Below are positions 1 to 64,000 of a stretch of 64,000 nucleotides of DNA, piece by piece. The notes beneath the pieces are model-generated. The model saw nothing but the letters and a program-made list of their open reading frames with translations, was not told where the DNA came from and made no database searches. Source of the DNA: Natronohydrobacter sp. (GTDB taxonomy: Bacteria > Pseudomonadota > Alphaproteobacteria > Rhodobacterales > Rhodobacteraceae). The stretch is from contig JAUVXF010000008.1 of assembly GCA_030603695.1 (NCBI GenBank), forward strand, positions 1-64,000, written 5' to 3'. The first letter of the stretch is position 1. Each line of letters starts with the position of its first letter. Made by a program: the position numbers and the translations under genes.

Positions 1-256
<256 letters not shown>

Positions 257-414
257 CTATATGCTATGGGCGGGGGGCGAAGATTGCCGATCATGGCGCG
301 CGCTGTGGACATTCACGCCCGCGCCAATTGTGCTTTGATCGTTTTGTCGCGCCGCATTACGGTTTCATTGGTCTGGGCGGCCTGCGTGCCGCTGGCCCGC
401 GTGTAAGCCTTTTG

Positions 415-1902
415 TCATATCTGCAACACGGCCTGAATGGCATGTTCCCAGCGTGTTGTGCGGGCCTCGCGGGTTTTGGCATCCATTCGGGGGGTGAATT
501 GCCGTTCAATCGCCCAACCGCGCGCGAATTCTGCCATTCCCGGCCATGCGTCGGCGCGCATACCGGCCAGCCATGCCGCGCCTAGTGCTGTGGTTTCCAG
601 CACGCGGGGACGATCGACAGGCGCGCCAATGATATCGGCCAGAAATTGCATGGCATAGTCATTCGCCGCCATACCGCCATCTACGCGCAACACAGGCTGT
701 GTGCCTTCGCGCCGCCAATCGGCCTGCATGGCTTGCAGCAAATCGCGGGTCTGATAGCCAACCGATTCCAACGCTGCGCGGGCAAATTCTGCCGGGCCGG
801 AATTGCGTGTCAGCCCAAATACGGCCCCGCGCGCCTCTGGCTTCCAATAGGGCGCCCCAAGGCCCACAAAGGCAGGCACAAGGATCAGATCCTGTGAGGG
901 GTCGGCCTGTTCGGCAAGCGCCTGCGTTTCCGGCGCGGCACGGATGATCTTGATCCCATCGCGCAGCCATTGCACCACCGCACCTGCAATGAAGATAGAC
1001 CCTTCCAGCGCATATGTGGGCTGGCCATCCAACTGGTAGGCAATCGTTGTCAGCAGCTTGTTGCACGAGGCAACCGGGGTTTCGCCTGTGTTGAGCACCG
1101 CAAAACAGCCCGTGCCATAGGTGGATTTCAGCATGCCGGGGGTAAAGCAAGCCTGCCCGATTGTGGCCGCCTGCTGATCCCCGGCCACACCCAGAATGGG
1201 TATTTCACGCCCGAACAGATCGGCGCGGGTATGCCCGTAATCGGCGGCGCAATCGCGCACTTCGGGCAGCATTGCTGCGGGGATGTCAAACAGATCGCAG
1301 ATGGTCTGGCTCCAGCGGCCCTTATGGATATCATAGAGCATGGTGCGCGCGGCATTGGTGGCATCTGTGGCATGCACACGCCCGCCCGTCAGGTTCCAGA
1401 TCAGCCAGCTATCAACTGTGCCGAAGGCCAGTTCACCCCGGCGCGCACGCGCCCGCGCGCCTTCAACAGTATCCAGAATATATTTCAACTTGGTGGCCGA
1501 GAAATACGGATCGGCCAGCAGCCCCGTGCGCGCCGTAATCATCGGCTCATGCCCTTCGGCGCGCAGATATGCGCAGAAATCGGCGGTGCGGCGGTCTTGC
1601 CAGACAATCGCGGGGTGAATGGGCTTGCCTGTGTTGCGATCCCAGACAAGCGTGGTTTCGCGTTGGTTGGTAATCCCGATCGCGGTTATGTCGCGCGCGG
1701 AAAGCCCGGCCTTTTCAATCGCGGCGCGGGCTGTGGCGGCGGTGGTGGCCCATAAATCCAGCGGGTCATGTTCCACCCAGCCAGAGGCCGGATAATGCTG
1801 CGGGAATTCCTCTTGTGCGGTGGCGGCGATGTTCATGGCCGCATCAAATACAATGCCTCTGCTGGATGTCGTGCCTTGATCCAGTGCCAGAATATAGCCC
1901 AT
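415..1902 (-). CDS. glpK: Glycerol kinase
   Basis: Cytoplasmic FGGY-family kinase that phosphorylates imported glycerol to sn-glycerol 3-phosphate, the substrate of GlpD. It is 495 residues long, the usual size. The sequence shows the N-terminal phosphate-binding DQGTTSSR at residues 8-15, NQRE at 79-82, WQDRRT at 101-106, an AGDQQAA motif in the middle and the C-terminal DGGMAANDY motif of the nucleotide-binding domain. The ATG follows AAGGGGG. It is the last gene of the minus-strand glp operon, separated from glpV by 126 bases that contain two strong stem-loops, so its expression may be set partly by processing or readthrough. Confidence 0.97.
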
Positions 1903-1957
1903 TGCTGCCCCCTTTTCGCACCATGCGGATAATAGAATTTCACAACTCAGGAAAGGT

Positions 1958-1987
1958 GGGCGAAGCAGCCATTTGCCTGCTTCGCCC
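1958..1987 (-). other. Stem-loop between glpV and glpK (proximal to glpK)
   Basis: GGGCGAAGCAG at 1958-1968 and CTGCTTCGCCC at 1977-1987 form a perfect 11-bp stem with an 8-base loop. No convincing T tract follows on the minus strand, so it is better read as an attenuator or mRNA-stabilising intercistronic hairpin than as a full terminator. Confidence 0.6.
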
Positions 1988-1995
1988 TAGTCGGC

Positions 1996-2019
1996 CGGGG
2001 CCGCGCAAGCGCAGCCCCG
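1996..2019 (-). other. Stem-loop just after the glpV stop codon
   Basis: CGGGGC, GCGC and their complements form a stem around a two-base loop. The single interruption is a C/A mismatch on the plus strand but a U-G wobble in minus-strand RNA, so the hairpin is more stable in the glp transcript. It starts about 10 bases after the glpV stop and is followed by a second hairpin at 1958-1987. Confidence 0.55.
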
Positions 2020-2028
2020 ACAGGGAGG

Positions 2029-3741
2029 TTACTCTGTCCAGCGGCGGATCAACTCGTCATAAGCGATGGTGAGCGGCTGGCCCTTTTCGTCATCCAGCTT
2101 CGGCCAGGGTGCGCCGGGCTGTTCCAGCCAATAGGCCTCGTCGCGTGGCTCGTTCAGTGCCGGGCCGAATTCGCCCTGCACGCCAGCACGTTCCAGACGG
2201 GCCATAACGGCTTCTTGCTGATCGCAAAGCGCATTCATAGCTTCTTGCGCAGTGCGCGCACCCGATGACGCATCCCCGATATTCTGCCACCACAGCTGTG
2301 CCAGACGTGGATAATCCGGCACGTTGAAGCCTGTATCTGTCCACAAATCGCGCTCTGGCGAACGGTAGAATTCGACCAGACCACCCAGACGCGGCGCGCG
2401 CTCGGTGAAGCTGTCATGGTTGATGGTGGATTCGCGGATGAATGTCAGGCCGTAATGCGATTTGGCCACATCCACGGTTTTGGATGCGATGAACTGCGCA
2501 TAAAGCCATGCTGCCTGAGCGCGATCAACAGGGGTGGATTCCAGAAGCGTGGCAGACCCCACATCCTGATAGCCCACTTTCATGCCGTCTTGCCAGTAAG
2601 CGCCATGGGGTGAGGGGGCCATGCGCCATTTTGGCGTGCCATCCTCGTTCATGACAGGCAGATCAGGCGCAACCATATCTGCGGTAAAGGCCGTGTACCA
2701 GAAAATCTGCTGCGCGATATTGCCTTGCGCAGGCACAGGCCCGGATTCCGAGAAGTTCATGCCATTGGCGGCGGGGGGGGCATAGTTTTGCAGCCAATCC
2801 ACATATTTCTCGATCGAATAGACAGCGGCCGGGCTGTTGGTTGCCCCACCACGCGCCATACAAGAGCCGACGGGCTGGAAGTTCTCGTTTACACGAATAC
2901 CCCATTCATCCACGGGCACACCATTGGGCAAGCCCAGATCAGAGGCCCCGGCCATCGACAGCCAGGCATCGGTAAAGCGCCAGCCAAGCGAGGGGTCACG
3001 GCGGCCATAATCCATATGGCCGTAAACGGTCTGGCCATCAATCTCGCGGCCTGTGAAAAAGGCGGCGATATCCTCATAGGCCGACCAGTTTACAGGAACG
3101 CCCAGCTCGTAGCCGTATTCGGCTTCAAAAGCGGCCTTGATTTCGGGATCGTTGAACCAGTCGTAGCGGAACCAGTAAAGATTGGCGAATTGCTGCACGG
3201 GCAGTTGATACAGCTTTCCATCCGGCCCGGTAGCAGAGGCCAGACCGATGAAATCGTCCAGATCAAGGTTCGGGTTGGTGACAGAAGCGCCATCGCCGGC
3301 CATCCAGTCGGTCAGGTTGCGGGCCTGCTGATAGCGCCAATGCGTCCCGATCAGATCGGCGTCATTGATATACATATCAAAGACATTCTCGCCGGTTTGC
3401 ATCTGGGTTTGCAGGCGTTCCACCACATCACCTTCGCCAATCAGCGTGTGGGTCAGGTTGATCCCTGTCATCGCGCTGAAGGCAGGAGCCAGAACATTGG
3501 CTTCCCATTCATGGGTGGTGATGGTTTCGGATACCACGTTGATGGTCATGCCGCGGAACGGTTCTGCCGCTTCTATGAACCATTGCAGCTCTGCTTCCTG
3601 CTCTGCGCGGCTTAGGGCCGACAGTTCGCCGATATGCTGATCAAGAAAGGCGCGGGCAGCGTCCATATCGGCAAAGACCGGGCTTCCCATCACAGTTAGC
3701 GCCATTGCCAGCGCTGTTGATGTTTTCAATAGTCGGTTCAT
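2029..3741 (-). CDS. glpV: Glycerol ABC transporter substrate-binding protein GlpV
   Basis: Periplasmic binding protein of the rhizobial-type GlpSTPQUV glycerol importer. It is 570 residues, large for the family of extracellular solute-binding proteins but typical for GlpV. Residues 1-24 form a Sec signal peptide (MNRLLK, then a hydrophobic core ending ...SPVFA). I chose the ATG at 3741 because GGAGG lies just upstream; a longer open frame reaches 3795 but lacks a ribosome-binding site and would bury the signal peptide. It follows glpU by about 100 bases in the operon glpD-S-T-P-Q-U-V-K. Glycerol as substrate is inferred from this gene order. Confidence 0.93.
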   Translation of the reverse strand: MNRLLKTSTALAMALTVMGSPVFADMDAARAFLDQHIGELSALSRAEQEAELQWFIEAAEPFRGMTINVVSETITTHEWEANVLAPAFSAMTGINLTHTLIGEGDVVERLQTQMQTGENVFDMYINDADLIGTHWRYQQARNLTDWMAGDGASVTNPNLDLDDFIGLASATGPDGKLYQLPVQQFANLYWFRYDWFNDPEIKAAFEAEYGYELGVPVNWSAYEDIAAFFTGREIDGQTVYGHMDYGRRDPSLGWRFTDAWLSMAGASDLGLPNGVPVDEWGIRVNENFQPVGSCMARGGATNSPAAVYSIEKYVDWLQNYAPPAANGMNFSESGPVPAQGNIAQQIFWYTAFTADMVAPDLPVMNEDGTPKWRMAPSPHGAYWQDGMKVGYQDVGSATLLESTPVDRAQAAWLYAQFIASKTVDVAKSHYGLTFIRESTINHDSFTERAPRLGGLVEFYRSPERDLWTDTGFNVPDYPRLAQLWWQNIGDASSGARTAQEAMNALCDQQEAVMARLERAGVQGEFGPALNEPRDEAYWLEQPGAPWPKLDDEKGQPLTIAYDELIRRWTE

Positions 3742-3842
3742 AGAATATCCTCCCATGGATTGAACCCTCGTTTCAGTCCTGCGTGTCCGGGCCATGTGTG
3801 GGCCTCATCCCCATGGCACGGGCACGCGCGTTTTGCGTGCCG

Positions 3843-4121
3843 TCAGACCCAGCGGAACACCGCTGCGGCATAAAGCGCGCAAATTCCAAGCGCCCACCAT
3901 TGTGGCAAGCCGCTCAGGGCCAGCCAGCCTGCATTGATAAAGGCCGACCCAAGTAGTGTGATAAACAACCTGTCCCCGCGCGTTGTCTCGATTGTCAGGA
4001 TGCCCCGGCGCGGGGTTTCGGGGAATTTGAGTGCCAGCACTGTGAAAATCAGTAACAGGCAGGCAATCACGATGAAGAAGATCGCGGTAGGCTGCGTCCA
4101 TGCCATCCAGTTCAGGTTCAT
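3843..4121 (-). CDS. glpU: Small membrane protein GlpU (DUF2160)
   Basis: A 92-residue protein of the DUF2160 type that accompanies GlpP/GlpQ in glycerol importers; its exact role is not known. Hydrophobic stretches at about residues 12-31, 51-68 and 73-90 look like three membrane segments, and the short hydrophilic loop between the first two is basic (PETPRRG...TRGDR). The ATG is preceded by AAGGAGGG. It sits 12 bases after glpQ and before glpV, the position seen in rhizobial glp operons. Confidence 0.85.
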   Translation of the reverse strand: MNLNWMAWTQPTAIFFIVIACLLLIFTVLALKFPETPRRGILTIETTRGDRLFITLLGSAFINAGWLALSGLPQWWALGICALYAAAVFRWV

Positions 4122-4133
4122 GGCTATCCCTCC

Positions 4134-4988
4134 TTAGACGCGGCCCAGGGCAAAGCCCTTGGCAATGTAGTTGCGCACGAAATAGATGACCAAGGCGCCA
4201 GGAATGATGGTCAGCACACCTGCGGCGCACAAGACCCCCCAATCAAGACCAGAGGCCGAAACTGTCCGTGTCATGATAGAGGCGATGGGCTGTGCATTTA
4301 CCGCAGTCAGCGTCCGCGAGAGCAGCAATTCCACCCAAGAGAACATGAAGCAGAAGAACGCCGCCACCCCAATGCCCGATGCGATCAGCGGCATGAAGAT
4401 TTTCACGAAAAAGCGCGGAAAGCTGTAGCCATCGATATAGGCTGTCTCGTCAATCTCTTTGGGCACGCCGCGCATGAACCCTTCCAATATCCAGACCGCC
4501 AGCGGCACATTGAACAAGGTATGCGCCAAGGCCACCGCGATATGGGTATCAAACAGCCCAACAGATGAATAAAGCTGGAAGAAGGGCAGGGCAAAGACAG
4601 CCGGCGGCGCCATGCGGTTTGTCAGCAGCCAGAAGAACAGATGCTTGTCGCCCAAAAACCGGTAGCGCGAAAAGGCATAGGCGGCAGGCAGGGCCACAGC
4701 CAGAGACAGAACCGTGTTCATCACCACATAGGTAATGGAATTCACATAGCCCATATACCAGGAACTGTCCGTCAGGATGACGCGGTAATTATCCAGCGTT
4801 GGGTTTTGGGGCCAGAGTGTGAATCCGCCAAGGATTTCACGGTTTGTCTGAAAGCTCATCTTCACGAGCCAATAGATTGGCACCAGCATGAACAGCAGAT
4901 ACAGCACCATGACAACATGACGGGTCTGCACTTTGGGAAAAGAGATGCTGCGCGTGGCAGGGGTGTAAGTGTCTGATGTTACAGCCAT
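4134..4988 (-). CDS. glpQ: Glycerol ABC transporter permease GlpQ
   Basis: Inner-membrane permease of the glycerol importer, MalG-like, 284 residues with about six membrane segments. The EAA-type cytoplasmic loop that contacts the ATPases is visible around residues 177-205 (EGFMRGVPKEIDETAYIDG followed by a hydrophobic stretch ending in MPLI). The start ATG directly abuts the glpP stop codon, which implies translational coupling with its partner permease. Confidence 0.93.
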   Translation of the reverse strand: MAVTSDTYTPATRSISFPKVQTRHVVMVLYLLFMLVPIYWLVKMSFQTNREILGGFTLWPQNPTLDNYRVILTDSSWYMGYVNSITYVVMNTVLSLAVALPAAYAFSRYRFLGDKHLFFWLLTNRMAPPAVFALPFFQLYSSVGLFDTHIAVALAHTLFNVPLAVWILEGFMRGVPKEIDETAYIDGYSFPRFFVKIFMPLIASGIGVAAFFCFMFSWVELLLSRTLTAVNAQPIASIMTRTVSASGLDWGVLCAAGVLTIIPGALVIYFVRNYIAKGFALGRV

Positions 4989-5861
4989 CTAGCGGCCCTC
5001 CGCTTTGTCAAGATTGGTCATCACGGTGTAGAACACCCAACTGACCAGCAAGATCACAAGGAAATACATGATCGAGAAGGCAGCCGCCGGGCCTAGATCA
5101 AACTGTCCAAGCGCCATTTTCACCAGATCGATCGACAAGAAGCTGGTGGCGCTGCCGGGGCCGCCGCCGGTGACGACGAAAGGCTCTGTATAGATCATGA
5201 AACTGTCCATGAAGCGCAACAGGATGGCAATCAGCAACACGCCTTGCATTTTGGGCAGTTCGATATACCGAAACACTTTCCAACGGCTGGCCTGATCAAT
5301 CTTTGCGGCCTGATAATAGGCCTGCGGGATGGATTGCAGCCCGGCATAGGCCAGAAGCGCCACAAGCGATGTCCAGTGCCACACATCCATGATCACAACA
5401 GTCACCCAGGCATGCACGGGGTTGCGCGCATAGTTCCAGCTGATCCCGACCTTATCCAGCGCATAGCCCACCAGCCCAATGTCGGTGCGGCCCAGAATCT
5501 GCCAGATCGTGCCCACCACATTCCATGGGATAAGCAGCGGCAGCGCCATCAGCACCAGACAGACAGAGGCCCAAAACCCGCGCTTGGGCATGCAAATGGC
5601 AATCGCAATGCCAAGGGGGATTTGAATGGCCAGAATAATGCCGGAAAATGCAAGCTGACGGCCCAGGGCGGCATGCACGCGCTCAGAGGTGAGAACCTCT
5701 TGAAACCAGCCCAACCCTTCCCAGAAGAACACGTTATTGCCAAAGGTATCCTGCACCGAATAATTAACCACGGTCATCAGCGGGATAACGGCGGAAAAGG
5801 CAACCAGCACCAGAACCGGCAGCACCAGAAACCACGCCTTGTTATTTTGCACCTTATCCAT
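4989..5861 (-). CDS. glpP: Glycerol ABC transporter permease GlpP
   Basis: Inner-membrane permease partner of GlpQ, MalF-like, 290 residues. Membrane segments start at about residue 12 (LVLPVLVLVAF). The EAA loop is visible as YYQAAKIDQASRWKVFRYIE followed by LPKM. I chose the ATG at 5861, which overlaps the glpT stop codon (TGATG), over a longer frame starting at 5915 inside glpT. The single-base overlap points to coupled synthesis of GlpT and GlpP. Confidence 0.93.
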   Translation of the reverse strand: MDKVQNNKAWFLVLPVLVLVAFSAVIPLMTVVNYSVQDTFGNNVFFWEGLGWFQEVLTSERVHAALGRQLAFSGIILAIQIPLGIAIAICMPKRGFWASVCLVLMALPLLIPWNVVGTIWQILGRTDIGLVGYALDKVGISWNYARNPVHAWVTVVIMDVWHWTSLVALLAYAGLQSIPQAYYQAAKIDQASRWKVFRYIELPKMQGVLLIAILLRFMDSFMIYTEPFVVTGGGPGSATSFLSIDLVKMALGQFDLGPAAAFSIMYFLVILLVSWVFYTVMTNLDKAEGR

Positions 5862-6967
5862 CAGACGGCCTCTCTTTGCGGGGTGGCGACAGACTGCAAG
5901 GGCGCCACGCGCCAATCATCGGCATAGACATTGATCCGCTCTGGGGCAAAAATCATGCGGTTTGCATCTGCCGGGATGGGCGTGCCTTCAAGCTGGACGG
6001 CATTGATGGCGCGTCCCTGAAACTCTGCGCGCACAATCTGGTGGCGGCCCACATCCTCGACGCGCTTGATCGTGACGGGCAGCCCCTCTTCGCCGCTTAC
6101 CAACTGGACGAATTCGGGGCGCACCCCGATTTGCACCCGGCCTTGCAAAGCTTTGTAGGTTCCGCCCAGGCGCACGGCATGGCCCGCGCACCGGGCAAGA
6201 TTGCCTGCCACTTCGGCCTCTATCAGGTTCATCCCCGGAGAGCCGATGAAATAGCCCACAAACGTATGCTCAGGCGTATCAAACAGCTCTTCCGGGGTGC
6301 CAAGCTGCACCACGCGCCCATCATGCATGACCACAACCTTATCGGCGAATGTCAGGGCCTCTGTCTGATCATGCGTCACATAAATCATCGTATGACCGAA
6401 TTCATTGTGCAGCGCTTTAAGCTGGGTGCGCAATTCCCACTTCATATGCGGGTCAATCACGGTCAGCGGTTCGTCAAACAGGATGGCGTTGACATCTTCG
6501 CGCACCATGCCCCGGCCGAGGCTGATTTTTTGCTTCGCATCAGCGGTCAGGCCGCGCGCCTTGCGGTTAAGGACTTCTTCCATCCCGATCATCGCGGCAA
6601 TCTTTTGCACGCGCGCGGCCACATAGGCGGCATCCATGCCCCGATTGCGCAGCGGGAAGGCCAGATTATCGCCCACTGTCATCGTGTCATAGACCACAGG
6701 AAACTGAAACACCTGCGCGATATTGCGCTCTACAGTATCCTGATGCGTCACGTCACGATCCCCAAACAGAATGCGCCCGCGTGACGGAACCAAAAGCCCG
6801 GAGATGATGTTCAGAAGCGTGGATTTCCCGCAGCCAGAAGCGCCAAGCAGGGCATATGCCTCGCCATCGCCCCAGACGTGATCGAGTTGCTTGAGCGCGT
6901 AATCTTCTTCGCCCTTCGGGTTGGGCAAATAGGAATGCGCCAGATTATCAAGAGTGATTTGTGCCAT
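5861..6967 (-). CDS. glpT: Glycerol ABC transporter ATPase GlpT (atypical signature)
   Basis: One of the two ATPase subunits of the glycerol importer, 368 residues, with a C-terminal regulatory (TOBE-like) region as in MalK/UgpC. Walker A is canonical (GASGCGKST) and Walker B reads AILFDEP. The ABC signature is unusual: where LSGGQ is expected the sequence reads LTADAKQKISLGRG. The paralogue GlpS keeps the normal signature, so the assembled dimer should have one canonical and one altered ATP site. It lies 12 bases after glpS and overlaps glpP by one base. Confidence 0.92.
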   Translation of the reverse strand: MAQITLDNLAHSYLPNPKGEEDYALKQLDHVWGDGEAYALLGASGCGKSTLLNIISGLLVPSRGRILFGDRDVTHQDTVERNIAQVFQFPVVYDTMTVGDNLAFPLRNRGMDAAYVAARVQKIAAMIGMEEVLNRKARGLTADAKQKISLGRGMVREDVNAILFDEPLTVIDPHMKWELRTQLKALHNEFGHTMIYVTHDQTEALTFADKVVVMHDGRVVQLGTPEELFDTPEHTFVGYFIGSPGMNLIEAEVAGNLARCAGHAVRLGGTYKALQGRVQIGVRPEFVQLVSGEEGLPVTIKRVEDVGRHQIVRAEFQGRAINAVQLEGTPIPADANRMIFAPERINVYADDWRVAPLQSVATPQREAV

Positions 6968-6979
6968 CTTTCTCCCTAC

Positions 6980-8068
6980 TCAAGCGGCTTGTGCGAAAGA
7001 TGCGGGTGCAACCAGATCGCCGTTTTGCCCAAAGACGTAAACATGCGCGGCATCCAGCCAGACATCTATCGGGGCGCCGTAAGCCAGATGATGCACACCA
7101 TGCAGCAACCCCACCCATTTATCGCCTGCATGGTTCAGGTGCACAAAGGTTTCAGACCCGGTGATCTCGGTCACATGCAGCATGCAGCGGAACCGCAAAC
7201 CATCATTGCCTTTCGACGCCAGATGAAGGTGATCAGGCCGGAACCCGGCTGTATAAACGCCATCGGGCAAGGCCGCCAGCGCGCCGCTGGCGGGGGCTGT
7301 CTGGCCTTCGCCAAAGCTGATCTTGTTCCCCGCTTTTTCGATGCGCGTAAAATTCATCGGCGGGTCAGAGAAAACCCGCGCTGTGGTTGCGTCTTTGGGC
7401 GTCCGATACACTTTTGGCGTTGGCCCAAACTGCGTGATGCGGCCTTCCCACATGGTTGCCACATTGCCACCCAGAAGCAGCGCTTCTTCTGGCTCTGTAG
7501 TGGCATAGACAAAAATCGCGCCGGATTCCTCGAAAATGCGCGGGATTTCGGCGCGCAATTCCTCGCGCAGTTTGTAGTCCAGATTGGCCAGCGGCTCGTC
7601 CAGCAGCACAAGCCCTGCGCCTTTGACAAGCGCACGCGCCAGCGCGCAGCGCTGTTGCTGCCCGCCCGACAATTCCAGCGGCTTGCGATCCAGCATCGGG
7701 GTGAGCTGCATCAGATCTGCCGCTTCGCGCACTTTGCGATCCATATCCGCCCGCGACACACCCATCAACTTTAGCGGAGAAGCGATATTGTCATACACCG
7801 TCATGGATGGGTAATTGATGAATTGCTGGTAGACCATCGCCACCTTGCGATCCTGCACCCGCATTCCGGTAACATCGCGGCCTTCCCACCAGATGCGCCC
7901 TGTGGCCGGGGCATCCAGCCCCGCCATGAGCCGCATCAGCGTTGTCTTGCCCGATAATGTGGGGCCAAGCAGCACATTCATTGTGCCGCGCTCCAGCGTC
8001 AGATCGGTGGGGTAGATATGGCTCTGCCCTTCCACGATCTTAGAGACGCCCTCCAATCTCAGCGACAT
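6980..8068 (-). CDS. glpS: Glycerol ABC transporter ATPase GlpS
   Basis: Second ATPase subunit of the glycerol importer, 362 residues. It has the Walker A motif GPTLSGKT near residue 36, the canonical signature LSGGQQQR, Walker B LVLLDEP, and a C-terminal TOBE-like domain. The ATG is preceded by GGGAGGA. It pairs with GlpT to energise GlpP/GlpQ. It starts 21 bases after glpD, so import and oxidation are co-transcribed. Confidence 0.93.
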   Translation of the reverse strand: MSLRLEGVSKIVEGQSHIYPTDLTLERGTMNVLLGPTLSGKTTLMRLMAGLDAPATGRIWWEGRDVTGMRVQDRKVAMVYQQFINYPSMTVYDNIASPLKLMGVSRADMDRKVREAADLMQLTPMLDRKPLELSGGQQQRCALARALVKGAGLVLLDEPLANLDYKLREELRAEIPRIFEESGAIFVYATTEPEEALLLGGNVATMWEGRITQFGPTPKVYRTPKDATTARVFSDPPMNFTRIEKAGNKISFGEGQTAPASGALAALPDGVYTAGFRPDHLHLASKGNDGLRFRCMLHVTEITGSETFVHLNHAGDKWVGLLHGVHHLAYGAPIDVWLDAAHVYVFGQNGDLVAPASFAQAA

Positions 8069-8089
8069 GGTTGTTCCTCCCTTACACGC

Positions 8090-9694
8090 TTATTCGGCTG
8101 CGCGTATTTCCCGCCTTGGTTGTTGTTGCATCCAGTCTTCCAGTGCGGCGACTTGCGCCTTGGTCAGCCGCAAGCCCAGTTTGCTGCGCCGCCAGATCAC
8201 ATCTTCGGCACCATGCGCATATTCGCGGGCAATCAGCCAGCGGGCTTCGGCCTCTGTCAGGGTTGCGCCGAAATCCTGGCCCAGATCGCTGACGGCTTTT
8301 GCCGTCCCCAGTATGGCGCGGGCTTCGGTGCCATAGGCGCGCACCAGACGTCGCGCCCAATACTCTGTCAAGAAGGGGTAATCGCGCTGCAAATCCGCCA
8401 CCAGCGCCGCCACCCCGTCATGGGCGAAATCCCCCCCCGGCAGCGGCACGCCAGCTGTCCATTTGCCTTTTGCCAGTGGCAGCACCGTGCCGATCTGTTC
8501 CAAGGCCGATTCCGCAAGCCGCCGATACGTCGTGATCTTGCCGCCAAAGATATTCAGCACCGGCGCACCCGTGCTGCGATCTATCTTGAGCGTGTAATCC
8601 CGCGTCGCGGCTGTGGCCGAACTTGCGCCATCATCATACAGCGGGCGCACCCCGGAATAGGCCCAGACAACATCTGCCGCAGTAACCGGCTGGCGGAAAT
8701 ACTGGCTGGCGAAATTGCACAGATAATCGCGCTCTGCATCCGTGCAGACAGGCGCGCGCGCGGGATCATCATGATCTGCATCTGTGGTGCCGATCAGGGT
8801 GAAATCCTGCTCATAAGGAATGGCAAAAATGATCCGCCCATCCGTGCCCTGAAAGAAATAACACTTGTCATGGTCATAAAGCTTGCGCGTCACGATATGA
8901 CTGCCGCGCACAAGCCGCACATTTTCGCGGCTGTTCAGGCGTAGTTTTGAATGGATAATATCGCCCACCCAAGGGCCGGCAGCATTGACCAGCATCTTGG
9001 CGCGAAGTGTTTTCGTTTCGCCTTCGGTTTTGATCGTAACCCGCCAAATGCCGTTTTCCGCACTGGCAGAAACAACCTCTGTGCGCGTATGGATACGCGC
9101 GCCGCGCGCTTCGGCATCGCGGGCGTTCAGGATCACAAGGCGCGAATCTTCTACCCAGCAATCGGAATATTCATAGGCCGTGGCAAAGCGCGGTTGCAGC
9201 GGTTCACCCTCTGGCGCGCCTTTCAGTGACAGGCTGGATGTGCCCGGCAATATTTTGCGCCCGCCCAGTGTATCGTATAAAAACAGGCCCAGCCGGATCA
9301 GCCATGCCGGGCGCCTGCCTTTCATCCAAGGCATCAGAACAGAGAGCAGGCGCGATGTGGGCGTGTCACTTTCAAAGCGCATATCTTTATGATATGGAAG
9401 GACAAAACGCATTGGCCAACTGATATGGGGCATTGCGCGCAGCAGGGTTTCACGCTCTATCAGCGCCTCTCTCACCAGCCGGAATTCAAAATACTCCAGA
9501 TAGCGCAACCCGCCGTGAAACAGCTTGGTAGAGGCAGAGCTTGTCGCCCCTGCCAGATCGCCTTTTTCGCACAGCACAACTGACAGCCCGCGCCCCGCCG
9601 CATCGCGTGCGATCCCGCAGCCATTTATGCCGCCGCCGATGATGAAAAGATCATGAACGCGCGCTGTGTCGAAACTGGATGCACCGAATTCCAA
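8090..9694 (-). CDS. glpD: Glycerol-3-phosphate dehydrogenase (aerobic, FAD)
   Basis: Membrane-associated flavoenzyme that oxidises sn-glycerol 3-phosphate to dihydroxyacetone phosphate and passes electrons to quinone. The FAD dinucleotide-binding motif IIGGGINGCGIARDAAGRG lies at about residues 18-36. The family motif ATSSASTKLFHGGLRYLE follows, and the C-terminal DAO-associated domain carries WRRSKLGLRLT. I chose a TTG start at 9694 because GGGGAGGG sits 6 bases upstream, giving 534 residues; the frame extends to a GTG at 9736 (548 residues) with no ribosome-binding site. First gene of the operon, transcribed away from glpR. Confidence 0.93.
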   Translation of the reverse strand: MEFGASSFDTARVHDLFIIGGGINGCGIARDAAGRGLSVVLCEKGDLAGATSSASTKLFHGGLRYLEYFEFRLVREALIERETLLRAMPHISWPMRFVLPYHKDMRFESDTPTSRLLSVLMPWMKGRRPAWLIRLGLFLYDTLGGRKILPGTSSLSLKGAPEGEPLQPRFATAYEYSDCWVEDSRLVILNARDAEARGARIHTRTEVVSASAENGIWRVTIKTEGETKTLRAKMLVNAAGPWVGDIIHSKLRLNSRENVRLVRGSHIVTRKLYDHDKCYFFQGTDGRIIFAIPYEQDFTLIGTTDADHDDPARAPVCTDAERDYLCNFASQYFRQPVTAADVVWAYSGVRPLYDDGASSATAATRDYTLKIDRSTGAPVLNIFGGKITTYRRLAESALEQIGTVLPLAKGKWTAGVPLPGGDFAHDGVAALVADLQRDYPFLTEYWARRLVRAYGTEARAILGTAKAVSDLGQDFGATLTEAEARWLIAREYAHGAEDVIWRRSKLGLRLTKAQVAALEDWMQQQPRREIRAAE

Positions 9695-9764
9695 AAGCCG
9701 CCCTCCCCAAGCGCTTTCCTTCTTGTGCGCAAACACTAGGGGAGCGCGTAGTTTTGTCGCAAGT

Positions 9765-9886
9765 CTTTTTTCGTTATATCATCTAAAATGTTCGATAATA
9801 AGTAAGCGAAAAAATCAAAGCGGTTTGAGCTGCATTTGTTCTATATCATTTTTTCGCACCTCAGATTTTTTGCTTGAAACGAACAC
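9765..9886. promoter_or_regulatory. glpD/glpR divergent promoter with repeated TTCG half-sites (probable GlpR operators)
   Basis: This AT-rich intergenic stretch contains several copies, in both orientations, of a TTTTCG / TGTTCGAT-like half-site: about 9765-9780, 9785-9799, 9804-9816 (inverted), 9849-9857 and 9876-9886 (inverted). The copy at 9785 (AATGTTCGATAAT) resembles the known E. coli GlpR operator. It lies between glpD and the DeoR-family regulator glpR, so it is the likely GlpR control region. Individual site borders are approximate. Confidence 0.55.
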
Positions 9887-9967
9887 GAGCCGAGGCGATG
9901 ATTGCACCATGTGCCCATGTGTTCGCATCTTTTCGGGCCGAATCACCTTGTCCATGAAGGAGGGGGC

Positions 9968-10744
9968 ATGTCCCAGTCAGAGCGTTTGCAGGAAATCCAG
10001 ATCATCGCCCGCCGCGATGGGCGGGTCTCGGTGGATGGGCTTGCGGCGCATTTCGATGTAACAGTTCAGACCATCCGCCGCGATCTGGCCGAATTGGCAG
10101 AGCAAGGCAAATTGCAGCGCGTCCATGGGGGCGCGATCTTGCCATCAACAGTGGCAAATATCGGCTATCAGGATCGGCGCGATCTGAATGAGGCCGCAAA
10201 GGCCGCGATTGCGGAAATTGCCGCCCGCGATATCCCGAATGGCTGTTCGATCTTTCTCAATATCGGCACAACGACAGAGGCTGTGGCGCGCGCCTTGCTG
10301 GGGCACCGAGATATCATGGTGCTGACCAATAATCTGAATGTGGCGAATATTCTGGTCGATAACCCAAATTGCGAGATCATCGTGGTGGGCGGCCTGTTGC
10401 GGCGCACGGATGGGGGCTTGGTGGGCACTGTCACCACGCAAGCCATCCAACAGTTCAAATTCGATCTGGCCGTGATCAGTTGTTCGGCGCTGGATGATGA
10501 TGGGGACATGCTGGATTTTGATATTCAGGAAGTCGGCGTCAGCCAAACCATTCTGAAACACGCGCGGCGCAGTTTTCTTGTTGCGGATCAATCCAAATTC
10601 CGCCGCCGTGCGCCCGCCCGCATTGGCTCGCTTGCGCAGGTGGACGCGTTTTATACCGATGCCCGGCTTGCGGCAGGGCTTGCGGCTGCCTGCAAGACAT
10701 GGGGAACAAGCGTCAGCATTGCCGAGGCAAAGCAGGGCGCTTGA
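9968..10744 (+). CDS. glpR: DeoR-family glycerol-3-phosphate regulon repressor
   Basis: A 258-residue DeoR-family repressor, divergent from the glp operon and probably its regulator, with sn-glycerol 3-phosphate as the expected inducer. The N-terminal winged helix spans residues 5-58 and shows the DeoR signature (VTVQTIRRDLAELAEQGKLQ followed by RVHGGA). The rest is the sugar-phosphate isomerase-like effector domain (NIGTTTEAVA, LTNNLNVA, GGLLRRTDGG, VADQSKF). The ATG at 9968 was chosen because AAGGAGGGGG lies just upstream; the open frame extends to 9902 without a ribosome-binding site. Confidence 0.93.
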   Translation: MSQSERLQEIQIIARRDGRVSVDGLAAHFDVTVQTIRRDLAELAEQGKLQRVHGGAILPSTVANIGYQDRRDLNEAAKAAIAEIAARDIPNGCSIFLNIGTTTEAVARALLGHRDIMVLTNNLNVANILVDNPNCEIIVVGGLLRRTDGGLVGTVTTQAIQQFKFDLAVISCSALDDDGDMLDFDIQEVGVSQTILKHARRSFLVADQSKFRRRAPARIGSLAQVDAFYTDARLAAGLAAACKTWGTSVSIAEAKQGA

Positions 10745-10786
10745 CCGATAAGGCGCTGTGCGATCATGTGGGGCTACTGGCTGTGC

Positions 10787-13072
10787 CTATTGCAGGATGC
10801 GGGCAATATCCAATCCGTTTACCGTGACAGAGTAATCCGGGGCCAGTTCTATCCGGTATGCCAATCCGCCTTCGGCTGTCGGGGTTCCCAACCCGCGCAG
10901 CAGCAGCAATGCGGGCAGCACGTCCTGCGCATCTTGCCCGGCGAATTCCCCGCGCGTCACCATATCGATCACCTCTGGAAAGCCCAGAACAACCAGATCC
11001 ATCGCGCCTTCGGCCGATAACTGGCCTGACAGGCGGAAATCCCCCCGGCCCGTAATATTGGCAGGCCCCCCCGCAAGTTTAAGATCGTCGATTTCCAACA
11101 CCGGTTTGGCCGCGAACAGCATACCAAGGGCCTGAAAGCCAAGCATGCCGTAAGCATCGGGATCATTGGTATCAAGCGTGGCTGCAAGGCCAAGAATCTG
11201 GCGCAGCGGCAGGTTGCTAAGCTGCATGGAAACGCCCATATCCGCGCGCCGCATCTCTTCTGGCCAGTCTTCTTGTTCAACTGTCAGGCCATCAAGCGCC
11301 CATGACATTGAAAAACTGCTCATCTCTGCGCGCCCATCCAGACCCGACCCGATCAAGAAACGCTCCAGCCCATATACCTCGCCAGAGGGCATGGAAAAGC
11401 TGATATCCTCTAGTTCGAATGTCGCATCCGAACGCCCCCATTGCCCTTGAAGGATCGGCTCCAGCGCAGATGTGATTTCGCGCTCTTGGGTGAATGCTGC
11501 AAACAGCTCGCTCACAGCCATGGCAAGGCCGGGATCGCCTTCTGTCAGGGCATTGCGCAGGCCAATCCGCCCGATGCTCAGCAAGGCGTCATCGTCAAAT
11601 GCTGACACGCCACGCAGTTCAAAGCCAGCATCACCCGTGTAAAGCGCTTCTCCGACAGGGGCGAAATCTGCCCAAAGCCGAAGCCCGTCAGCCCCGAATT
11701 CCCCAGTGTCAGCGCCCGCGACAGGCTGCCATTCCAGATTCGAGAATGTGATCTCTGCCTTGGGGAAAAACCCTGTTTCTTCGTTCAATGTTCCCGCCAG
11801 TGCGCTGTCTATCCAGACAAGGCGTCCCATTGCCCGCCCGCCCTCTGAAATATCCAGCGCGGGGGGGAAGGTGGCTGTCCAGTCCAGCTGATCATCTGGC
11901 AAGGCGCGCAAGTCTATGCGCGGGTTGCCAAAGCCAAAGCGCATATCTTCGACCCATAAGGCAAGATCGGTGAATTCCACAATAATCTGGCCGTTTTCCT
12001 GTCTTGCGACAACGGGGCTTGCCGTGCTCAGATGTAGCCCCAAATCACCGGCAGGATCATTTTTCTGCACCAGCCTGTCCAGCGCCAGCAGCAGGGCTGC
12101 GCCAATGCGGGCCGCCTCTTCATCTTCAACGGGGGCAAGGGTAAGGGGGGCACGCCCCATTCCCGGGCGGCTGGGGCCATCACGGCTGATATCAAGCTGT
12201 GCGTCAATCACATCGGCCCCGTAAGTCCCGACCCAGATTGCATAGATGCCGGGTTGATCACTCTCCAGCCGCAAAGCGGGGTCTACGCCAAAGCTGTCAT
12301 CATCGCAAAGCAGGGCGCCATCTGGCTGGCGCACAACCAAAGTTGTATCGCCATCGCTGCGCACGCGCAGATCCACGCCACCCAAACCTGTTGCAATCTC
12401 CAAGGTCACATCTGGGCTTTGGGCATCGATATAGCCCGTGCAAAACATATCAAAATCCGCAGCCATATCAGCGCCGCCGGCCATCAGGGGGATTTCCTCT
12501 CTGCCGCCAGAGGGGATATCTGCGGCTACAAGGGCATGAAACCGCGCAGGCGATAGCGCCAATTCCCGGCCTTGCGCGGCGAATGTGTCAGTGCCCACAG
12601 CCTCCCAATCAGGCTCTTGCAGCGAAAGATGCAGGTTTGCGGCCACAATATCGGCCCCGTATGTGCCCACCCAAACGGCATATTCCCCCGGACTGGGCTT
12701 GAGAACCGAAACAGCCGGGTTCAGGCCATCAGTATCATCATCGCATAGAAAGCCCCCATTCGGGCGCTGCACAACAAGGGTAAGATCACTTTCGCTGGTT
12801 GCGAATACGCTTAGGCGCAGCACGGGTTCTGCGATCTGAACGACCAAATCGGGCGCTGTGGCGTTGATCTGGCCCACGCAACTTGTATCAAAGTCAAAGG
12901 CGTCATCCGCGCCACCGGCAAAGAGCGCGACGCTCTCTATCGCATTGCCCAAATCCGGCCCGATCGTGATGGTTCCATAGGTGGGGTCTGTCACCGGCTG
13001 GGCGAAAGACGCCCCGGCCAGCGTCAACCCCGCCAAAACCCCCAGAAAACCAGAATATCCAGAAGACGACAT
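10787..13072 (-). CDS. Exported DUF2125-like protein with two tandem N-terminal repeat domains
   Basis: A 761-residue protein of unknown function. Residues 1-24 form a signal peptide ending ASFA. Two repeats of about 100 residues follow, sharing GGADxAxDFDxxCxGxI, DxTLVVxxPxG, LCDDD and YAxWVGTYGAD. Each has two cysteines at equivalent places (one after DFD, one before DDD), so a disulphide in each is likely. The C-terminal 450 residues resemble the DUF2125 family of alphaproteobacteria (pattern DLALWVEDMRFGFGNP and long beta-rich stretches). The start at 13072 has AAGGGGG 8 bases upstream; a longer frame to 13102 has none. Periplasmic or cell-envelope location is inferred. Confidence 0.7.
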   Translation of the reverse strand: MSSSGYSGFLGVLAGLTLAGASFAQPVTDPTYGTITIGPDLGNAIESVALFAGGADDAFDFDTSCVGQINATAPDLVVQIAEPVLRLSVFATSESDLTLVVQRPNGGFLCDDDTDGLNPAVSVLKPSPGEYAVWVGTYGADIVAANLHLSLQEPDWEAVGTDTFAAQGRELALSPARFHALVAADIPSGGREEIPLMAGGADMAADFDMFCTGYIDAQSPDVTLEIATGLGGVDLRVRSDGDTTLVVRQPDGALLCDDDSFGVDPALRLESDQPGIYAIWVGTYGADVIDAQLDISRDGPSRPGMGRAPLTLAPVEDEEAARIGAALLLALDRLVQKNDPAGDLGLHLSTASPVVARQENGQIIVEFTDLALWVEDMRFGFGNPRIDLRALPDDQLDWTATFPPALDISEGGRAMGRLVWIDSALAGTLNEETGFFPKAEITFSNLEWQPVAGADTGEFGADGLRLWADFAPVGEALYTGDAGFELRGVSAFDDDALLSIGRIGLRNALTEGDPGLAMAVSELFAAFTQEREITSALEPILQGQWGRSDATFELEDISFSMPSGEVYGLERFLIGSGLDGRAEMSSFSMSWALDGLTVEQEDWPEEMRRADMGVSMQLSNLPLRQILGLAATLDTNDPDAYGMLGFQALGMLFAAKPVLEIDDLKLAGGPANITGRGDFRLSGQLSAEGAMDLVVLGFPEVIDMVTRGEFAGQDAQDVLPALLLLRGLGTPTAEGGLAYRIELAPDYSVTVNGLDIARILQ

Positions 13073-13251
13073 GCCCAAGACCCCCTTGCAAGACATTCCC
13101 ACAGGATGCCCCCTGTTTGATGTGACACTGCCAAACTGACAGTCCCGTTACCGTGCAGCATGCCGTTTCTTTGGCCCCGGTCAAGGCAAATGGGTTGCTG
13201 AGGGGGGATGCATAGCCCCCGAAAGCCGCCGCCCTGTTGATTGACCTGCCG

Positions 13252-14418
13252 TTATCGGTGCGGTGGTTGCGACAGAGGGACAGTCGCGGCTTTTGGGCCG
13301 GGATGCTCACTATCCCCCATCAGGGCGGCCATAGCTGTCGCGAAGGCGCACAGCAAGGCGGTGAAGTAAAATACATAACTGCTGTTGATCGGATAAAGCC
13401 ACGCGCTTGCAAGAATTGCCAAAGCGGTGATCAGCCCTGCCGCAGCCCAATAAACCCCTGTCGCGCTGGACAGAAATTCTGGCGCGATATTTTGGCGCAT
13501 GTAATGGGCAACACCAACCTGGGCCAGCCCAAGTGTTGCGCCTTGCAGGATTTGGACAGCAAGCGTTGGTGCAAACTCTGCCGAAAGGCCGAAAACCCCC
13601 CAACGCAGAGTGCCCGCGATGCAGGCAACCAAGATAATCTTTCCGGGTGAAAGGAACGTGGCAATGCGTTTCCCGAACACGAAAGCGATGATTTCCACAC
13701 CAACGCCGATGCTCCAGAATATGCCGATCAGGGATGTAGAATGTCCTGCCTCCAGCCATCGAAAGGTGCTATAGGCATAAAACACCCCATGGCAGGCTTG
13801 GGAAATCGCGGCACTTCCAAGCAACAGAAGAAAGCCACGGTTGCGCAGTGCCAGCAAGATGGCAGTGGTTGTGATCGGGGGGTGGCTCTCGCGTGCTCTG
13901 GCGGGCAGGCCCGTAGAGGTGACGATCTGCGCAAGCAGCGTTGCAACAAGCAGATATAGGATTGCTTGAGTATCGAATGCGCCGATCAGAAAGCCGCAAA
14001 GCAGGGTTGTTGCGATAACAGAAGCCGAACCCCAGGCGCGAACCTGTCCAAAATCCAGCCTGCTGGCTGTCAGATTTGCAATCAGAATAGATTCGGCCAG
14101 CGGGATATGCGGCGCGATGAGCGCCCGATACAGCAAAAACACCATCGCAACCCAAAAAGCGCCGTTAATTGCGGTAAGGGCAAGCGTTGTGAAAGTTGCG
14201 CAGATGATCAGGCCGATCAGGATTGCTTTGTTCTGGCGCGTGCGGTCTGCAAATGCCCCGATCAGGGGATTGACCACAACAGCAATAAGTGCGGCCGCCG
14301 CAAAACAGGTTCCAATCGCGGCCTCGCTTAGCCCCTGGGCCTTTAGCCAAAGCGGCATGAAGGTAATCCCGATAGCGATTTGGGCATAAAGCGCAAAATA
14401 GAAGGCGTAGAATGCCAT
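13252..14418 (-). CDS. MFS transporter (MFS_1-like / HcaT type)
   Basis: A 388-residue inner-membrane protein with about twelve hydrophobic segments, opening MAFYAFYFALYAQIAIGITFM and followed by the MFS loop sequence GAFADRTRQNK between segments 2 and 3. The layout matches the MFS_1-like group that includes phenylpropionate permease HcaT and nucleoside symporters. Substrate cannot be told from the sequence. I chose the ATG at 14418, which is preceded by AAAGAG; an alternative ATG at 14457 adds 13 hydrophilic residues. No functional neighbour; the DUF2125 gene is upstream in the same orientation but 179 bases away. Confidence 0.8.
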   Translation of the reverse strand: MAFYAFYFALYAQIAIGITFMPLWLKAQGLSEAAIGTCFAAAALIAVVVNPLIGAFADRTRQNKAILIGLIICATFTTLALTAINGAFWVAMVFLLYRALIAPHIPLAESILIANLTASRLDFGQVRAWGSASVIATTLLCGFLIGAFDTQAILYLLVATLLAQIVTSTGLPARARESHPPITTTAILLALRNRGFLLLLGSAAISQACHGVFYAYSTFRWLEAGHSTSLIGIFWSIGVGVEIIAFVFGKRIATFLSPGKIILVACIAGTLRWGVFGLSAEFAPTLAVQILQGATLGLAQVGVAHYMRQNIAPEFLSSATGVYWAAAGLITALAILASAWLYPINSSYVFYFTALLCAFATAMAALMGDSEHPGPKAATVPLSQPPHR

Positions 14419-14813
14419 GATCACTCTTTCTGCAAGCAATAAGCCCTGACAGTTCATTCCCTATTGCGCGAAAGATTGGAAGCACGCGCATGCGTGTTTC
14501 CCGAAATATTGCGTCATCCTGCCCCGCCCATGCGCACCCCCTGCACTGGCCGGCAGGCAGCCAACCCTCTGACCATTTCTTGCGGTTGGACGGGCTGGGC
14601 CGGGGGCCGCGACATCCCCTTGCCCCTCTGTTGCACCGCGTGGCAGCATTGGCGCACAAGAATATGCGTATTGCCGTTCCTGCTGAGCATGCCGAGCCTG
14701 CCAGAGCGATCTTGGCTACCCTGCTGCGGGTTTGGGATGAGCGTGATCTGGCAGAGAAGATTTTGGCCTGTCAGCCCACGCAGCCCCGTTGCCGGGATTT
14801 TGTGCTTTCGGGG
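14419..14813. other. 395-base stretch with no recognisable gene
   Basis: No gene is convincing here. A plus-strand frame opens at 14490 and runs into the 3' end of the TIGR02302 gene, but it has no ribosome-binding site and mixed third-position base use. It contains one protein-like piece (AHKNMRIAVPAEHAEPARAI, about 14652-14711). It may be a decayed gene or simply the promoter region of the MFS gene. Confidence 0.4.
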
Positions 14814-17282
14814 TTAAAACCGATCCAGCAAGCGGCGCAGATAGTCCAGTTCTGCTTCGGGGCGCTCCAGCTCTGCGGAGCGGCGGCGCAATTCTTCCAA
14901 CAGATCACGCGCCCGGCGATAGACATCTTCGCCCTGCAACAGGTTGTCTTGCGTCCCCACTTCGCCACCCGGATTAAGCGCGCGTCCCAGCGGGTCGCGG
15001 TTTTCGCCTTCTCCGGTCTGATCACCCGCCTGATCGCCCATCCGCTCGCGCTGGTCTTGGGCGCGGGCCTCGTTCATCGCGCGCAATCCGTCGCGCATGG
15101 CCTCCATCGCATCAGCCTGCCGGCTTAGCGCCTCGCCTGTCTCGCCGTTCTCCAGCGCTTCGGCGGCGTCTTCCATGGCGCGCTGGGCGCGTTCCAGCGC
15201 CTCCAGCGCATTTTCGCTTTCGCGCGTGCCTTCGCCGGGCAAGGGTTGCAATTGCTGGTCGCGCAGTTGCTCTGCCAACTCGCGCTGACGTTCTGCCAGA
15301 TCATTGCCCGCGCCCGGTTGTGTGTCTCCGTTCTCGCCGCTCTCGCCTTCGGCGCGGTCGCGGAATTCGTCCTGTAGCTGGTTGAATGTGTCATCTGACA
15401 GGCCCTGCTGGTTGCGCAGTGTTTCGCCCAACCCTTCCATGGCCTGATCACCGGGCGCGCCTTGGCCGCCCTCTCCTTCCGCCACTTGCAGATTTTCCAG
15501 CAGCGCATTCAACTGCGCCAGCAACTCTGCCGCTTCTTCCATGCGGCCTTCTTCCATCAATTCCTGAATCCGGTTCAGAAGCTCCTGGATCTGGTCTTGG
15601 GTAATTTCCATCTGTTCGCCATCGGGCGGGGCTTCGCCGCGTTCGCGCGGCTGTTCGGCCAGCTGGTTCATGTAATCGCGCATGGCCTCGCGCAATTCTT
15701 CCATCAATTCGGCTACTTCGGCCGGGTCTGCGCCATTGCGCACGGCCTCGTCCAGCATTTCTTGCGCGCGCTGCAATCTTTCGCGGGCATCGGCCAATTC
15801 GCCTTCTTCCAGCAGCACAGCCAGATCCCACATCCGCTGCGCCAGATCATCGCGCGTGGTATCATCCAGCGCCGCCGTATCAAGGCTGGCCAGCAGGATG
15901 TTGCGTGTTTCCATATACCTTATCCGCGCCTCGGCAGAGCGGAATGCCTCTTCTGGCCTATAGCCGATCGCCCGCATGATCTGGCCCACGCGCGCGGCGT
16001 TTTCGCGGTTCCATAGCAGATCGCGGCGCAATTCTATCACTGCGGCGGCCATGGGATCAAAGAACCGGCGCCCCGGCAGCACCATTTGCACTGGCGCGCT
16101 GGCCCCGGTCTGGCTGCGGGCATCTTCCACTTGCAGCGCCACTGTTACCGGCAGATTGGCCCATGGGTGCTGAGAGAAATCTTCAACCAGCGCATCGTCT
16201 ATCTCATCGCGTGCGCCAGAGGCGGGCATGGGCAAGGGCAGGGTAAGCGCTGCACGCGGTTCCGGCTCGGGGCGCAGGCCATAGCGGCGGTCAACCGCTT
16301 CCAGATCAAGCGCCACCCGCATTTCGCCCCCGGTCACGCCATAATCGTCACTGGCGGAGAAGCTTTGCCGCATCAATCCGCCGCGTTCGCGCGTGGCCTC
16401 TCCTTGCAGCGAAACGCTGGGCGGCTGATCCACCAGCGCCACGATTTCCCAGTCGCGCCCGGCAGGGCCGCGCACGCTAAGGCGGCCAGAGCGTTCAATC
16501 TCGAAATCCTGCGCCATATCGGCGGGGTCATAGCTCTCGCGATCTGACAGGCTTTCTTGCACGGACATGATGCCTTGCTGGCCATAGAAGCGCACTGTCA
16601 CGCGGCTGCCTTGCGGCAATTCCAGCCGCGCGCGATCCACCTCGTTCAGATAAAGGCTGGGGCGGCCTGTATAGGCAGGGGGCTGCACCCATGCTTCCCA
16701 AGAGGGGCCAAGAGCCACGGCCTCGGCACGGCCTTGGGATTGGGCGATTTCGGCAATCTCTGCCACGCGCGAGGGCGCACCAAAGGCCAGCGCCACAACA
16801 AAGCCTGTCAGCGCCATATAGCGCAGGCCATAGCGATCAAACCGTGCAAGGCGTGTATCGCCGGGAACCGGGCGCGCCGTGGCAAGCCGGGCCTGCATCC
16901 GGTGCAGATGCGCCAGCCATACGCGCCGCGAGGCAGGATCGCTTGCGCCAATCGCCTGTTCATCTGCCAGCGCGCTAAGGGGGCGGCCGGGCATGGACGC
17001 ATCCAGCCGCGCGGCCGCTTCAGCCCGGTTGGGCAGGCGCAGCCGCCACGCGCCCAAGGCGAAGCTTGCCACCAGCGCGGCGATTGCCGCAAAGATGGCC
17101 CACATCGCCCATAGCGGGGGCAGCAGATCTTGCAGGCCAAAGCCCAAAGCCGCGACAAGGGCCAAGACACCTGTCGCAAAGGGCCAAAATGCGCGCGCCA
17201 GCCGTTCTGCCCACAGCCCCGCAAGCGTGCCGCGCAAAGCGCGCGTCAGGGCGGGGTTCGGGTCTTTGGTCTTGCGCGACAA
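14814..17282 (-). CDS. TIGR02302-family membrane protein with long Gln/Glu-rich C-terminus
   Basis: An 822-residue alphaproteobacterial protein of unknown function matching the TIGR02302 layout. There are two membrane segments at about residues 30-75, a third near 150-170, a large probably periplasmic middle region, and a low-complexity helical C-terminal third rich in Glu, Gln, Arg and Gly (many MEEAAELL / QDQIQELLNR-like stretches, coiled-coil-like). The start codon is TTG at 17282 with GAGGG 6 bases upstream; no ATG lies nearby. It follows lysA by 37 bases, so it is probably the last gene of the argH-lysA operon. Confidence 0.85.
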   Translation of the reverse strand: MSRKTKDPNPALTRALRGTLAGLWAERLARAFWPFATGVLALVAALGFGLQDLLPPLWAMWAIFAAIAALVASFALGAWRLRLPNRAEAAARLDASMPGRPLSALADEQAIGASDPASRRVWLAHLHRMQARLATARPVPGDTRLARFDRYGLRYMALTGFVVALAFGAPSRVAEIAEIAQSQGRAEAVALGPSWEAWVQPPAYTGRPSLYLNEVDRARLELPQGSRVTVRFYGQQGIMSVQESLSDRESYDPADMAQDFEIERSGRLSVRGPAGRDWEIVALVDQPPSVSLQGEATRERGGLMRQSFSASDDYGVTGGEMRVALDLEAVDRRYGLRPEPEPRAALTLPLPMPASGARDEIDDALVEDFSQHPWANLPVTVALQVEDARSQTGASAPVQMVLPGRRFFDPMAAAVIELRRDLLWNRENAARVGQIMRAIGYRPEEAFRSAEARIRYMETRNILLASLDTAALDDTTRDDLAQRMWDLAVLLEEGELADARERLQRAQEMLDEAVRNGADPAEVAELMEELREAMRDYMNQLAEQPRERGEAPPDGEQMEITQDQIQELLNRIQELMEEGRMEEAAELLAQLNALLENLQVAEGEGGQGAPGDQAMEGLGETLRNQQGLSDDTFNQLQDEFRDRAEGESGENGDTQPGAGNDLAERQRELAEQLRDQQLQPLPGEGTRESENALEALERAQRAMEDAAEALENGETGEALSRQADAMEAMRDGLRAMNEARAQDQRERMGDQAGDQTGEGENRDPLGRALNPGGEVGTQDNLLQGEDVYRRARDLLEELRRRSAELERPEAELDYLRRLLDRF

Positions 17283-17319
17283 ATCTACCCTCTTGCCGGG
17301 CCGCTGGCCCGTGTTCAGA

Positions 17320-18585
17320 TCACAACCACTCAGGCAACTTATCGCGGTTTATGATTTCGTCAAAGCTTGGGCGCGGGCGAATGACAGCATATTGATCATC
17401 TTTCACCAGCACTTCGGGGATAAGCGGGCGGGTGTTGTATTCCGAGGACATGACGGCCCCATATGCCCCGGCAGAGCGGAAGGCCACCAGATCACCGGGG
17501 GCAAGGGCGGGCATGGGCCGCGCCTTGGCGAAAGTATCGCCCGATTCGCAAACCGGCCCCACAATATCCACAGGCTGAGGCGCTGCTGCGGCCTGCGCCT
17601 CTTGCAGCGGGATGATATCGTGATGCGCGCCATACATGGCAGGGCGGATCAGATCATTCATCGCGGCATCAAGGATCAGGAAATCGCGCCCTTCGCCCTG
17701 TTTCAGATACAGCACAGAGGCTACCAGAACCCCGGCATTGCCCGAAATCAGGCGGCCCGGTTCTATCTCTATCTCTACATCCAGATCACCCAGAACGCGC
17801 TTGATCATCGCGCCGTAATCCGTAGGCAAAGGCGGGGTTTCGTTCGAGCGCGTATAGGGAATGCCCAGCCCGCCCCCCAGATCCAGCCTGCGGATGGTGT
17901 GCCCATCAGCGCGCAGCGCGCGCGTAAGATCGGCGATTTTGGTAAAGGCGGCCTCGAACGGGGCAAGATCGGTCAATTGGCTGCCGATATGCACATCCAC
18001 GCCCACCACCTCTATTCCCGGCAGGCGCGCGGCTTCGGCGTAAATCTCTCTTGCATGGGTGATGGGCACGCCGAATTTATCTTCCTTGCGGCCCGTGGCG
18101 ATTTTCTCATGCGTTTTGGCATCCACGTCGGGATTGACGCGCAAGGTAATGGGGGCAACCGCGCCCAGACTGCTGGCCACTTCGGACAGAACGCGCAATT
18201 CCTCTGCGGATTCCACGTTGAACTGGCGAATGCCATGGGTCAGCGCATAGGCCATCTCGGCCCGTGTTTTGCCCACGCCGGAAAACACAATCCGCGCGCC
18301 CGGCACGCCTGCGGCCTGCGCGCGGCGGTATTCGCCCTCTGATACCACATCCATGCCCGCGCCCAGATTGCCCAAGGTGCGCAAGATCGCCTGATTGGAC
18401 AGCGATTTGATGGCAAAGCATATCAGGTGATCCATGCCCGCCAAGGCCTCTTGGAACAGGCGGAAATGGCGTGTCAGCGTGGCGGTGGAATAGCAATAAA
18501 ACGGCGTGCCAACTGTGGCTGCGATATCTGTCAGCGGCACATCTTCGGCATGCAGCACGCCGTTGCGGTAAAGAAAATGATCCAT
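17320..18585 (-). CDS. lysA: Diaminopimelate decarboxylase
   Basis: PLP enzyme that decarboxylates meso-diaminopimelate to L-lysine, the last step of lysine synthesis. It is 421 residues. The PLP-binding lysine is K60 in FAIKSLSN. The phosphate-binding glycine-rich loop reads LGGGLGIPY, EPGRLISGNAG follows, and the partner-subunit catalytic cysteine is in VCESGDTF. It lies in a minus-strand operon with argH, a small lipoprotein, a DUF2834 gene and TIGR02302. Confidence 0.96.
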   Translation of the reverse strand: MDHFLYRNGVLHAEDVPLTDIAATVGTPFYCYSTATLTRHFRLFQEALAGMDHLICFAIKSLSNQAILRTLGNLGAGMDVVSEGEYRRAQAAGVPGARIVFSGVGKTRAEMAYALTHGIRQFNVESAEELRVLSEVASSLGAVAPITLRVNPDVDAKTHEKIATGRKEDKFGVPITHAREIYAEAARLPGIEVVGVDVHIGSQLTDLAPFEAAFTKIADLTRALRADGHTIRRLDLGGGLGIPYTRSNETPPLPTDYGAMIKRVLGDLDVEIEIEPGRLISGNAGVLVASVLYLKQGEGRDFLILDAAMNDLIRPAMYGAHHDIIPLQEAQAAAAPQPVDIVGPVCESGDTFAKARPMPALAPGDLVAFRSAGAYGAVMSSEYNTRPLIPEVLVKDDQYAVIRPRPSFDEIINRDKLPEWL

Positions 18586-18615
18586 CAGAGGGCTTTCAAA
18601 CAGGCAAGGGGGCGG

Positions 18616-18930
18616 TTAGCGCCCGCGCAGGCGCAGATACAGATACAGCGGCAACCCGCAAGAGACACCGATACAAAACGTGGCCGGAATGGCCCAAAGC
18701 CCGATGAAGCGGCGCTTTTGCCATGTCTCGACCAGAATAAACACTGTCAGCGTGATGGCGGCAATTGTCAGATCCCAGACCAGCCCCGTGGTAGAGGCAT
18801 TTGCATGCCACGCATCCACCATCGCCATGATTGACCATTCATTCTGCACAAACCATGTGATGAACCAATACATTGGATGGATCGCGCCCCAGATGGCCAG
18901 CGCCAGAAAGACAGCACGCAGCACCCTCAT
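18616..18930 (-). CDS. DUF2834-like small membrane protein
   Basis: A 104-residue protein with three hydrophobic stretches (about residues 5-27, 49-68 and 76-98) and a basic end LYLRLRGR, the layout of DUF2834 proteins. No known function. Its ATG overlaps the stop of the lipoprotein gene by ATGA, so it is translationally coupled, and it precedes lysA by 30 bases. Confidence 0.75.
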   Translation of the reverse strand: MRVLRAVFLALAIWGAIHPMYWFITWFVQNEWSIMAMVDAWHANASTTGLVWDLTIAAITLTVFILVETWQKRRFIGLWAIPATFCIGVSCGLPLYLYLRLRGR

Positions 18931-19058
18931 AGGTTTGTCCTGACGCCCATCCGAATTTCCCCGGAAACGGAAACGCCCGTTTCAGATGGATAGCTTGGCG
19001 GGGCTTCCGCCCCGCAAGCGGCCAGCAGAAGCAAGATAAGCGGTGCTGCGTATTTCAT
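18927..19058 (-). CDS. 43-residue lipoprotein, LptM-like, nested between argH and DUF2834
   Basis: This short gene encodes [15 protein letters not shown], a signal peptide with a clear lipobox (LAAC, Cys15), followed by GAEAPPSYP and a short tail ending RTNL. Its ATG overlaps the argH stop (ATGA) and its own stop overlaps the next ATG (ATGA), so all three genes are coupled; such double overlap is strong evidence that it is real. Small lipoproteins with a CG..P..P start next to lysA/dapF belong to the LppL/LptM (YifL) group; in E. coli LptM assists assembly of the LPS translocon. The link to LptM is inferred from position and the CG-proline pattern only. Confidence 0.8.
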
Positions 19059-20446
19059 CCCAAAACCTCTTTCCAGCGCGCGATCTGTGCGCGGACATTT
19101 GCAGGCGCAGTGCCGCCATAGCTGGTGCGGCTGGCGACAGAATTTTGCACCCCCAGAACAGAATAGACCTCTGCGTGAATTTCTCCATGCACATTTTGCA
19201 TATCCTCCAGCGACAGGTCTGGCAGATCGCAGCCTTTATCCTCTGCCAGCTTTACCAGCGCGCCCGTGACATGATGCGCCTCGCGGAAGGGCAGGTTCAG
19301 CGCGCGCACCAGCCAATCGGCCAGATCGGTGGCGGTGGAAAAGCCCGAAGCGGCTGCCGCTTCCAGCACAGCGCGATTGGCTGTCAGATCGCTGACCATG
19401 CCTTCCATCGCGGCAAGGCCAAGGATCAGGTTATCGGCGGCATCGAAGACCTGTTCCTTGTCTTCCTGCATATCTTTTGAATATGTAAGCGGCAGGCCCT
19501 TCATTACGGTAAACAGCGCCACGGTTGCCCCTAAAATCCGGCCCAGTTTGGCGCGCAACAGTTCTGCCGCATCGGGATTGCGCTTTTGCGGCATGATGCT
19601 GGAGCCTGTTGAAAACCGATCCGACATGCGCACAAAGCGGAATTGCGCAGATGACCAGATCACCAGTTCTTCGGCAAAGCGGGACAGGTGCATGGCGCAA
19701 ATGCTGGCCGCGCCCAGAAATTCCAACGCGAAATCGCGGTCTGCAACAGTATCCAGCGAATTGGCGGTGGGCCTGTCAAAGCCCAGCGCCTGCGCTGTCA
19801 TATGCCTGTCTATCGGAAAGGATGTGCCCGCCAGCGCCGCCGCGCCAAGCGGGCATTCATTCATGCGCGCGCGGGCATCCTGAAAGCGGGATTTATCGCG
19901 CGCGAGCATTTCCACATAGGCCAGCATATGATGGCCCCATGTGACAGGCTGCGCGGTTTGCAGATGGGTGAAACCGGGCATGACCCAATCCGCCCCGGCC
20001 TCTGCCTGCGCCAGAAAGGCACGGATCAGCGCATCCAACCCCTCTATGGCCGCATCGCATTGCGCGCGCACCCAGAGGCGGAAATCCAGCGCCACCTGAT
20101 CATTGCGTGAACGTGCCGTGTGCAGCCGTCCGGCAGGCGCGCCAATAATGTCGCGCAACCGCGCTTCGACATTCATATGGATATCTTCCAGCGCGGTGGA
20201 AAAGGTGAATTCCCCGGCCTCTATCTCTGTCAGCACCTTCGCCAGCCCGGTATCAATGGCCTGCGCATCCTCTTGCGTGATGATACCCGTCGCCGCCAGC
20301 ATGGCCGCATGAGCGCGCGAGCCTGCGATATCTTGCGGCGCAAGGCGCTTGTCAAACCCGATAGAGGCATTGATCGCCTCCATGATCGCATCTGGCCCAG
20401 AACTGAACCTGCCGCCCCACATGGTATTTGCCGAACGCTTGTCCAT
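19055..20446 (-). CDS. argH: Argininosuccinate lyase
   Basis: Cleaves argininosuccinate to arginine and fumarate. It is 463 residues. The fumarase/aspartase superfamily signature [15 protein letters not shown] is present near residue 280. The N-terminal MWGGRFSSG motif, the [17 protein letters not shown] motif and TGFTHLQ-like TH residues ([11 protein letters not shown]) are also seen. The ATG at 20446 ([12 protein letters not shown]) was chosen over a frame start at 20464 because GAAGGG precedes it. It is the first gene of the argH-lipoprotein-DUF2834-lysA-TIGR02302 operon. Confidence 0.96.
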
Positions 20447-20634
20447 TGCCGCAACCCTTCGCAATTATCTTTGCGCTTGGCTATACGCCTGCCCCGCGAT
20501 GAAGGCAATCAGCGCGCCCGGCATTGGCCCGATTACAGGGCAGCCAGTGCGGCGACAAATTTAACAAAATGCACGGGCTTTAACCCGCAATTAAGGTGAG
20601 GGGGGGAATATGTAAAAAAATCGGAGGGATTAGC

Positions 20635-21480
20635 GTGCCCATTCATCCATTATCTGCCCAAGCATCTGCTGATGTGATTCACGGCTCGCCGCTTGCATCG
20701 GCGGCAGAGGAGCAGCGCCGGGATACCTTGAAAATGGTGCGCGCGGCACTGGATGAACGGCGCTGTCTGCTGGCCTATCAGCCCGTTGTGCAAGCGCGCA
20801 TGCCCAAACGCGCGGCCTTTTATGAAGGGTTGATCCGCATCATGGATCATACAGGCCGCGTGATTCCGGCCGCCGATTTCATGGATGCTGTCGAAACCAC
20901 GGAAACAGGGCGGCGGATTGACTGTATGTCCCTGGAGATGGGGCTTGCCACGCTGGCGCATGAACCCTCTATCCGGTTGTCCATCAACATGTCCGCGCGC
21001 TCTATCGGCTATCCCGATTGGCTGACAACGCTGGAACGCGGTTTGCGCAATTCGCCCGACATTGCCGAGCGGCTGATTCTGGAAATCACGGAATCCTCTG
21101 CCATGCTGATGCCCGATCTGGTGACTATTTTCATGCAGGACATGCAAGAACGCGGCATATGCTTTGCGTTGGATGATTTTGGCGCGGGCTACACGGCCTT
21201 TCGGTATCTCAAGGAATTCTATTTCGATATTGTAAAGATTGATGGCTCTTTCATCCGTGATATCGGGCAAGAGCCTGACAATCAGGTGCTTGTGCAGGCG
21301 CTTGTCTCCATCGCGCGACATTTCGATATGTTCACAGTGGCGGAAGCTGTGGAAACGGCGGAAGATGCACGCCTGCTGGTTGATCTGGGGGTAGATTGCC
21401 TGCAAGGCTATTACTTCGGTGCCCCGTCCACACAGGCACCGTGGAAAATTTCGCAACTGAAGAACACGAAGGCCGGGTAG
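20635..21480 (+). CDS. Stand-alone EAL-domain protein (probable c-di-GMP phosphodiesterase)
   Basis: A 281-residue cytoplasmic protein consisting of one EAL domain without GGDEF, PAS or membrane segments. The signature motif is YEGLIR (E64), with Gly replacing Ala of EAL. The other conserved residues are present: N118 (INMSA), E150 (LEITES), D180-D181 (DDFGAGYT), K201 (KIDGSF), E237 and E240 (AEAVET) and Q257 (LQGYYFG). Activity is therefore plausible. The start is GTG at 20635 with GGAGGG 6 bases upstream; the frame extends to 20596 without a start signal. No operon partner; convergent with the sugar ABC genes. Confidence 0.88.
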   Translation: MPIHPLSAQASADVIHGSPLASAAEEQRRDTLKMVRAALDERRCLLAYQPVVQARMPKRAAFYEGLIRIMDHTGRVIPAADFMDAVETTETGRRIDCMSLEMGLATLAHEPSIRLSINMSARSIGYPDWLTTLERGLRNSPDIAERLILEITESSAMLMPDLVTIFMQDMQERGICFALDDFGAGYTAFRYLKEFYFDIVKIDGSFIRDIGQEPDNQVLVQALVSIARHFDMFTVAEAVETAEDARLLVDLGVDCLQGYYFGAPSTQAPWKISQLKNTKAG

Positions 21481-21834
21481 GGGCGTTTGGGGCCATAGCG
21501 CAAGCGGTTTGTGGTGGGGCATTCGTCAATATGTTGTTTCGCGAACCTTGCGCGGGCCAGTTGCATTTGTTTGCATCGGGAGGAAACAAAAGCAGGATGG
21601 AGCACCCCCCTCACCAATCCAACGCGCCGCCGCTTGGCCGTCTGCTGATCTGGACAGCCAAAAGGGGGGTTCTAAAGCATGTCGTGCAAAACTGGCAACG
21701 GGTTTTGCACAAAAAGACATCCGGCCCCTTACGGTGAGAGTGCGTCGCGTGACTGCGCCTGAACGCGACACATTCTATTGCCGCGAAACCATGGGTGACA
21801 ACTCTCGTCGCGGCTGGTTTTGGTGTCCGCGGGG
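21481..21834. other. Intergenic region with one palindromic repeat
   Basis: There is no plausible gene in these 354 bases. The frames that exist are short, lack ribosome-binding sites and encode the translated repeat. The only structured element is the palindromic repeat at 21679-21720. The flanking genes converge. Confidence 0.6.
21679..21720. repeat. Intergenic palindromic repeat, copy A
   Basis: An ATGTC...GACAT-bordered element with inner arms GTGCAAAAC (21684-21692) and GTTTTGCAC (21702-21710) around a 9-base loop. It matches the element at 57170-57212 at almost every base; the arm difference (T-A here, C-G there) is compensatory. Similar intergenic palindromes are common in alphaproteobacteria. 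Confidence 0.75.
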
Positions 21835-23349
21835 CTATGCAACCTCTTCGGCCTTGATGCCAGAGATTGCCTGAACCAGATTATCCTCTGTCACTTCGGA
21901 AATGTCGAATTCGCGCATGATGCGGCCATTATACATGGCTACAATCCTGTCAGAGACGCGCAGCACTTCGGGCATTTCCGAACTGATCACAATCACCGCA
22001 TAGCCCTGCGCCGCCAATTCGCGCAAAAGCGTGTGGATTTCAGATTTTGACCCCACATCAATTCCCCGCGTGGGTTCATCCACAATCAACACACGCGGTT
22101 GCATGGACAGCCATTTGCCTATGACAATCTTTTGCTGGTTGCCGCCCGACAGCACGCTTGCCGATTGCTTCCAGCTTGGGGTCTTGATGGCCAGCCTGTC
22201 GCGATACTGATCAAAAATCGCAATTTCCGCACCATTGGAAATGAACGGCCCGCTGGTCAGATCCTGCACTTGCGGCAGGGTCATGTTGTCACGGCAGTTC
22301 ATATGCAGCACAAGCCCTTGTTCCTTGCGGTTTTCGGGAACAAGCGAAATGCCAAGCGCTATGGCCGCGCGCGGGTTGGTGATCTGCACTGGCTGCCCAT
22401 CCACCAAAATCTCGCCCGCGCTGGGGCTGCGCAAGCCGAACAGGGTTTCGGCAATTTCCGTGCGCCCCGCGCCCACCAGCCCGTAAAACCCCACCACTTC
22501 GCCCGCGCGCACCGAAAAGCTGATATCCCTGAACAAGGGCGCGCAGGACAGGTTGCGCACTTCCAGCATGGTCTTGCCAAATTCGGGCGGGGCCTCGTGG
22601 CGTGTCAGATCCAGAGAGCGGCCAATCATCAGGCGCGTCACCTCATCCTCGTTGGTGGCAGCCGTGTCCAGCGTGCCGCGATACTGCCCGTCGCGCAAAA
22701 CCGTGATCCGGTCTGACAGGGTGAAAATCTCATCCATCCGGTGCGAGATATAGACAATCCCCACGCCTTGCGCTTTCAGATCGGTGATAATGTCAAACAA
22801 TACCACTTTTTCCGCATCTGTCAGAGAGGCGGTGGGTTCATCAAACACCACCACGCGGGCATCCACTGTCAGCGCGCGCGCGATTTCCACCATCTGCTGA
22901 TTGGCGATGGACAGGTTTGCAACGGTCACTTCGGCCCGGAAACGGCATTTCAGCCGTTCCAGAATCGCGTTGGATTTGGCGAAAAGCGTTTTCCAATCCA
23001 CCCGGCCCAAGCTTTTGCGCGGCAATTCACCCAGGTAGATATTCTCTGCCGCCGACATTTCCGGCACAAGGCTTAGCTCCTGATGGATCAGCACGACCCC
23101 TTGCGCCTTGGCCTCTATGGGGTTGCGGATGGCAACAGTCTTGCCGCCGATCAGAATGCGCCCCTCATTGGGCTGATACATGCCCGCCAGCACTTTCATC
23201 AGGGTGGATTTTCCGGCCCCGTTCTCGCCCAGAAGGGCATGCACTTCGCCGGGCCGGACATCAAAATCCACCCCATCCAGCGCGCGCACACCGGGAAAGG
23301 TTTTGACAATTCCTTGCAGTTGCAAAGCGGGTGTGTGTGGCATGGTCAT
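21835..23349 (-). CDS. Sugar-type ABC transporter ATPase (MglA/RbsA family)
   Basis: A 504-residue protein with two fused ABC domains, the ATPase of a CUT2-type sugar importer. Domain 1 has Walker A GENGAGKST near residue 39 and Walker B VVFDEPTASL. Domain 2 has the RbsA-like degenerate Walker A GLVGAGRTE, signature LSGGNQQK and Walker B LIVDEPTRGIDVGSK. Its ATG overlaps the upstream permease stop. It works with the two permeases and the binding protein encoded upstream. Substrate is unknown; the neighbouring catabolic operon suggests a sugar or polyol-like compound. Confidence 0.93.
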   Translation of the reverse strand: MTMPHTPALQLQGIVKTFPGVRALDGVDFDVRPGEVHALLGENGAGKSTLMKVLAGMYQPNEGRILIGGKTVAIRNPIEAKAQGVVLIHQELSLVPEMSAAENIYLGELPRKSLGRVDWKTLFAKSNAILERLKCRFRAEVTVANLSIANQQMVEIARALTVDARVVVFDEPTASLTDAEKVVLFDIITDLKAQGVGIVYISHRMDEIFTLSDRITVLRDGQYRGTLDTAATNEDEVTRLMIGRSLDLTRHEAPPEFGKTMLEVRNLSCAPLFRDISFSVRAGEVVGFYGLVGAGRTEIAETLFGLRSPSAGEILVDGQPVQITNPRAAIALGISLVPENRKEQGLVLHMNCRDNMTLPQVQDLTSGPFISNGAEIAIFDQYRDRLAIKTPSWKQSASVLSGGNQQKIVIGKWLSMQPRVLIVDEPTRGIDVGSKSEIHTLLRELAAQGYAVIVISSEMPEVLRVSDRIVAMYNGRIMREFDISEVTEDNLVQAISGIKAEEVA

Positions 23350-24335
23350 AGGCGCAGCCCCCCATTTTGGGTGCGGTTGAAGCGTTTATCAAGGAACAGA
23401 ACCGCAATCAGAATACTGCCAAGGATGACATAGACATAGAACGCCGGAACCTGCATCAGGTTCATCCCGTTGCGCAAAATCCCGATGGCCAGAACACCGC
23501 CCAGCGTGCCGATGATATCGCCCTTGCCGCCTGTCAGTTTGGTTCCGCCCAGCACCACGGCTGTAATCACCCATAACTCATAATCGCGGCCCAGATTGGG
23601 CGTTGCGGCCCCCATCTGGGTGGACAGCAACACGCCCGATAGTGCGGCCAAAAAGCCTATCAGCATGAAATTGATCATCATATGCGGCCCAACCCGGATA
23701 CCCGCATTTACCGCCGCCTCGCGGTTGCCGCCCACGGCATAGGTATTGCGCCCATGCACCGTGCGCGACAGCAGCCAATGCACCGCGATCACCGCCAGCA
23801 CAAAGATGACGGCCAGAACCGGAAATGGCCCCAAAGACATCATGCTGAAATCGGAATAGGCGAAATTGGCAGCGTAGAAAGATTGCTCGCCCGTATAGAC
23901 AAAAACCAGCCCGCGAATGCCCAGCATGGCGCCCAGTGTGACGATAAAGGCATCCACCCCGGTTTTCCACACGATAAAGCCATTGATCGCGCCCATTGCA
24001 ATGCCTGCCAGCAAGGCCAGGCACACGGCTGGCAGAATTTGCCAGTTGCCCCATGTGGCAAAGGCCGCCCAGCTTTGCACATCCACGGCGAACGCTGCCG
24101 CAAGGGCCAGGGTTGCGCCCACTGACAGATCGATATTGCCATTGATCATCACCAGCGTCATCCCCAGCGCGATCAGCCCGATGGTAGAGGTCTGGACAAC
24201 GATGTTCTGCAAATTGCGGGCATCGAAGAAATGATCGGCAGAGAGGCTGAAGAAAACGAAGATCAGCAGCACAAAGCCCCAGATCGGGTTGTGCATCAGC
24301 CAGCGCAGGGCGGGATTGTTGGAAAACATGCTCAT
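23346..24335 (-). CDS. Sugar-type ABC transporter permease (RbsC family), second
   Basis: A 329-residue permease with about eight to ten hydrophobic segments and the RbsC-family motifs LGMTLVMINGNIDLSVG, GxxxGxxNGF (GAINGFIVWKTGVDAFIVTLG) and VLGGTKLTGGKGDIIGTLGG. It follows the first permease by 7 bases and overlaps the ATPase gene by 4, so the two permeases probably form a heterodimer. Confidence 0.92.
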   Translation of the reverse strand: MSMFSNNPALRWLMHNPIWGFVLLIFVFFSLSADHFFDARNLQNIVVQTSTIGLIALGMTLVMINGNIDLSVGATLALAAAFAVDVQSWAAFATWGNWQILPAVCLALLAGIAMGAINGFIVWKTGVDAFIVTLGAMLGIRGLVFVYTGEQSFYAANFAYSDFSMMSLGPFPVLAVIFVLAVIAVHWLLSRTVHGRNTYAVGGNREAAVNAGIRVGPHMMINFMLIGFLAALSGVLLSTQMGAATPNLGRDYELWVITAVVLGGTKLTGGKGDIIGTLGGVLAIGILRNGMNLMQVPAFYVYVILGSILIAVLFLDKRFNRTQNGGLRL

Positions 24336-24342
24336 GCCGCCC

Positions 24343-25317
24343 TCATGCTATTGGTGACAACAGGCGGCCACGTTTGGCGGCCACATCCAGCCACACAGCG
24401 ATGATGATCACCGCCCATGTCACCAGCCATTGGGTGTAATAGGGCTGGCCCATCAGGATCAGGCCGTTCTGGATGAATGCCAGCATCAGCACACCCAAGA
24501 CCGTGCGCAAGATACTGCCAGACCCACCCAAAAGCGATGTGCCCCCCAGAATGACCGCCGCCAGAACCTGCAATTCATAGCCTTGGCCCACATTGTTTTG
24601 CGACCCCATGACGCGGCTGCCAAGGATCATGGCCGCAACCGCCACACAGAGCGCCGAGATGAGATATGTCAGAAACACGATGCGCGAGCGTGGAATGCCA
24701 GAGAAAACCGAGGCAACAGGATTGCCGCCCACGGCATGTACGCGCCTGCCAAAGGCTGTGGTTGTCATCAGGATATGGAAAAACAGCGCAAGGCCCACAA
24801 ACAGGATAATCGGCGTGGCTATGCCCATAACCGCCCCGCGCCCGAATACGCGAAACCATGTCTCGCTTTGATTGGCGATATCCACATTCTGCCCGCCGCT
24901 ATAGATCAGCACCAGCCCTTGAATGACAGACAGCATGCCCAGCGTGACGATAAGCGAATTCAATCGCAATATCCCGATCAGAAAGCCATTGACCGCCCCA
25001 AGGCAAAGCGTTGCCAACACCATCACCGGGACTGCCAGTTCGGGGCCAATTTTATCATGCAGATCAACCACAAGCACGGTTGCAAAAGACAGCATGGAAC
25101 CCACGGATAAATCCAGATTGCCACCGATCACGACTATTGTGACCCCAAGCGCCATGACACCCACAATCGTGGCTTGCCGGAATACCGACATCACGTTCCC
25201 TGTGGTCATGAACCTGTCTGACATGAAGGAAAAAACAATCATGAACAGAATGAACGCAACCAGTATGCCCTGTTTCGCAAGTGTCGGGCCGCCAGCCTTC
25301 AGGCGCGCGATAAGCAT
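24343..25317 (-). CDS. Sugar-type ABC transporter permease (RbsC family), first
   Basis: A 324-residue RbsC-type permease with the motifs LGVTIVVIGGNLDLSVGSM, GAVNGFLIGILRLNSLIVTL and ILGGTSLLGGSGS. The ATG is preceded by GGGGGG. It lies 101 bases after the binding-protein gene, with a strong stem-loop between them, and pairs with the permease encoded at 23346-24335. Confidence 0.92.
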   Translation of the reverse strand: MLIARLKAGGPTLAKQGILVAFILFMIVFSFMSDRFMTTGNVMSVFRQATIVGVMALGVTIVVIGGNLDLSVGSMLSFATVLVVDLHDKIGPELAVPVMVLATLCLGAVNGFLIGILRLNSLIVTLGMLSVIQGLVLIYSGGQNVDIANQSETWFRVFGRGAVMGIATPIILFVGLALFFHILMTTTAFGRRVHAVGGNPVASVFSGIPRSRIVFLTYLISALCVAVAAMILGSRVMGSQNNVGQGYELQVLAAVILGGTSLLGGSGSILRTVLGVLMLAFIQNGLILMGQPYYTQWLVTWAVIIIAVWLDVAAKRGRLLSPIA

Positions 25318-25371
25318 TCTTTTCCCCCCCGGAATATCCCCGTGCGCTCTCCCTCGCGCGGGTAAACAAAG

Positions 25372-25402
25372 GGCTGGGGCGCAACTATCGCGCGCCCCAG
25401 CC
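25372..25402 (-). terminator. Stem-loop/attenuator between binding protein and permease genes
   Basis: GGCTGGGGCGC (25372-25382) and GCGCCCCAGCC (25392-25402) form a perfect 11-bp stem with a 9-base loop. On the minus strand it is followed by CTTTGTTT. It lies 16 bases after the binding-protein stop codon. Partial termination here would make more binding protein than permease. Confidence 0.65.
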
Positions 25403-25418
25403 GTGCAATTCGGCCGCC

Positions 25419-26360
25419 TTAGAATACAGGGCGGTCAAATTCGTCCATATTGTCTTGGGTAATTTTGGGAGTGTCAAAGTAGTTCAGTTTTGGCACATCT
25501 TCGCCCGCCAGCACATCCAGCGCAGTTTGCAGCGCGGCTTCGGCGTCATCCACCGGGGATTGATAGACTGACCCCCAATATTCGCCGCGCGCCATTGCAT
25601 CATAGCCGACCGCGAAATTTGTGGCGCCAATGAACACCATGCCTTCGGCGCGGCCCGCATCTATGGCTGCGTTCAATGCGCCCACGCCCATATTGTCATC
25701 GCCGGAATAGACGCCGTCAATCTGGTCAAAGCGGGTGAGGAATGTTTCCATCGTGCGCTGGGCGCGTTCGCGGTTCCAATCGCCGGGCTGGATATCCAGT
25801 TGGGTGACGCCGGGGCAGAGTTCGGCCAGACGCTCGTCAAAGCCTTGCTGGCGCTCGATTGCAGTTGTGTAGCCGGGCATGCCGGTAATCTGGACAATCT
25901 GCCCTTCGCCGCCCAGGGCATCGCACATCATTTCGGCCGAATAGATACCTTGCTGGATGTTGTTCGGCCCAGAGAATGCGGCGATAAAATCCATCCCTGC
26001 TTCGGCAATGTTAGAATTCGTCACAACAACCGGAATGCCTGCATTGAACGCGTTACGCACTGCGGGAACCAGCGCTTGCCCATCGGTGGGCCAAATGATG
26101 ATCGCATCCACCTGTTGCTGGATCAAATCCTGCATCTGGCTGATCTGGCGCGCAACATCGCCGCCCGCATCCAGCACAATCACCTCTACATTCGGGTTGG
26201 CATCGGCTGCGGCGATAAAAGCTTGTTCATAGGTTGTCTGATAGCTGTCAATGCCGACATTGTTTTGCGTAATCCCAATACGCACAGTTTCGGCAGAACC
26301 CGCGCTTGCAAGCGCAACTGTGCCGCAGCTGGCCAGCAGAAATTTCATCGTTTTTGTCAT
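25419..26360 (-). CDS. Sugar-type ABC transporter substrate-binding protein (Peripla_BP_4 type)
   Basis: A 313-residue periplasmic binding protein of the ribose-binding class. Residues 1-23 form a signal peptide (ending AGSAE). The mature part opens TVRIGITQNNVGIDSYQTTY and has the DAxxxWPTDGQALVPAV and NAGIPVVVTNS strands of the family. The start at 26360 was chosen because GGGAGGAAG precedes it; the open frame extends to 26519 across the promoter. It is divergent from the SBP-wHTH regulator gene, and the ligand is unknown. Confidence 0.93.
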   Translation of the reverse strand: MTKTMKFLLASCGTVALASAGSAETVRIGITQNNVGIDSYQTTYEQAFIAAADANPNVEVIVLDAGGDVARQISQMQDLIQQQVDAIIIWPTDGQALVPAVRNAFNAGIPVVVTNSNIAEAGMDFIAAFSGPNNIQQGIYSAEMMCDALGGEGQIVQITGMPGYTTAIERQQGFDERLAELCPGVTQLDIQPGDWNRERAQRTMETFLTRFDQIDGVYSGDDNMGVGALNAAIDAGRAEGMVFIGATNFAVGYDAMARGEYWGSVYQSPVDDAEAALQTALDVLAGEDVPKLNYFDTPKITQDNMDEFDRPVF

Positions 26361-26482
26361 GGTCTTCCTCCCATTGATCATGTCGTGCTGCACGAATGTC
26401 GGAATCGGGTCATGCCCTAACATAGCGTGTGCGGCAACATCGCCATGTTTGCCGCCACGGCACGCAGACAATACCAGTATTT

Positions 26483-26518
26483 TGTTCAAAATGAATATTG
26501 GGATAATCATTTTGAACA
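26483..26518. promoter_or_regulatory. Perfect 12-bp inverted repeat, probable operator of the divergent regulator
   Basis: TGTTCAAAATGA (26483-26494) and TCATTTTGAACA (26507-26518) are exact inverted copies separated by 12 bases. They lie in the AT-rich stretch between the binding-protein gene and the regulator gene. A partial extra copy (TTTTGA) follows at about 26519. The spacing puts the two arms two helical turns apart, as expected for a dimeric winged-helix repressor or activator. Confidence 0.65.
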
Positions 26519-26569
26519 TTTTGAGGATATAATCCCCCCGCGGCTTTGGACATTCTGAAAGGGCAAATC

Positions 26570-28381
26570 ATGAGCGCAGGGCGCAACGCAGGGCCAGAGG
26601 CCAGCATACAGAAAGAAAGCAAAGACGTGCGGATGGAGAATATCCAAAACGAAGATTTCTCTCGCGTTCTGGGGCGCGGCGCAGGCCGCAACCCAGAGGC
26701 CGCGACCAGTCTTTCTGCCGCGCTTACCTTTCTGGATGCCGTTTCCGCCGAATTGGACACAGTGTTGGAGATTGGCGAGCCTAATCCGCATCTGAACATG
26801 GTGTCAGCCCTGCTGCGCGCACATATGGGCGGCAAGGTTGTAACGGCCACGATGCTGATTTCGGCCTCTGGCGTGCCCTATGCAACCGCGCGGCGCAAGC
26901 TGCAAGATTTGCTGGATCGTGGGTTGATCGAGCAGCGGGTAAAAACACGCTCTGGCCGCTCTTTCTCGCTGCACCCGACAGAGCGCCTGATGGAAAACTG
27001 GCGCCAATTTGCCGAACGCATCTTGCGCCTTGGGGCAGAGGCTACGGGCAATACGGCAATCAGCGGGCAGGAATATTATTATGGCGCGTCTTATGTGCCG
27101 GCCAGCCATTCGCTTGCGCCGCCGCAGGTGCTGCCAACGCCTTTGCAGCTTGGGGGCGGTTTGCGGGTGCTGGTGCATGGCGATCCCACGTTCATGGTTA
27201 TGGAAAACCTCAAGCGTCAGTTTGAACAGATCATCGGCACGAATATCAGCCAGCGCGCCTTTTCCATAGACAGGCTGCGTTCTGAGGCGCTGCGCAATGC
27301 TGAACGCCGTTTCAGCAAATATGACATCATCGCGGTAGATCTGCCCTGGATCGGCGAATTTGCCGAAAAAGGCGTGCTTATGGCGCTGGATGAATGTCTG
27401 GATACCGCGCGCCTTGACACCCCGGATTTTCACACGGCAGGCTGGATGGCCGCGCATTGGGGCGGGCGGCCTTATGGTGTGCCCAGCCAGACAACCCCGG
27501 AATTGCTGTTTTACCGCAAAGACCTCTTTGCCGAAGCAGGGCTGGAGCCGCCAGACACCACGGCAAAAGTCATAGAGGCCGCGCGCCATTTCCACGCCCC
27601 CCAGCGCGGGCGCTACGGGATTGCCTGGAATGCCGCGCGCGGCACGGCCCTTGGCCATCAGTTCTTGATGACATGCGCCGATTTCGGCCAGCCGATTGTG
27701 AACCTGCACGCCATTGCCGGGGGGTTTGATGCCGATACCGCCAATCGGCGCGATATCGTGCCCACCATTGATACACCGCAGGCGCTGGAAGCATGCGACT
27801 ATCTGCTCACCCTGATGTCCTATTCCCCGCCCGATATCTTGTCTATGTCCTGGTATGAACGTGTGCGCCCCTATGCGGCGGGCAAGATACCCATGGCCTA
27901 TGGCTACACCCTGCTGGCCCCGTATTTCGAGCGTGACCCCCATTCGCCCGCCAATGGCAACACGGGCTATCTGCCCCATCCGGCCGGGCCAAAGGGCCGC
28001 CCTGTGGCGCCTGTGGGGGGCTATGTTCTGGGCATTCCCGCCAATCTGGCCCCGGAACGGCGGGCGGCGGCGGCAGAAGCGCTGATCGCCTTCACTTCGC
28101 CCGAAGCGCAGAAGCTGTATGTGCTCAATGGCAGCCGGACAGCGCCCCGCTACTCTGTCGGGGCCGACCCGGAGGTGCGCCAGACATCCCCCATATTCGA
28201 GGCCGTGGACGGCATGTCCCTGCGCGACGAGTTGCAATATTGGCCACGCCCGCCATTGCCCCGGATCGCAGAGATATTCGAGATTTGCGGGCAGGAAATT
28301 CACGACATGTTGCGCGGTGTTCAAAGCCCGCGCGCAGCATTGCGAAGCGCTCAGGCAAGGGCCGAGCGCGCGCTAAATTAA
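26570..28381 (+). CDS. Transcription regulator: N-terminal winged helix fused to a cytoplasmic solute-binding-protein domain
   Basis: A 603-residue protein with no signal peptide. Residues about 75-130 read as a winged helix (LLRAHMGGKVVTATMLISAS, then PYATARRKLQDLLDRGLIEQ). From about residue 180 to the end it resembles extracellular solute-binding proteins of the MalE class (VLVHGDPTFMVMENLKRQFE, then KYDIIAVDLPWIGEFAEKG, PYGVPSQTTPELLFYRKDLF, AYWxxxx-like C-lobe and TSPEAQKLYV). So the effector domain is a binding-protein fold used inside the cell as a sensor. The ATG at 26570 has GAAAGGG upstream; a TTG at 26546 and an ATG at 26630 are alternatives. It divides the importer from the catabolic operon and probably controls both. 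Confidence 0.85.
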   Translation: MSAGRNAGPEASIQKESKDVRMENIQNEDFSRVLGRGAGRNPEAATSLSAALTFLDAVSAELDTVLEIGEPNPHLNMVSALLRAHMGGKVVTATMLISASGVPYATARRKLQDLLDRGLIEQRVKTRSGRSFSLHPTERLMENWRQFAERILRLGAEATGNTAISGQEYYYGASYVPASHSLAPPQVLPTPLQLGGGLRVLVHGDPTFMVMENLKRQFEQIIGTNISQRAFSIDRLRSEALRNAERRFSKYDIIAVDLPWIGEFAEKGVLMALDECLDTARLDTPDFHTAGWMAAHWGGRPYGVPSQTTPELLFYRKDLFAEAGLEPPDTTAKVIEAARHFHAPQRGRYGIAWNAARGTALGHQFLMTCADFGQPIVNLHAIAGGFDADTANRRDIVPTIDTPQALEACDYLLTLMSYSPPDILSMSWYERVRPYAAGKIPMAYGYTLLAPYFERDPHSPANGNTGYLPHPAGPKGRPVAPVGGYVLGIPANLAPERRAAAAEALIAFTSPEAQKLYVLNGSRTAPRYSVGADPEVRQTSPIFEAVDGMSLRDELQYWPRPPLPRIAEIFEICGQEIHDMLRGVQSPRAALRSAQARAERALN

Positions 28382-28404
28382 CCAATGCGCGAGAGGAGGA
28401 CGCC

Positions 28405-29214
28405 ATGGATACCACCCGCCTGAAAGGCAAAAACATTCTGATAACAGGGGCGGCACAGGGAATGGGGGCGCAAAATGCCCGTCATTTTGCAGCCCAGGGC
28501 GCCAATGTCTGCTTGGGTGATGTGAATGTGGATGGCGTGAACGAAGTGGCCGCAGAGATCAACGCGGCAGGCAATGGGCGGGCAATTGCCGTCAAGCTGA
28601 ATGTCACCTCACGCGCAGAGAATGCCGCGGCTGTTGCTGCGTGTGTAGAGGCGTTCGGTTCCCTCAATGTGGCGCTGCTGAATGCGGGTGTGAACAAGCC
28701 GCGCATGTTCATGGATATTGACGAAGATAACTGGGACATGATCATGAACATCAACGCCAAGGGGGTGTTGCTGGGCATGCAGGAAGCTGCGCGCCAGATG
28801 ATCGCCCAAGGCCCGATGGAAGGCCATCCCTATAAAATTATCCCTGTGGGTTCTATCGTATCGCGCACTGCGTTTTTGGATGTGATCCCGTATTCCTGTT
28901 CCAAATATGCCGTGCTTGCCATGATCATTGGCGGCGCAAAGGCGCTGTGGGAACATAAGATCACCGTCAATGGCTATGGCCCCGGCGTTGTGCGCACCGA
29001 ATTGTGGGAACAGCTGGACAGGGATTTGGTGAAAATCGGGATGTTCGAGAAAGAAGGCCAGTCCATGGATCATCTGGCCAGCACCATGATTACCATGAAG
29101 CGCTACAGCTACCCCGAAGATGTGCAGGGCACAGCCGCTTTTCTGTGCTCGGATGACAGCGATTACATGACAGGCCAGCTTATCATGATCGATGGCGGCA
29201 TGATCATGCAATAG
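28405..29214 (+). CDS. SDR-family NAD(P)-dependent oxidoreductase
   Basis: A 269-residue classical short-chain dehydrogenase. The cofactor motif TGAAQGMG is at residues 14-21, the NAG motif reads LLNAGVNKP, and the active site has Ser in VGSIVSRTAF and Tyr/Lys in YSCSK. The C-terminal motif YMTGQLIMIDGG is normal for the family. The ATG at 28405 is preceded by GAGAGGAGGA. It is the first enzyme gene after the SBP-wHTH regulator and probably oxidises a hydroxyl group of the imported compound. Specific substrate unknown. Confidence 0.92.
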   Translation: MDTTRLKGKNILITGAAQGMGAQNARHFAAQGANVCLGDVNVDGVNEVAAEINAAGNGRAIAVKLNVTSRAENAAAVAACVEAFGSLNVALLNAGVNKPRMFMDIDEDNWDMIMNINAKGVLLGMQEAARQMIAQGPMEGHPYKIIPVGSIVSRTAFLDVIPYSCSKYAVLAMIIGGAKALWEHKITVNGYGPGVVRTELWEQLDRDLVKIGMFEKEGQSMDHLASTMITMKRYSYPEDVQGTAAFLCSDDSDYMTGQLIMIDGGMIMQ

Positions 29215-29297
29215 GCGCCGCGCGCGCCCCGTTTTTGCCCATTCATCCCCCCAATAACCCCCCGGCGGTTTCCCCGCCGCGCGAGAGGATTTTTCAA

Positions 29298-30596
29298 ATG
29301 TCACGAGCCTTGATGCCCAACCTTCTAACCCCGCAGGATTTGCAGCCTAACTGGCGCTGGGAAGGGCGCTTGCCTGCATGGGGCCATACATCGGTGGATT
29401 TTGAACGCCGGATAGACCATGACAGATTGCGCCGCTACCGTCTGGCGCGCACCCGGCAGGCGCTGCAAGCCTCTCAGGCGGGCACGCTGCTTTTGTTCGA
29501 TGTGAACAATATCCGCTATGTTTCTGCCACCAAGATCGGCGAGTGGGAGCGCGACAAGATGTGTCGCTTCTGCCTGCTGACAGGCGATGATGCCCCCTAT
29601 GTCTGGGATTTCGGATCGGCGGCGATGCATCACAAGAAATTCAGCGACTGGCTGGTGCCCGACCATTGCCGCGCCGGTGTGGTGGGGATGCGCGGTACGA
29701 TCCCGCCCGAATTTGGCCTGATGCGCCAATATGCCAAGGAAATCGCGGGCCTTATCCGCGATGCGGGCATGGGTGATATGCCTGTGGGCGTGGATTACGC
29801 CGAAACCGCCATGTTCCATGCGCTGCAAGAAGAGGGGCTGAATGTGGTTGATGGCCAGCAAATCATGCTGGCCGCGCGCGAGATCAAGAACTGGGATGAA
29901 ATCCAGCTGCTGACACAGGCGGCCAGCATGGTCGATGGTGTCTATCATATGATCTACGAACAGTTGAAACCGGGCATTCGTGAAAATGACATTGTCGCCC
30001 TGGCCAACAAGATGCTGTATGAAATGGGCAGCGATGATGTGGAAGCCATCAACGCCATTTCGGGGGAGCGGTGCAATCCTCACCCCCACAACTTCACCGA
30101 CCGCTATTTTCGCCCCGGTGATCAGGCATTTTTCGATATCCTGCAAAGCTATCAGGGCTATCGCACCTGCTATTACCGCACCTTCAACATTGGGCGTGCC
30201 ACCCCTGCCCAGAACGATGCCTATGTGAAAGCGCGCGAATGGATAGATGCCTCTATCGCCATGATCAAACCCGGCGTGAGCACGGACAAGGTTGCCGAAG
30301 TCTGGCCCACGGCACAGGAAATCGGCTTCCCCGATGAACAAACCGCCTTCGGGTTGCAATTTGGGCATGGGCTGGGGCTGGCGCTGCACGAGCGGCCCAT
30401 CATCAGCCGCGCCATCAGTCTGGAACACCCGATGGAGATCAAGACAGGCATGGTCTTTGCGCTGGAAACCTATTGCCCTGCCGCAGACGGCTATTCCGCC
30501 GCGCGGATAGAGGAAGAGGTGGTTGTCACCGAAACGGGCTGCGAGGTGATCAGCCTGTTCCCGGCAGAAGAACTGCCCATCGCCAACCGTTACTGA
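29298..30596 (+). CDS. M24-family metallohydrolase-like protein (Xaa-Pro peptidase/DddP relative) with Asp-to-Cys change
   Basis: A 432-residue protein with a creatinase/prolidase N-terminal domain (LLFDVNNIRYVS at 65-76) and a pita-bread M24 domain. Candidate metal ligands are D280 (FFDILQ), H357 (FGHGLGL), E390 (ALETY) and E405 (ARIEEE). Where prolidases have the second Asp (GYxxDxTRT) this protein reads GYRTCYYRT, so Cys291 takes its place. Related roseobacter M24 proteins include the DMSP lyase DddP, but the match is to the fold rather than to that activity. The ATG at 29298 was chosen; the frame extends upstream to 29235 without a start signal. Its role in the operon is unknown. Confidence 0.85.
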   Translation: MSRALMPNLLTPQDLQPNWRWEGRLPAWGHTSVDFERRIDHDRLRRYRLARTRQALQASQAGTLLLFDVNNIRYVSATKIGEWERDKMCRFCLLTGDDAPYVWDFGSAAMHHKKFSDWLVPDHCRAGVVGMRGTIPPEFGLMRQYAKEIAGLIRDAGMGDMPVGVDYAETAMFHALQEEGLNVVDGQQIMLAAREIKNWDEIQLLTQAASMVDGVYHMIYEQLKPGIRENDIVALANKMLYEMGSDDVEAINAISGERCNPHPHNFTDRYFRPGDQAFFDILQSYQGYRTCYYRTFNIGRATPAQNDAYVKAREWIDASIAMIKPGVSTDKVAEVWPTAQEIGFPDEQTAFGLQFGHGLGLALHERPIISRAISLEHPMEIKTGMVFALETYCPAADGYSAARIEEEVVVTETGCEVISLFPAEELPIANRY

Positions 30597-30605
30597 CCGC
30601 GCGTG

Positions 30606-30639
30606 GCGCGCACCCTGCGCCCAGTTGCAGGGTGCGTGC
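30606..30639 (+). other. Stem-loop between the M24 gene and the E1 alpha gene
   Basis: CGCACCCTGC (30609-30618) and GCAGGGTGCG (30627-30636) pair perfectly around an 8-base loop, and the stem extends by about three further pairs including one wobble. No T tract follows, so it looks like an intercistronic processing or stabilising hairpin rather than a terminator. Confidence 0.5.
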
Positions 30640-30671
30640 GTGCACGCAGCACCGCCGCAAAGGATAGGATC

Positions 30672-31649
30672 ATGGCCAAGGCCAAGACGAATACCGAAGA
30701 TTATCTGCAAATGTATCGCCAGATGGTGCGGATACGCACTTTTGAGGATACGGCCAACCAGCTTTACCTTTCGGCCAAGATGCCGGGCCTGACGCATATG
30801 TATTCGGGCGAAGAGGCTGTTGCGGTGGGCATTTGCGAGGCGCTGCGCGACAGCGATCATATCACCTCTACGCATCGTGGGCATGGGCATTGCGTGGCCA
30901 AGGGGGCAGAGTTCAAGCAGATGTTTTGCGAACTCTTGGGCAAGGCCGAGGGCTATTGCCGGGGCAAGGGCGGCTCTATGCATATCGCCGATCAAAGCCA
31001 CGGCAATCTGGGCGCGAATGCGATTGTGGGCGGCTCTATGGGCATTGCCACCGGATCGGCGTTGCGCGCGAAGCTGCAAGGCCGTGACGATGTGACGGTT
31101 TGTTTCTTTGGCGATGGCGCAACGGCGCAAGGGTTGATGTATGAGGTAATGAACATGGCAGCGCTGTGGAAGCTGCCTGTCATTTATGCCTGCGAAAACA
31201 ACGGCTATTCGGAATATACCAAGACCGAGGAAATCGCCGCCGGTTCCATCACTGCGCGGGCCGAAGCCTTCGGGATAGAGGCACATCAGGTGGATGGTCA
31301 GGATGTGCTGGCCGTCAATGCGCTGGCCGCGAAACTTGTGGCGCGGGCGCGCAAGGGGGAGGGGCCGTTCTTCATAGAGTTGATGACCTATCGCTATCAC
31401 GGCCATCATGTGGGCGATATCAACCGCGAATATTACCGCTCCAAGGCCGAAGAGAAGGATTGGCGCGAAAATCGTGATCCGATCATCCGGTTCCGGGCGC
31501 ATCTGGTGGCCGAGGGCATTGCCTCTGAAGAGGATCTGGACGCGCTGAATGCCCAGATCGCGGCGGATGCGGCAGAGGCTGTCGCCTATGCCGAGGCGGC
31601 GGCCTACCCGCCCGCCGAAGAAGTTGACATGCATGTATTTGCGGCCTGA
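30672..31649 (+). CDS. 2-oxo-acid/acetoin-type dehydrogenase E1 component, alpha subunit
   Basis: A 325-residue thiamine-diphosphate enzyme subunit (AcoA/PdhA family). The ThDP motif runs from GDGA at 147-150 to NN at 176-177, and the family motifs THRGHGHCVAKG and GSMHIADQSHGNLGANAIVGG are clear. With the beta subunit (next gene) it would decarboxylate or cleave its substrate and transfer an acyl group to lipoate. AcoA and PdhA are hard to tell apart by eye; an acetoin-like substrate is suggested by the catabolic context. The start follows GGATAGGATC. Confidence 0.93.
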   Translation: MAKAKTNTEDYLQMYRQMVRIRTFEDTANQLYLSAKMPGLTHMYSGEEAVAVGICEALRDSDHITSTHRGHGHCVAKGAEFKQMFCELLGKAEGYCRGKGGSMHIADQSHGNLGANAIVGGSMGIATGSALRAKLQGRDDVTVCFFGDGATAQGLMYEVMNMAALWKLPVIYACENNGYSEYTKTEEIAAGSITARAEAFGIEAHQVDGQDVLAVNALAAKLVARARKGEGPFFIELMTYRYHGHHVGDINREYYRSKAEEKDWRENRDPIIRFRAHLVAEGIASEEDLDALNAQIAADAAEAVAYAEAAAYPPAEEVDMHVFAA

Positions 31650-31662
31650 GGAGAGCGAGACA

Positions 31663-32661
31663 ATGCGCGAGATTACCCTATCCCAAGCCGTGAACGAGGC
31701 GATTGCCGAAGAAATGCGCCGTGATCCGACGGTATTTCTGATGGGCGAGGATGTGGCCGAGGCGGGCACGCCCTTCAAGGTGCTTGCTGGTCTGGTGGAG
31801 GAATTTGGCACAGACCGCGTGATCGATACCCCCATATCAGAGCCGGGCTTTATGGGCATGGCCGTGGGCGCGGCCATGACAGGCGCGCGCCCGATTGTGG
31901 ATCTGATGTTTGGTGATTTCATCTTTCTGATCATGGATCAGCTGTGCAATCAGGCGGCTAAAACGCATTACATGTCGGGCGGCAAGCTGACTGTGCCCTT
32001 GGTGCTGCGCACCAATCTGGGGGCCACGCGCCGCTCTGCTGCGCAGCACAGCCAAAGCTTGCAAGCCTTGGTGGCCCATATTCCGGGGTTGAAAGTGGCC
32101 ATGCCCTCTTCGGCCTATGAGGCCAAGGGCCTGATGAAAACCGCCATCCGCGACAATAACCCGGTGGTGATCTTTGAAGACAAGTTGATGTATCAGGACA
32201 AGGCCCCTGTGCCCGAAGAGGAATATCTTATTCCTTTTGGCGTGGCCAATGTGAAGCGCGAGGGGCGCGACATCACGCTTATTGGCACGTCTTCCATGGT
32301 GCAGGTGGCTGAAAAGGCGGCGGAGATTCTGGCGCGCGAGGGGATCAGCGCCGAAGTGATCGACCCGCGCACCATTGTTCCGCTGGATGAGAAAACCCTG
32401 ATCGAGAGTGTGAAAAAGACCAGCCGCGCGATTGTGATTGATGAAGGCCATCAAAGCTATGGGGTGACAGCCGAAATCGCCAGCCGCCTGAATGAAAAAG
32501 CCTTCTACCATCTGGATGCGCCGGTTCTGCGCATGGGGGCGATGGATGTGCCTGTGCCGTTCAGCCCAGCGCTGGAAGATCTGACAGTGCCCACCCCCGA
32601 AGCGGTGGCCGAAAAAGCGCGCATGCTCTGCGCGGGGGAGATGATCCATGCTGCGGAATGA
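31663..32661 (+). CDS. 2-oxo-acid/acetoin-type dehydrogenase E1 component, beta subunit
   Basis: A 332-residue transketolase-like beta subunit. It has the typical MGEDVAEAGTPFKV and TPISEPGFMGMAVGAAMTGARP motifs near the N-terminus and the C-terminal IDEGHQSYG plus DAPVLRMGAMDVPVPFSP. It is separated from the alpha gene by 13 bases (GAGGAGAG) and overlaps the lipoyl-protein gene by 14. The ATG at 31663 was chosen; the open frame extends upstream inside the alpha gene. It forms an alpha2beta2 E1 with the preceding product. Confidence 0.94.
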   Translation: MREITLSQAVNEAIAEEMRRDPTVFLMGEDVAEAGTPFKVLAGLVEEFGTDRVIDTPISEPGFMGMAVGAAMTGARPIVDLMFGDFIFLIMDQLCNQAAKTHYMSGGKLTVPLVLRTNLGATRRSAAQHSQSLQALVAHIPGLKVAMPSSAYEAKGLMKTAIRDNNPVVIFEDKLMYQDKAPVPEEEYLIPFGVANVKREGRDITLIGTSSMVQVAEKAAEILAREGISAEVIDPRTIVPLDEKTLIESVKKTSRAIVIDEGHQSYGVTAEIASRLNEKAFYHLDAPVLRMGAMDVPVPFSPALEDLTVPTPEAVAEKARMLCAGEMIHAAE

Positions 32662-33952
32662 AACCTCTGGTTTCGGGGCGCATGAGGTGACAATGCCCCA
32701 GCTTGGCATGGCGCAGGATGCGGGAAAGATCGTCTCATGGCTCAAGCGCCCCGGCGAGAAGGTCGCCAAGGGTGATCCTTTGTTCGAGGTGGAAACCGAC
32801 AAGGCCACGATGGAGGTAGAGGCGCAGGCCAGCGGCTATCTGACCCATGTGTCGGCTGCGCAGGGCGAGGATGTGCCTGTTGGGCAGGTGATTGCGCGCA
32901 TCTCCGAGAGCGCGGATGAGGATACGCCATCCCCGGCGCCGCCCTCTGCCCCGGCCAAGGCCCTGCCAGAGGGCAAACAGATCACCATGCCGCAACTGGG
33001 CATGGCGCAAGATAGCGGTGTGCTGGTGACGTGGCTGGTGGAACTGGGCGCGCAGATTGGCCCCGATGATCTGTTGTTCGAGGTGGAAACCGACAAGGCC
33101 ACGATGGATGTGCCCGCCGGGGTCAGCGGCTGGTTGGCCGCCACGCTGGCACAGGCGGGCGAGGATGTGCCTGTGGGGCAGGCGGTGGCCGTAATCTCTG
33201 CCGAAAAGCCTGAAAACCCGGTTGCGCGCGCTGCTGCACTGGCCCCATCTAAGCCAGAGCGCAAGCCAGAGCCAGAACTCAAACCTGAGCCAAAGGCAAA
33301 GCCCAGCCCCGCCCCGGCCGTGGCCGCCGCGCCCGCAGTAGCGGCCAGCGGGCGCATCCTTGCTTCGCCCAAGCTGCGCCGCGCGGCGCAGTTGGACGGG
33401 CTGGATCTGGCGCGCCTTGTTGCGGCGGGGCAGCCGCAACCCTATCACATGCGCGATCTGACGCAGTTGCAGCAACTCTCATCCGCCGCCACCGCGCCCG
33501 CACCAGCCGCAACCGCGCTGCGCATGCAGGCCGAATGCGCGCAAGATGGCTTTGCCGAATTTGCCGACTGGGCCACTGATACGATGGGCCTGACAGATTC
33601 CGATGCCTTGTTAGCGGGATTGGCGGGGGCCAGCCTTGGGCGCGGGGCAACCATTGCCGTGGCGCGCTTTGGCCAGCGCCGCCTGTATGCGGTGCCCCAA
33701 ACCCGCCGCCTGTCCGAGGTGGCCAAAACCGATGCCGCGCCTGATCTGTTGTTGCGCGATCTGCGCGCAACGCCGCTGCGCCATGTCGCAATCGGGGCGG
33801 AAGATGTGCCTGTCCTGACAGTGACCGCGCACGGGGCGGGGCTGGCGGTCACGCTGGAATGCAGCGCGGCGCAGATGGGCGCAGAGGATGCGCTTGCGCT
33901 GGTCAGTGAATTTGCAGGGCGACTAAGCGATCCGCGCCGCCACCTTCTTTAA
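32648..33952 (+). CDS. Two-lipoyl-domain E2-like protein with degenerate acyltransferase tail
   Basis: A 434-residue protein. Lipoyl domain 1 spans about residues 12-86 with Lys52 in ETDKAT; lipoyl domain 2 about 111-185 with Lys150 in ETDKAT. A Pro/Ala/Lys/Glu-rich linker follows at 186-235, and a peripheral-subunit-binding domain at 236-272 (ASPKLRRAAQLDGLDLARL). The last 140 residues align loosely with an E2 catalytic domain (LLLRDLRATPL, VTLECSAAQMGAEDALALV) but lack the catalytic His: CSAAQMGA stands where HRVINGA is expected. So it carries lipoate and binds E1/E3, while catalysis is probably supplied by the separate E2 core at 35406. Confidence 0.88.
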   Translation: MLRNETSGFGAHEVTMPQLGMAQDAGKIVSWLKRPGEKVAKGDPLFEVETDKATMEVEAQASGYLTHVSAAQGEDVPVGQVIARISESADEDTPSPAPPSAPAKALPEGKQITMPQLGMAQDSGVLVTWLVELGAQIGPDDLLFEVETDKATMDVPAGVSGWLAATLAQAGEDVPVGQAVAVISAEKPENPVARAAALAPSKPERKPEPELKPEPKAKPSPAPAVAAAPAVAASGRILASPKLRRAAQLDGLDLARLVAAGQPQPYHMRDLTQLQQLSSAATAPAPAATALRMQAECAQDGFAEFADWATDTMGLTDSDALLAGLAGASLGRGATIAVARFGQRRLYAVPQTRRLSEVAKTDAAPDLLLRDLRATPLRHVAIGAEDVPVLTVTAHGAGLAVTLECSAAQMGAEDALALVSEFAGRLSDPRRHLL

Positions 33953-33966
33953 TCGCAGAGGTTCTT

Positions 33967-35394
33967 ATGGATTATCCGACTGATCTTTACATCAACGGCG
34001 CATGGCACAAAACGGCCACGCGGTTTGACGTCATCAACCCTGCAACCGAAGAGGTGCTGGCCTCTGTCGCCTCTGCCGATAGTGCCGATGCCGATGCCGC
34101 GCTGGATGCGGCACAGGCCGCAATGGCCGATTGGGCCGCGCGCACCCCGCGCCAGCGTTCCGAAGTGCTGCGCCGCGCGTGGGAGTTGATGACCGCCCGG
34201 CTGGAAGATTTCGCCCGCCTGATCACGCTGGAAAACGGCAAGGCCCGCAGCGATGCACTGGGCGAGGCCACATATGCCGCCGAATTCTTCCGCTGGTTTG
34301 CCGAAGAGGCCGTGCGCGCGGATGGCCTGATCACCCATGCCCCCGCCTCTGGGGCGCGGATCATTGTGCAGCACAAGCCCGCAGGGCTGGCCGTGCTGAT
34401 TACGCCGTGGAATTACCCTGCCGCAATGGGCACGCGCAAGATCGCACCCGCGCTTGCGGCAGGCTGCGCGGTGATCATCAAGCCTGCATCGGAAACACCG
34501 CTGACAATGCTGGCGCTGATGCCGCTTCTGGAAGAAGCGGGCGTGCCGCCGGGGCTGGTGAATGTGCTGCCCTCAAAGCGCACAGGTGCGCTGGTGGATC
34601 ATATGTTGCATGATCCCCGTGTGCGGGTGGTCAGTTTTACAGGCTCTACCGGGGTGGGGCGCGGATTGCTGAAATCCGCCGCCGATCAGGTGCTGAAACC
34701 CGCGATGGAACTGGGCGGCAATGCGCCTGTGATTGTCTTTGATGATGCCGATATGGATACAGCGATTGAAGGCACGATGCTGGCCAAAATGCGCAATCTG
34801 GGAGAGGCCTGTACAGCCGCCAACCGCATTTATGTGCATGAGGACATCGCGCCGGAATTCACCCGCCGCCTGTCGGCGGCCATGTCGGCGCTGAGGCTTG
34901 GGGATGGCACTGATCCAAGCGTGGATGTCGGCCCGCTGGTCAATGCGGCCACGCGCGACAAGGTGGCCGCCTTTGTGGCCGATGCCGTGGCCAAAGGCGC
35001 GGTGCTGGAATGCGGTGGGGTTGTGCCAGAGGGGAAGGGGTTTTTCTACCCGCCCACAGTGCTTTCAAACGTGCCGGAAACTGCCGATTGCGTGCAGGAT
35101 GAAATTTTTGGCCCTGTGGCCGCTATCCAGACATTCACCGATCAGGAAGATGTCATCGCCCGCGCCAATGCCACGGAATATGGGTTGGTGGCCTATGTGT
35201 TCAGCGGGGATTTCAAGCGCGCGCTGCAGGTCTGCGAGCGGCTGGAATATGGCATGGTGGGGCTGAACCGGGGGCTTGTCAGCGATCCTGCCGCGCCCTT
35301 TGGCGGCACCAAGCAATCCGGGCTTGGGCGCGAGGGCGGGCATGAAGGGATGCTGGAATTCATGGAAACGCAATACATCTCGGCCAGCTGGTGA
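33967..35394 (+). CDS. NAD(P)-dependent aldehyde dehydrogenase (succinate-semialdehyde dehydrogenase-like)
   Basis: A 475-residue ALDH-superfamily enzyme. Key residues are present: Asn149 in PWNYP, Glu248 in ELGGNAP, Cys282 in GEACTAANR, and the cofactor loop FTGSTGVGR. The overall pattern (ENGKAR near 90, SDPAAPFGGTKQSGLGREGG near the end) resembles GabD-type succinate-semialdehyde dehydrogenases, but these are hard to separate from glycolaldehyde or lactaldehyde dehydrogenases. It lies between the two E2 genes and may oxidise acetaldehyde or another aldehyde released by the E1 step. Confidence 0.93.
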   Translation: MDYPTDLYINGAWHKTATRFDVINPATEEVLASVASADSADADAALDAAQAAMADWAARTPRQRSEVLRRAWELMTARLEDFARLITLENGKARSDALGEATYAAEFFRWFAEEAVRADGLITHAPASGARIIVQHKPAGLAVLITPWNYPAAMGTRKIAPALAAGCAVIIKPASETPLTMLALMPLLEEAGVPPGLVNVLPSKRTGALVDHMLHDPRVRVVSFTGSTGVGRGLLKSAADQVLKPAMELGGNAPVIVFDDADMDTAIEGTMLAKMRNLGEACTAANRIYVHEDIAPEFTRRLSAAMSALRLGDGTDPSVDVGPLVNAATRDKVAAFVADAVAKGAVLECGGVVPEGKGFFYPPTVLSNVPETADCVQDEIFGPVAAIQTFTDQEDVIARANATEYGLVAYVFSGDFKRALQVCERLEYGMVGLNRGLVSDPAAPFGGTKQSGLGREGGHEGMLEFMETQYISASW

Positions 35395-35405
35395 AAGGGG
35401 CAATC

Positions 35406-36281
35406 ATGACAGAGGTAATCGCAAGCCCCAGCACCCGCCGCAAGGCGCTGGAACAAGGGGTGGATATAGACGCGCTGGCCCAAAAACTGGGCCGCAGCAC
35501 CCTTGGCCCGGAAGATTTGCGCAGCCCCAGCCCTGCCGCGCCTGCGGGCGATACAAGCTATTGGGATGTGGATCACGCGCGGCATGGCCCGGTCACAACA
35601 GAACCGACAAGCCGCTTTGCCCAAGTCGCTGCCCGCAATCTGGGGGCGGCCAATGCGATAATTCCGCAAGTCACCCATCATGACCGCGCCGATATTTCGG
35701 CAATAGACGGCCTGCGCAACGCATGGCGCGCAGAGGCACAGGCGCGCGGGGTGAAGCTGACAGCGCTGGCCTTTCACGTTATGGCGCTGGCGCGTTGCCT
35801 GCGCGATTTCCCGCGTTTCAATGCCTCGCTCTCGGCCGATGGCAAAACCCTGATCCTGAAGGATTATGTTCATATCGGGGTCGCGGTGGATACACCGCAT
35901 GGGCTGATGGTTCCTGTCATCCGCAATGCAGACAGGCTGGGCCTGTGGCAGATATCAGAGGCCATCACCGATCTTGCCGCCCGCGCACAGGCGCGCAAAC
36001 TGGCCCCCGATGATATGGGCGGCGCGTCCATGACACTCAGCAATCTGGGCGGCATTGGCGGGCTGGGCTTTACCCCCATCGTCAACCCGCCGGAACTGGC
36101 CATCCTTGGGATCACGCGCACTGAAACGGTAACTGTCTGGAACGGCGATACCCCCCGCCCTGTGCCCATGGTGCCGCTTGATCTAAGCTATGACCACCGC
36201 GTGATAAACGGCGCCGATGCGGCGCGCTTTATGGCCCATCTCTGCGCGCTGCTTGCAGAGCCTCGGCGCATGATGATCTAA
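35406..36281 (+). CDS. Dihydrolipoamide acyltransferase core (E2) without lipoyl domain
   Basis: A 291-residue protein made of a peripheral-subunit-binding domain (residues about 6-38, ASPSTRRKALEQGVDIDAL) and a complete E2 catalytic domain. The active-site motif reads DHRVINGADAARF, the His/Asn arrangement known from Azotobacter vinelandii E2p, and the second motif is TLSNLGGIGGLGFTPIVNPP. It has no lipoyl domain, so it must act on lipoyl groups carried by another protein, most likely the one encoded at 32648. The ATG at 35406 follows AAAGGGG; a GTG at 35391 is an alternative. Last gene of the operon. Confidence 0.92.
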   Translation: MTEVIASPSTRRKALEQGVDIDALAQKLGRSTLGPEDLRSPSPAAPAGDTSYWDVDHARHGPVTTEPTSRFAQVAARNLGAANAIIPQVTHHDRADISAIDGLRNAWRAEAQARGVKLTALAFHVMALARCLRDFPRFNASLSADGKTLILKDYVHIGVAVDTPHGLMVPVIRNADRLGLWQISEAITDLAARAQARKLAPDDMGGASMTLSNLGGIGGLGFTPIVNPPELAILGITRTETVTVWNGDTPRPVPMVPLDLSYDHRVINGADAARFMAHLCALLAEPRRMMI

Positions 36282-36296
36282 GGGCGGGAATGCCAA

Positions 36297-36320
36297 ACAG
36301 GGCGGCCCAAGCCGCCCTGT
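36297..36320. terminator. Bidirectional stem-loop between converging E2 and cynS genes
   Basis: ACAGGGCGGC (36297-36306) and GCCGCCCTGT (36311-36320) form a perfect 10-bp stem with a CCAA loop. It lies 15 bases after the E2 stop and 23 bases beyond the cynS stop, so it can end transcripts from both sides. TTTGGC follows on the minus strand; there is no strong T run on the plus strand. Confidence 0.7.
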
Positions 36321-36342
36321 CTGATGTAATGGGCGCGTGCCC

Positions 36343-36813
36343 TTACCAATCGTTGTATTTCAGGAATTTTCCGGTCATCTCTACTTTCACGCGGTCGCCC
36401 TTGGGGTTGGGCACGCGGGTGATGATCATGTCAAAATCAATGGCCGACATGATGCCATCACCGAATTCTTCCTGAATGATCGCCTTCATGGTGGGGCCGT
36501 AAACCCCGACAATTTCATAAAGGCGGTAAACGCAAGGATCGGTTGGCACGGCCTGATCCCAGATTTTGGTGGGGTATTCTTCCAAAACTTCCTTGGCCTC
36601 TATCGGCAGATCAAGGAAAGCCACCAGCGCCGCCGCCTTGTCTGCGGGCATGGAATTCATGCCCATCGCGGCGGAATGGGTGAAAACGGGCGAGAGGCCG
36701 ATGGCCGTGGCAATCTCTTCCCATTTCAGCTTCTTGCGCTTTTTGGCAGCAAGGATCAGCGCGGTGACATCTTCTTTTGTCAGCAATTCTGCATCCATCA
36801 TCAGGTCTTTCAT
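36343..36813 (-). CDS. cynS: Cyanase (cyanate hydratase)
   Basis: Decomposes cyanate with bicarbonate to ammonia and CO2. It is 156 residues, the family length. An N-terminal helical domain (residues 10-80) is followed by the conserved catalytic domain. The active-site residues Arg97 and Glu100 (YRLYEIVGVYG) and Ser123 (GIMSAIDF) match R96, E99 and S122 of the E. coli enzyme. The ATG is preceded by GAGGAGA. It is the last gene of a minus-strand operon with a nitrate/cyanate-type ABC importer, so imported cyanate is presumably used as nitrogen source or detoxified. Confidence 0.97.
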   Translation of the reverse strand: MKDLMMDAELLTKEDVTALILAAKKRKKLKWEEIATAIGLSPVFTHSAAMGMNSMPADKAAALVAFLDLPIEAKEVLEEYPTKIWDQAVPTDPCVYRLYEIVGVYGPTMKAIIQEEFGDGIMSAIDFDMIITRVPNPKGDRVKVEMTGKFLKYNDW

Positions 36814-36843
36814 AGGGGTCTCCTCTCTGGTGTTATCAATGGG

Positions 36844-37755
36844 TCAGCCATTCACGGCGTGAAGGACTGGTTTTTGGGGGGCTGGTTCCGGGTCATCGGT
36901 CGGGGCTGTCAGATCAATGCGCACGGATTCCGGGCTTTGGCTTTCCCCGCCAGAGGCGCGGCCAGCCAGTTCTTTGGAGCGTTTGCCAAGAAACTGCACC
37001 AGATGATTGCGGATGGCGTAGTAATTGGGGTGTTCCACAATCTCTGTGCGCCGTCTTGGGCGCGGGATGGTGATTTCCACCGATTCCGCAATCCGGGCAA
37101 AGGGGCCGTTTGTCATCAGAAGAATACGGTCTGCCAGCAGGATCGCTTCATCAATGTCATGGGTGATCATGAAGACGGTCTGTTCGGTCTGGCTCCAGAT
37201 TTTCAGCAACTCTTCCTGAATTGTGCCGCGCGTCAGGGCGTCCAGCGCGCCAAAGGGTTCATCCAGCAGCAAAAGCTTGGGCTGGTTGGCAAAGGCCCGC
37301 GCAATGGAAACCCGCTGGCGCATGCCCCCCGATAGCTGGCTGGGCTTGCGGTGGATTACATCGCCCTCCAGGCCCACCATGGCCAGATATTGCGTGGCAT
37401 GTTCCACCACCTTCTCGCGCGACCAGTCGCGGTAGCGCGCCTTGACGCCGAAGGTCACATTCTTCAGCGCGCTCAGCCAGGGCAGAAGCGAATAATTCTG
37501 AAACACCACCCCCCGGTCAAGGCTGGGGCCGGACACGGCCACCCCATCCATTTTCACCACCCCGGCAGAGGGTTCGGCCAGCCCGGCCAGAACATTCATG
37601 ATGGTGGATTTGCCGCAGCCCGAATGGCCCAAGATGCAGACAAATTCGCCCTTTTCTATGCCAAAGCTGGCATTTTCAAACACTGTCAGCGTGCCGCCCG
37701 CCCCATCGGGGAAGGTTTGGCTCAGGCGCTCGACACTCAGAAACGGTTTGCTCAT
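36844..37755 (-). CDS. Cyanate/nitrate-type ABC transporter ATPase
   Basis: A 303-residue ATPase of the NrtD/CmpD/SsuB group. It has Walker [10 protein letters not shown], signature LSGGMRQR, Walker [13 protein letters not shown] and the switch [10 protein letters not shown]-terminal extension of about 40 residues beyond the ATPase core is proline-rich and of unknown use. The ATG at 37755 has AAAGGAG upstream; the frame extends to 37833 inside the permease gene. Cyanate as substrate is inferred from the adjacent cynS. Confidence 0.92.
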
Positions 37756-37768
37756 CGGAAAGCTCCTT

Positions 37769-38602
37769 TCACTCTGCATAGGTGACGGCGCGTTGCAGCG
37801 TGGCGAAGATTGTATCCAGCACCATGCCCACAAGGCCGATCATCAGGATCGAGAAAATGACCGATGTCAGATCAAGATTGTTCCACTCGTTCCAGACATA
37901 ATAGCCAATCCCCGTTCCCCCCACGAGCATCTCTGCCGCCACGATCACCAGCCATGCAATGCCGATAGATATCCGCATTCCGGTTAGAATGGTGGGGGCG
38001 GCGGCGGGCAAGATGACGGTCAGCGCGGTGCGCAGGCTGCCCAATTCATGCGTGCGCGCCACATTCACCCAGTCGCTGCGCACACCTGCCACCCCAAAGG
38101 CCGTATTCAGCAACATGGGCCAGACAGAGCATATGAAGATCACGAAAATCGCGCTGGCCTCGCTGTCTTGGATGATGAACAGCGCAAGCGGCATCCATGC
38201 GAGGGGCGAAATGGGGCGCAGCACCTGAATAAACGGGTTCAGCGCCTTGTAGGCGACGGGCGACATGCCAATCAGAAAGCCCAAGGGAATGGCCAGCGCC
38301 GCAGCCATGGCAAAGCCCGACAAGACGCGATACAGCGAATAGGCCAGCTGAATGCCTATGCCCTTGTCATTGGGGCCGTTGTCATAGAACGGGTTGCTCA
38401 ACTGCTCCCACGCCTTGACAAGCACATCGCTGGGGGGTGGCACAGCCGCGCGCGGCTGCCCCAGACCCATCAGGATTTCATATTCTGTCAGCGCCTCGCC
38501 CATCACCTGCCGCGTGACAGAGATTTCCCACGCCCCAAGTGCCACGATCAGCAGGACAACCGATAAAAGTGCTGCGCGTTTGTTCACGGAAAGCATTTGC
38601 AT
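37769..38602 (-). CDS. Cyanate/nitrate-type ABC transporter permease
   Basis: A 277-residue inner-membrane permease of the NrtB/CmpB/SsuC group with about six membrane segments. The EAA-like loop reads VARTHELGSLRTALTVILPA, and the preceding ISPLAWMPLALFI motif is typical for this group. It lies 13 bases before the ATPase gene and 3 bases after the binding-protein gene. Confidence 0.92.
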   Translation of the reverse strand: MQMLSVNKRAALLSVVLLIVALGAWEISVTRQVMGEALTEYEILMGLGQPRAAVPPPSDVLVKAWEQLSNPFYDNGPNDKGIGIQLAYSLYRVLSGFAMAAALAIPLGFLIGMSPVAYKALNPFIQVLRPISPLAWMPLALFIIQDSEASAIFVIFICSVWPMLLNTAFGVAGVRSDWVNVARTHELGSLRTALTVILPAAAPTILTGMRISIGIAWLVIVAAEMLVGGTGIGYYVWNEWNNLDLTSVIFSILMIGLVGMVLDTIFATLQRAVTYAE

Positions 38603-38605
38603 GGT

Positions 38606-39982
38606 TCAGCCCCGCTTGATTGCGAAGCTGTCGACATAGGCTTCGGGTTGGTCGGGATCGAAGGTCTTGCCCATGATGGTATGGGATTTGTAATTCACCT
38701 CTGGCGCGTCATAGCCCAGATCCGTCATGACCTTGCGCGCATCAGACGCCAGATAGACCCGTTCGGCAATGCCTTTGTAATCCACATCGCCATCAATATA
38801 GCCCCAGCGCTTCATCTGCGTCAGGATCCACACGCCCATGGACTGCCATGGGAAGGGATCGAAATCTATCCGGTCGGGCACGCGCTGCACATTGCCCAAG
38901 CCATCCGCAAATGTGCCTGTCAGCACCTGTTCAATCACGGGTACGGGCTGGTTGAGGTAATTTGCAGGGGCAATCGCCTCAGAGATTTCCTTGCGGTTAT
39001 CGGGGTTAGAGGCATATTGCGTGGCGTCAATGATCGATTTCAGCAGCGCGCCATACGTATTGGGCAGTTCCACCGCAAACCGCCGGGGCGCTGCAAAGGC
39101 GCAGCAGGGATGGCCTTCCCAGATATCCTTGGTCAGCATATGGATATAGCCAATCCCTTCCCACACGGCGCGCTGGTTGAAAGGATCGGGCGAGAGATAG
39201 CCATCCAGATTTCCCGCGCGCAGGTTGGCCACCATTTCGGGCGGTGGAACCACACGGATCTGGATATCACGATCAGGGTCTAGCCCATGTTCGGCAACAT
39301 AGTAGCGCAACAGAAAGTTGTGCATCGAATATTCAAACGGCACACCGAATGTCATGCCCTTCCATTGGGTCGGGTCGCGCTTGTCCAGGTGCTCGTTTGA
39401 AAGAACAATCGCCTGTCCATTGATGTTTTCCACGGCTGGCATGATATAGGGCGCGGCGGTTGATCCTGCGCCCATTGTCATCGCCAGCGGCATGGGGGTT
39501 AGCATATGGCTGGCGTCATACTGGCCAGACAGCGACATGTCGCGCGCCACGGCCCAGCCAGCGGTTTTCACCACTTCTACATTCAGGCCATAGCGGCTGT
39601 AAAAGCCCATGGGTTCGGCCATGATAATGGGGGTTGCGCAGGTGATCGCCACGAAACCCACTTTCAGATCAGGCTTTTCCGGTGCGCCCAGTTCATCCAT
39701 GATCAGCGCCTTGGCCTTGTCCATAGGAAAGACAGAGGCCAGCGCGGCGGCAAAGGCCCCACCGCCCAGCATACCCATCATCGACCGGCGGCTGATATCG
39801 TTATGCCCAAAGACAGAGCGCACGACCGCGCTTTCCACCGCGCGTTCCAGCATGGCGTCGGATGTGGTGGGTGCGCTGATACGGGCGCGGGCGTCATTGG
39901 TGCAGGTTTCACACCCGCACGCGGCCCCATGGCGCAGATCGGTTTTATGCGAAAACGGATTTCCAAGGCTGTTGGTTGACAT
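38606..39982 (-). CDS. CmpA/NrtA-family substrate-binding protein with internal Tat-like signal and CxCxxC motif
   Basis: A 458-residue binding protein of the nitrate/cyanate/bicarbonate class (conserved pattern LKVGFVAITCATPIIMAEPMGF, then LDGYLSPDPFNQRAV and GHPCCAFA). A twin-arginine signal, SRRSMMG at residues 64-70 with a hydrophobic stretch to about 86, lies unusually far from the N-terminus. The preceding 60 residues carry CGCETC at 22-27. The ATG at 39982 was chosen (AGAGG upstream). An open frame continues to 40240 through the promoter palindrome and is not credible. Export through Tat and cyanate binding are inferred. Confidence 0.9.
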   Translation of the reverse strand: MSTNSLGNPFSHKTDLRHGAACGCETCTNDARARISAPTTSDAMLERAVESAVVRSVFGHNDISRRSMMGMLGGGAFAAALASVFPMDKAKALIMDELGAPEKPDLKVGFVAITCATPIIMAEPMGFYSRYGLNVEVVKTAGWAVARDMSLSGQYDASHMLTPMPLAMTMGAGSTAAPYIMPAVENINGQAIVLSNEHLDKRDPTQWKGMTFGVPFEYSMHNFLLRYYVAEHGLDPDRDIQIRVVPPPEMVANLRAGNLDGYLSPDPFNQRAVWEGIGYIHMLTKDIWEGHPCCAFAAPRRFAVELPNTYGALLKSIIDATQYASNPDNRKEISEAIAPANYLNQPVPVIEQVLTGTFADGLGNVQRVPDRIDFDPFPWQSMGVWILTQMKRWGYIDGDVDYKGIAERVYLASDARKVMTDLGYDAPEVNYKSHTIMGKTFDPDQPEAYVDSFAIKRG

Positions 39983-40121
39983 GCGTTTACCTCTGCAAGG
40001 GTTTCGATCTTGCTGAAAGCTTAACAATTCCGCGGCGCAGAAAGTGAAAATGCCGCTTTTGGACGATTTCTGGTAAAATGTTTTAAAAACAATAAAATAG
40101 ATTGCCGCGGCAGGCGCAAAA

Positions 40122-40156
40122 AATACGAAAAATCGTAAATTACGATATTTCGTATT
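40122..40156. promoter_or_regulatory. 35-bp near-perfect palindrome between the cyanate operon and its regulator
   Basis: The element contains two perfect smaller palindromes, TACGA-AAAA-TCGTA and TACGA-TATT-TCGTA, which are themselves arranged as a 17-bp inverted repeat with one mismatch. It lies in the AT-rich divergent promoter between the binding-protein gene and the regulator gene. It is a likely binding site for one or two dimers of the regulator. Confidence 0.65.
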
Positions 40157-40189
40157 GTGCTTGAGGGGCTTTCGGCGCAGCATTCGCCC

Positions 40190-42055
40190 ATGTTCTTGCG
40201 CCAGATTACGCCCGATTCCCTGCTGGATGCGTTTCCGCATTCAACCCTTATTCTGGATACTGCCAAAGACAGGATTGTGGCAGCCAATGCGCGCGCGCGG
40301 CAGTTTCTGGCGCTGTCCGGCACAGACGGCCCCGCAGAGAACCGCTTTCGCCCCCATATTGCGGGTAATTTCGGGGGTTTTCTGGTATTTCTGGACGAGC
40401 TGGCCCATCGCGGGCAGGCATGGCGCCGCAATATTCCGCTACAAGACACTGCGCAGCACCCGCTAAGCTGCGAATTGCGCGGCACGCTTATTGCGCAAAC
40501 GCCAGACCATATCTTGCTGACCCTGATCGACCTCAATGAACTGTCACGCCATGACCAGATTACAGAGGCCGGGGAACTTCAGCGCCTTGGCCTGTTGGAA
40601 TGGCAACGCGCGCAAGATTTCTTCAACGAGTTGGAACGCCAGAACCAGTTGATCCTGAATGCGGCGGGCGAGGGGATTTACGGCGTGAATGCCGATGGCA
40701 AGACCACTTTCGTCAATCGTGCCGCGCGCGAGATGTTGGGCTGGAGCGCCGAAGACCTGCTTGGCCGCGATATCCATTCCATGATCCACCACCACCATCT
40801 GAGTGGCGAAGTATATCCCGCCCATGATTGCCCGATTTACCAATCTTTCCGCTTCGAGCAGGTGAACCGCATTGAAGACGAGGTGTTCTGGCGCAAGGAT
40901 GGCAAGCCCATTCGCGTCGAATATGTCTCGACCCCGATTTATGACCAGAACATTCTGGCCGGGGCCGTGGTGATTTTCCGCGACATTACCGAGCGCAAGG
41001 AAAACGAGCGCAAATTGCGCGATGCCATGCAGCAGGTGCAAGAGTTGCGCGAGCAGTTGGAGCAGGAAAACGCCTATTTGCAGGAAACCATCGCATCAGA
41101 GCGCGCGCACCATGAGATTATTGGCAGCTCTCCGGCGATTTTGCAGTTGCTGAGCAAGATTGATCTGGTGGCCGGAACCGAAGCCACAGTCCTGATTTCA
41201 GGAGAGGCAGGCACGGGCAAGGCGCTGGTGGCCTCTGCCATCCACAAGGGCAGCGCGCGCAAGCGCCGATCTCTGATCCATTTCAAATGCAGCGCTGTTA
41301 CATCAGATGCAATAGAGGCCGAACTTTTTGGCCAGATGCGCGGCGCCTTTCCGGGGGCCTTGCGCGACAAGCCGGGCATGTTGGAACTGGCCCATAACGG
41401 CACGTTGTTTCTGGATGATGTGGATGAATTGCCCATTGCCTTGCAGGGCCGTTTGCTGCACGCGCTGCAAGAAGGCACTGTCACGCGGCTGGGCGACACG
41501 CGGGCACGCGAAATCAATTTGCGCGTGATTGCCGCAAGCCGCAGATCGCTGGAACGTCTGGCCCGGAAGGGCGAGTTCCGGCAAGAACTGTATATGTATC
41601 TGAATGTCTTTCCCATCGAATGCCTGCCCCTGCGCCAGCGCCCCGAAGATATCCCCGCGCTGGCCGCGCATTTTCTGGCGCTGTCGTGCAAGCGGCTGAA
41701 TATGAAACCCCTGACAATCACCCGTCATTCCATGGAAACGCTGATTGGCTATGACTGGCCGGGCAATGTGCGCGAATTGCAAAATGTGGTTGATCGCGGT
41801 GCGATTATTTCAAATGGCGATAAATTGCAGGTGGAACTTGCGCAGCGCCCCACCCCCGGCGGGCAGGCCAGCCCAACCGTTATGACAGAGGCGGAGATCA
41901 TGGCCGTGCAGCGCGCCAATCTGGTAAATGCGCTGCGCATGACACAAGGCCGGGTGGCGGGAGAGGATGGGGCCGCGCGCCTGTTGGGGCTGCAACCGAC
42001 CACGCTGTATTCGCGCATTCGCAAATTGGAAATCCAGCCGGATGAATGGCAGTAA
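40190..42055 (+). CDS. Sigma-54-activator-like regulator (PAS, AAA+, Fis HTH) with altered GAFTGA loop
   Basis: A 621-residue regulator (632 if translation starts at GTG 40157; neither start has a clear ribosome-binding site). It has an N-terminal sensor region, a PAS domain at about residues 150-270 (GIYGVNADGKTTFVNRAARE, then DGKPIRVEY), a coiled coil, an AAA+ domain and a Fis-type HTH at the end (GAARLLGLQPTTLYSRIRKL). In the AAA+ domain, Walker A is GEAGTGKA (338-345), the sigma-54 contact loop is GAFPGA instead of GAFTGA (385-390), and Walker B ends FLDD (407-410) instead of DE. It probably controls the divergent cyanate operon, perhaps without sigma-54. Confidence 0.85.
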   Translation: MFLRQITPDSLLDAFPHSTLILDTAKDRIVAANARARQFLALSGTDGPAENRFRPHIAGNFGGFLVFLDELAHRGQAWRRNIPLQDTAQHPLSCELRGTLIAQTPDHILLTLIDLNELSRHDQITEAGELQRLGLLEWQRAQDFFNELERQNQLILNAAGEGIYGVNADGKTTFVNRAAREMLGWSAEDLLGRDIHSMIHHHHLSGEVYPAHDCPIYQSFRFEQVNRIEDEVFWRKDGKPIRVEYVSTPIYDQNILAGAVVIFRDITERKENERKLRDAMQQVQELREQLEQENAYLQETIASERAHHEIIGSSPAILQLLSKIDLVAGTEATVLISGEAGTGKALVASAIHKGSARKRRSLIHFKCSAVTSDAIEAELFGQMRGAFPGALRDKPGMLELAHNGTLFLDDVDELPIALQGRLLHALQEGTVTRLGDTRAREINLRVIAASRRSLERLARKGEFRQELYMYLNVFPIECLPLRQRPEDIPALAAHFLALSCKRLNMKPLTITRHSMETLIGYDWPGNVRELQNVVDRGAIISNGDKLQVELAQRPTPGGQASPTVMTEAEIMAVQRANLVNALRMTQGRVAGEDGAARLLGLQPTTLYSRIRKLEIQPDEWQ

Positions 42056-42304
42056 TCGCCCCTGCCTTGTGCACGATTGGTGAGGGCGGCTTGGCGCGGG
42101 TTCAAAAGCCTTGGCTTGCCTTGGGAAATGGCGCGCGTGGGGAAAATGCTGAAGCCAACAGCGTAATAGTTTCCAGCCCATTTAATGCCTAAAAAAGCAG
42201 CGCCGATGCGCCCATTGCGCCGAATAAACTTGCGCGATGCCTCACCGTAAGTTTACCACTTGGTCAAGTTCTTCCCAACCCCTTCAACCCAAGAAAGCGA
42301 AACC

Positions 42305-43315
42305 ATGACGCAGAGCATTCTTTCCACCCGCCGCGGGGTTCTTTTATCCGGTGCGGCGCTGTCCCTGTCTGGTTTGTTGCCTGCCCGCGTATTTGCCGCT
42401 GATCCCATCAAAATGGCGGGAATTTATACTGTCCCTGTGGAACAGCAATGGGTAAGCCGTATCCATATTGCCGCTGAAGCGGCCAAAGCGGCGGGGCGGG
42501 TGGACTATAGTTTCTCTGAAAATGTGTCCAACACCGATTACCCGCGCGTGATGCGCGAATATTGCGAATCTGGTGTGAAACTGATTGTCGGAGAGATTTT
42601 CGGGGTTGAGGCCGAAGCGCGCGAAGTCTGTGCCGAATATCCTGATGTGGCGTTTTTGCTGGGATCGTCTTTCAAGCAAGACCCGGCAATTCCCAATCTG
42701 GCGGTGTTTGACAACTACATTCAGGATGCAAGCTATCTGACCGGGATTATTGCGGGCGCAATGACCGAGAGCGGCAATATCGGCATGGTGGGCGGCTTCC
42801 CCATTCCAGAGGTGAACCGCCTGATGCATGCCTTCATGGCGGGCGTGCGCGAAACCCGGCCTGATGCGCAATTTCAGGTCAGTTTTATCGGGTCGTGGTT
42901 TGATCCGCCCAAGGCCAAGGAAACCGCTTTCGCCATGATAGATGCGGGCGCGGATGTCATGTATGCGGAACGCTTTGGCGTCTCGGATGCAGCGCAGGAA
43001 CGCGGCATTCTGGCCATCGGCAATGTGATAGATACCCAGCCCGATTACCCCGATACTGTTGTCACCTCGGCGCTGTGGCATTTTGAACCAACGCTTGATG
43101 CGGCACTGACAGCAATCGAGGCCGGGAATTTCGTGGCCGATGATTACGGCGTGTGGTCATTCATGGCGCCGGGCGGCTGTTCCATGGCCCCGCTTGGCAC
43201 ATTCGAGGGCAAGGTTCCCGCAGAGGCCGTGGCCCTGGCCGCCGCGCGCGAGGCTGATATCCGCGCAGGTGTCTTTACCGTAGAGATCAATGACGACGAG
43301 CCGAAATCGACGTGA
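42305..43315 (+). CDS. BMP-family ABC transporter substrate-binding protein (nucleobase/nucleoside)
   Basis: A 336-residue binding protein of the BMP/PnrA (basic membrane protein, nucleoside-binding) family. The N-terminus has a Tat-like signal (STRRGVLLS, then a hydrophobic core ending ARVFAA). The mature part shows IKMAGIYTVPVEQQWVSRIH, NYIQDASYLTGIIAGAM and GNIGMVGGFPIPEVNRL. The ATG at 42305 is used; the frame extends upstream to 42260. Stop and next start overlap (TGATG). A pyrimidine or related ligand is inferred from the downstream cytosine-deaminase-like gene. Confidence 0.92.
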   Translation: MTQSILSTRRGVLLSGAALSLSGLLPARVFAADPIKMAGIYTVPVEQQWVSRIHIAAEAAKAAGRVDYSFSENVSNTDYPRVMREYCESGVKLIVGEIFGVEAEAREVCAEYPDVAFLLGSSFKQDPAIPNLAVFDNYIQDASYLTGIIAGAMTESGNIGMVGGFPIPEVNRLMHAFMAGVRETRPDAQFQVSFIGSWFDPPKAKETAFAMIDAGADVMYAERFGVSDAAQERGILAIGNVIDTQPDYPDTVVTSALWHFEPTLDAALTAIEAGNFVADDYGVWSFMAPGGCSMAPLGTFEGKVPAEAVALAAAREADIRAGVFTVEINDDEPKST

Positions 43316-44844
43316 TGCCAAGCCCGGAGGTGCTGCGCCTCGATCGGATTACCAAACGCTTCGGGGCGCTGGTTGCCAATGATGCCATCTCGCTCAGCCT
43401 TGCGGCGGGCGAGGTGGTGGCGCTGTTGGGCGAGAATGGGGCTGGCAAAACAACGCTGATGAACATCCTCTTTGGCCAATATGTGGCCGATGAGGGGATG
43501 ATCACTGCCTTTGGCCAGCCTCTTCCGCCGGGCAATCCGCGCGCAGCGCTTGCGGCGGGGATTGGCATGGTGCACCAGCATTTCACATTGGCAGATCATC
43601 TCAGCGTGCTGGAAAACATCGTTCTTGGCACGCGGCCACTGTTGTCGCTCTCGTTGGGGTTGGGGGCGGCGCGCGATAAGATCCGCGCGCTGTCGCAGGA
43701 TTTCGGGCTGGCGGTTGATCCCGATGCTCGGGTGGGCCAGTTGGGCGTGGGCCAGCGCCAGCGGGTAGAGATATTGAAAGCGCTCTACCGTGATGCGCGG
43801 GTGCTTATTCTGGACGAACCCACCGCCGTTCTAACCCCGCAAGAGGCAGACGCCCTGTTTGCCACATTGCGCCGGATGGTGGCGCGCGGGCTGTCTGTCA
43901 TCTTTATCAGCCACAAGCTGCATGAGGTGATGGCCATTGCCAATCGCTGCGTGGTTCTGCGCCATGGCAAGCTGGTGGGCACAGTGGAAACCGCTGGCAC
44001 AAACCCCGCCGATCTGGCCGCGATGATGGTGGGGGCCGAAGTACAGCGCCCTGCCATTGCCCCCGGCCAGCCCGGCCCCGCGCTGCTGCGCCTGCGCGCC
44101 GTGCGCACCCCCGATGCCGAAGGGGCGGCAGGGTTGAAAGCGGCCAGTCTGGCGCTGCATGCAGGCCAGATTACCGGGATTGCAGGCGTGTCGGGCAATG
44201 GGCAGGCGGCCTTGTCAGATGTCGTATCGGGCCTATTGGCCCCGCGCGCGGGCCAGTTAGAGATTGCAGGCACCCCCGCGCCCCAGCCCTGGACACCTGC
44301 CGCCGCGCTGGCTTGCGGCATTGGGCGCATCCCCGAAGACAGGCACAAGGCGGGAACGATTGCCGATTTCACCCTTGCCGAAAACACGGTGCTGGAAACG
44401 CGGCGCATGGCCCCGTTTTCCACTCGTGGGTTCTGGATGAACTGGGGCGCGGCGCGTGCCCATGCGCAGGCGATCATCGCAAAATATGATGTCCGTTGCC
44501 CCGGCCCGGAAACCCCCATCCGCCTCTTGTCGGGCGGCAATATGCAAAAGCTGATCTTGGGGCGCGTGCTGGAAGGCGCGCCGCGCGTGGTGCTGGCCAA
44601 TCAGCCGGTGCGGGGCCTTGATATCGGGGCCATAACCTATGTGCATTCCCAGCTTATTGCCGCGCGTGATCGTGGCGCGGCGGTTTTGCTGATTTCCGAG
44701 GATCTGGACGAGGTATTGCAGCTTTCTGATGTGCTTCATGTCATCTCGGAAGGCCGGCTGTCGCCGCCCATCCCCCGCGGGGGGGCAAGCGTGGCGGAAC
44801 TGGGCCTGATGATGGCCGGAGAGGGCGTGTTCGATGCGGCTTGA
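43315..44844 (+). CDS. BMP-type ABC transporter ATPase (two fused ABC domains)
   Basis: A 509-residue ATPase of the YufO/NupA type. Domain 1 has Walker A GENGAGKTT, signature-like LGVGQRQRVEIL and Walker B LILDEPTAVL. Domain 2 has the family's degenerate Walker A (GVSGNGQAA), signature LSGGNMQK and Walker B VVLANQPVRGLD, in which the acidic residues are replaced as is usual for this group. It overlaps the binding-protein gene by one base and the next permease by 11 bases. Confidence 0.92.
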   Translation: MPSPEVLRLDRITKRFGALVANDAISLSLAAGEVVALLGENGAGKTTLMNILFGQYVADEGMITAFGQPLPPGNPRAALAAGIGMVHQHFTLADHLSVLENIVLGTRPLLSLSLGLGAARDKIRALSQDFGLAVDPDARVGQLGVGQRQRVEILKALYRDARVLILDEPTAVLTPQEADALFATLRRMVARGLSVIFISHKLHEVMAIANRCVVLRHGKLVGTVETAGTNPADLAAMMVGAEVQRPAIAPGQPGPALLRLRAVRTPDAEGAAGLKAASLALHAGQITGIAGVSGNGQAALSDVVSGLLAPRAGQLEIAGTPAPQPWTPAAALACGIGRIPEDRHKAGTIADFTLAENTVLETRRMAPFSTRGFWMNWGAARAHAQAIIAKYDVRCPGPETPIRLLSGGNMQKLILGRVLEGAPRVVLANQPVRGLDIGAITYVHSQLIAARDRGAAVLLISEDLDEVLQLSDVLHVISEGRLSPPIPRGGASVAELGLMMAGEGVFDAA

Positions 44845-45880
44845 GGCGATCCCAAACCCCTCACACCTGCGCCGCTACGGGTTTCCGGCGCTGGCAATCG
44901 CGGCCACGGTGCTGGTGGCCTCTGTGCTGTCCTGGGTGGCGGGGGCAGAGCCTTTTGCAACCTTGGGCCTGATCGTGAAGGGCGCGACAGGCTCTCGCCT
45001 TGCCATTCTGGAAACGCTGAACCGCGCCACACCCCTTATCTTTACCGGGTTGGCTGTGGCCGTGGCCTTTCGCGCAAAGCTGTGGAATATCGGGGCCGAA
45101 GCGCAGCTTTATGCAGGCGCGGTGATGACGGTTGTGATTGGCACAAGCGCCTGGGGCGTGGTCTGGTTGCAACTGCCGCTGATGGCGCTGGGCGCGGTGG
45201 CGGCAGGGGCGCTGGTGCTGCTGGGGCCGGTGCTGCTGAAAACCCGCTTTGGCGTGGATGAAGTGGTCACAACCCTTTTGTTCAATTTCGTGATGCTGTT
45301 ATTCGTCAGTTGGCTGGTGGAAGGGCCGTTGAAAGACCCGATGGGCATGGGCTGGCCAAAATCCACCCCTATAGACCGCGATTTGCGCTTGCCGCGCATG
45401 GTGGAAGGGTTGCGGCTGCATTGGGGCTTTGGCCTTGCACTGATTGCGGCGGTGCTGGTCTGGCTGATGCAGGCGCGCACAGTGCTGGGCTATGAAATCC
45501 GGGCGGTGGGGCAAAATGCCCGCGCGGCGCGGTTTGCGGGTATTCCTGTCAATTCAGTGCTGGTAAAAACGGCGCTGTTGTCGGGCGGGTTGGCCGCGCT
45601 GGCCGGGTTTTCCGAGGTCGCTGGCCTGAAAGGGCATCTGACGCGCGATTTGTCGCCGGGCTTTGGCTATACCGGGATTATTGTGGCCATGCTGGCCCTG
45701 CTGCACCCTTTGGGGGTGGTGGTGGCCGCGCTGTTTGTGGCGGGCATATTCGTGGGCGCTGACAGCATGAGCCGCGCGGCAGGTGTGCCCACCTATCTGG
45801 CCGATATCTTGCTGGCGGTGGCGCTGTTGTTCATGGTGTTGGCGCTGGGCCTGTCGCGCTACCGGGTGGTGTGGAAATGA
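44834..45880 (+). CDS. BMP-type ABC transporter permease 1
   Basis: A 348-residue permease of the YufP/NupB type with about eight to ten hydrophobic segments. The motif LIFTGLAVAVAFRAKLWNIGAEAQ near residue 68 is diagnostic of this group. It overlaps the ATPase gene and the second permease (ATGA), so the four transporter genes are coupled. Confidence 0.92.
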   Translation: MRLEAIPNPSHLRRYGFPALAIAATVLVASVLSWVAGAEPFATLGLIVKGATGSRLAILETLNRATPLIFTGLAVAVAFRAKLWNIGAEAQLYAGAVMTVVIGTSAWGVVWLQLPLMALGAVAAGALVLLGPVLLKTRFGVDEVVTTLLFNFVMLLFVSWLVEGPLKDPMGMGWPKSTPIDRDLRLPRMVEGLRLHWGFGLALIAAVLVWLMQARTVLGYEIRAVGQNARAARFAGIPVNSVLVKTALLSGGLAALAGFSEVAGLKGHLTRDLSPGFGYTGIIVAMLALLHPLGVVVAALFVAGIFVGADSMSRAAGVPTYLADILLAVALLFMVLALGLSRYRVVWK

Positions 45881-46824
45881 TGGCGCTTTGGGAAATCCTG
45901 ATTTCGGCCAGTTTCTGGGCGGCGGCAATCCGCATCGCCTCTCCGCTTATCTTTGCCACATTGGGAGAGCTGATCTGCGAACGCGCAGGCGTGCTTAATC
46001 TGGGCATAGAGGGGATCATGGTGATGGGGGCCTTTACGGGCTGGTTTGCCGTGTATCTGGGCCTGCCGCTTTGGGGCGGCGTGGCGGTGGCCTTTGCCTC
46101 TGGCATGCTATTTGGCCTGCTGCATGCCACGCTGACAGTGCCCTTTGGCCTGTCGCAACATGTTGTTGGCCTTGGGATTACGCTTTTGGCCACGGCCACA
46201 GCCTATTTCGCCTACAGGCTGGCACTGCCGCAGGTAACAAGCCCGCCACGGATTGATCCGTTTCAGCCTTTGCCTGTGCCCATCCTGTCGGATATCCCGT
46301 TTTTTGGCCCTGCATTGTTTACCCAGACAGCGCTGACCTATGCCGCCTTCGGGCTGGCGCTGGTGGTGGGGCTGGTGCTTTATCGCACGCCCCTGGGGCT
46401 GGCGGTGCGCGCTGTGGGGGAAAACCCGGCCGCCGCTGCCGCACAGGGCCTGTCTGTCACGGGGCTGCGCATGGGGGCGGTTATCATAGGGTCTGGCTTC
46501 ATGGCTGTGGGGGGGGCTTTTCTCACCCTTTCGGCCTTTTCGTCTTTCTTTTTCGATATGGTCAACGGGCGCGGCTGGATTTGCATTGCGCTTGTGGTCT
46601 TTGGCGCATGGCGGCCCGGCAAGGCGGTGCTGGGCGCGGTGCTGTTTGCGGCATTCGATGCAGGGCAGGTGCGCTTGCAACAGACAGAACTGGGCGCGGT
46701 GCTGCCCTATCAGCTGTTTCTGGCGCTGCCCTTCATCCTGTCAATCGTGGCGCTTGTCATCATGTCGCGCCGCGCCGAAGTGCCCGCCGCGCTGATGGTT
46801 CCATATAACAAAGGGGAACGGTGA
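45877..46824 (+). CDS. BMP-type ABC transporter permease 2
   Basis: A 315-residue permease of the YufQ/NupC type. The family motif is IRIASPLIFATLGELICERAGVLNLGIEGIM (in pieces from about residue 18), followed by the MGAFTGW membrane segment. Its start overlaps the preceding stop (ATGA) and its stop overlaps the amidohydrolase start (TGATG). Confidence 0.92.
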   Translation: MMALWEILISASFWAAAIRIASPLIFATLGELICERAGVLNLGIEGIMVMGAFTGWFAVYLGLPLWGGVAVAFASGMLFGLLHATLTVPFGLSQHVVGLGITLLATATAYFAYRLALPQVTSPPRIDPFQPLPVPILSDIPFFGPALFTQTALTYAAFGLALVVGLVLYRTPLGLAVRAVGENPAAAAAQGLSVTGLRMGAVIIGSGFMAVGGAFLTLSAFSSFFFDMVNGRGWICIALVVFGAWRPGKAVLGAVLFAAFDAGQVRLQQTELGAVLPYQLFLALPFILSIVALVIMSRRAEVPAALMVPYNKGER

Positions 46825-48089
46825 TGTTTGATCTGCTGGTCAAGGGGGGCACGCTGCCCGATGGGCGCGTGGCAGATATCGGGATCACAGGCGCGCAGAT
46901 TGTGGCGGTGGGCCACTTGGAGGCGCAGGCAGGGCAGGTGATCGATGCCACAGGCGATCTGGTCGCGCCGCCCTTTGTCGATCCGCATTTTCATATGGAT
47001 GCAACGCTGTCTTACGGCATGCCGCGCGTCAATGCCTTTGGCACATTGCTGGAAGGGATCAGCCTGTGGGGGGAATTGCGCGATATCGCCACTGTGGAAG
47101 ATATGGTCGCACGCGGCTTGCGCTATTGCGATTGGGCCGTCAGCATGGGGCTTTTGGCCATCCGCACCCATGTGGATACAACCCCAGACCATCTGCGGGG
47201 CGTAGAGGCCATGCTGGAACTGAAGCGCCGCGTGGCCCCTTACTTGGATTTGCAGCTTGTGGCCTTCCCGCAAGATGGCCTCTATCGCAGCGCGACAGGC
47301 CGGGCCAATCTGCTGCGCGCGCTGGATATGGGCGTGGATGTGGTGGGCGGTATCCCCCATTTTGAACGCACCATGGACGAGGGCGCAGAGAGCGTGCGCG
47401 ATCTGTGCCGTATCGCGGCAGAGCGTGGCTTGCCCATAGACCTGCATTGCGACGAAACCGACGACCCCCATAGCCGCCATGTGGAAACCCTTGCGCGCGA
47501 AGTGACGCGCCACGGGCTGGCGGGGCGCGCGGCAGGCAGCCATCTGACATCCATGCATTCGATGGATAATTACTATGTGTCAAAACTGCTGCCGCTGATT
47601 GCCGAATCCGGCCTTGCGGCCATTCCCAACCCGCTGATCAATATCACCCTTCAGGGCCGCCATGACAGCTACCCCAAGCGTCGGGGCCTGACCCGCGTGA
47701 AGGAAATGCAGGCGCTGGGCATCCGCGTGGGCTGGGGCCAGGATTGCGTGCTAGACCCGTGGTATAGCCTTGGCACGGCGGATATGCTGGATGTGGCCTT
47801 TATGGGGCTGCATGTCGCGCAAATGACCCATCCTGACGAAATCGCGCGCTGCTTCCAGATGGTCACACAGGAGAACGCCGCCATCATGGGGTTGGAAGGC
47901 TATGGGCTTGCACCGGGCTGCACCGCCTCTCTGGTGGTGCTGGATGCGGCCAGCCCGACAGAGGCGCTGCGCCTGCGCCCCGACCGGCTGGCGGTGATTT
48001 CCAAAGGCAAGCTGGTGGCGCAGCGCGCCCGCAATGACGCGCGGCTGGATTTGCCCGCGCGCCCGGCACAGGTGCGCCGCAGGTTCTGA
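46824..48089 (+). CDS. codA: Amidohydrolase, cytosine deaminase-like
   Basis: A 421-residue amidohydrolase resembling cytosine deaminase (cytosine to uracil plus ammonia). Metal-binding residues of the subtype I/III barrel are visible: HxH in DPHFHMD (H55, H57), His and Glu in LHCDETDD (about 205-212), His in SHLTSMHS, and Asp in GWGQDCVLDPW. The start overlaps the permease stop, tying the enzyme to the BMP importer. Other members of the family act on isoguanine, creatinine or triazines, so the exact substrate is uncertain. Confidence 0.85.
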   Translation: MFDLLVKGGTLPDGRVADIGITGAQIVAVGHLEAQAGQVIDATGDLVAPPFVDPHFHMDATLSYGMPRVNAFGTLLEGISLWGELRDIATVEDMVARGLRYCDWAVSMGLLAIRTHVDTTPDHLRGVEAMLELKRRVAPYLDLQLVAFPQDGLYRSATGRANLLRALDMGVDVVGGIPHFERTMDEGAESVRDLCRIAAERGLPIDLHCDETDDPHSRHVETLAREVTRHGLAGRAAGSHLTSMHSMDNYYVSKLLPLIAESGLAAIPNPLINITLQGRHDSYPKRRGLTRVKEMQALGIRVGWGQDCVLDPWYSLGTADMLDVAFMGLHVAQMTHPDEIARCFQMVTQENAAIMGLEGYGLAPGCTASLVVLDAASPTEALRLRPDRLAVISKGKLVAQRARNDARLDLPARPAQVRRRF

Positions 48090-48169
48090 GCGGGCGCAGG
48101 CTGCGCGGTGCTTGTGTGCCGCGCCGTGATCTGGCAACAGATTGACCACACAAAAAGATAGGCCCCGCG

Positions 48170-48364
48170 ATGCGCCTGATCGATCCCGCACATCCCTTCT
48201 ACCGCGCCAAATGGCGCCGCTATCTGCTGGTAGCGTTGCCTTTTGTCTGGGCCGGGGTGGAATGGAGTGCGGGCAATCCGGTTTGGGCCTATCTTTCTGC
48301 CGCGATTGGCGGCTATCTGGCATGGCATCTGGTGTTGAACTGGCGCTCTGACAGCGCGGATTAA
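48170..48364 (+). CDS. Small conserved membrane protein (64 residues)
   Basis: A 64-residue protein, MRLIDPAHPFYRAKWRR followed by two hydrophobic stretches (about 19-35 and 39-56). Short proteins with a similar DPxHPFYRxxWRR start are familiar from Rhodobacterales, but I cannot name a function. It lies 80 bases after the amidohydrolase gene; its stop codon overlaps the convergent iolG stop. Confidence 0.6.
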   Translation: MRLIDPAHPFYRAKWRRYLLVALPFVWAGVEWSAGNPVWAYLSAAIGGYLAWHLVLNWRSDSAD

Positions 48365-49350
48365 GCCAAATCCACAGGCAGCCCGGTTGCGCGTGACACT
48401 GTGGCGGCATCTGCCAGAATTTGCGCCTGCAACCCGTCGTGAATATCCGGCTCTGGTGCGGCCCCGCCTGTTGCCGCCGCGATAAAGGCGCGCATTTCGG
48501 CCAGATAGGCGGCCTCATAGCGTTCCAGAAAGAAATGCTGCGCCGGGGCGCGGCGAAACCCTGCTGCGGTGGCGATTTCCACAGTCGTTTCCAACTGGTT
48601 TTCGGCGCGCAGCATGCCGCTTTGACCATGCACCTCTATGCGCTGGTCATACCCGTAAGAAGCGCGGCGCGAGTTGGAAATCTGACAAATCCGCCCGCTG
48701 GCCGTTGTCAGGATAACGGCGGCAGTATCCACATCGCCCGCCGCACCTATGGCGGGATCAACCAGCGCAGACCCTACCGCATGCAGGCGGATGAATTCCT
48801 CGCCCATCAAAAAGCGCGCCATGTCGAAATCATGGATCATCATATCCCGAAACAACCCGCCAGAGCGTTCGATATAAGAGACGGGCGGCGGGGCAGGATC
48901 GCGCGAGGTGATGATGACCAATTCCACCGCGCCGATATCGCCCGCCCGGATGCGCGCGCGCAGAGCGGCGAAATTGGGGTCAAACCGGCGGTTGAACCCT
49001 GTCATGAAGGGCACGCCTGCGGCGGTGACGGCCTCTATGCAGGTGCGGATATTGGCCACGGACATATCCACGGGCTTTTCGCAAAAGATCGCCTTGCCCG
49101 CTCTGGCGGCCGCGATGATCTGATCAAAATGGCTGTCAGTTGGCGTGCCGATGATCACGCCATCCACATCCGGGGCCGAGAGGATCGCGCCCACATCGCG
49201 CACATGTGCGCCTGTGCTGGCTGCCAAGGCCTGCGCGGCAGCGGGCAGGGCATCGGCCACCGCCACCACCTGTGCGCCCTCCAGCGCCTTGATAGAGCGC
49301 GCATGCACCTGCCCGATACGCCCACAGCCCAATAACCCAAGTCTTAGCAT
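48361..49350 (-). CDS. iolG: Inositol 2-dehydrogenase
   Basis: Gfo/Idh/MocA-family enzyme, 329 residues, that oxidises myo-inositol to 2-keto-myo-inositol with NAD+. The Rossmann motif LGLLGCGRIGQVHA opens the protein, the EKP motif reads FCEKPVDMS, and the catalytic region shows GGLFRDMMIHDFDMARFL (Asp and His). YGYDQRIEVHGQSGM is typical of IolG. The ATG at 49350 was chosen; the frame extends to 49416 inside iolJ. Last gene of the minus-strand iolD-C-B-J-G operon. Confidence 0.94.
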   Translation of the reverse strand: MLRLGLLGCGRIGQVHARSIKALEGAQVVAVADALPAAAQALAASTGAHVRDVGAILSAPDVDGVIIGTPTDSHFDQIIAAARAGKAIFCEKPVDMSVANIRTCIEAVTAAGVPFMTGFNRRFDPNFAALRARIRAGDIGAVELVIITSRDPAPPPVSYIERSGGLFRDMMIHDFDMARFLMGEEFIRLHAVGSALVDPAIGAAGDVDTAAVILTTASGRICQISNSRRASYGYDQRIEVHGQSGMLRAENQLETTVEIATAAGFRRAPAQHFFLERYEAAYLAEMRAFIAAATGGAAPEPDIHDGLQAQILADAATVSRATGLPVDLA

Positions 49351-49351
49351 T

Positions 49352-50191
49352 CTATGCCCTTCCTGATGCGCCAAGGCCCCTGATGACCGCGCGCGCGGCC
49401 TCCATGACCGGATCATGTGTTTCCTTCAGTATCGCCACCCTGTCAAACCGGGCCGGATCGGCATGTATGGCCGCGCGCAAGGCCGCGCCAAAGGCCATGC
49501 GCAATTCGGTTCCGATATTGAATTTCGCAATGCGCGATCCCGCCGCAAGTGCTGCGCGCTGGGCATGAGGCACGCCAGAGCCGCCATGAATGACAAGCGC
49601 CACATCGGTCACGGCCTCTATGGCGCGAATGCGCGCCTCATCCAGCCCGCCTTCATGGTCGGTTTGCAAATGCACATTGCCCACCGATATCGCCATGGCA
49701 TCCACCCCCGTTTCGCGCGCGAAGATCGCGGCCTCTCGCGGGTCTGTCCCGGCAGAGGTTTCGCCGCCCGAATAGCCTACAAAGCCAATCTCGCCCTCGC
49801 AGGAAATACCCGCCGCATGGGCCATTGCGGCCACTTGGGCGGTTTCGTCTATATTCTGGGCCAGCGGCTTGCGAGAGCCGTCATACATCAGCGAGGTAAA
49901 CCCCGCCTCCAGCGCCGCGCGGCATTCCGCCAGCGTATAGCCATGATCCAGATGCACCACCACGGGCACATCCACACTGGCCGCCAGATAGCGCATCATC
50001 GCGCCCAGAACGGGCAGGGGGGTATGCGCCCGGCACGATGGCCCGGCCTGCAAGATCACAGGCGCGCGTTCGGCCTGCGCGGCCATGGCATAGGCGCGCA
50101 TATCCTCCCAGCCAAGGCAGACAAGGCCGGGAACGGCATAGCCCTCCTTTAGCGCGGGGTGCAGCACATCGGAAAGGGTTGCAAGTGTCAT
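49352..50191 (-). CDS. iolJ: Class II aldolase, probable 6-phospho-5-dehydro-2-deoxygluconate aldolase (IolJ)
   Basis: A 279-residue class II fructose-bisphosphate-aldolase family protein. Catalytic Asp82 and zinc ligands His83 (HLDHG), Glu134 (CEGEIG), His174 (GNVH) and His202 (IHGGSG) are visible. In an iol operon it most likely splits 2-deoxy-5-keto-gluconate 6-phosphate into dihydroxyacetone phosphate and malonate semialdehyde. Start and stop are tightly coupled (ATGA overlap with iolB; one base before iolG). Many alphaproteobacteria instead use a DUF2090 domain fused to IolC; here the kinase is unfused. Confidence 0.88.
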   Translation of the reverse strand: MTLATLSDVLHPALKEGYAVPGLVCLGWEDMRAYAMAAQAERAPVILQAGPSCRAHTPLPVLGAMMRYLAASVDVPVVVHLDHGYTLAECRAALEAGFTSLMYDGSRKPLAQNIDETAQVAAMAHAAGISCEGEIGFVGYSGGETSAGTDPREAAIFARETGVDAMAISVGNVHLQTDHEGGLDEARIRAIEAVTDVALVIHGGSGVPHAQRAALAAGSRIAKFNIGTELRMAFGAALRAAIHADPARFDRVAILKETHDPVMEAARAVIRGLGASGRA

Positions 50192-51027
50192 TTGAACTTT
50201 GCCACCATATCCATAATGCCGGGGATTGTGTGCAATTGCGCGGCATGGGTGGGTTGGAAATACTGTTTCAGGCTGCGTTGCGATTGCCCGCCAAGGATGG
50301 TGAAATAATACATCTCATAGCCCGGCAGCACGCAGCAGGGGTGATAGCCCTTGTCAATCAGCACGGTGGAACGGTTCATGATGTGATAGGCATCGCCCGG
50401 TTCATTATCCACCCGTTGCAGCATTTGCAGCCCCGACCCGTAATCGGGTTTGAAGCGGAAATTGTAGCATTCATCATGGCGCGTTTCATCCGGCAGCCTG
50501 TCTGTATCATGCTTGTGGCTGGGAAAGCCCGACCAGCCACCCGCGCCCACGGTGAACAACTCGCTCACCAGCAGGCGGCCCACGCGGTCATGATGGGCGG
50601 CGCCCAGAATATGCTTGATCTTGCGGTGTGTCTTGGTGTCATCGCTGCCATATTGCACCACATCCAGATCACCCGCGCGCACGGCAAAAGGGGCCAGCGT
50701 TTCGGCAAATTGCGCGCCAGCGACAAAGACCTCGGTATCTGTCAGCGCGGTGATGCGCGCGCCCGTATCGGTGGGCACATACACGCCTTCGGGTTCGCCA
50801 TCCCAGACATCCGCGCCGCGATTGCCGATTTCGGCAAATCTTTGCCCGCCTGTTTCCACTGTTACTGTGCCCGTTGCAGGCACAATGCAGGTTTCATAGC
50901 CCGACACGCGGTAGTCAAAACTCTCTCCTGCTTTCAGGTGCAGGATGTTGAAATAGACCAAGGGCACAAGCGGATCATTGCAATCCACGATCGGGCGGTT
51001 CTGGTTGTCATGGGGGGCGATATGCAT
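50188..51027 (-). CDS. iolB: 5-deoxy-glucuronate isomerase, IolB family (copy 1)
   Basis: A 279-residue IolB-family double-cupin enzyme that isomerises 5-deoxyglucuronate to 2-deoxy-5-keto-gluconate. Metal-ligand candidates are in PSHKHDTDRLPDE and YHPCCVLPGYEMYY. It is clearly different from the second IolB-like protein at 61415 and shares mainly the metal-site region with it. The ATG is preceded by GAAGGA. It lies between iolC and iolJ. Confidence 0.88.
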   Translation of the reverse strand: MHIAPHDNQNRPIVDCNDPLVPLVYFNILHLKAGESFDYRVSGYETCIVPATGTVTVETGGQRFAEIGNRGADVWDGEPEGVYVPTDTGARITALTDTEVFVAGAQFAETLAPFAVRAGDLDVVQYGSDDTKTHRKIKHILGAAHHDRVGRLLVSELFTVGAGGWSGFPSHKHDTDRLPDETRHDECYNFRFKPDYGSGLQMLQRVDNEPGDAYHIMNRSTVLIDKGYHPCCVLPGYEMYYFTILGGQSQRSLKQYFQPTHAAQLHTIPGIMDMVAKFK

Positions 51028-51038
51028 GGCTTTATCCT

Positions 51039-52007
51039 TCAGGCGGCGGTTGGTGCGGCATGGTGTTTGAGGAAATCATCCAGTTCCGCGCGGCTGGGCA
51101 TGGCAGGCGCGCAGCCCACCCGCGCCACCACCATCGCCGCATTGGCAGAGCCTTGCAAAACGGCGTCACGCAGGCTCAGCCCATCGGCCAGCCCCGCTAC
51201 AAGGCCGCCCATGAAACTGTCACCCGCGCCTGTAGGTTTAAGCGCCTGTGTGCGGTAAATTCCGGTTGTGATTTCGCCATCGGGGGTAACAGTGATCGCG
51301 CCCTTTTCGCCCATCTTGTAGACGGCCAGTTTTGCGCCTGCCGCGACCAGTTCGCGCGCCTTGTCCAGCCCGCGCGCATAATCGCCCGCCATGAACCCGA
51401 ATTCCACATCATTGCCCACAATCACATCACACATCCCGCCCGCGCGGGAATAGACATCTGCGGCCACTTGCGCCGAAGGCCAGGAATAGGGCCGGTAGTC
51501 GATATCGAAAATCAAAGGCAGGCCCGCCGCGCGCGCCAGATCAAAGGCCCGAAAAGCTGCCGTGCGCGAGGGTTCTGCCGCAAATACTGTCCCCGTGGTG
51601 ATCAGCGCATCATAGGCGCTGTAATCCACGGCCTCGACATCCGCTTGCGTCATTTCAAAATCGGCAGCGCCATTGCGGTAGATGACGGATTGGTGATCCT
51701 CTATCCGCGACTCTACCACGGCCAGAGAATTGCGGGCCTCTCCGCCGACAGAGCGCACATGCGCCCGGCCAATGCCGTATTTGTCCAACTCATTCAGCGC
51801 AAAGCGCCCGATTGCATCATCTGACACGCAGGTGACAAGATCGGCACTGCCGCCCAGCTTGCAGATAGCCACACCGATATTGGCGGATGATCCGCCAAGG
51901 CAAGCAAAGAAATGGGTGGCCTCTTCGGTTCTTGTTCCGGGGGGGTCGGGGTAGAAATCCATCCCCGCGCGCCCGATGATGACAAAGCGATTGCCCTTCA
52001 GGATCAT
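51039..52007 (-). CDS. iolC: 5-dehydro-2-deoxygluconokinase
   Basis: A 322-residue PfkB-family kinase that phosphorylates 2-deoxy-5-keto-gluconate. The motif GGSSANIGVAICKLGG is near the N-terminus and the PfkB signature GAGDSFMGGLVAGL near residue 260 carries the catalytic Asp. It lacks the C-terminal DUF2090 aldolase-like domain found in many alphaproteobacterial IolC proteins. One base separates it from iolD. Confidence 0.94.
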   Translation of the reverse strand: MILKGNRFVIIGRAGMDFYPDPPGTRTEEATHFFACLGGSSANIGVAICKLGGSADLVTCVSDDAIGRFALNELDKYGIGRAHVRSVGGEARNSLAVVESRIEDHQSVIYRNGAADFEMTQADVEAVDYSAYDALITTGTVFAAEPSRTAAFRAFDLARAAGLPLIFDIDYRPYSWPSAQVAADVYSRAGGMCDVIVGNDVEFGFMAGDYARGLDKARELVAAGAKLAVYKMGEKGAITVTPDGEITTGIYRTQALKPTGAGDSFMGGLVAGLADGLSLRDAVLQGSANAAMVVARVGCAPAMPSRAELDDFLKHHAAPTAA

Positions 52008-52008
52008 C

Positions 52009-53880
52009 CTACACCCCCTGCCGCTGCGTGCTGCGAGTGGCCTCTATCTCTGCATGTTTGGCGCGCACGCTGGCACTGTCAGAGACTTGCGGCGTGCCCA
52101 CTTCCCACCACGCATGGCCCTGCGTCGTCCAGCCCTCATAGGGATCAACCTGCATGACGATGACGGTGGTCTTGGCAGAGGCTTTTGCCGCGCTGAAGGC
52201 CGCGCCCAGTTCGGCAGGGTTGGCCACGGTCACGGCATCGGCCCCCATTGCGCGGGCATGGCTTTCAAAATCCACCACAAAGGGTTCGGGCACTGTGGGG
52301 CAATCCGCAATCAGATTGTTGAAGCTGTCTTGCCCGGTGTTGTTTTGCAATTTGTTGATGACAGCAAAACCCCCATTATCCAGCACAAGGATGATCAGCT
52401 TCTTTTGCGTCAGCACCGAAGAATAGATATCGGAATTCATCAGCAGATAACTGCCATCGCCCACAAAGACGATTGTATCGCGCTCTGGTTCCGCCTCTGC
52501 CTGCGCAATGCGTGCACCCCATCCGCCCGCGATTTCATAGCCCATGCAGGAAAAGCCAAATTCCACATCCACCGTGCCAATATCCAGCGTGCGCCAATTG
52601 GCGGTAATTTCGGCAGGCAGCCCGCCTGCGGCTGTCACAATACGGTCGCGCGGGTCGCATAGCGCGTTGACCACGCCAATCGCCTGCGCATAGCTGTTGG
52701 GGCGGTTTCCATGGGCGACATTCTGCGCCACAGTGCTATCCCATTTGCGCCGCTCTTGCTGCGCGCGTTCTGTCCAGTCTGCGGGCGCGCGGTAGCCGCC
52801 CATTGCCGCGCCCAGCAGGGGCAGCGCCAGCTTAGCATCGCCCACAACAGGTAGCGAGAGATGTTTCATCGCGTCATGGCGGCCCACATTCAGCCCGATC
52901 AGTTGCGCATCTTTGGCAAAGGCTGTCCATGATCCTGTGGTGAAATCCTGCAAACGCGTTCCAACGGCCAATACAAGATCGGCCTGCCGCGCGATGTCAT
53001 TGGCACTGTCAGAGCCTGTCACCCCGATTGGCCCGATATTGAGCGGGTGTGTGGCCAGCATATTGGCCCGGCCCGCGATGGTTTCCACCACCGGAATGCC
53101 GTGGGCTTCGGCAAATTCGGTCAATTCTGCCACCGCGCCCGAATATTGCACGCCGCCGCCTGCGATGATCATGGGGCGCTTGGCGGCGCGCAAGGCGCGC
53201 GCGGCCTCTGCCACCTCTGCCACATCCGGGGCTTGCCTGCGAATGCGGTGCACGCGGCGGGCGAAAAAGCTTGCGGGGTAATCATAGGCCCAGCCCTGCA
53301 CATCCTGCGGCAGTGCAATAAAGGCCGGGCCGCAATCTGCGGGATCGAGCAGTGTGGCAAGTGCGGCGGGCAGGGATTGGATAACTTGCGCAGGATGGGT
53401 GATGCGATCCCAATAGCGCGAGACGGATTTGAACGCGTCATTCACCCCCAGCGTGGGATTGCCGAAATGTTCCAACTGCTGCAACACCGGGTCTGGCAGG
53501 CGTGTGAGGAAAGTATCACCACACAGCATCAGCACAGGCAGGCGGTTGGCATGGGCCAGCGCTGCGGCTGTCAGCAGATTTGCCGTGCCGGGGCCGGCGC
53601 TGGCCGTGCAGAACATAAACCGCTGGCGCAGATGATATTTGGCATAGGCCGCGGCGGCAAAGCCCATGCTTTGTTCATTCTGGCCCCGGTAAAGCGGCAT
53701 TTCGGCGCGATGGGGATAAAGGGCTTCGCCCAGACAGGGCACATTGCCATGGCCGAAAATGCCAAAGCCGCCGCCGCAAATCCGTGTCTCGACCCCGTCA
53801 ATCTGGATGAACTGGTTCATCAGATAGCGCGTGATCGCCTGTGCGGTGGTTAGCCGGATGGTTGCGCTTGCGGCTGTCAT
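52009..53880 (-). CDS. iolD: 3D-(3,5/4)-trihydroxycyclohexane-1,2-dione hydrolase
   Basis: A 623-residue ThDP-dependent enzyme that hydrolyses the cyclic diketone of inositol breakdown to 5-deoxyglucuronate. The N-terminal ThDP-activating Glu lies in YRGQNEQSMGFAAAAYAK. The cofactor motif runs from GDGSYLLMNSD to DNGGFAVINK near the C-terminus. The ATG at 53880 has GGGAGGA upstream; the open frame extends to 54201 across the promoter and is not used. First gene of the minus-strand iol operon. Confidence 0.95.
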   Translation of the reverse strand: MTAASATIRLTTAQAITRYLMNQFIQIDGVETRICGGGFGIFGHGNVPCLGEALYPHRAEMPLYRGQNEQSMGFAAAAYAKYHLRQRFMFCTASAGPGTANLLTAAALAHANRLPVLMLCGDTFLTRLPDPVLQQLEHFGNPTLGVNDAFKSVSRYWDRITHPAQVIQSLPAALATLLDPADCGPAFIALPQDVQGWAYDYPASFFARRVHRIRRQAPDVAEVAEAARALRAAKRPMIIAGGGVQYSGAVAELTEFAEAHGIPVVETIAGRANMLATHPLNIGPIGVTGSDSANDIARQADLVLAVGTRLQDFTTGSWTAFAKDAQLIGLNVGRHDAMKHLSLPVVGDAKLALPLLGAAMGGYRAPADWTERAQQERRKWDSTVAQNVAHGNRPNSYAQAIGVVNALCDPRDRIVTAAGGLPAEITANWRTLDIGTVDVEFGFSCMGYEIAGGWGARIAQAEAEPERDTIVFVGDGSYLLMNSDIYSSVLTQKKLIILVLDNGGFAVINKLQNNTGQDSFNNLIADCPTVPEPFVVDFESHARAMGADAVTVANPAELGAAFSAAKASAKTTVIVMQVDPYEGWTTQGHAWWEVGTPQVSDSASVRAKHAEIEATRSTQRQGV

Positions 53881-53927
53881 GTGATCCTCCCTGCTCTTAT
53901 GCCTGCGGCACAAGCTTGATTGCCTGT

Positions 53928-53986
53928 TGCACAAGCCTGCGCCACAGGATAACAATTTTGCAACCGGTTGCAACAGGGCTTGTGCA
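53928..53986. promoter_or_regulatory. iol divergent promoter with LacI-type operator flanked by an inverted repeat
   Basis: The operator-like palindrome TTGCAACCGGTTGCAA (53958-53973) sits between iolD and the divergent oxidoreductase gene. It is flanked by TGCACAAGCC (53928-53937) and GGCTTGTGCA (53977-53986), exact inverted copies; a further GCACAAGC lies at 53908-53915. The central palindrome recurs identically at 58394-58409, next to the LacI-family gene. Confidence 0.75.
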
Positions 53987-54002
53987 TGCAAAGGGGCGAA
54001 TC

Positions 54003-55118
54003 GTGACAGAGATCGGAATCGGGCTGATCGGGGGCGGGTATATGGGCAAGGCCCATGCCGTTGCCTATGCCGCAGTGGGGGCGGTGTTTGATACAACGCT
54101 GCGCCCAAGGCTGGAGATGGTGGCCGCCTCCAGCCCCGCCAGTGCAGAGCGCTACCGCGCGGCCTTTGGCTTTGCCCGCGCCGCTGCGGATTGGCGTGCA
54201 TTGGTGGCTGATCCGAGGGTAGAGGCGGTTATCATCGCCTCGCCGCAAGAAACGCACCGCGCCATTGCAGAGGCAGCCTTTGCGCTGGGAAAGCCTGTGT
54301 TTTGTGAAAAACCTTTGGGCGCTTCGCTGGAGGATGCGCGGGCGATGGTTGCGGCGGCTGAGGCCGCGCAAATGCCCAATATGATCGGCTTCAACTATGT
54401 GCGCACGCCCGCCACGCAATTCGTGCGCCAGCTTTTGGCCGAAGGCGCGATCGGGCAGCCCACCTGGTTTCGCGGAGAGCATACAGAGGATTTTCTGGCC
54501 AATCCTGACGCCCCGTTCAACTGGCGTTGCGAGGGCCGCGCAAATGGCTGCATGGGCGATCTGGCCCCGCATATGATAAACTGCGCGCTGGCGCTGATGG
54601 GCGATGTGGCAGAGCTTTCCGCCCGGATAGAGACCATCCACCCCACCCGGCCCGGCCCGCACGGCCCTGTGCCTGTCACCAATGATGATCACGGGCAGAT
54701 GATGGCGCGCTTTGCCTCTGGCGCGATGGGGCAGTTCTATTTCAGCCGCACAGCCACAGGGCGCAAGATGGGCTATGCTTATGAAATTCATGGCACAAAA
54801 GGTGCGATCCGCTTTGATCAGGAAGATCAGAACGCCGTGCATCTCTACCAGATGGACGGGCGCGAGGCCACGCGCGGTTTCACCAAAATCCTGACAGGGC
54901 CAGCCCATCCCGATTATCTGCCCTTCTGTCAGGGGCCGGGGCATGGCACGGGCTATCAGGATCAGATCATCATAGAGGCGCGGGATTTCCTGCGCGCGAT
55001 CCAGACGCGCCAGCCCGTCTGGCCCACCTTCCGCGATGGGCTTGCCGTGGCGCAGGTTATCGATACCGCTTTCGCCTCGGCCGCTGAGGGCCGCTGGCTG
55101 TCTGTTCCAAATGGCTGA
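54003..55118 (+). CDS. Gfo/Idh/MocA-family oxidoreductase (inositol-isomer dehydrogenase candidate)
   Basis: A 371-residue NAD(P)-dependent dehydrogenase. The Rossmann motif IGLIGGGYMGKAHAVAY is at the N-terminus, the EKP motif reads FCEKPLGAS, and the catalytic part shows GCMGDLAPHMINCAL (Asp and His). It differs from iolG and may oxidise another inositol isomer or a related sugar. The start is GTG at 54003 with AAAGGGG upstream; the open frame extends to 53841 over the promoter and is rejected. First gene of the plus-strand iol unit. Confidence 0.9.
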   Translation: MTEIGIGLIGGGYMGKAHAVAYAAVGAVFDTTLRPRLEMVAASSPASAERYRAAFGFARAAADWRALVADPRVEAVIIASPQETHRAIAEAAFALGKPVFCEKPLGASLEDARAMVAAAEAAQMPNMIGFNYVRTPATQFVRQLLAEGAIGQPTWFRGEHTEDFLANPDAPFNWRCEGRANGCMGDLAPHMINCALALMGDVAELSARIETIHPTRPGPHGPVPVTNDDHGQMMARFASGAMGQFYFSRTATGRKMGYAYEIHGTKGAIRFDQEDQNAVHLYQMDGREATRGFTKILTGPAHPDYLPFCQGPGHGTGYQDQIIIEARDFLRAIQTRQPVWPTFRDGLAVAQVIDTAFASAAEGRWLSVPNG

Positions 55119-55132
55119 AAGGGCCTGACATC

Positions 55133-56023
55133 ATGACAATCCGCATTGGCAATGCCCCGTGTTCCTGGGGTGTGGAATTCCCTGATGATCCGCGCAATCC
55201 GCCCTGGCGGCAGGTGCTGCGCGAGTGCGCAGAGGCTGGCTATAAGGGGATAGAGCTTGGCCCCGTGGGCTATATGCCCGAAGACCCGGCAATTCTGGCC
55301 GATGCGCTGGCCGAACATGATCTGGAATTGATTGGCGGCGTGGTGTTTCGCGCCTTTCACGACCCGGCCCAATGGGAAAACGTGCTGGATGGGGCGGTGC
55401 GCACCTGCAAGGCGCTGGTGGCGCATGGCGCAGAGCATCTGGTCTTGATCGATTCCATATCGGCGCGCCGTGCGCCCACAGCCGGGCGCGCAGCCGATGC
55501 CGAACAGATGGACAGCGCTGAATGGGCGGCCTTTCGCGATCGTATCGCCCATGTGGCGCGCATGGGGGCGGAAGAGTATGGGCTAAGCGTGGGCATTCAC
55601 GCCCATGCGGCGGGCTTTATGGATTTCGAGCCGGAGCTGGAGCGGCTGCTGAATGACGTGCCCGAAGAGATTTTGAAAATCTGCTTCGATACAGGCCATC
55701 ATTCCTATGCGGGCTTTGATCCGGTGGCCTTCGTGCGCCGCCATGTCGGGCGCATTTCCTACATGCATTTCAAAGATATAGACCCGGCAATAAAGGCCCG
55801 CGCCATTGCGAATGGCACAGGGTTTTACGAGGCTTGCGGGCAAGGGATTTTCTGCAATTTGGGCAAGGGCGATGTGGATTTTCCCGCAGTGCGCCAGATA
55901 TTGCTGGAGCATGGGTTCGAGGGCTGGTGCACCGTAGAGCAGGATTGCGACCCCACGCTGGATGTTTCGCCCATATCGGATGCGCGGGCCAATCGCGCCT
56001 ATCTGCAAAGCATTGGTTTCTGA
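55133..56023 (+). CDS. iolE: Probable inosose dehydratase (IolE/IolI-type TIM barrel)
   Basis: A 296-residue sugar phosphate isomerase/epimerase-fold protein, opening IRIGNAPCSWGVEFPDD. Metal-binding residues of the family are visible in YKGIELGPVGY, GIHAHAAGFMDF, CFDTGHHSYAG and YMHFKDID, with Glu in CTVEQDCDP. In the pathway it should dehydrate 2-keto-myo-inositol to the cyclic diketone used by IolD. The IolE and IolI subfamilies are similar, so inosose isomerase is a possible alternative. It lies 14 bases after one Gfo/Idh/MocA gene and 12 before the next. Confidence 0.88.
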   Translation: MTIRIGNAPCSWGVEFPDDPRNPPWRQVLRECAEAGYKGIELGPVGYMPEDPAILADALAEHDLELIGGVVFRAFHDPAQWENVLDGAVRTCKALVAHGAEHLVLIDSISARRAPTAGRAADAEQMDSAEWAAFRDRIAHVARMGAEEYGLSVGIHAHAAGFMDFEPELERLLNDVPEEILKICFDTGHHSYAGFDPVAFVRRHVGRISYMHFKDIDPAIKARAIANGTGFYEACGQGIFCNLGKGDVDFPAVRQILLEHGFEGWCTVEQDCDPTLDVSPISDARANRAYLQSIGF

Positions 56024-56035
56024 AAGGGGGCAGGG

Positions 56036-57166
56036 ATGAAACTGAATTGGGGCATGATCGGCGGGGGCGAAGGCAGCCAGATCGGGCCTGCACACCGCTT
56101 GGGCGCGCAGGCAGATGGGCTGTTCACTTTGGCCGCCGGGGCGCTGGATGCGGATGGCGAAAAAGGCCGCGCCTATGCGCAACGGCTGGGCGTGGCCGAA
56201 AGCCGTGCCTATGGGGATTGGCGCGACATGCTGGCCGGAGAGCGCGGGCGCGATGACCGGATTGATCTGGTCACAGTGGCCACGCCCAACGCCACGCATT
56301 TTGAAATCACCAAGGCTTTTCTGGAGGCGGGGTTTCATGTGCTGTGCGAAAAGCCCATGACGATGACCGTGGAGGAGGGCGAGGAGATTGTGAAAATCGC
56401 CCGCGCCTCTGGCCGGATTTGTGCCGTGAATTACTGCTATTCCGCGTATCCGATGGTGCGCGAAATGCGCGAAATGGTGCGCGCCGGGGCCTTGGGCAAG
56501 ATCAGGCTGGTGGTGGCAAATTTCAGCCATGGCCATCATGGCGATGCAACAGATGCCGATAACCCGCGCGTGCGCTGGCGCTATGATCCGGCCATGGCCG
56601 GGGTTTCGGGGCAATTTGCCGATTGCGGCATTCATGCGCTGCATATGGCCAGTTTCATCACGGGCGATGAGGTGGAAAAACTATCGGCGGATTTTGCCTC
56701 GACCATTTCCAGCAGGGTGCTGGAGGATGACGCGATGGTGAATTTCCGCATGTCTGGCGGCACTGTCGGGCGGCTGTGGACAAGTTCGGTTGCCATCGGG
56801 CGCCAGCATGGGTTTGATATCCAGGTATTTGGCGAAACGGGCGGGATGCGCTGGGCGTCAGAGCAGCCCAACCAAGTGTATTACACCCCTGTTGGCGGGC
56901 GCACGCAGATTATGGAAAAGGGTGAGGCCGGGCTATCGAGTGAGGCCGCGCGCCTGAGCCGGGTGGCGATAGCCCATCCAGAGGGGTTTCCGCTGGCGGT
57001 GGCGAATATCTATGTCGATCTGGCCGCCGCAATCCGGGGAGAGGCGCGCGATGGCCTGCCCCTGGCGGAAGATGGGCTGCGTTCCATGGCGGCAGTCGCG
57101 GCGGCAGTGGCCTCGGCGCAGGCGGGTGGGCACTGGGTGGATGCGCGCCCGCCGATGTTTCGCTAG
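56036..57166 (+). CDS. Gfo/Idh/MocA-family oxidoreductase (second inositol-isomer dehydrogenase candidate)
   Basis: A 376-residue dehydrogenase with N-terminal GMIGGGEGSQIGPAHRL, EKP motif LCEKPMTMT and catalytic GVSGQFADCGIHALHMASF (Asp and His). The N-terminal GGGEGSxIGxxHR pattern marks a separate subgroup from the other two dehydrogenases in this regulon. The ATG is preceded by AAAGGGGGCAGGG. A palindromic repeat begins three bases after its stop codon. Confidence 0.9.
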   Translation: MKLNWGMIGGGEGSQIGPAHRLGAQADGLFTLAAGALDADGEKGRAYAQRLGVAESRAYGDWRDMLAGERGRDDRIDLVTVATPNATHFEITKAFLEAGFHVLCEKPMTMTVEEGEEIVKIARASGRICAVNYCYSAYPMVREMREMVRAGALGKIRLVVANFSHGHHGDATDADNPRVRWRYDPAMAGVSGQFADCGIHALHMASFITGDEVEKLSADFASTISSRVLEDDAMVNFRMSGGTVGRLWTSSVAIGRQHGFDIQVFGETGGMRWASEQPNQVYYTPVGGRTQIMEKGEAGLSSEAARLSRVAIAHPEGFPLAVANIYVDLAAAIRGEARDGLPLAEDGLRSMAAVAAAVASAQAGGHWVDARPPMFR

Positions 57167-57169
57167 AGT

Positions 57170-57212
57170 ATGTCGCGCAAAACTGGGAACCGGTTTTGCG
57201 CAAAAATGACAT
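57170..57212. repeat. Intergenic palindromic repeat, copy B
   Basis: ATGTC...GACAT borders with inner arms GCGCAAAAC (57175-57183) and GTTTTGCGC (57193-57201) around a 9-base loop. It is the second copy of the element at 21679-21720 and starts three bases after the oxidoreductase stop codon, between converging genes. It may also act as a transcript end. Confidence 0.75.
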
Positions 57213-57306
57213 GCGGCCAATGTTGGGTGCTGGCCGGGCAAAGCGCCCGCTCAGCGCCCCGCCCGCCCACCCATGGCGCTTCGCGGGCGCTGCCCCTGCG
57301 GGGCAT

Positions 57307-58317
57307 TCAGGCAGATTGGCCTGCCAATTTTCGCAATGTCCCCCGCTCTATCACCCGGCAGGGAAAGAGCCGCGTTTCGGGGTGGCGGTCGGGGCGCCCT
57401 ATCGTGCCCACCACCAGTTCTATAGACGCCTCTATGATCTCTGCAATGGGCTGCCGGATGGTGGTGAGATTGATATTCTGCCAGCGCGCCATGGCCATAT
57501 CATTCAGCCCGATCACCCCGATATCTTCGGGCACGCGCAACCCGGCATCGGCAATGGCTGAAAGCACCCCGATGGACAGCACATCATCGCCGCAGAAATA
57601 GGCTTCGGCATGGCCCGATTGCAAAAGGCGTGTCATTTCCTCGCGCCCGGCATCAAAGGAATAGGCCCGCGCATAGCTGACACTGACCGATATATCAGGA
57701 TGCGATGCCAAGGCATCCAGAAAGCCGCGCTCGCGATCCTGGGTGGAGGTGGCATTTTCCGGCCCGCCCAGAAAGGCCACGGTTTTATGCCCCCGCGCAA
57801 TCAGCGCCTGTGCGGCCATGCGCCCGCAGGCGTTATTGTCAATGCCCACCACATGCACATGCGGGCTGGTGGTATAGCGCCCAAAGGAATGCACCACCGG
57901 AACCCCCGCATCGCGAAACGCTTCGGCAAAGCTGGGCGGCAGGGTGGAAGAGGCCACGATAACCCCATCGACAGAGTATTGCCGCAGCATGCGCACAGAG
58001 TTTGCGGGATCGGTTTCATTGCTGAGATTGACCAGCAAGGGCCGCAACCCGCGCGCTTGCAGCCCGCGTGTGAACAGATCGAACACTTCCAGAAACAGCG
58101 GATTGTGAAAGTTGTTGGACACAAGCCCAATCAGCTTGGTGCGCCCCGTTGTGAGCGAAGAGGCGATGGCATTGGGGCTGTATCCCAGTGCTTTTGCGGC
58201 CTTCTCGACTTTGGCGCGGGTTTTGGCCGAAACAGAGGCCCCTTCGGTAAATGTGCGCGATACGGCAGAGCGCGAGACCCCCGCGCGTTCCGCCACCTCT
58301 TTCAGGGTTACTGCCAT
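57307..58317 (-). CDS. LacI-family regulator of the inositol genes
   Basis: A 336-residue LacI-family repressor. The HTH is at residues about 4-24 (LKEVAERAGVSRSAVSRTF), the hinge region is around 45-58 (LGYSPNAIASSL), and a periplasmic-binding-protein-like effector domain follows (LIGLVSNNFHNPLFLEVFD, GVIVASS, DVLSIGVLSA). The ATG at 58317 was chosen; the frame extends to 58374. It is divergent from the inositol importer, and the palindrome TTGCAACCGGTTGCAA occurs upstream of it and in the iolD promoter. That makes it the likely regulator of both units. The effector is presumably an inositol-pathway compound. Confidence 0.9.
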   Translation of the reverse strand: MAVTLKEVAERAGVSRSAVSRTFTEGASVSAKTRAKVEKAAKALGYSPNAIASSLTTGRTKLIGLVSNNFHNPLFLEVFDLFTRGLQARGLRPLLVNLSNETDPANSVRMLRQYSVDGVIVASSTLPPSFAEAFRDAGVPVVHSFGRYTTSPHVHVVGIDNNACGRMAAQALIARGHKTVAFLGGPENATSTQDRERGFLDALASHPDISVSVSYARAYSFDAGREEMTRLLQSGHAEAYFCGDDVLSIGVLSAIADAGLRVPEDIGVIGLNDMAMARWQNINLTTIRQPIAEIIEASIELVVGTIGRPDRHPETRLFPCRVIERGTLRKLAGQSA

Positions 58318-58393
58318 CGGCTCATCCAGATATTTTGCGACTCTTCTAATACACAGCAATATTTTCAGAAACATAGCATGGAATAAAATTTTT

Positions 58394-58409
58394 TTGCAAC
58401 CGGTTGCAA
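58394..58409. promoter_or_regulatory. LacI-type operator, second copy
   Basis: The perfect palindrome TTGCAACCGGTTGCAA lies between the lacI-type gene and the importer binding-protein gene. It is identical to the copy at 53958-53973, and two more T residues on the left are shared. The central CG and the AACCGGTT core are typical for LacI-family operators. It probably mediates autoregulation and control of the importer. Confidence 0.8.
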
Positions 58410-58490
58410 AATGATTGGTTCAGGACTAGAGTTGCAGCAGGGCGAAGGGGCAGAGAGCCGGTTTGCCCAGAACATGTTTGGGAGGACATT

Positions 58491-59438
58491 ATGAAAGCAG
58501 CTATGAAGAAACTTGCGGTCTCTGCTGTTGCAGCGACAGCTTTGATGGGTGCGGGCGGCGCGTTTGCCGAAGGCGAGCGTTATGTTCTGGTCAGCCACGC
58601 GCCAGACAGTGACAGCTGGTGGAACACCATCAAGAATGGCCTTGCCTTGGCGGGCGAGCAGATGAATGTCACAGTCGAATATCGCAACCCGCCAACAGGC
58701 GATCTGGCCGATATGGCGCGCATCATTGAACAGGCCGCCGCAAGCGCGCCCAACGGGATTATCACCACACTGGCCGATCCAGATGTCCTGTCAGGCCCGA
58801 TCCGGGCGGCAGTGGATGCGGGGATTGATGTGATCATCATCAACTCTGGCACACCAGAACAGGCGCGCGCGCTTGGGGCGCTGATGTATGTGGGCCAGCC
58901 CGAATATGATGCAGGCTTTGCCGCAGGCCAGCGCGCCGCGGGCGATGGTGTCAGCAGCTTTCTATGTGTGAACCATTACATCTCGTCCCCGTCCTCGACA
59001 GAGCGGTGCCAGGGCTTTGCCGATGGGCTGGGCGTGGAACTGGGCAACCAGATGATCGATAGCGGCCAAGACCCGTCAGAGATTCAGAACCGCGTCATGG
59101 CCTATCTGAATGCAAATCCCGATACGGATGCAGTGCTTACCCTTGGGCCGACATCGGCAGACCCGACCATTCTGGCACTGAACCAGATGGGCCTTGCCGG
59201 TGATATTTATTTTGGCACATTCGATCTGGGGGGCGATATCGTTCAAGCCATCCGCGATGGTGTGATTGCCTGGGGGATTGACCAGCAGCCCTTCCTACAA
59301 GCCTATCTGCCCGTCATCGTGATGACCAACTATCATCGTTTTGGCGTGCTGCCGGGCAATAACATCAATTCCGGCCCCGGCTTTGTAACCGCCGATGCGC
59401 TGGATCTGGTGGCCGAACTGGCGGGCGAATATCGCTAA
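58491..59438 (+). CDS. Inositol/sugar ABC transporter substrate-binding protein
   Basis: A 315-residue CUT2-type periplasmic binding protein with a signal peptide at residues 1-26 (MKAAMKKL... ending GGAFA). The mature part opens EGERYVLVSHAPDSDSWWNT and has DVIIINSGTPEQARALGALM and TDAVLTLGPTSADP. The ATG at 58491 has GGGAGGA upstream; the open frame begins at 58404, inside the operator region. Inositol as ligand is inferred from its operator and its neighbours. Confidence 0.92.
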   Translation: MKAAMKKLAVSAVAATALMGAGGAFAEGERYVLVSHAPDSDSWWNTIKNGLALAGEQMNVTVEYRNPPTGDLADMARIIEQAAASAPNGIITTLADPDVLSGPIRAAVDAGIDVIIINSGTPEQARALGALMYVGQPEYDAGFAAGQRAAGDGVSSFLCVNHYISSPSSTERCQGFADGLGVELGNQMIDSGQDPSEIQNRVMAYLNANPDTDAVLTLGPTSADPTILALNQMGLAGDIYFGTFDLGGDIVQAIRDGVIAWGIDQQPFLQAYLPVIVMTNYHRFGVLPGNNINSGPGFVTADALDLVAELAGEYR

Positions 59439-59453
59439 GCCATAGTGCAATGG

Positions 59454-59484
59454 GGCGGGGCCATTTTTTGGCCCTGCCTTTTTT
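59454..59484 (+). terminator. Intrinsic terminator/attenuator after the binding-protein gene
   Basis: GGCGGGGCCA (59454-59463) and TGGCCCTGCC (59469-59478) form a 10-bp stem with one G-U pair and a TTTTT loop, followed directly by TTTTTT (59479-59484). It is the best intrinsic terminator in the window. It sits between binding-protein and permease genes, where partial readthrough would keep the binding protein in excess. Confidence 0.85.
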
Positions 59485-59509
59485 CTGGATAGTCAGGGAG
59501 GGTGTTGCA

Positions 59510-60625
59510 ATGTCCAGTTCGGGCGCGGCCATTGACGAGCGCATTAAACAAACATCTGGCCTGCGCAAGGCGCTGATCCGGCCAGAGCTGGGGGCCATTG
59601 TCGGCACAATCGCCGTTTTCGCCTTCTTCATCATCTTTGCGGGCGATAGCGGCATGTTCAACGCGCAAGGCGTGCTGAACTGGTCAACGGTCTCGGCGCA
59701 GTTTGTGATTATCGCCGTGGGCGCGTGCATGCTGATGATTGCGGGCGAATTTGATCTCTCTGTCGGGTCTATGATCGGCTTTGCGGGTATGTCGATTGCG
59801 ATTTTCTCGGTCACATTGGGTTGGCCTGTCTGGATGGCAATCTTGCTGACATTCGCAATTTGCATTGCCATTGGCGCGGTCAATGGGGTGATCGTGGTGC
59901 GCACCGGGCTTCCCAGCTTTATCGTGACGCTGGCCTTTCTGTTTATCCTGCGGGGCTTTACCATTTTCTTCCCGCAACTGATCGAGCGGCGCACGATCAT
60001 TGGCGGTATATCCGAACGTGCGGTGGGCGATTGGCTGGCCCCGGTTTTTGGCGGCAAGGTGGGCGGGCCTATTTTTGATTGGCTGGCTTCTCAGGGTTTG
60101 ATTGCCGTGTTCGAGCGCGGCACCCGCGCGGGCGAGCCGATTGTAAACGGCATTCCGATGCTGATTGTCTGGGCACTGGGATTGATGATTGTGGCCCATA
60201 TCGTTCTGACGCGCACGCGCTTTGGCAACTGGGTTTTCGCGGCGGGCGGCGATGCGCAGGCGGCGCGCTATGTGGGTGTGCCGGTGGCGCGTGTGAAAAT
60301 CCTGATGTTCATGTTTACCGCCTTTTGCGCCACCGTGTTTGCCACATGTCAGGTGATGGAATTCGGCTCTGCCGGGGCAGACCGGGGGCTGTTGAAAGAG
60401 TTCGAGGCGATTATTGCCGTGGTCATCGGCGGCGCGCTTCTGACAGGGGGGTATGGCTCTGTCATCGGTGCGGCGCTGGGGGCGCTGATTTTCGGGGTGG
60501 TGCAACAGGGGCTGTTCTTTGCCGGGGTCGAATCCAGCCTGTTTCGGGTGTTTCTGGGGGTGATCCTGCTCTTTGCCGTGATCCTGAACACCTATATCCG
60601 CCGCATTATCACCGGAGAGCGCTGA
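59510..60625 (+). CDS. Inositol/sugar ABC transporter permease
   Basis: A 371-residue RbsC-type permease with hydrophobic segments from about residue 28, the motif CMLMIAGEFDLSVGSMIG, GAVNGVIVVRTGLPSFIVTL and VIGGALLTGGYGSVIGAALG. The ATG at 59510 has AGGGAGGG upstream; the open frame to 59450 covers the terminator and is rejected. The importer has one permease gene, so a homodimer is expected. Confidence 0.92.
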   Translation: MSSSGAAIDERIKQTSGLRKALIRPELGAIVGTIAVFAFFIIFAGDSGMFNAQGVLNWSTVSAQFVIIAVGACMLMIAGEFDLSVGSMIGFAGMSIAIFSVTLGWPVWMAILLTFAICIAIGAVNGVIVVRTGLPSFIVTLAFLFILRGFTIFFPQLIERRTIIGGISERAVGDWLAPVFGGKVGGPIFDWLASQGLIAVFERGTRAGEPIVNGIPMLIVWALGLMIVAHIVLTRTRFGNWVFAAGGDAQAARYVGVPVARVKILMFMFTAFCATVFATCQVMEFGSAGADRGLLKEFEAIIAVVIGGALLTGGYGSVIGAALGALIFGVVQQGLFFAGVESSLFRVFLGVILLFAVILNTYIRRIITGER

Positions 60626-60626
60626 G

Positions 60627-61418
60627 ATGAGCAGCTATGATCACGCCCCCATTGTCGAGATGCGCGATATTGAAAAACATTTCGGCCCCGTCATTGCGCT
60701 GAATGGTGTCAGCTTCGATATCCGCCCCGGAGAGTGCCATTGCCTGCTTGGCGACAATGGCGCGGGCAAATCCACCTTTATCAAAACCATGGCAGGGGTG
60801 CATAAACCCACGCGCGGAGAGATCCTGTTTGAAGGCAAGCACATGGATTTCAGCAGCCCCCGCGATGCCATGGAAGCAGGCATTGCCACTGTGTATCAGG
60901 ATCTGGCCATGATCCCGCTTATGAGTGTGACGCGCAATTTCTGGATGGGGCGCGAGCCGATAAAGCGGGTGGGGCCGTTCAAATTTATGGATTTCAAAAC
61001 CGCCAATGATGTCACCATGCACGAGATGCGCAAAATGGGGATCAATCTGCGCTCTCCAGATCAGGCGGTGGGTACATTGTCGGGCGGCGAGCGGCAGACA
61101 GTGGCCATTGCCCGCGCGGTGTATTTTGGCGCAAAGGTTCTGATTCTGGACGAACCCACCAGCGCGCTGGGCGTGCGCCAAACGGCAAATGTGCTCTCGA
61201 CTATCGACAAGGTGCGGAAAACCGGGATCGGGATTGTGTTTATCACCCATAACGTGCGGCATGCTTTGGCGGTGGGGGATCGCTTTACCGTGCTTAACCG
61301 GGGCAAAACGCTTGGCACGGCGCAGCGCGGGCAGATCACGCCGGAAGAATTGCAAGACCTTATGGCAGGCGGTCAGGAAATGGTGGCGCTCGAAGGCTCT
61401 TTGGGTGGAACGGTATGA
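60627..61418 (+). CDS. Inositol/sugar ABC transporter ATPase (single domain)
   Basis: A 263-residue ATPase with one ABC domain: Walker A GDNGAGKST, signature LSGGERQT, Walker B LILDEPTSAL, and switch ITHNVRHA. CUT2 importers normally have two fused domains; single-domain versions such as FrcA are known in alphaproteobacteria. It starts one base after the permease stop and overlaps the second iolB gene (ATGA). Confidence 0.92.
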   Translation: MSSYDHAPIVEMRDIEKHFGPVIALNGVSFDIRPGECHCLLGDNGAGKSTFIKTMAGVHKPTRGEILFEGKHMDFSSPRDAMEAGIATVYQDLAMIPLMSVTRNFWMGREPIKRVGPFKFMDFKTANDVTMHEMRKMGINLRSPDQAVGTLSGGERQTVAIARAVYFGAKVLILDEPTSALGVRQTANVLSTIDKVRKTGIGIVFITHNVRHALAVGDRFTVLNRGKTLGTAQRGQITPEELQDLMAGGQEMVALEGSLGGTV

Positions 61419-62215
61419 TGGGCAGCTTGCTGCGAAAGCCCCTTGCGGCCACGGGCCAGATACACGCGATTACGCCAGAGGTTGCGGGCTGGCGCTATGT
61501 GGGGTTCGATCTGTGGCGGCTGGCACCGGGCGCTACGGCCTCTGGCCTGCTGGCGGGGCGTGAAACCATCCTTGTGCTGGTCGAGGGGCGCGCAGAAATC
61601 ACCGCCGGGGGCCAACAACTTGGCGAACTGGGCCTGCGGCTGGATGTGTTTGAAAAAACCCCCCCGCACTGCGTTTATGTGCCCCCCGGCGCGCATTGGC
61701 AGGCCTTGGCAACCACGCCATGCAGTTTGGCCGTATGCACGGCCCCCAGCCCCGGCGGGCGGGCGGTGCAGGTTTTGGGGCCAGTGGGCATAGCGCTGGA
61801 AACGCGCGGGCAGGGCACGAATACCCGCTATATCCACAATATCGCGATGGAAGGGCGTGACGTGGCCGACAGCCTGCTGGTGACAGAGGTGTTCACGCCG
61901 CCGGGGCATTGGTCATCCTATCCGCCCCATCGGCATGATACAGATGATTACCCCGCCCTCACCTATCTGGAAGAAACCTATTACCACCGCCTTGATCCGC
62001 CCGGCTGTTTCGGCTTTCAGCGTGTGTTTACCGATGATCTCAGCCTTGATGAAACCATGGCCCCGGCTGATCATGATGTGGTGCTTGTGCCGCGCGGGCA
62101 TCACCCCTGCGCCGCCCCCCATGGGGTAGAGATGTATTACCTCAATGTCATGGCCGGCCCAAAGCGGGCGTGGCGGTTCCAGACCCATCCGGCCTTTGCC
62201 CATATGGTTGGCTAA
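61415..62215 (+). CDS. iolB: 5-deoxy-glucuronate isomerase, IolB family (copy 2)
   Basis: A 266-residue IolB protein with the familiar features of the bacterial enzyme: FEKTPPHCVYVPPG, the metal site PPHRHDTDDYPALTYLEETYYH (in pieces), and DHDVVLVPRGHHPCAAPHG. It matches classic IolB better than copy 1 at 50188. It is coupled by ATGA overlap to the importer ATPase and shares the LacI-type operator of that unit. Having both IolB types in one regulon suggests different substrates or redundancy. Confidence 0.92.
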   Translation: MMGSLLRKPLAATGQIHAITPEVAGWRYVGFDLWRLAPGATASGLLAGRETILVLVEGRAEITAGGQQLGELGLRLDVFEKTPPHCVYVPPGAHWQALATTPCSLAVCTAPSPGGRAVQVLGPVGIALETRGQGTNTRYIHNIAMEGRDVADSLLVTEVFTPPGHWSSYPPHRHDTDDYPALTYLEETYYHRLDPPGCFGFQRVFTDDLSLDETMAPADHDVVLVPRGHHPCAAPHGVEMYYLNVMAGPKRAWRFQTHPAFAHMVG

Positions 62216-62445
62216 GCGCGGTCGCGCGGCGGCTATGCCGTTGGGTTGTGGCGGATTGCTGGCCAGATGCGCCTATGCCGGGGCCTGCTGTGCAGCGCGA
62301 TGACAGCCACCCACGCGGGCAGGCATGGCGCGCCATTGCCCCAACTGCCGGGGTTTGGCGTGGTTGGCGGCGGCCTTGCCTGTCCAGGCAGTTTTTGGCC
62401 CAAACCCAGCCTGCGCCATGCGCTGATCGGCAAGGAGGCTTTGAA
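62216..62445. other. Intergenic stretch before the phnE remnant, no gene recognised
   Basis: I see no convincing gene, ribosome-binding site or hairpin in these 230 bases. Short open frames in several phases do not resemble known proteins. It may be the scar where phnC/phnD or another phn gene was lost. Confidence 0.4.
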
Positions 62446-63302
62446 ATCACAACCCTTGCCTTTGCCGCCATTACCGAGGCTGATATCCGCGCCATCCACA
62501 AACGCCACCCGCGCGCGTTTGGCAATCCGTTGGTGACAGCGCTGAAAATCGGAAGGTGGGTGTTTATTCTGCTCTATCTGGCATGGTCGTGCACCTGTTC
62601 GAAGTGGGAAAACTGCTGAATGCCTTTGATCGGGCATGGCAGCTTCTGTCCCGGATGGTTGTCTGGCGCGAGATGGAAACCTGGCAATATGCCAATATCT
62701 ATCGCGGCATTGCCCAGACCATTGCCATGGCCTTTCTGGGCACGCTTCTGGGCACGGTATTTGCGCTGATGCTGGCCTTTTTTGCGGCGCGCAACACCAT
62801 GCCTGTGGGGATTATCCGCCACGGGGTGCGCCGCTTGCTGGATGTTTTCCGCGGGATCGATTCCGTGGTCTGGGGTCTGGTCTTTGTGCGCGCGGTGGGG
62901 CTTGGGCCTTTGGCGGGGGTGCTGGCCATCTGGATTTCCGACATGGGCAATCTGGCCAAACTCTATTCCGAGGCGATTGAGAATATCGACCGCAAGCAAG
63001 TGGAAGGCGTGCGCGCCACAGGGGCAGATACGGGCCGGATCATCCGCTTTGGCTATCTGCCGCAAATCCTGCCCGTGTTCATCTCGCTCTCGCTCTATTC
63101 CCTCGAATCCTCTACCCGCTCTGCCACCATATTGGGGCTTGTGGGGGCAGGCGGGATCGGGATGATCATTATCGAGCGGTTCCGCGCGGGATTGTTTGAC
63201 CAGGTGGCCTTTGTGGTGCTCAATGTGCTGGTGGTGATTGCGGTGATCGACTGGGGGTCGGGCCTGATCCGCAAGCGGTTCATTGGTGAACGCGGGCACT
63301 GA
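62446..63302 (+). pseudogene. phnE: phnE-type phosphonate ABC permease, start codon lost and frameshifted
   Basis: The region encodes a PhnE-family permease in two phases. From 62446 to about 62586 one frame reads ITTLAFAAITEADIRAIHKR and ends in a membrane segment WVFILLYLAW. From about 62589 the next frame continues VHLFEVGKLLNAFDRAW and the rest of PhnE (YRGIAQTIAMAFLGTLLG, LYSLESSTRSATILGLVGAG). A perfect AAGGAGG lies 7 bases before 62446, where the codon is ATC instead of ATG. So both a start-codon change and a one-base deletion (or two-base insertion) near 62587 are seen. A shortened product from a GTG at 62556 or ATG at 62583 would lack the first membrane segment and has no ribosome-binding site. 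Confidence 0.75.
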
Positions 63303-63374
63303 ACAGGTGGTATCAGAAGCGCGCCTGCCGGGGCCTCTGGCGGGCGTGTGGTTGCAACAGGAAAGGGCCGCGCA

Positions 63375-64000
63375 ATGACGCGCCAGCTATCGCCCGAAGG
63401 GGCGCTTATTCATCCAGAGTGCAAGATCACCGATTGCGCCTTTGGGGCCTATACCGAGATTGGGGCGGGATCGGTGCTGCTGAACAGCCGTTTCGGGGAT
63501 TACAGCTATTGCGGGCGCGGCTGTGATATTGCCAATGCCAGCATTGGCAAATTTGCCAATATCGCGGCCAATGTGCGGATTGGCCCCACAGATCACCCGA
63601 TGCACCGCGCCAGCCTGCACCATTTCCTATATCGCTCGGATATGTATTGGCCCGATGAAGGCCCGGATGCGGCATTCTTTGCCGCCCGTGCCGCGCGGCG
63701 GGTAACAATCGGGCATGATGTCTGGATCGGGCATGGCGCGATTATCCGGCCAGACGTGACTATCGGGCATGGCGCGGTGATTGGGGCAGGCGCCGTGGTC
63801 ACGCGCGATGTGGCACCTTATACGATTGTGGTGGGGGTTCCGGCGGAAAAACTGCGCCGCCGCTTTCCCAAACAGATCGCGCGGCGGCTAACCGAACTGG
63901 CTTGGTGGGATTGGGATCATGACCGTTTGCGCATGGCCCTTCCCGATTTCCGCCAGATGGAGGTGGACGCCTTCCTCGCGAAATACGAGGATGTGACATT
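63375..64000 (+). CDS. Hexapeptide-repeat acyltransferase of phosphonate-cluster type, 3' end beyond window
   Basis: At least 208 residues of a left-handed beta-helix acyltransferase (DapH/LacA/CAT superfamily). Hexapeptide repeats occur at about 13-60 and 113-150 (VTIGHDVWIGHGAIIRPDVT, then GAVIGAGAVVTRDV). The active-site His region is GPTDHPMHRASLHHF. The C-terminal part KLRRRFPKQIARRLTELAWWDWD is typical of the transferase found in phosphonate-utilisation clusters (TIGR03308 type). The ATG follows GGAAAGGGCCGC. It lies 72 bases after the broken phnE gene; more phn genes may follow outside the window. Confidence 0.88.
   Translation, partial: MTRQLSPEGALIHPECKITDCAFGAYTEIGAGSVLLNSRFGDYSYCGRGCDIANASIGKFANIAANVRIGPTDHPMHRASLHHFLYRSDMYWPDEGPDAAFFAARAARRVTIGHDVWIGHGAIIRPDVTIGHGAVIGAGAVVTRDVAPYTIVVGVPAEKLRRRFPKQIARRLTELAWWDWDHDRLRMALPDFRQMEVDAFLAKYEDVT

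Follow-up and report, generated by a model that had tools for sequence, protein, structure and literature searches.

The regulators of the LacI/GalR family join a transport-type binding fold to a helix-turn-helix (HTH) and act on palindromic operators, as the regulator described here appears to do. LysR-type regulators combine a winged helix with a type-II-like binding fold, in which the effector domain spans about 200 residues and belongs to another Pfam family, and fusions of GntR with SBP_1 domains occur in Firmicutes. SgrR and DsvR of E. coli and V. cholerae carry an N-terminal HTH and a C-terminal solute-binding domain, SBP_bac_5, and control themselves together with carbohydrate-related genes (PMC13060122). 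Our study concerns a regulator encoded in a 64,000-nucleotide stretch of Natronohydrobacter sp. DNA (the window), in which a domain of the MalE class stands in the sensor's place. We consider it likely, from sequence comparison and structure models, that this protein is a ligand-released repressor with a MalE-class sensor, which would bind paired palindromes and control both an importer and a catabolic operon. A sequence-only reading of the same DNA had held that sensors of this fold are rarely described; our searches of the open-access PMC literature showed no regulator with a MalE-class domain, and the terms 'SBP' and 'solute-binding' are absent from the available part of PMC5882156, but a precedent of the solute-binding-protein type does exist in SgrR (PMC13060122).

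The open reading frame at 26570-28381 bears out the 603-residue protein of the earlier reading, and its parts are laid out as follows.

26570 to 28381, forward strand: regulator coding sequence (ATG at 26570, stop at 28381, 603 aa), winged helix plus family-1 solute-binding domain
26570 to 26707, forward strand: N-terminal extension, residues 1-46, pLDDT below 50 in the AF2 model; contains the candidate site op4
26696 to 27046, forward strand: winged-helix region with flanking helices, residues 43-159 (AF2 secondary structure, profiles, sub-threshold Pfam HTH matches)
within the winged-helix region, forward strand: predicted recognition helix YATARRKLQDLLD (104-116) and wing KTRSGRSFSLHP, from the AF2 model
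27161 to 28369, forward strand: family-1 (MalE-class) solute-binding domain, residues 198-600 (PF01547, 5iai profile, model superposition)

The C-terminal region matches SBP_bac_1 in Pfam (PF01547, E 2.4e-23, 84.1 bits against a gathering score of 26), and SBP_bac_8 also lies above its cut-off there. In a phmmer search of solved structures, 5iai_A (31-420) aligns with regulator residues 198-600 (E 4.2e-29), and a profile built from 21 family members places 5iai best (E 2.5e-54), followed by TMBP 1eu8 (1e-40) and MalE 6dtq (2.1e-32); the same profile matches 4rya, named as a sorbitol binding protein, at E 3.8e-31. The binding domain is poor in a full-length AF2 model made from 53 sequences (mean pLDDT 61.6; Foldseek TM 0.30/0.41). 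Modelled alone from 79 sequences, residues 186-603 reach a pLDDT of 86.7 and a pTM of 0.87, and Foldseek superposes them on 5iai with TM 0.86/0.90 (rmsd 2.6) and on TMBP 1eu8 with TM 0.83/0.85; the two-lobed fold of the MalE class, on which the earlier reading had staked its proposal in advance, is thus what the model returns. The domain appears to have been modelled in a rather closed state: Foldseek scores it at TMq 0.82 against maltose-bound MalE3 and at 0.73 against the apo form.

At the N-terminus the Pfam matches lie below threshold, with HTH_IclR at 20.3 bits (cut-off 22), TrmB at 19.3 (25.6) and MarR_2 at 18.8 (27); of 25 members of the regulator family, 11 match MarR_2 at E <= 0.01. 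The family profile finds TubR 6tey in the PDB (E 9.6e-4) and, more weakly, the MarR regulator 5eri (E 0.026). The winged helix that had been claimed for this segment is seen in the full-length AF2 model, which is of fair quality in this part and where residues 73-159 follow the order H-H-H-E-E-H with block pLDDT of 54-92. The claim that the protein lacks a signal peptide also agrees with our analysis, in which hydropathy alone, a crude measure, shows none in residues 1-60: the highest 11-residue hydrophobicity is 1.71, at residue 48 in what AF2 models as a helix, and the importer binding protein reaches 2.05 at its residue 7. Two of 21 family members have maxima of 1.95 and 1.97.

A search with residues 1-194 as query found matches in 38 of 147 relatives, which include 27 of the 37 same-genus genomes listed (own genome included), and in 11 of 385 class members (own included). 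Reading frames were checked at 38 loci (L003-L039 and L043, with L003 being the window, and the weak matches L040-L042 and L044 set aside); 36 of these fused frames are open for at least 564 codons and closed, and the other two run off their contigs. Across the phylum, an N-terminal profile matches 25 of 398 genomes at 1e-6: six matches are strong (E 1.8e-46 or better), one is weak and lies in a 589-codon frame (G116), and the remaining 18 are weak, lie in frames of 176-473 codons and probably represent other winged-helix proteins. By tblastn, at least 555 of 593 pattern stretches from named genome contigs encode relatives, counted as stretches rather than distinct genes and not all established as fusions. 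The best 80 of these all match from residue 54 or earlier to residue 591 or later, in keeping with the expectation that orthologues would retain the winged helix, and come from genera that include Roseinatronobacter, Natronohydrobacter, Nioella, Stappia, Oricola, Martelella, Hoeflea, Ruegeria and Marivita. Among 13 stretches from viral contigs there was no relative.

Plasmid records yielded 44 matches to the regulator, 34 of them covering at least 80% of the query. The label 'extracellular solute-binding protein' is attached to 26 of these 34, and the others comprise two with other labels, four with no feature at that place and two unannotated records. Such labels would fit an ordinary transport binding protein with a chance or unrelated repeat upstream, a reading that we find scarcely credible: the crude hydropathy measure sees no signal segment, the winged-helix part is present in orthologues, the permeases of the adjacent importer are of the CUT2 kind (BPD_transp_2), and a pair of candidate operators described below lies upstream in 78 of the best 80 loci.

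The regulator gene diverges from a ribose-type (CUT2) importer and heads an operon of catabolic genes.

21835 to 23349, reverse strand: importer double ABC ATPase, CUT2 type
23346 to 24335 and 24343 to 25317, reverse strand: importer permeases (BPD_transp_2), CUT2 type
25419 to 26360, reverse strand: importer binding protein, RbsB-type (Peripla_BP_4), with a signal-peptide-like start and likely ATG at 26360; divergent partner of the regulator
28411 to 29214, forward strand: SDR oxidoreductase, 29 bp after the regulator, like acetoin reductase and 2,3-butanediol or polyol dehydrogenase
29292 to 30596, forward strand: M24-family enzyme, DddP-like
30672 to 36281, forward strand: E1 alpha, E1 beta, lipoyl protein, aldehyde dehydrogenase (ALDH) and E2 catalytic protein

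Gaps within the catabolic operon range from -14 to 77 bp at the assumed starts, and the closest relatives of the SDR are acetoin reductase and the butanediol and sorbitol dehydrogenases. The locus is flanked by an EAL-domain gene on one side and a cyanate lyase on the other; the sole BPD_transp_1 gene scanned (37769-38602) lies past the catabolic operon, by the cyanate lyase. Scans of 19 proteins of the locus and its flanks (10 and 9) showed no other regulator. Synteny was scored in the best 80 loci as a tblastn homologue on the expected side and strand, wherever the contig reached far enough. On the importer side it holds for the binding protein in 73/73 loci and for the permeases and the ATPase in 72/72 each; on the catabolic side for the SDR in 78/78, M24 in 68/69, E1 alpha in 60/66, E1 beta in 57/63, the lipoyl protein in 56/62, ALDH in 54/60 and E2 in 23/26.

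Some features of the neighbouring genes deserve mention in their own right. Among the locus proteins tested, conservation is highest in the M24 enzyme (median 90% identity), and 19 of the 21 copies examined have GYRTCYYRTF at the RTF motif. A canonical metal-binding Asp thus appears to have given way to Cys, and the enzyme may not be a peptidase. The E2 is split into a protein with two lipoyl domains (32648-33952) and a separate catalytic domain (35406-36281), with the aldehyde dehydrogenase gene between them. Beyond E2 the window has cyanate lyase on the other strand, where Phaeobacter pGal_E78 (L162) has lpdA. A second SDR lies between the importer binding protein and the first permease in L055-L063 and L162, and L162 also has genes for a ThuA-domain protein and an NAD(P)-dependent oxidoreductase after the ATPase; the window has neither arrangement.

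Further away, the family is found in other company. The regulators of three class relatives with 1.4-Mb genomes (L037-L039) are 32-33% identical to that of the window; their neighbours resemble the window's SDR at 63-66%, M24 at 65-67% and E1 and ALDH at 40-45% identity, and their importer genes are merely 24-34% alike. Distant members adjoin intradiol dioxygenases, maleylacetate reductases, Gfo/Idh/MocA enzymes and CUT1 or CUT2 importers, which makes it seem, on gene context, that this regulator type is used for several pathways. Plasmid-borne relatives (L163-L167) lie next to intradiol dioxygenase and maleylacetate reductase genes or to Gfo/Idh/MocA and sugar-phosphate isomerase genes. These surroundings bear on whether the binding domain senses a small molecule at all, or acts instead as a scaffold or docks on the importer ATPase or permease and so reports transport activity. 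The domain is of a class unlike that of the importer's binding protein, which deprives the sensor reading of an argument from a cognate ligand, but we regard the scaffold or docking role as unlikely: the fold is kept, with 82% mean column identity in an alignment of members 71-91% identical to the window, and the variety of pathways and importer classes beside distant members is that expected of a ligand sensor.

Capture of the sensor from the neighbouring importer was considered and rejected at the window locus, where the two binding proteins belong to different classes. At two distant loci with CUT1 receptors, the regulators are 43% and 29% identical to the window's across about 550 residues, winged helix included, and the CUT1 receptors themselves compare with the window regulator at 24% over 347 residues in one case and through a 48-residue match only in the other.

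The intergenic region between the importer and the regulator holds an inverted repeat, TGTTCAAAATGA / TCATTTTGAACA (26483-26518), that the sequence-only reading had matched to the regulator. It is indeed perfect, with a 12-base spacer, and no second match with three mismatches or fewer occurs in the window (0 in 100 shuffles). As an operator, the perfect 12-bp repeat was rejected: a perfect pair of arms occurs in just one of 38 upstream regions, that of the window. A symmetric site is kept among orthologues, as had been supposed, but the conserved unit differs from the one described, and the repeat is better read, on this comparison, as two 15-bp palindromes of the form TRTYCAnnnTGRAYA placed 21 bp apart. 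The earlier description was also incomplete in missing two further candidate sites, op3 and op4.

26483 to 26497, unstranded: op1 TGTTCAAAATGAATA, exact TRTYCAnnnTGRAYA, across the importer promoter's inferred -35 region
26504 to 26518, unstranded: op2 TAATCATTTTGAACA, one mismatch, 21 bp from op1, across the regulator promoter's inferred -35 region
26538 to 26552, unstranded: op3 half-site, 34 bp from op2, with TGGACA as its right half and a degenerate left half
26641 to 26655, unstranded: op4 TATCCAAAACGAAGA, two mismatches, in regulator codons 24-29, 137 bp from op2

Of these, op3 overlaps the inferred transcription start. Sites as loose as op4 number 25 in the window against 12.7 expected, so that op4 is not significant alone; because loose sites are not rare, its case rests on its conserved position. 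Another operator-like site with one mismatch lies inside the M24 gene (29494-29508). The source genome contains four exact sites, op1 included. With one mismatch allowed the number rises to 71, where a reversed control gives 23; among the genome sites listed, op1 and op2 form the only pair 21 bp apart. Elsewhere in this genome (C31:11903-11941) two one-mismatch sites lie 24 bp apart, possibly as operators of another regulator. The excess over the control hints that some sites have other users, and one might suppose that the palindromes as a whole belong to another, unlinked regulator. We judge this very improbable: the pair travels with the regulator gene across genera, and the 19 proteins scanned in and around the locus offer no other candidate.

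The consensus was drawn up on a first orthologue set of 37 upstream regions (window included; L029, a contig-edge fragment, dropped), in which pairs of sites spaced by 21, 34 and 55 bp occur 31, 22 and 22 times, against 0.09, 0.17 and 0.12 in shuffles. The 21-bp pair is found at 31 of these 37 loci and is absent from L025, L036, L037-L039 and L043. In the best 80 orthologue loci, 16 of which have upstream DNA in common with the first, consensus-defining set, it occurs in 79 (mean of 0.27 in shuffles; L149 lacks it), and at a tighter cut-off it lies upstream in 78 and nowhere in the other 1,213,763 bases of these loci, which are mostly coding. All but one of the 79 pairs (78) are distinct 36-mers. 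The orthologue sequences are related, not independent, and the site counts should not be read as probabilities. The pair counts (79/80 and 78/80) do not depend on the column consensus of the upstream regions, which was anchored on motif hits and has the conservation of its op1 and op2 columns partly built in.

The spacing of 34 bp that separates op2 from op3 recurs in 43 of the best 80 loci. A site resembling op4 (up to two mismatches) follows op2 in 55 of 80 sequences (79 best loci and the window), 82-86 bp after it in 16 and 134-139 bp after it in 39, against 0.09 and 0.06 in shuffles for the two classes. In the named loci, all 54 such sites lie within the open frame of the regulator and 51 follow an in-frame ATG, counted at assumed rather than established start codons. 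Conservation of the peptide as the whole explanation of op4 is weakened by the two position classes, which differ in frame and peptide (the 38 hits of the +137 class are all in phase 2 and the 16 of the +84 class all in phase 1); within a single class, the peptide may still be the cause.

The motif thins out with distance. Each of the three relatives with 1.4-Mb genomes has one exact TATTCAnnnTGAATA, and shuffling their upstream DNA yields an exact site in 0.06-0.08% of cases; with up to two mismatches allowed, shuffles match the number observed in 21.5, 4.5 and 7%. Over 15 distant members, a site with no or one mismatch is present in four (L037-L039 and L163), two have a two-mismatch site only (L043 and L072), nine have no site, and none has the 21-bp pair.

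Two inferred promoters frame the operator pair.

26468 to 26473, reverse strand: inferred -10 TATTGT of the importer operon; close-group consensus ACaAtAC
26528 to 26533, forward strand: inferred -10 TATAAT of the regulator and catabolic operon, no -35 match; close-group consensus TATgAtC

The consensus of the 18 closest sequences shows both -10 boxes, which are faint in the other 62. A sigma-70 scan returned no promoter pair at its threshold and no -35 match at either inferred promoter, which leaves the promoter positions and the sign of regulation on a weak footing. With starts taken about 7 bp downstream of the inferred -10 boxes, the centre of op2 falls at about -29 of the regulator promoter and that of op1 at about -29 of the importer promoter, a symmetric arrangement. 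SgrR is an activator of its targets, and a ligand-dependent activator working here on the same operators, where it would replace the missing -35 elements and use op3 for autorepression, is possible but in our judgement doubtful. The lack of a -35 match at both promoters speaks for it, but activator sites of class II usually lie farther upstream than the roughly 29 bp between the site centres and the inferred starts, and the symmetric overlap of the sites with both inferred promoters suits repression. The activator also has a parallel in SgrR, which controls its targets and represses itself (PMC13060122).

Under the repressor model that we favour, a MarR/IclR-like winged helix would bind the 15-bp palindromes, and the MalE-class domain fused to it would serve as the ligand sensor of a cytoplasmic one-component regulator. 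Dimers would sit side by side on op1 and op2, 21 bp or two helical turns apart, and their occupancy would block both divergent promoters, whose -35 regions the sites cover. Ligand would close the two lobes, alter the dimer and free the promoters, with op3 and op4 adding autoregulation or looping. From the position of the operators and the synteny we infer that the regulator probably controls both units, as the sequence-only reading had proposed.

The ligand would be a sugar- or polyol-like compound brought in by the importer, or an intermediate derived from it. That importer and regulator share a ligand is an assumption, because the importer binding protein (RbsB-type) and the sensor (MalE-type) differ in fold class; the different folds imply either that two unrelated pockets recognise one compound or that the regulator reads an intermediate. 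Where the earlier reading had the protein sensing the imported compound, it may thus read this compound or an intermediate. The nearest solved relatives of the sensor bind sugars or alditols; 5iai and the importer relatives 5hko/4rs3/4rsm are polyol complexes, with ligands that the structure titles and names do not state. A polyol- or acyloin-like compound would suit the SDR, the acetoin-dehydrogenase-like E1/E2 and the ALDH. The locus marks a conserved catabolic pathway, and the purified sensor domain would offer a direct route to its substrate.

We also lean, if only slightly, towards a wider interpretation, in which the protein would belong to a large family of cytoplasmic MalE-fold regulators, concealed in databases under the name 'extracellular solute-binding proteins', that has spread with many different catabolic loci and senses intracellular sugars, polyols or aromatics, with silencing by a phased array in this branch. 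Such an array would have two sites separated by two turns, one more at the start and another within the coding sequence about 8 or 13 turns off, and could shut down importer and pathway jointly through cooperative binding or looping. If this is true, many annotated transport receptors are regulators, and for marine and soil Alphaproteobacteria both the count of transporters and the regulon maps would change. The MalE class is widely used in biosensor design; here nature appears to have joined such a domain to a DNA-binding head, and the operator is defined.

The observation is real; the protein's design is ordinary as a principle and new in the parts used, and it is widespread and mislabelled. 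The closest solved relatives of its sensor domain, 5iai (Arad_9887) and TMBP 1eu8, are both receptors for ABC transport; unlike them, the window domain is joined to a winged helix, with no export signal seen. The regulator differs from the LacI/GalR family, which combines a Type I (RbsB) fold with the LacI helix, in pairing the MalE-class fold with a winged helix, and Pfam scans list neither LacI nor LysR in it. Judged by its domains, SgrR (HTH with SBP_bac_5) is the closest known design, and the window regulator is not a member of that family: neither SgrR_N nor SBP_bac_5 is listed in its Pfam scans, and its sensor is SBP_bac_1 (MalE class) in place of the SBP_bac_5 of SgrR and DsvR. SgrR works with the SgrS RNA, whereas an Rfam scan of 21000-37000 gave no match at the gathering score, SgrS included. 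Unlike SgrR and DsvR, the window regulator has a pair of operators 21 bp apart at the junction of importer and catabolism.
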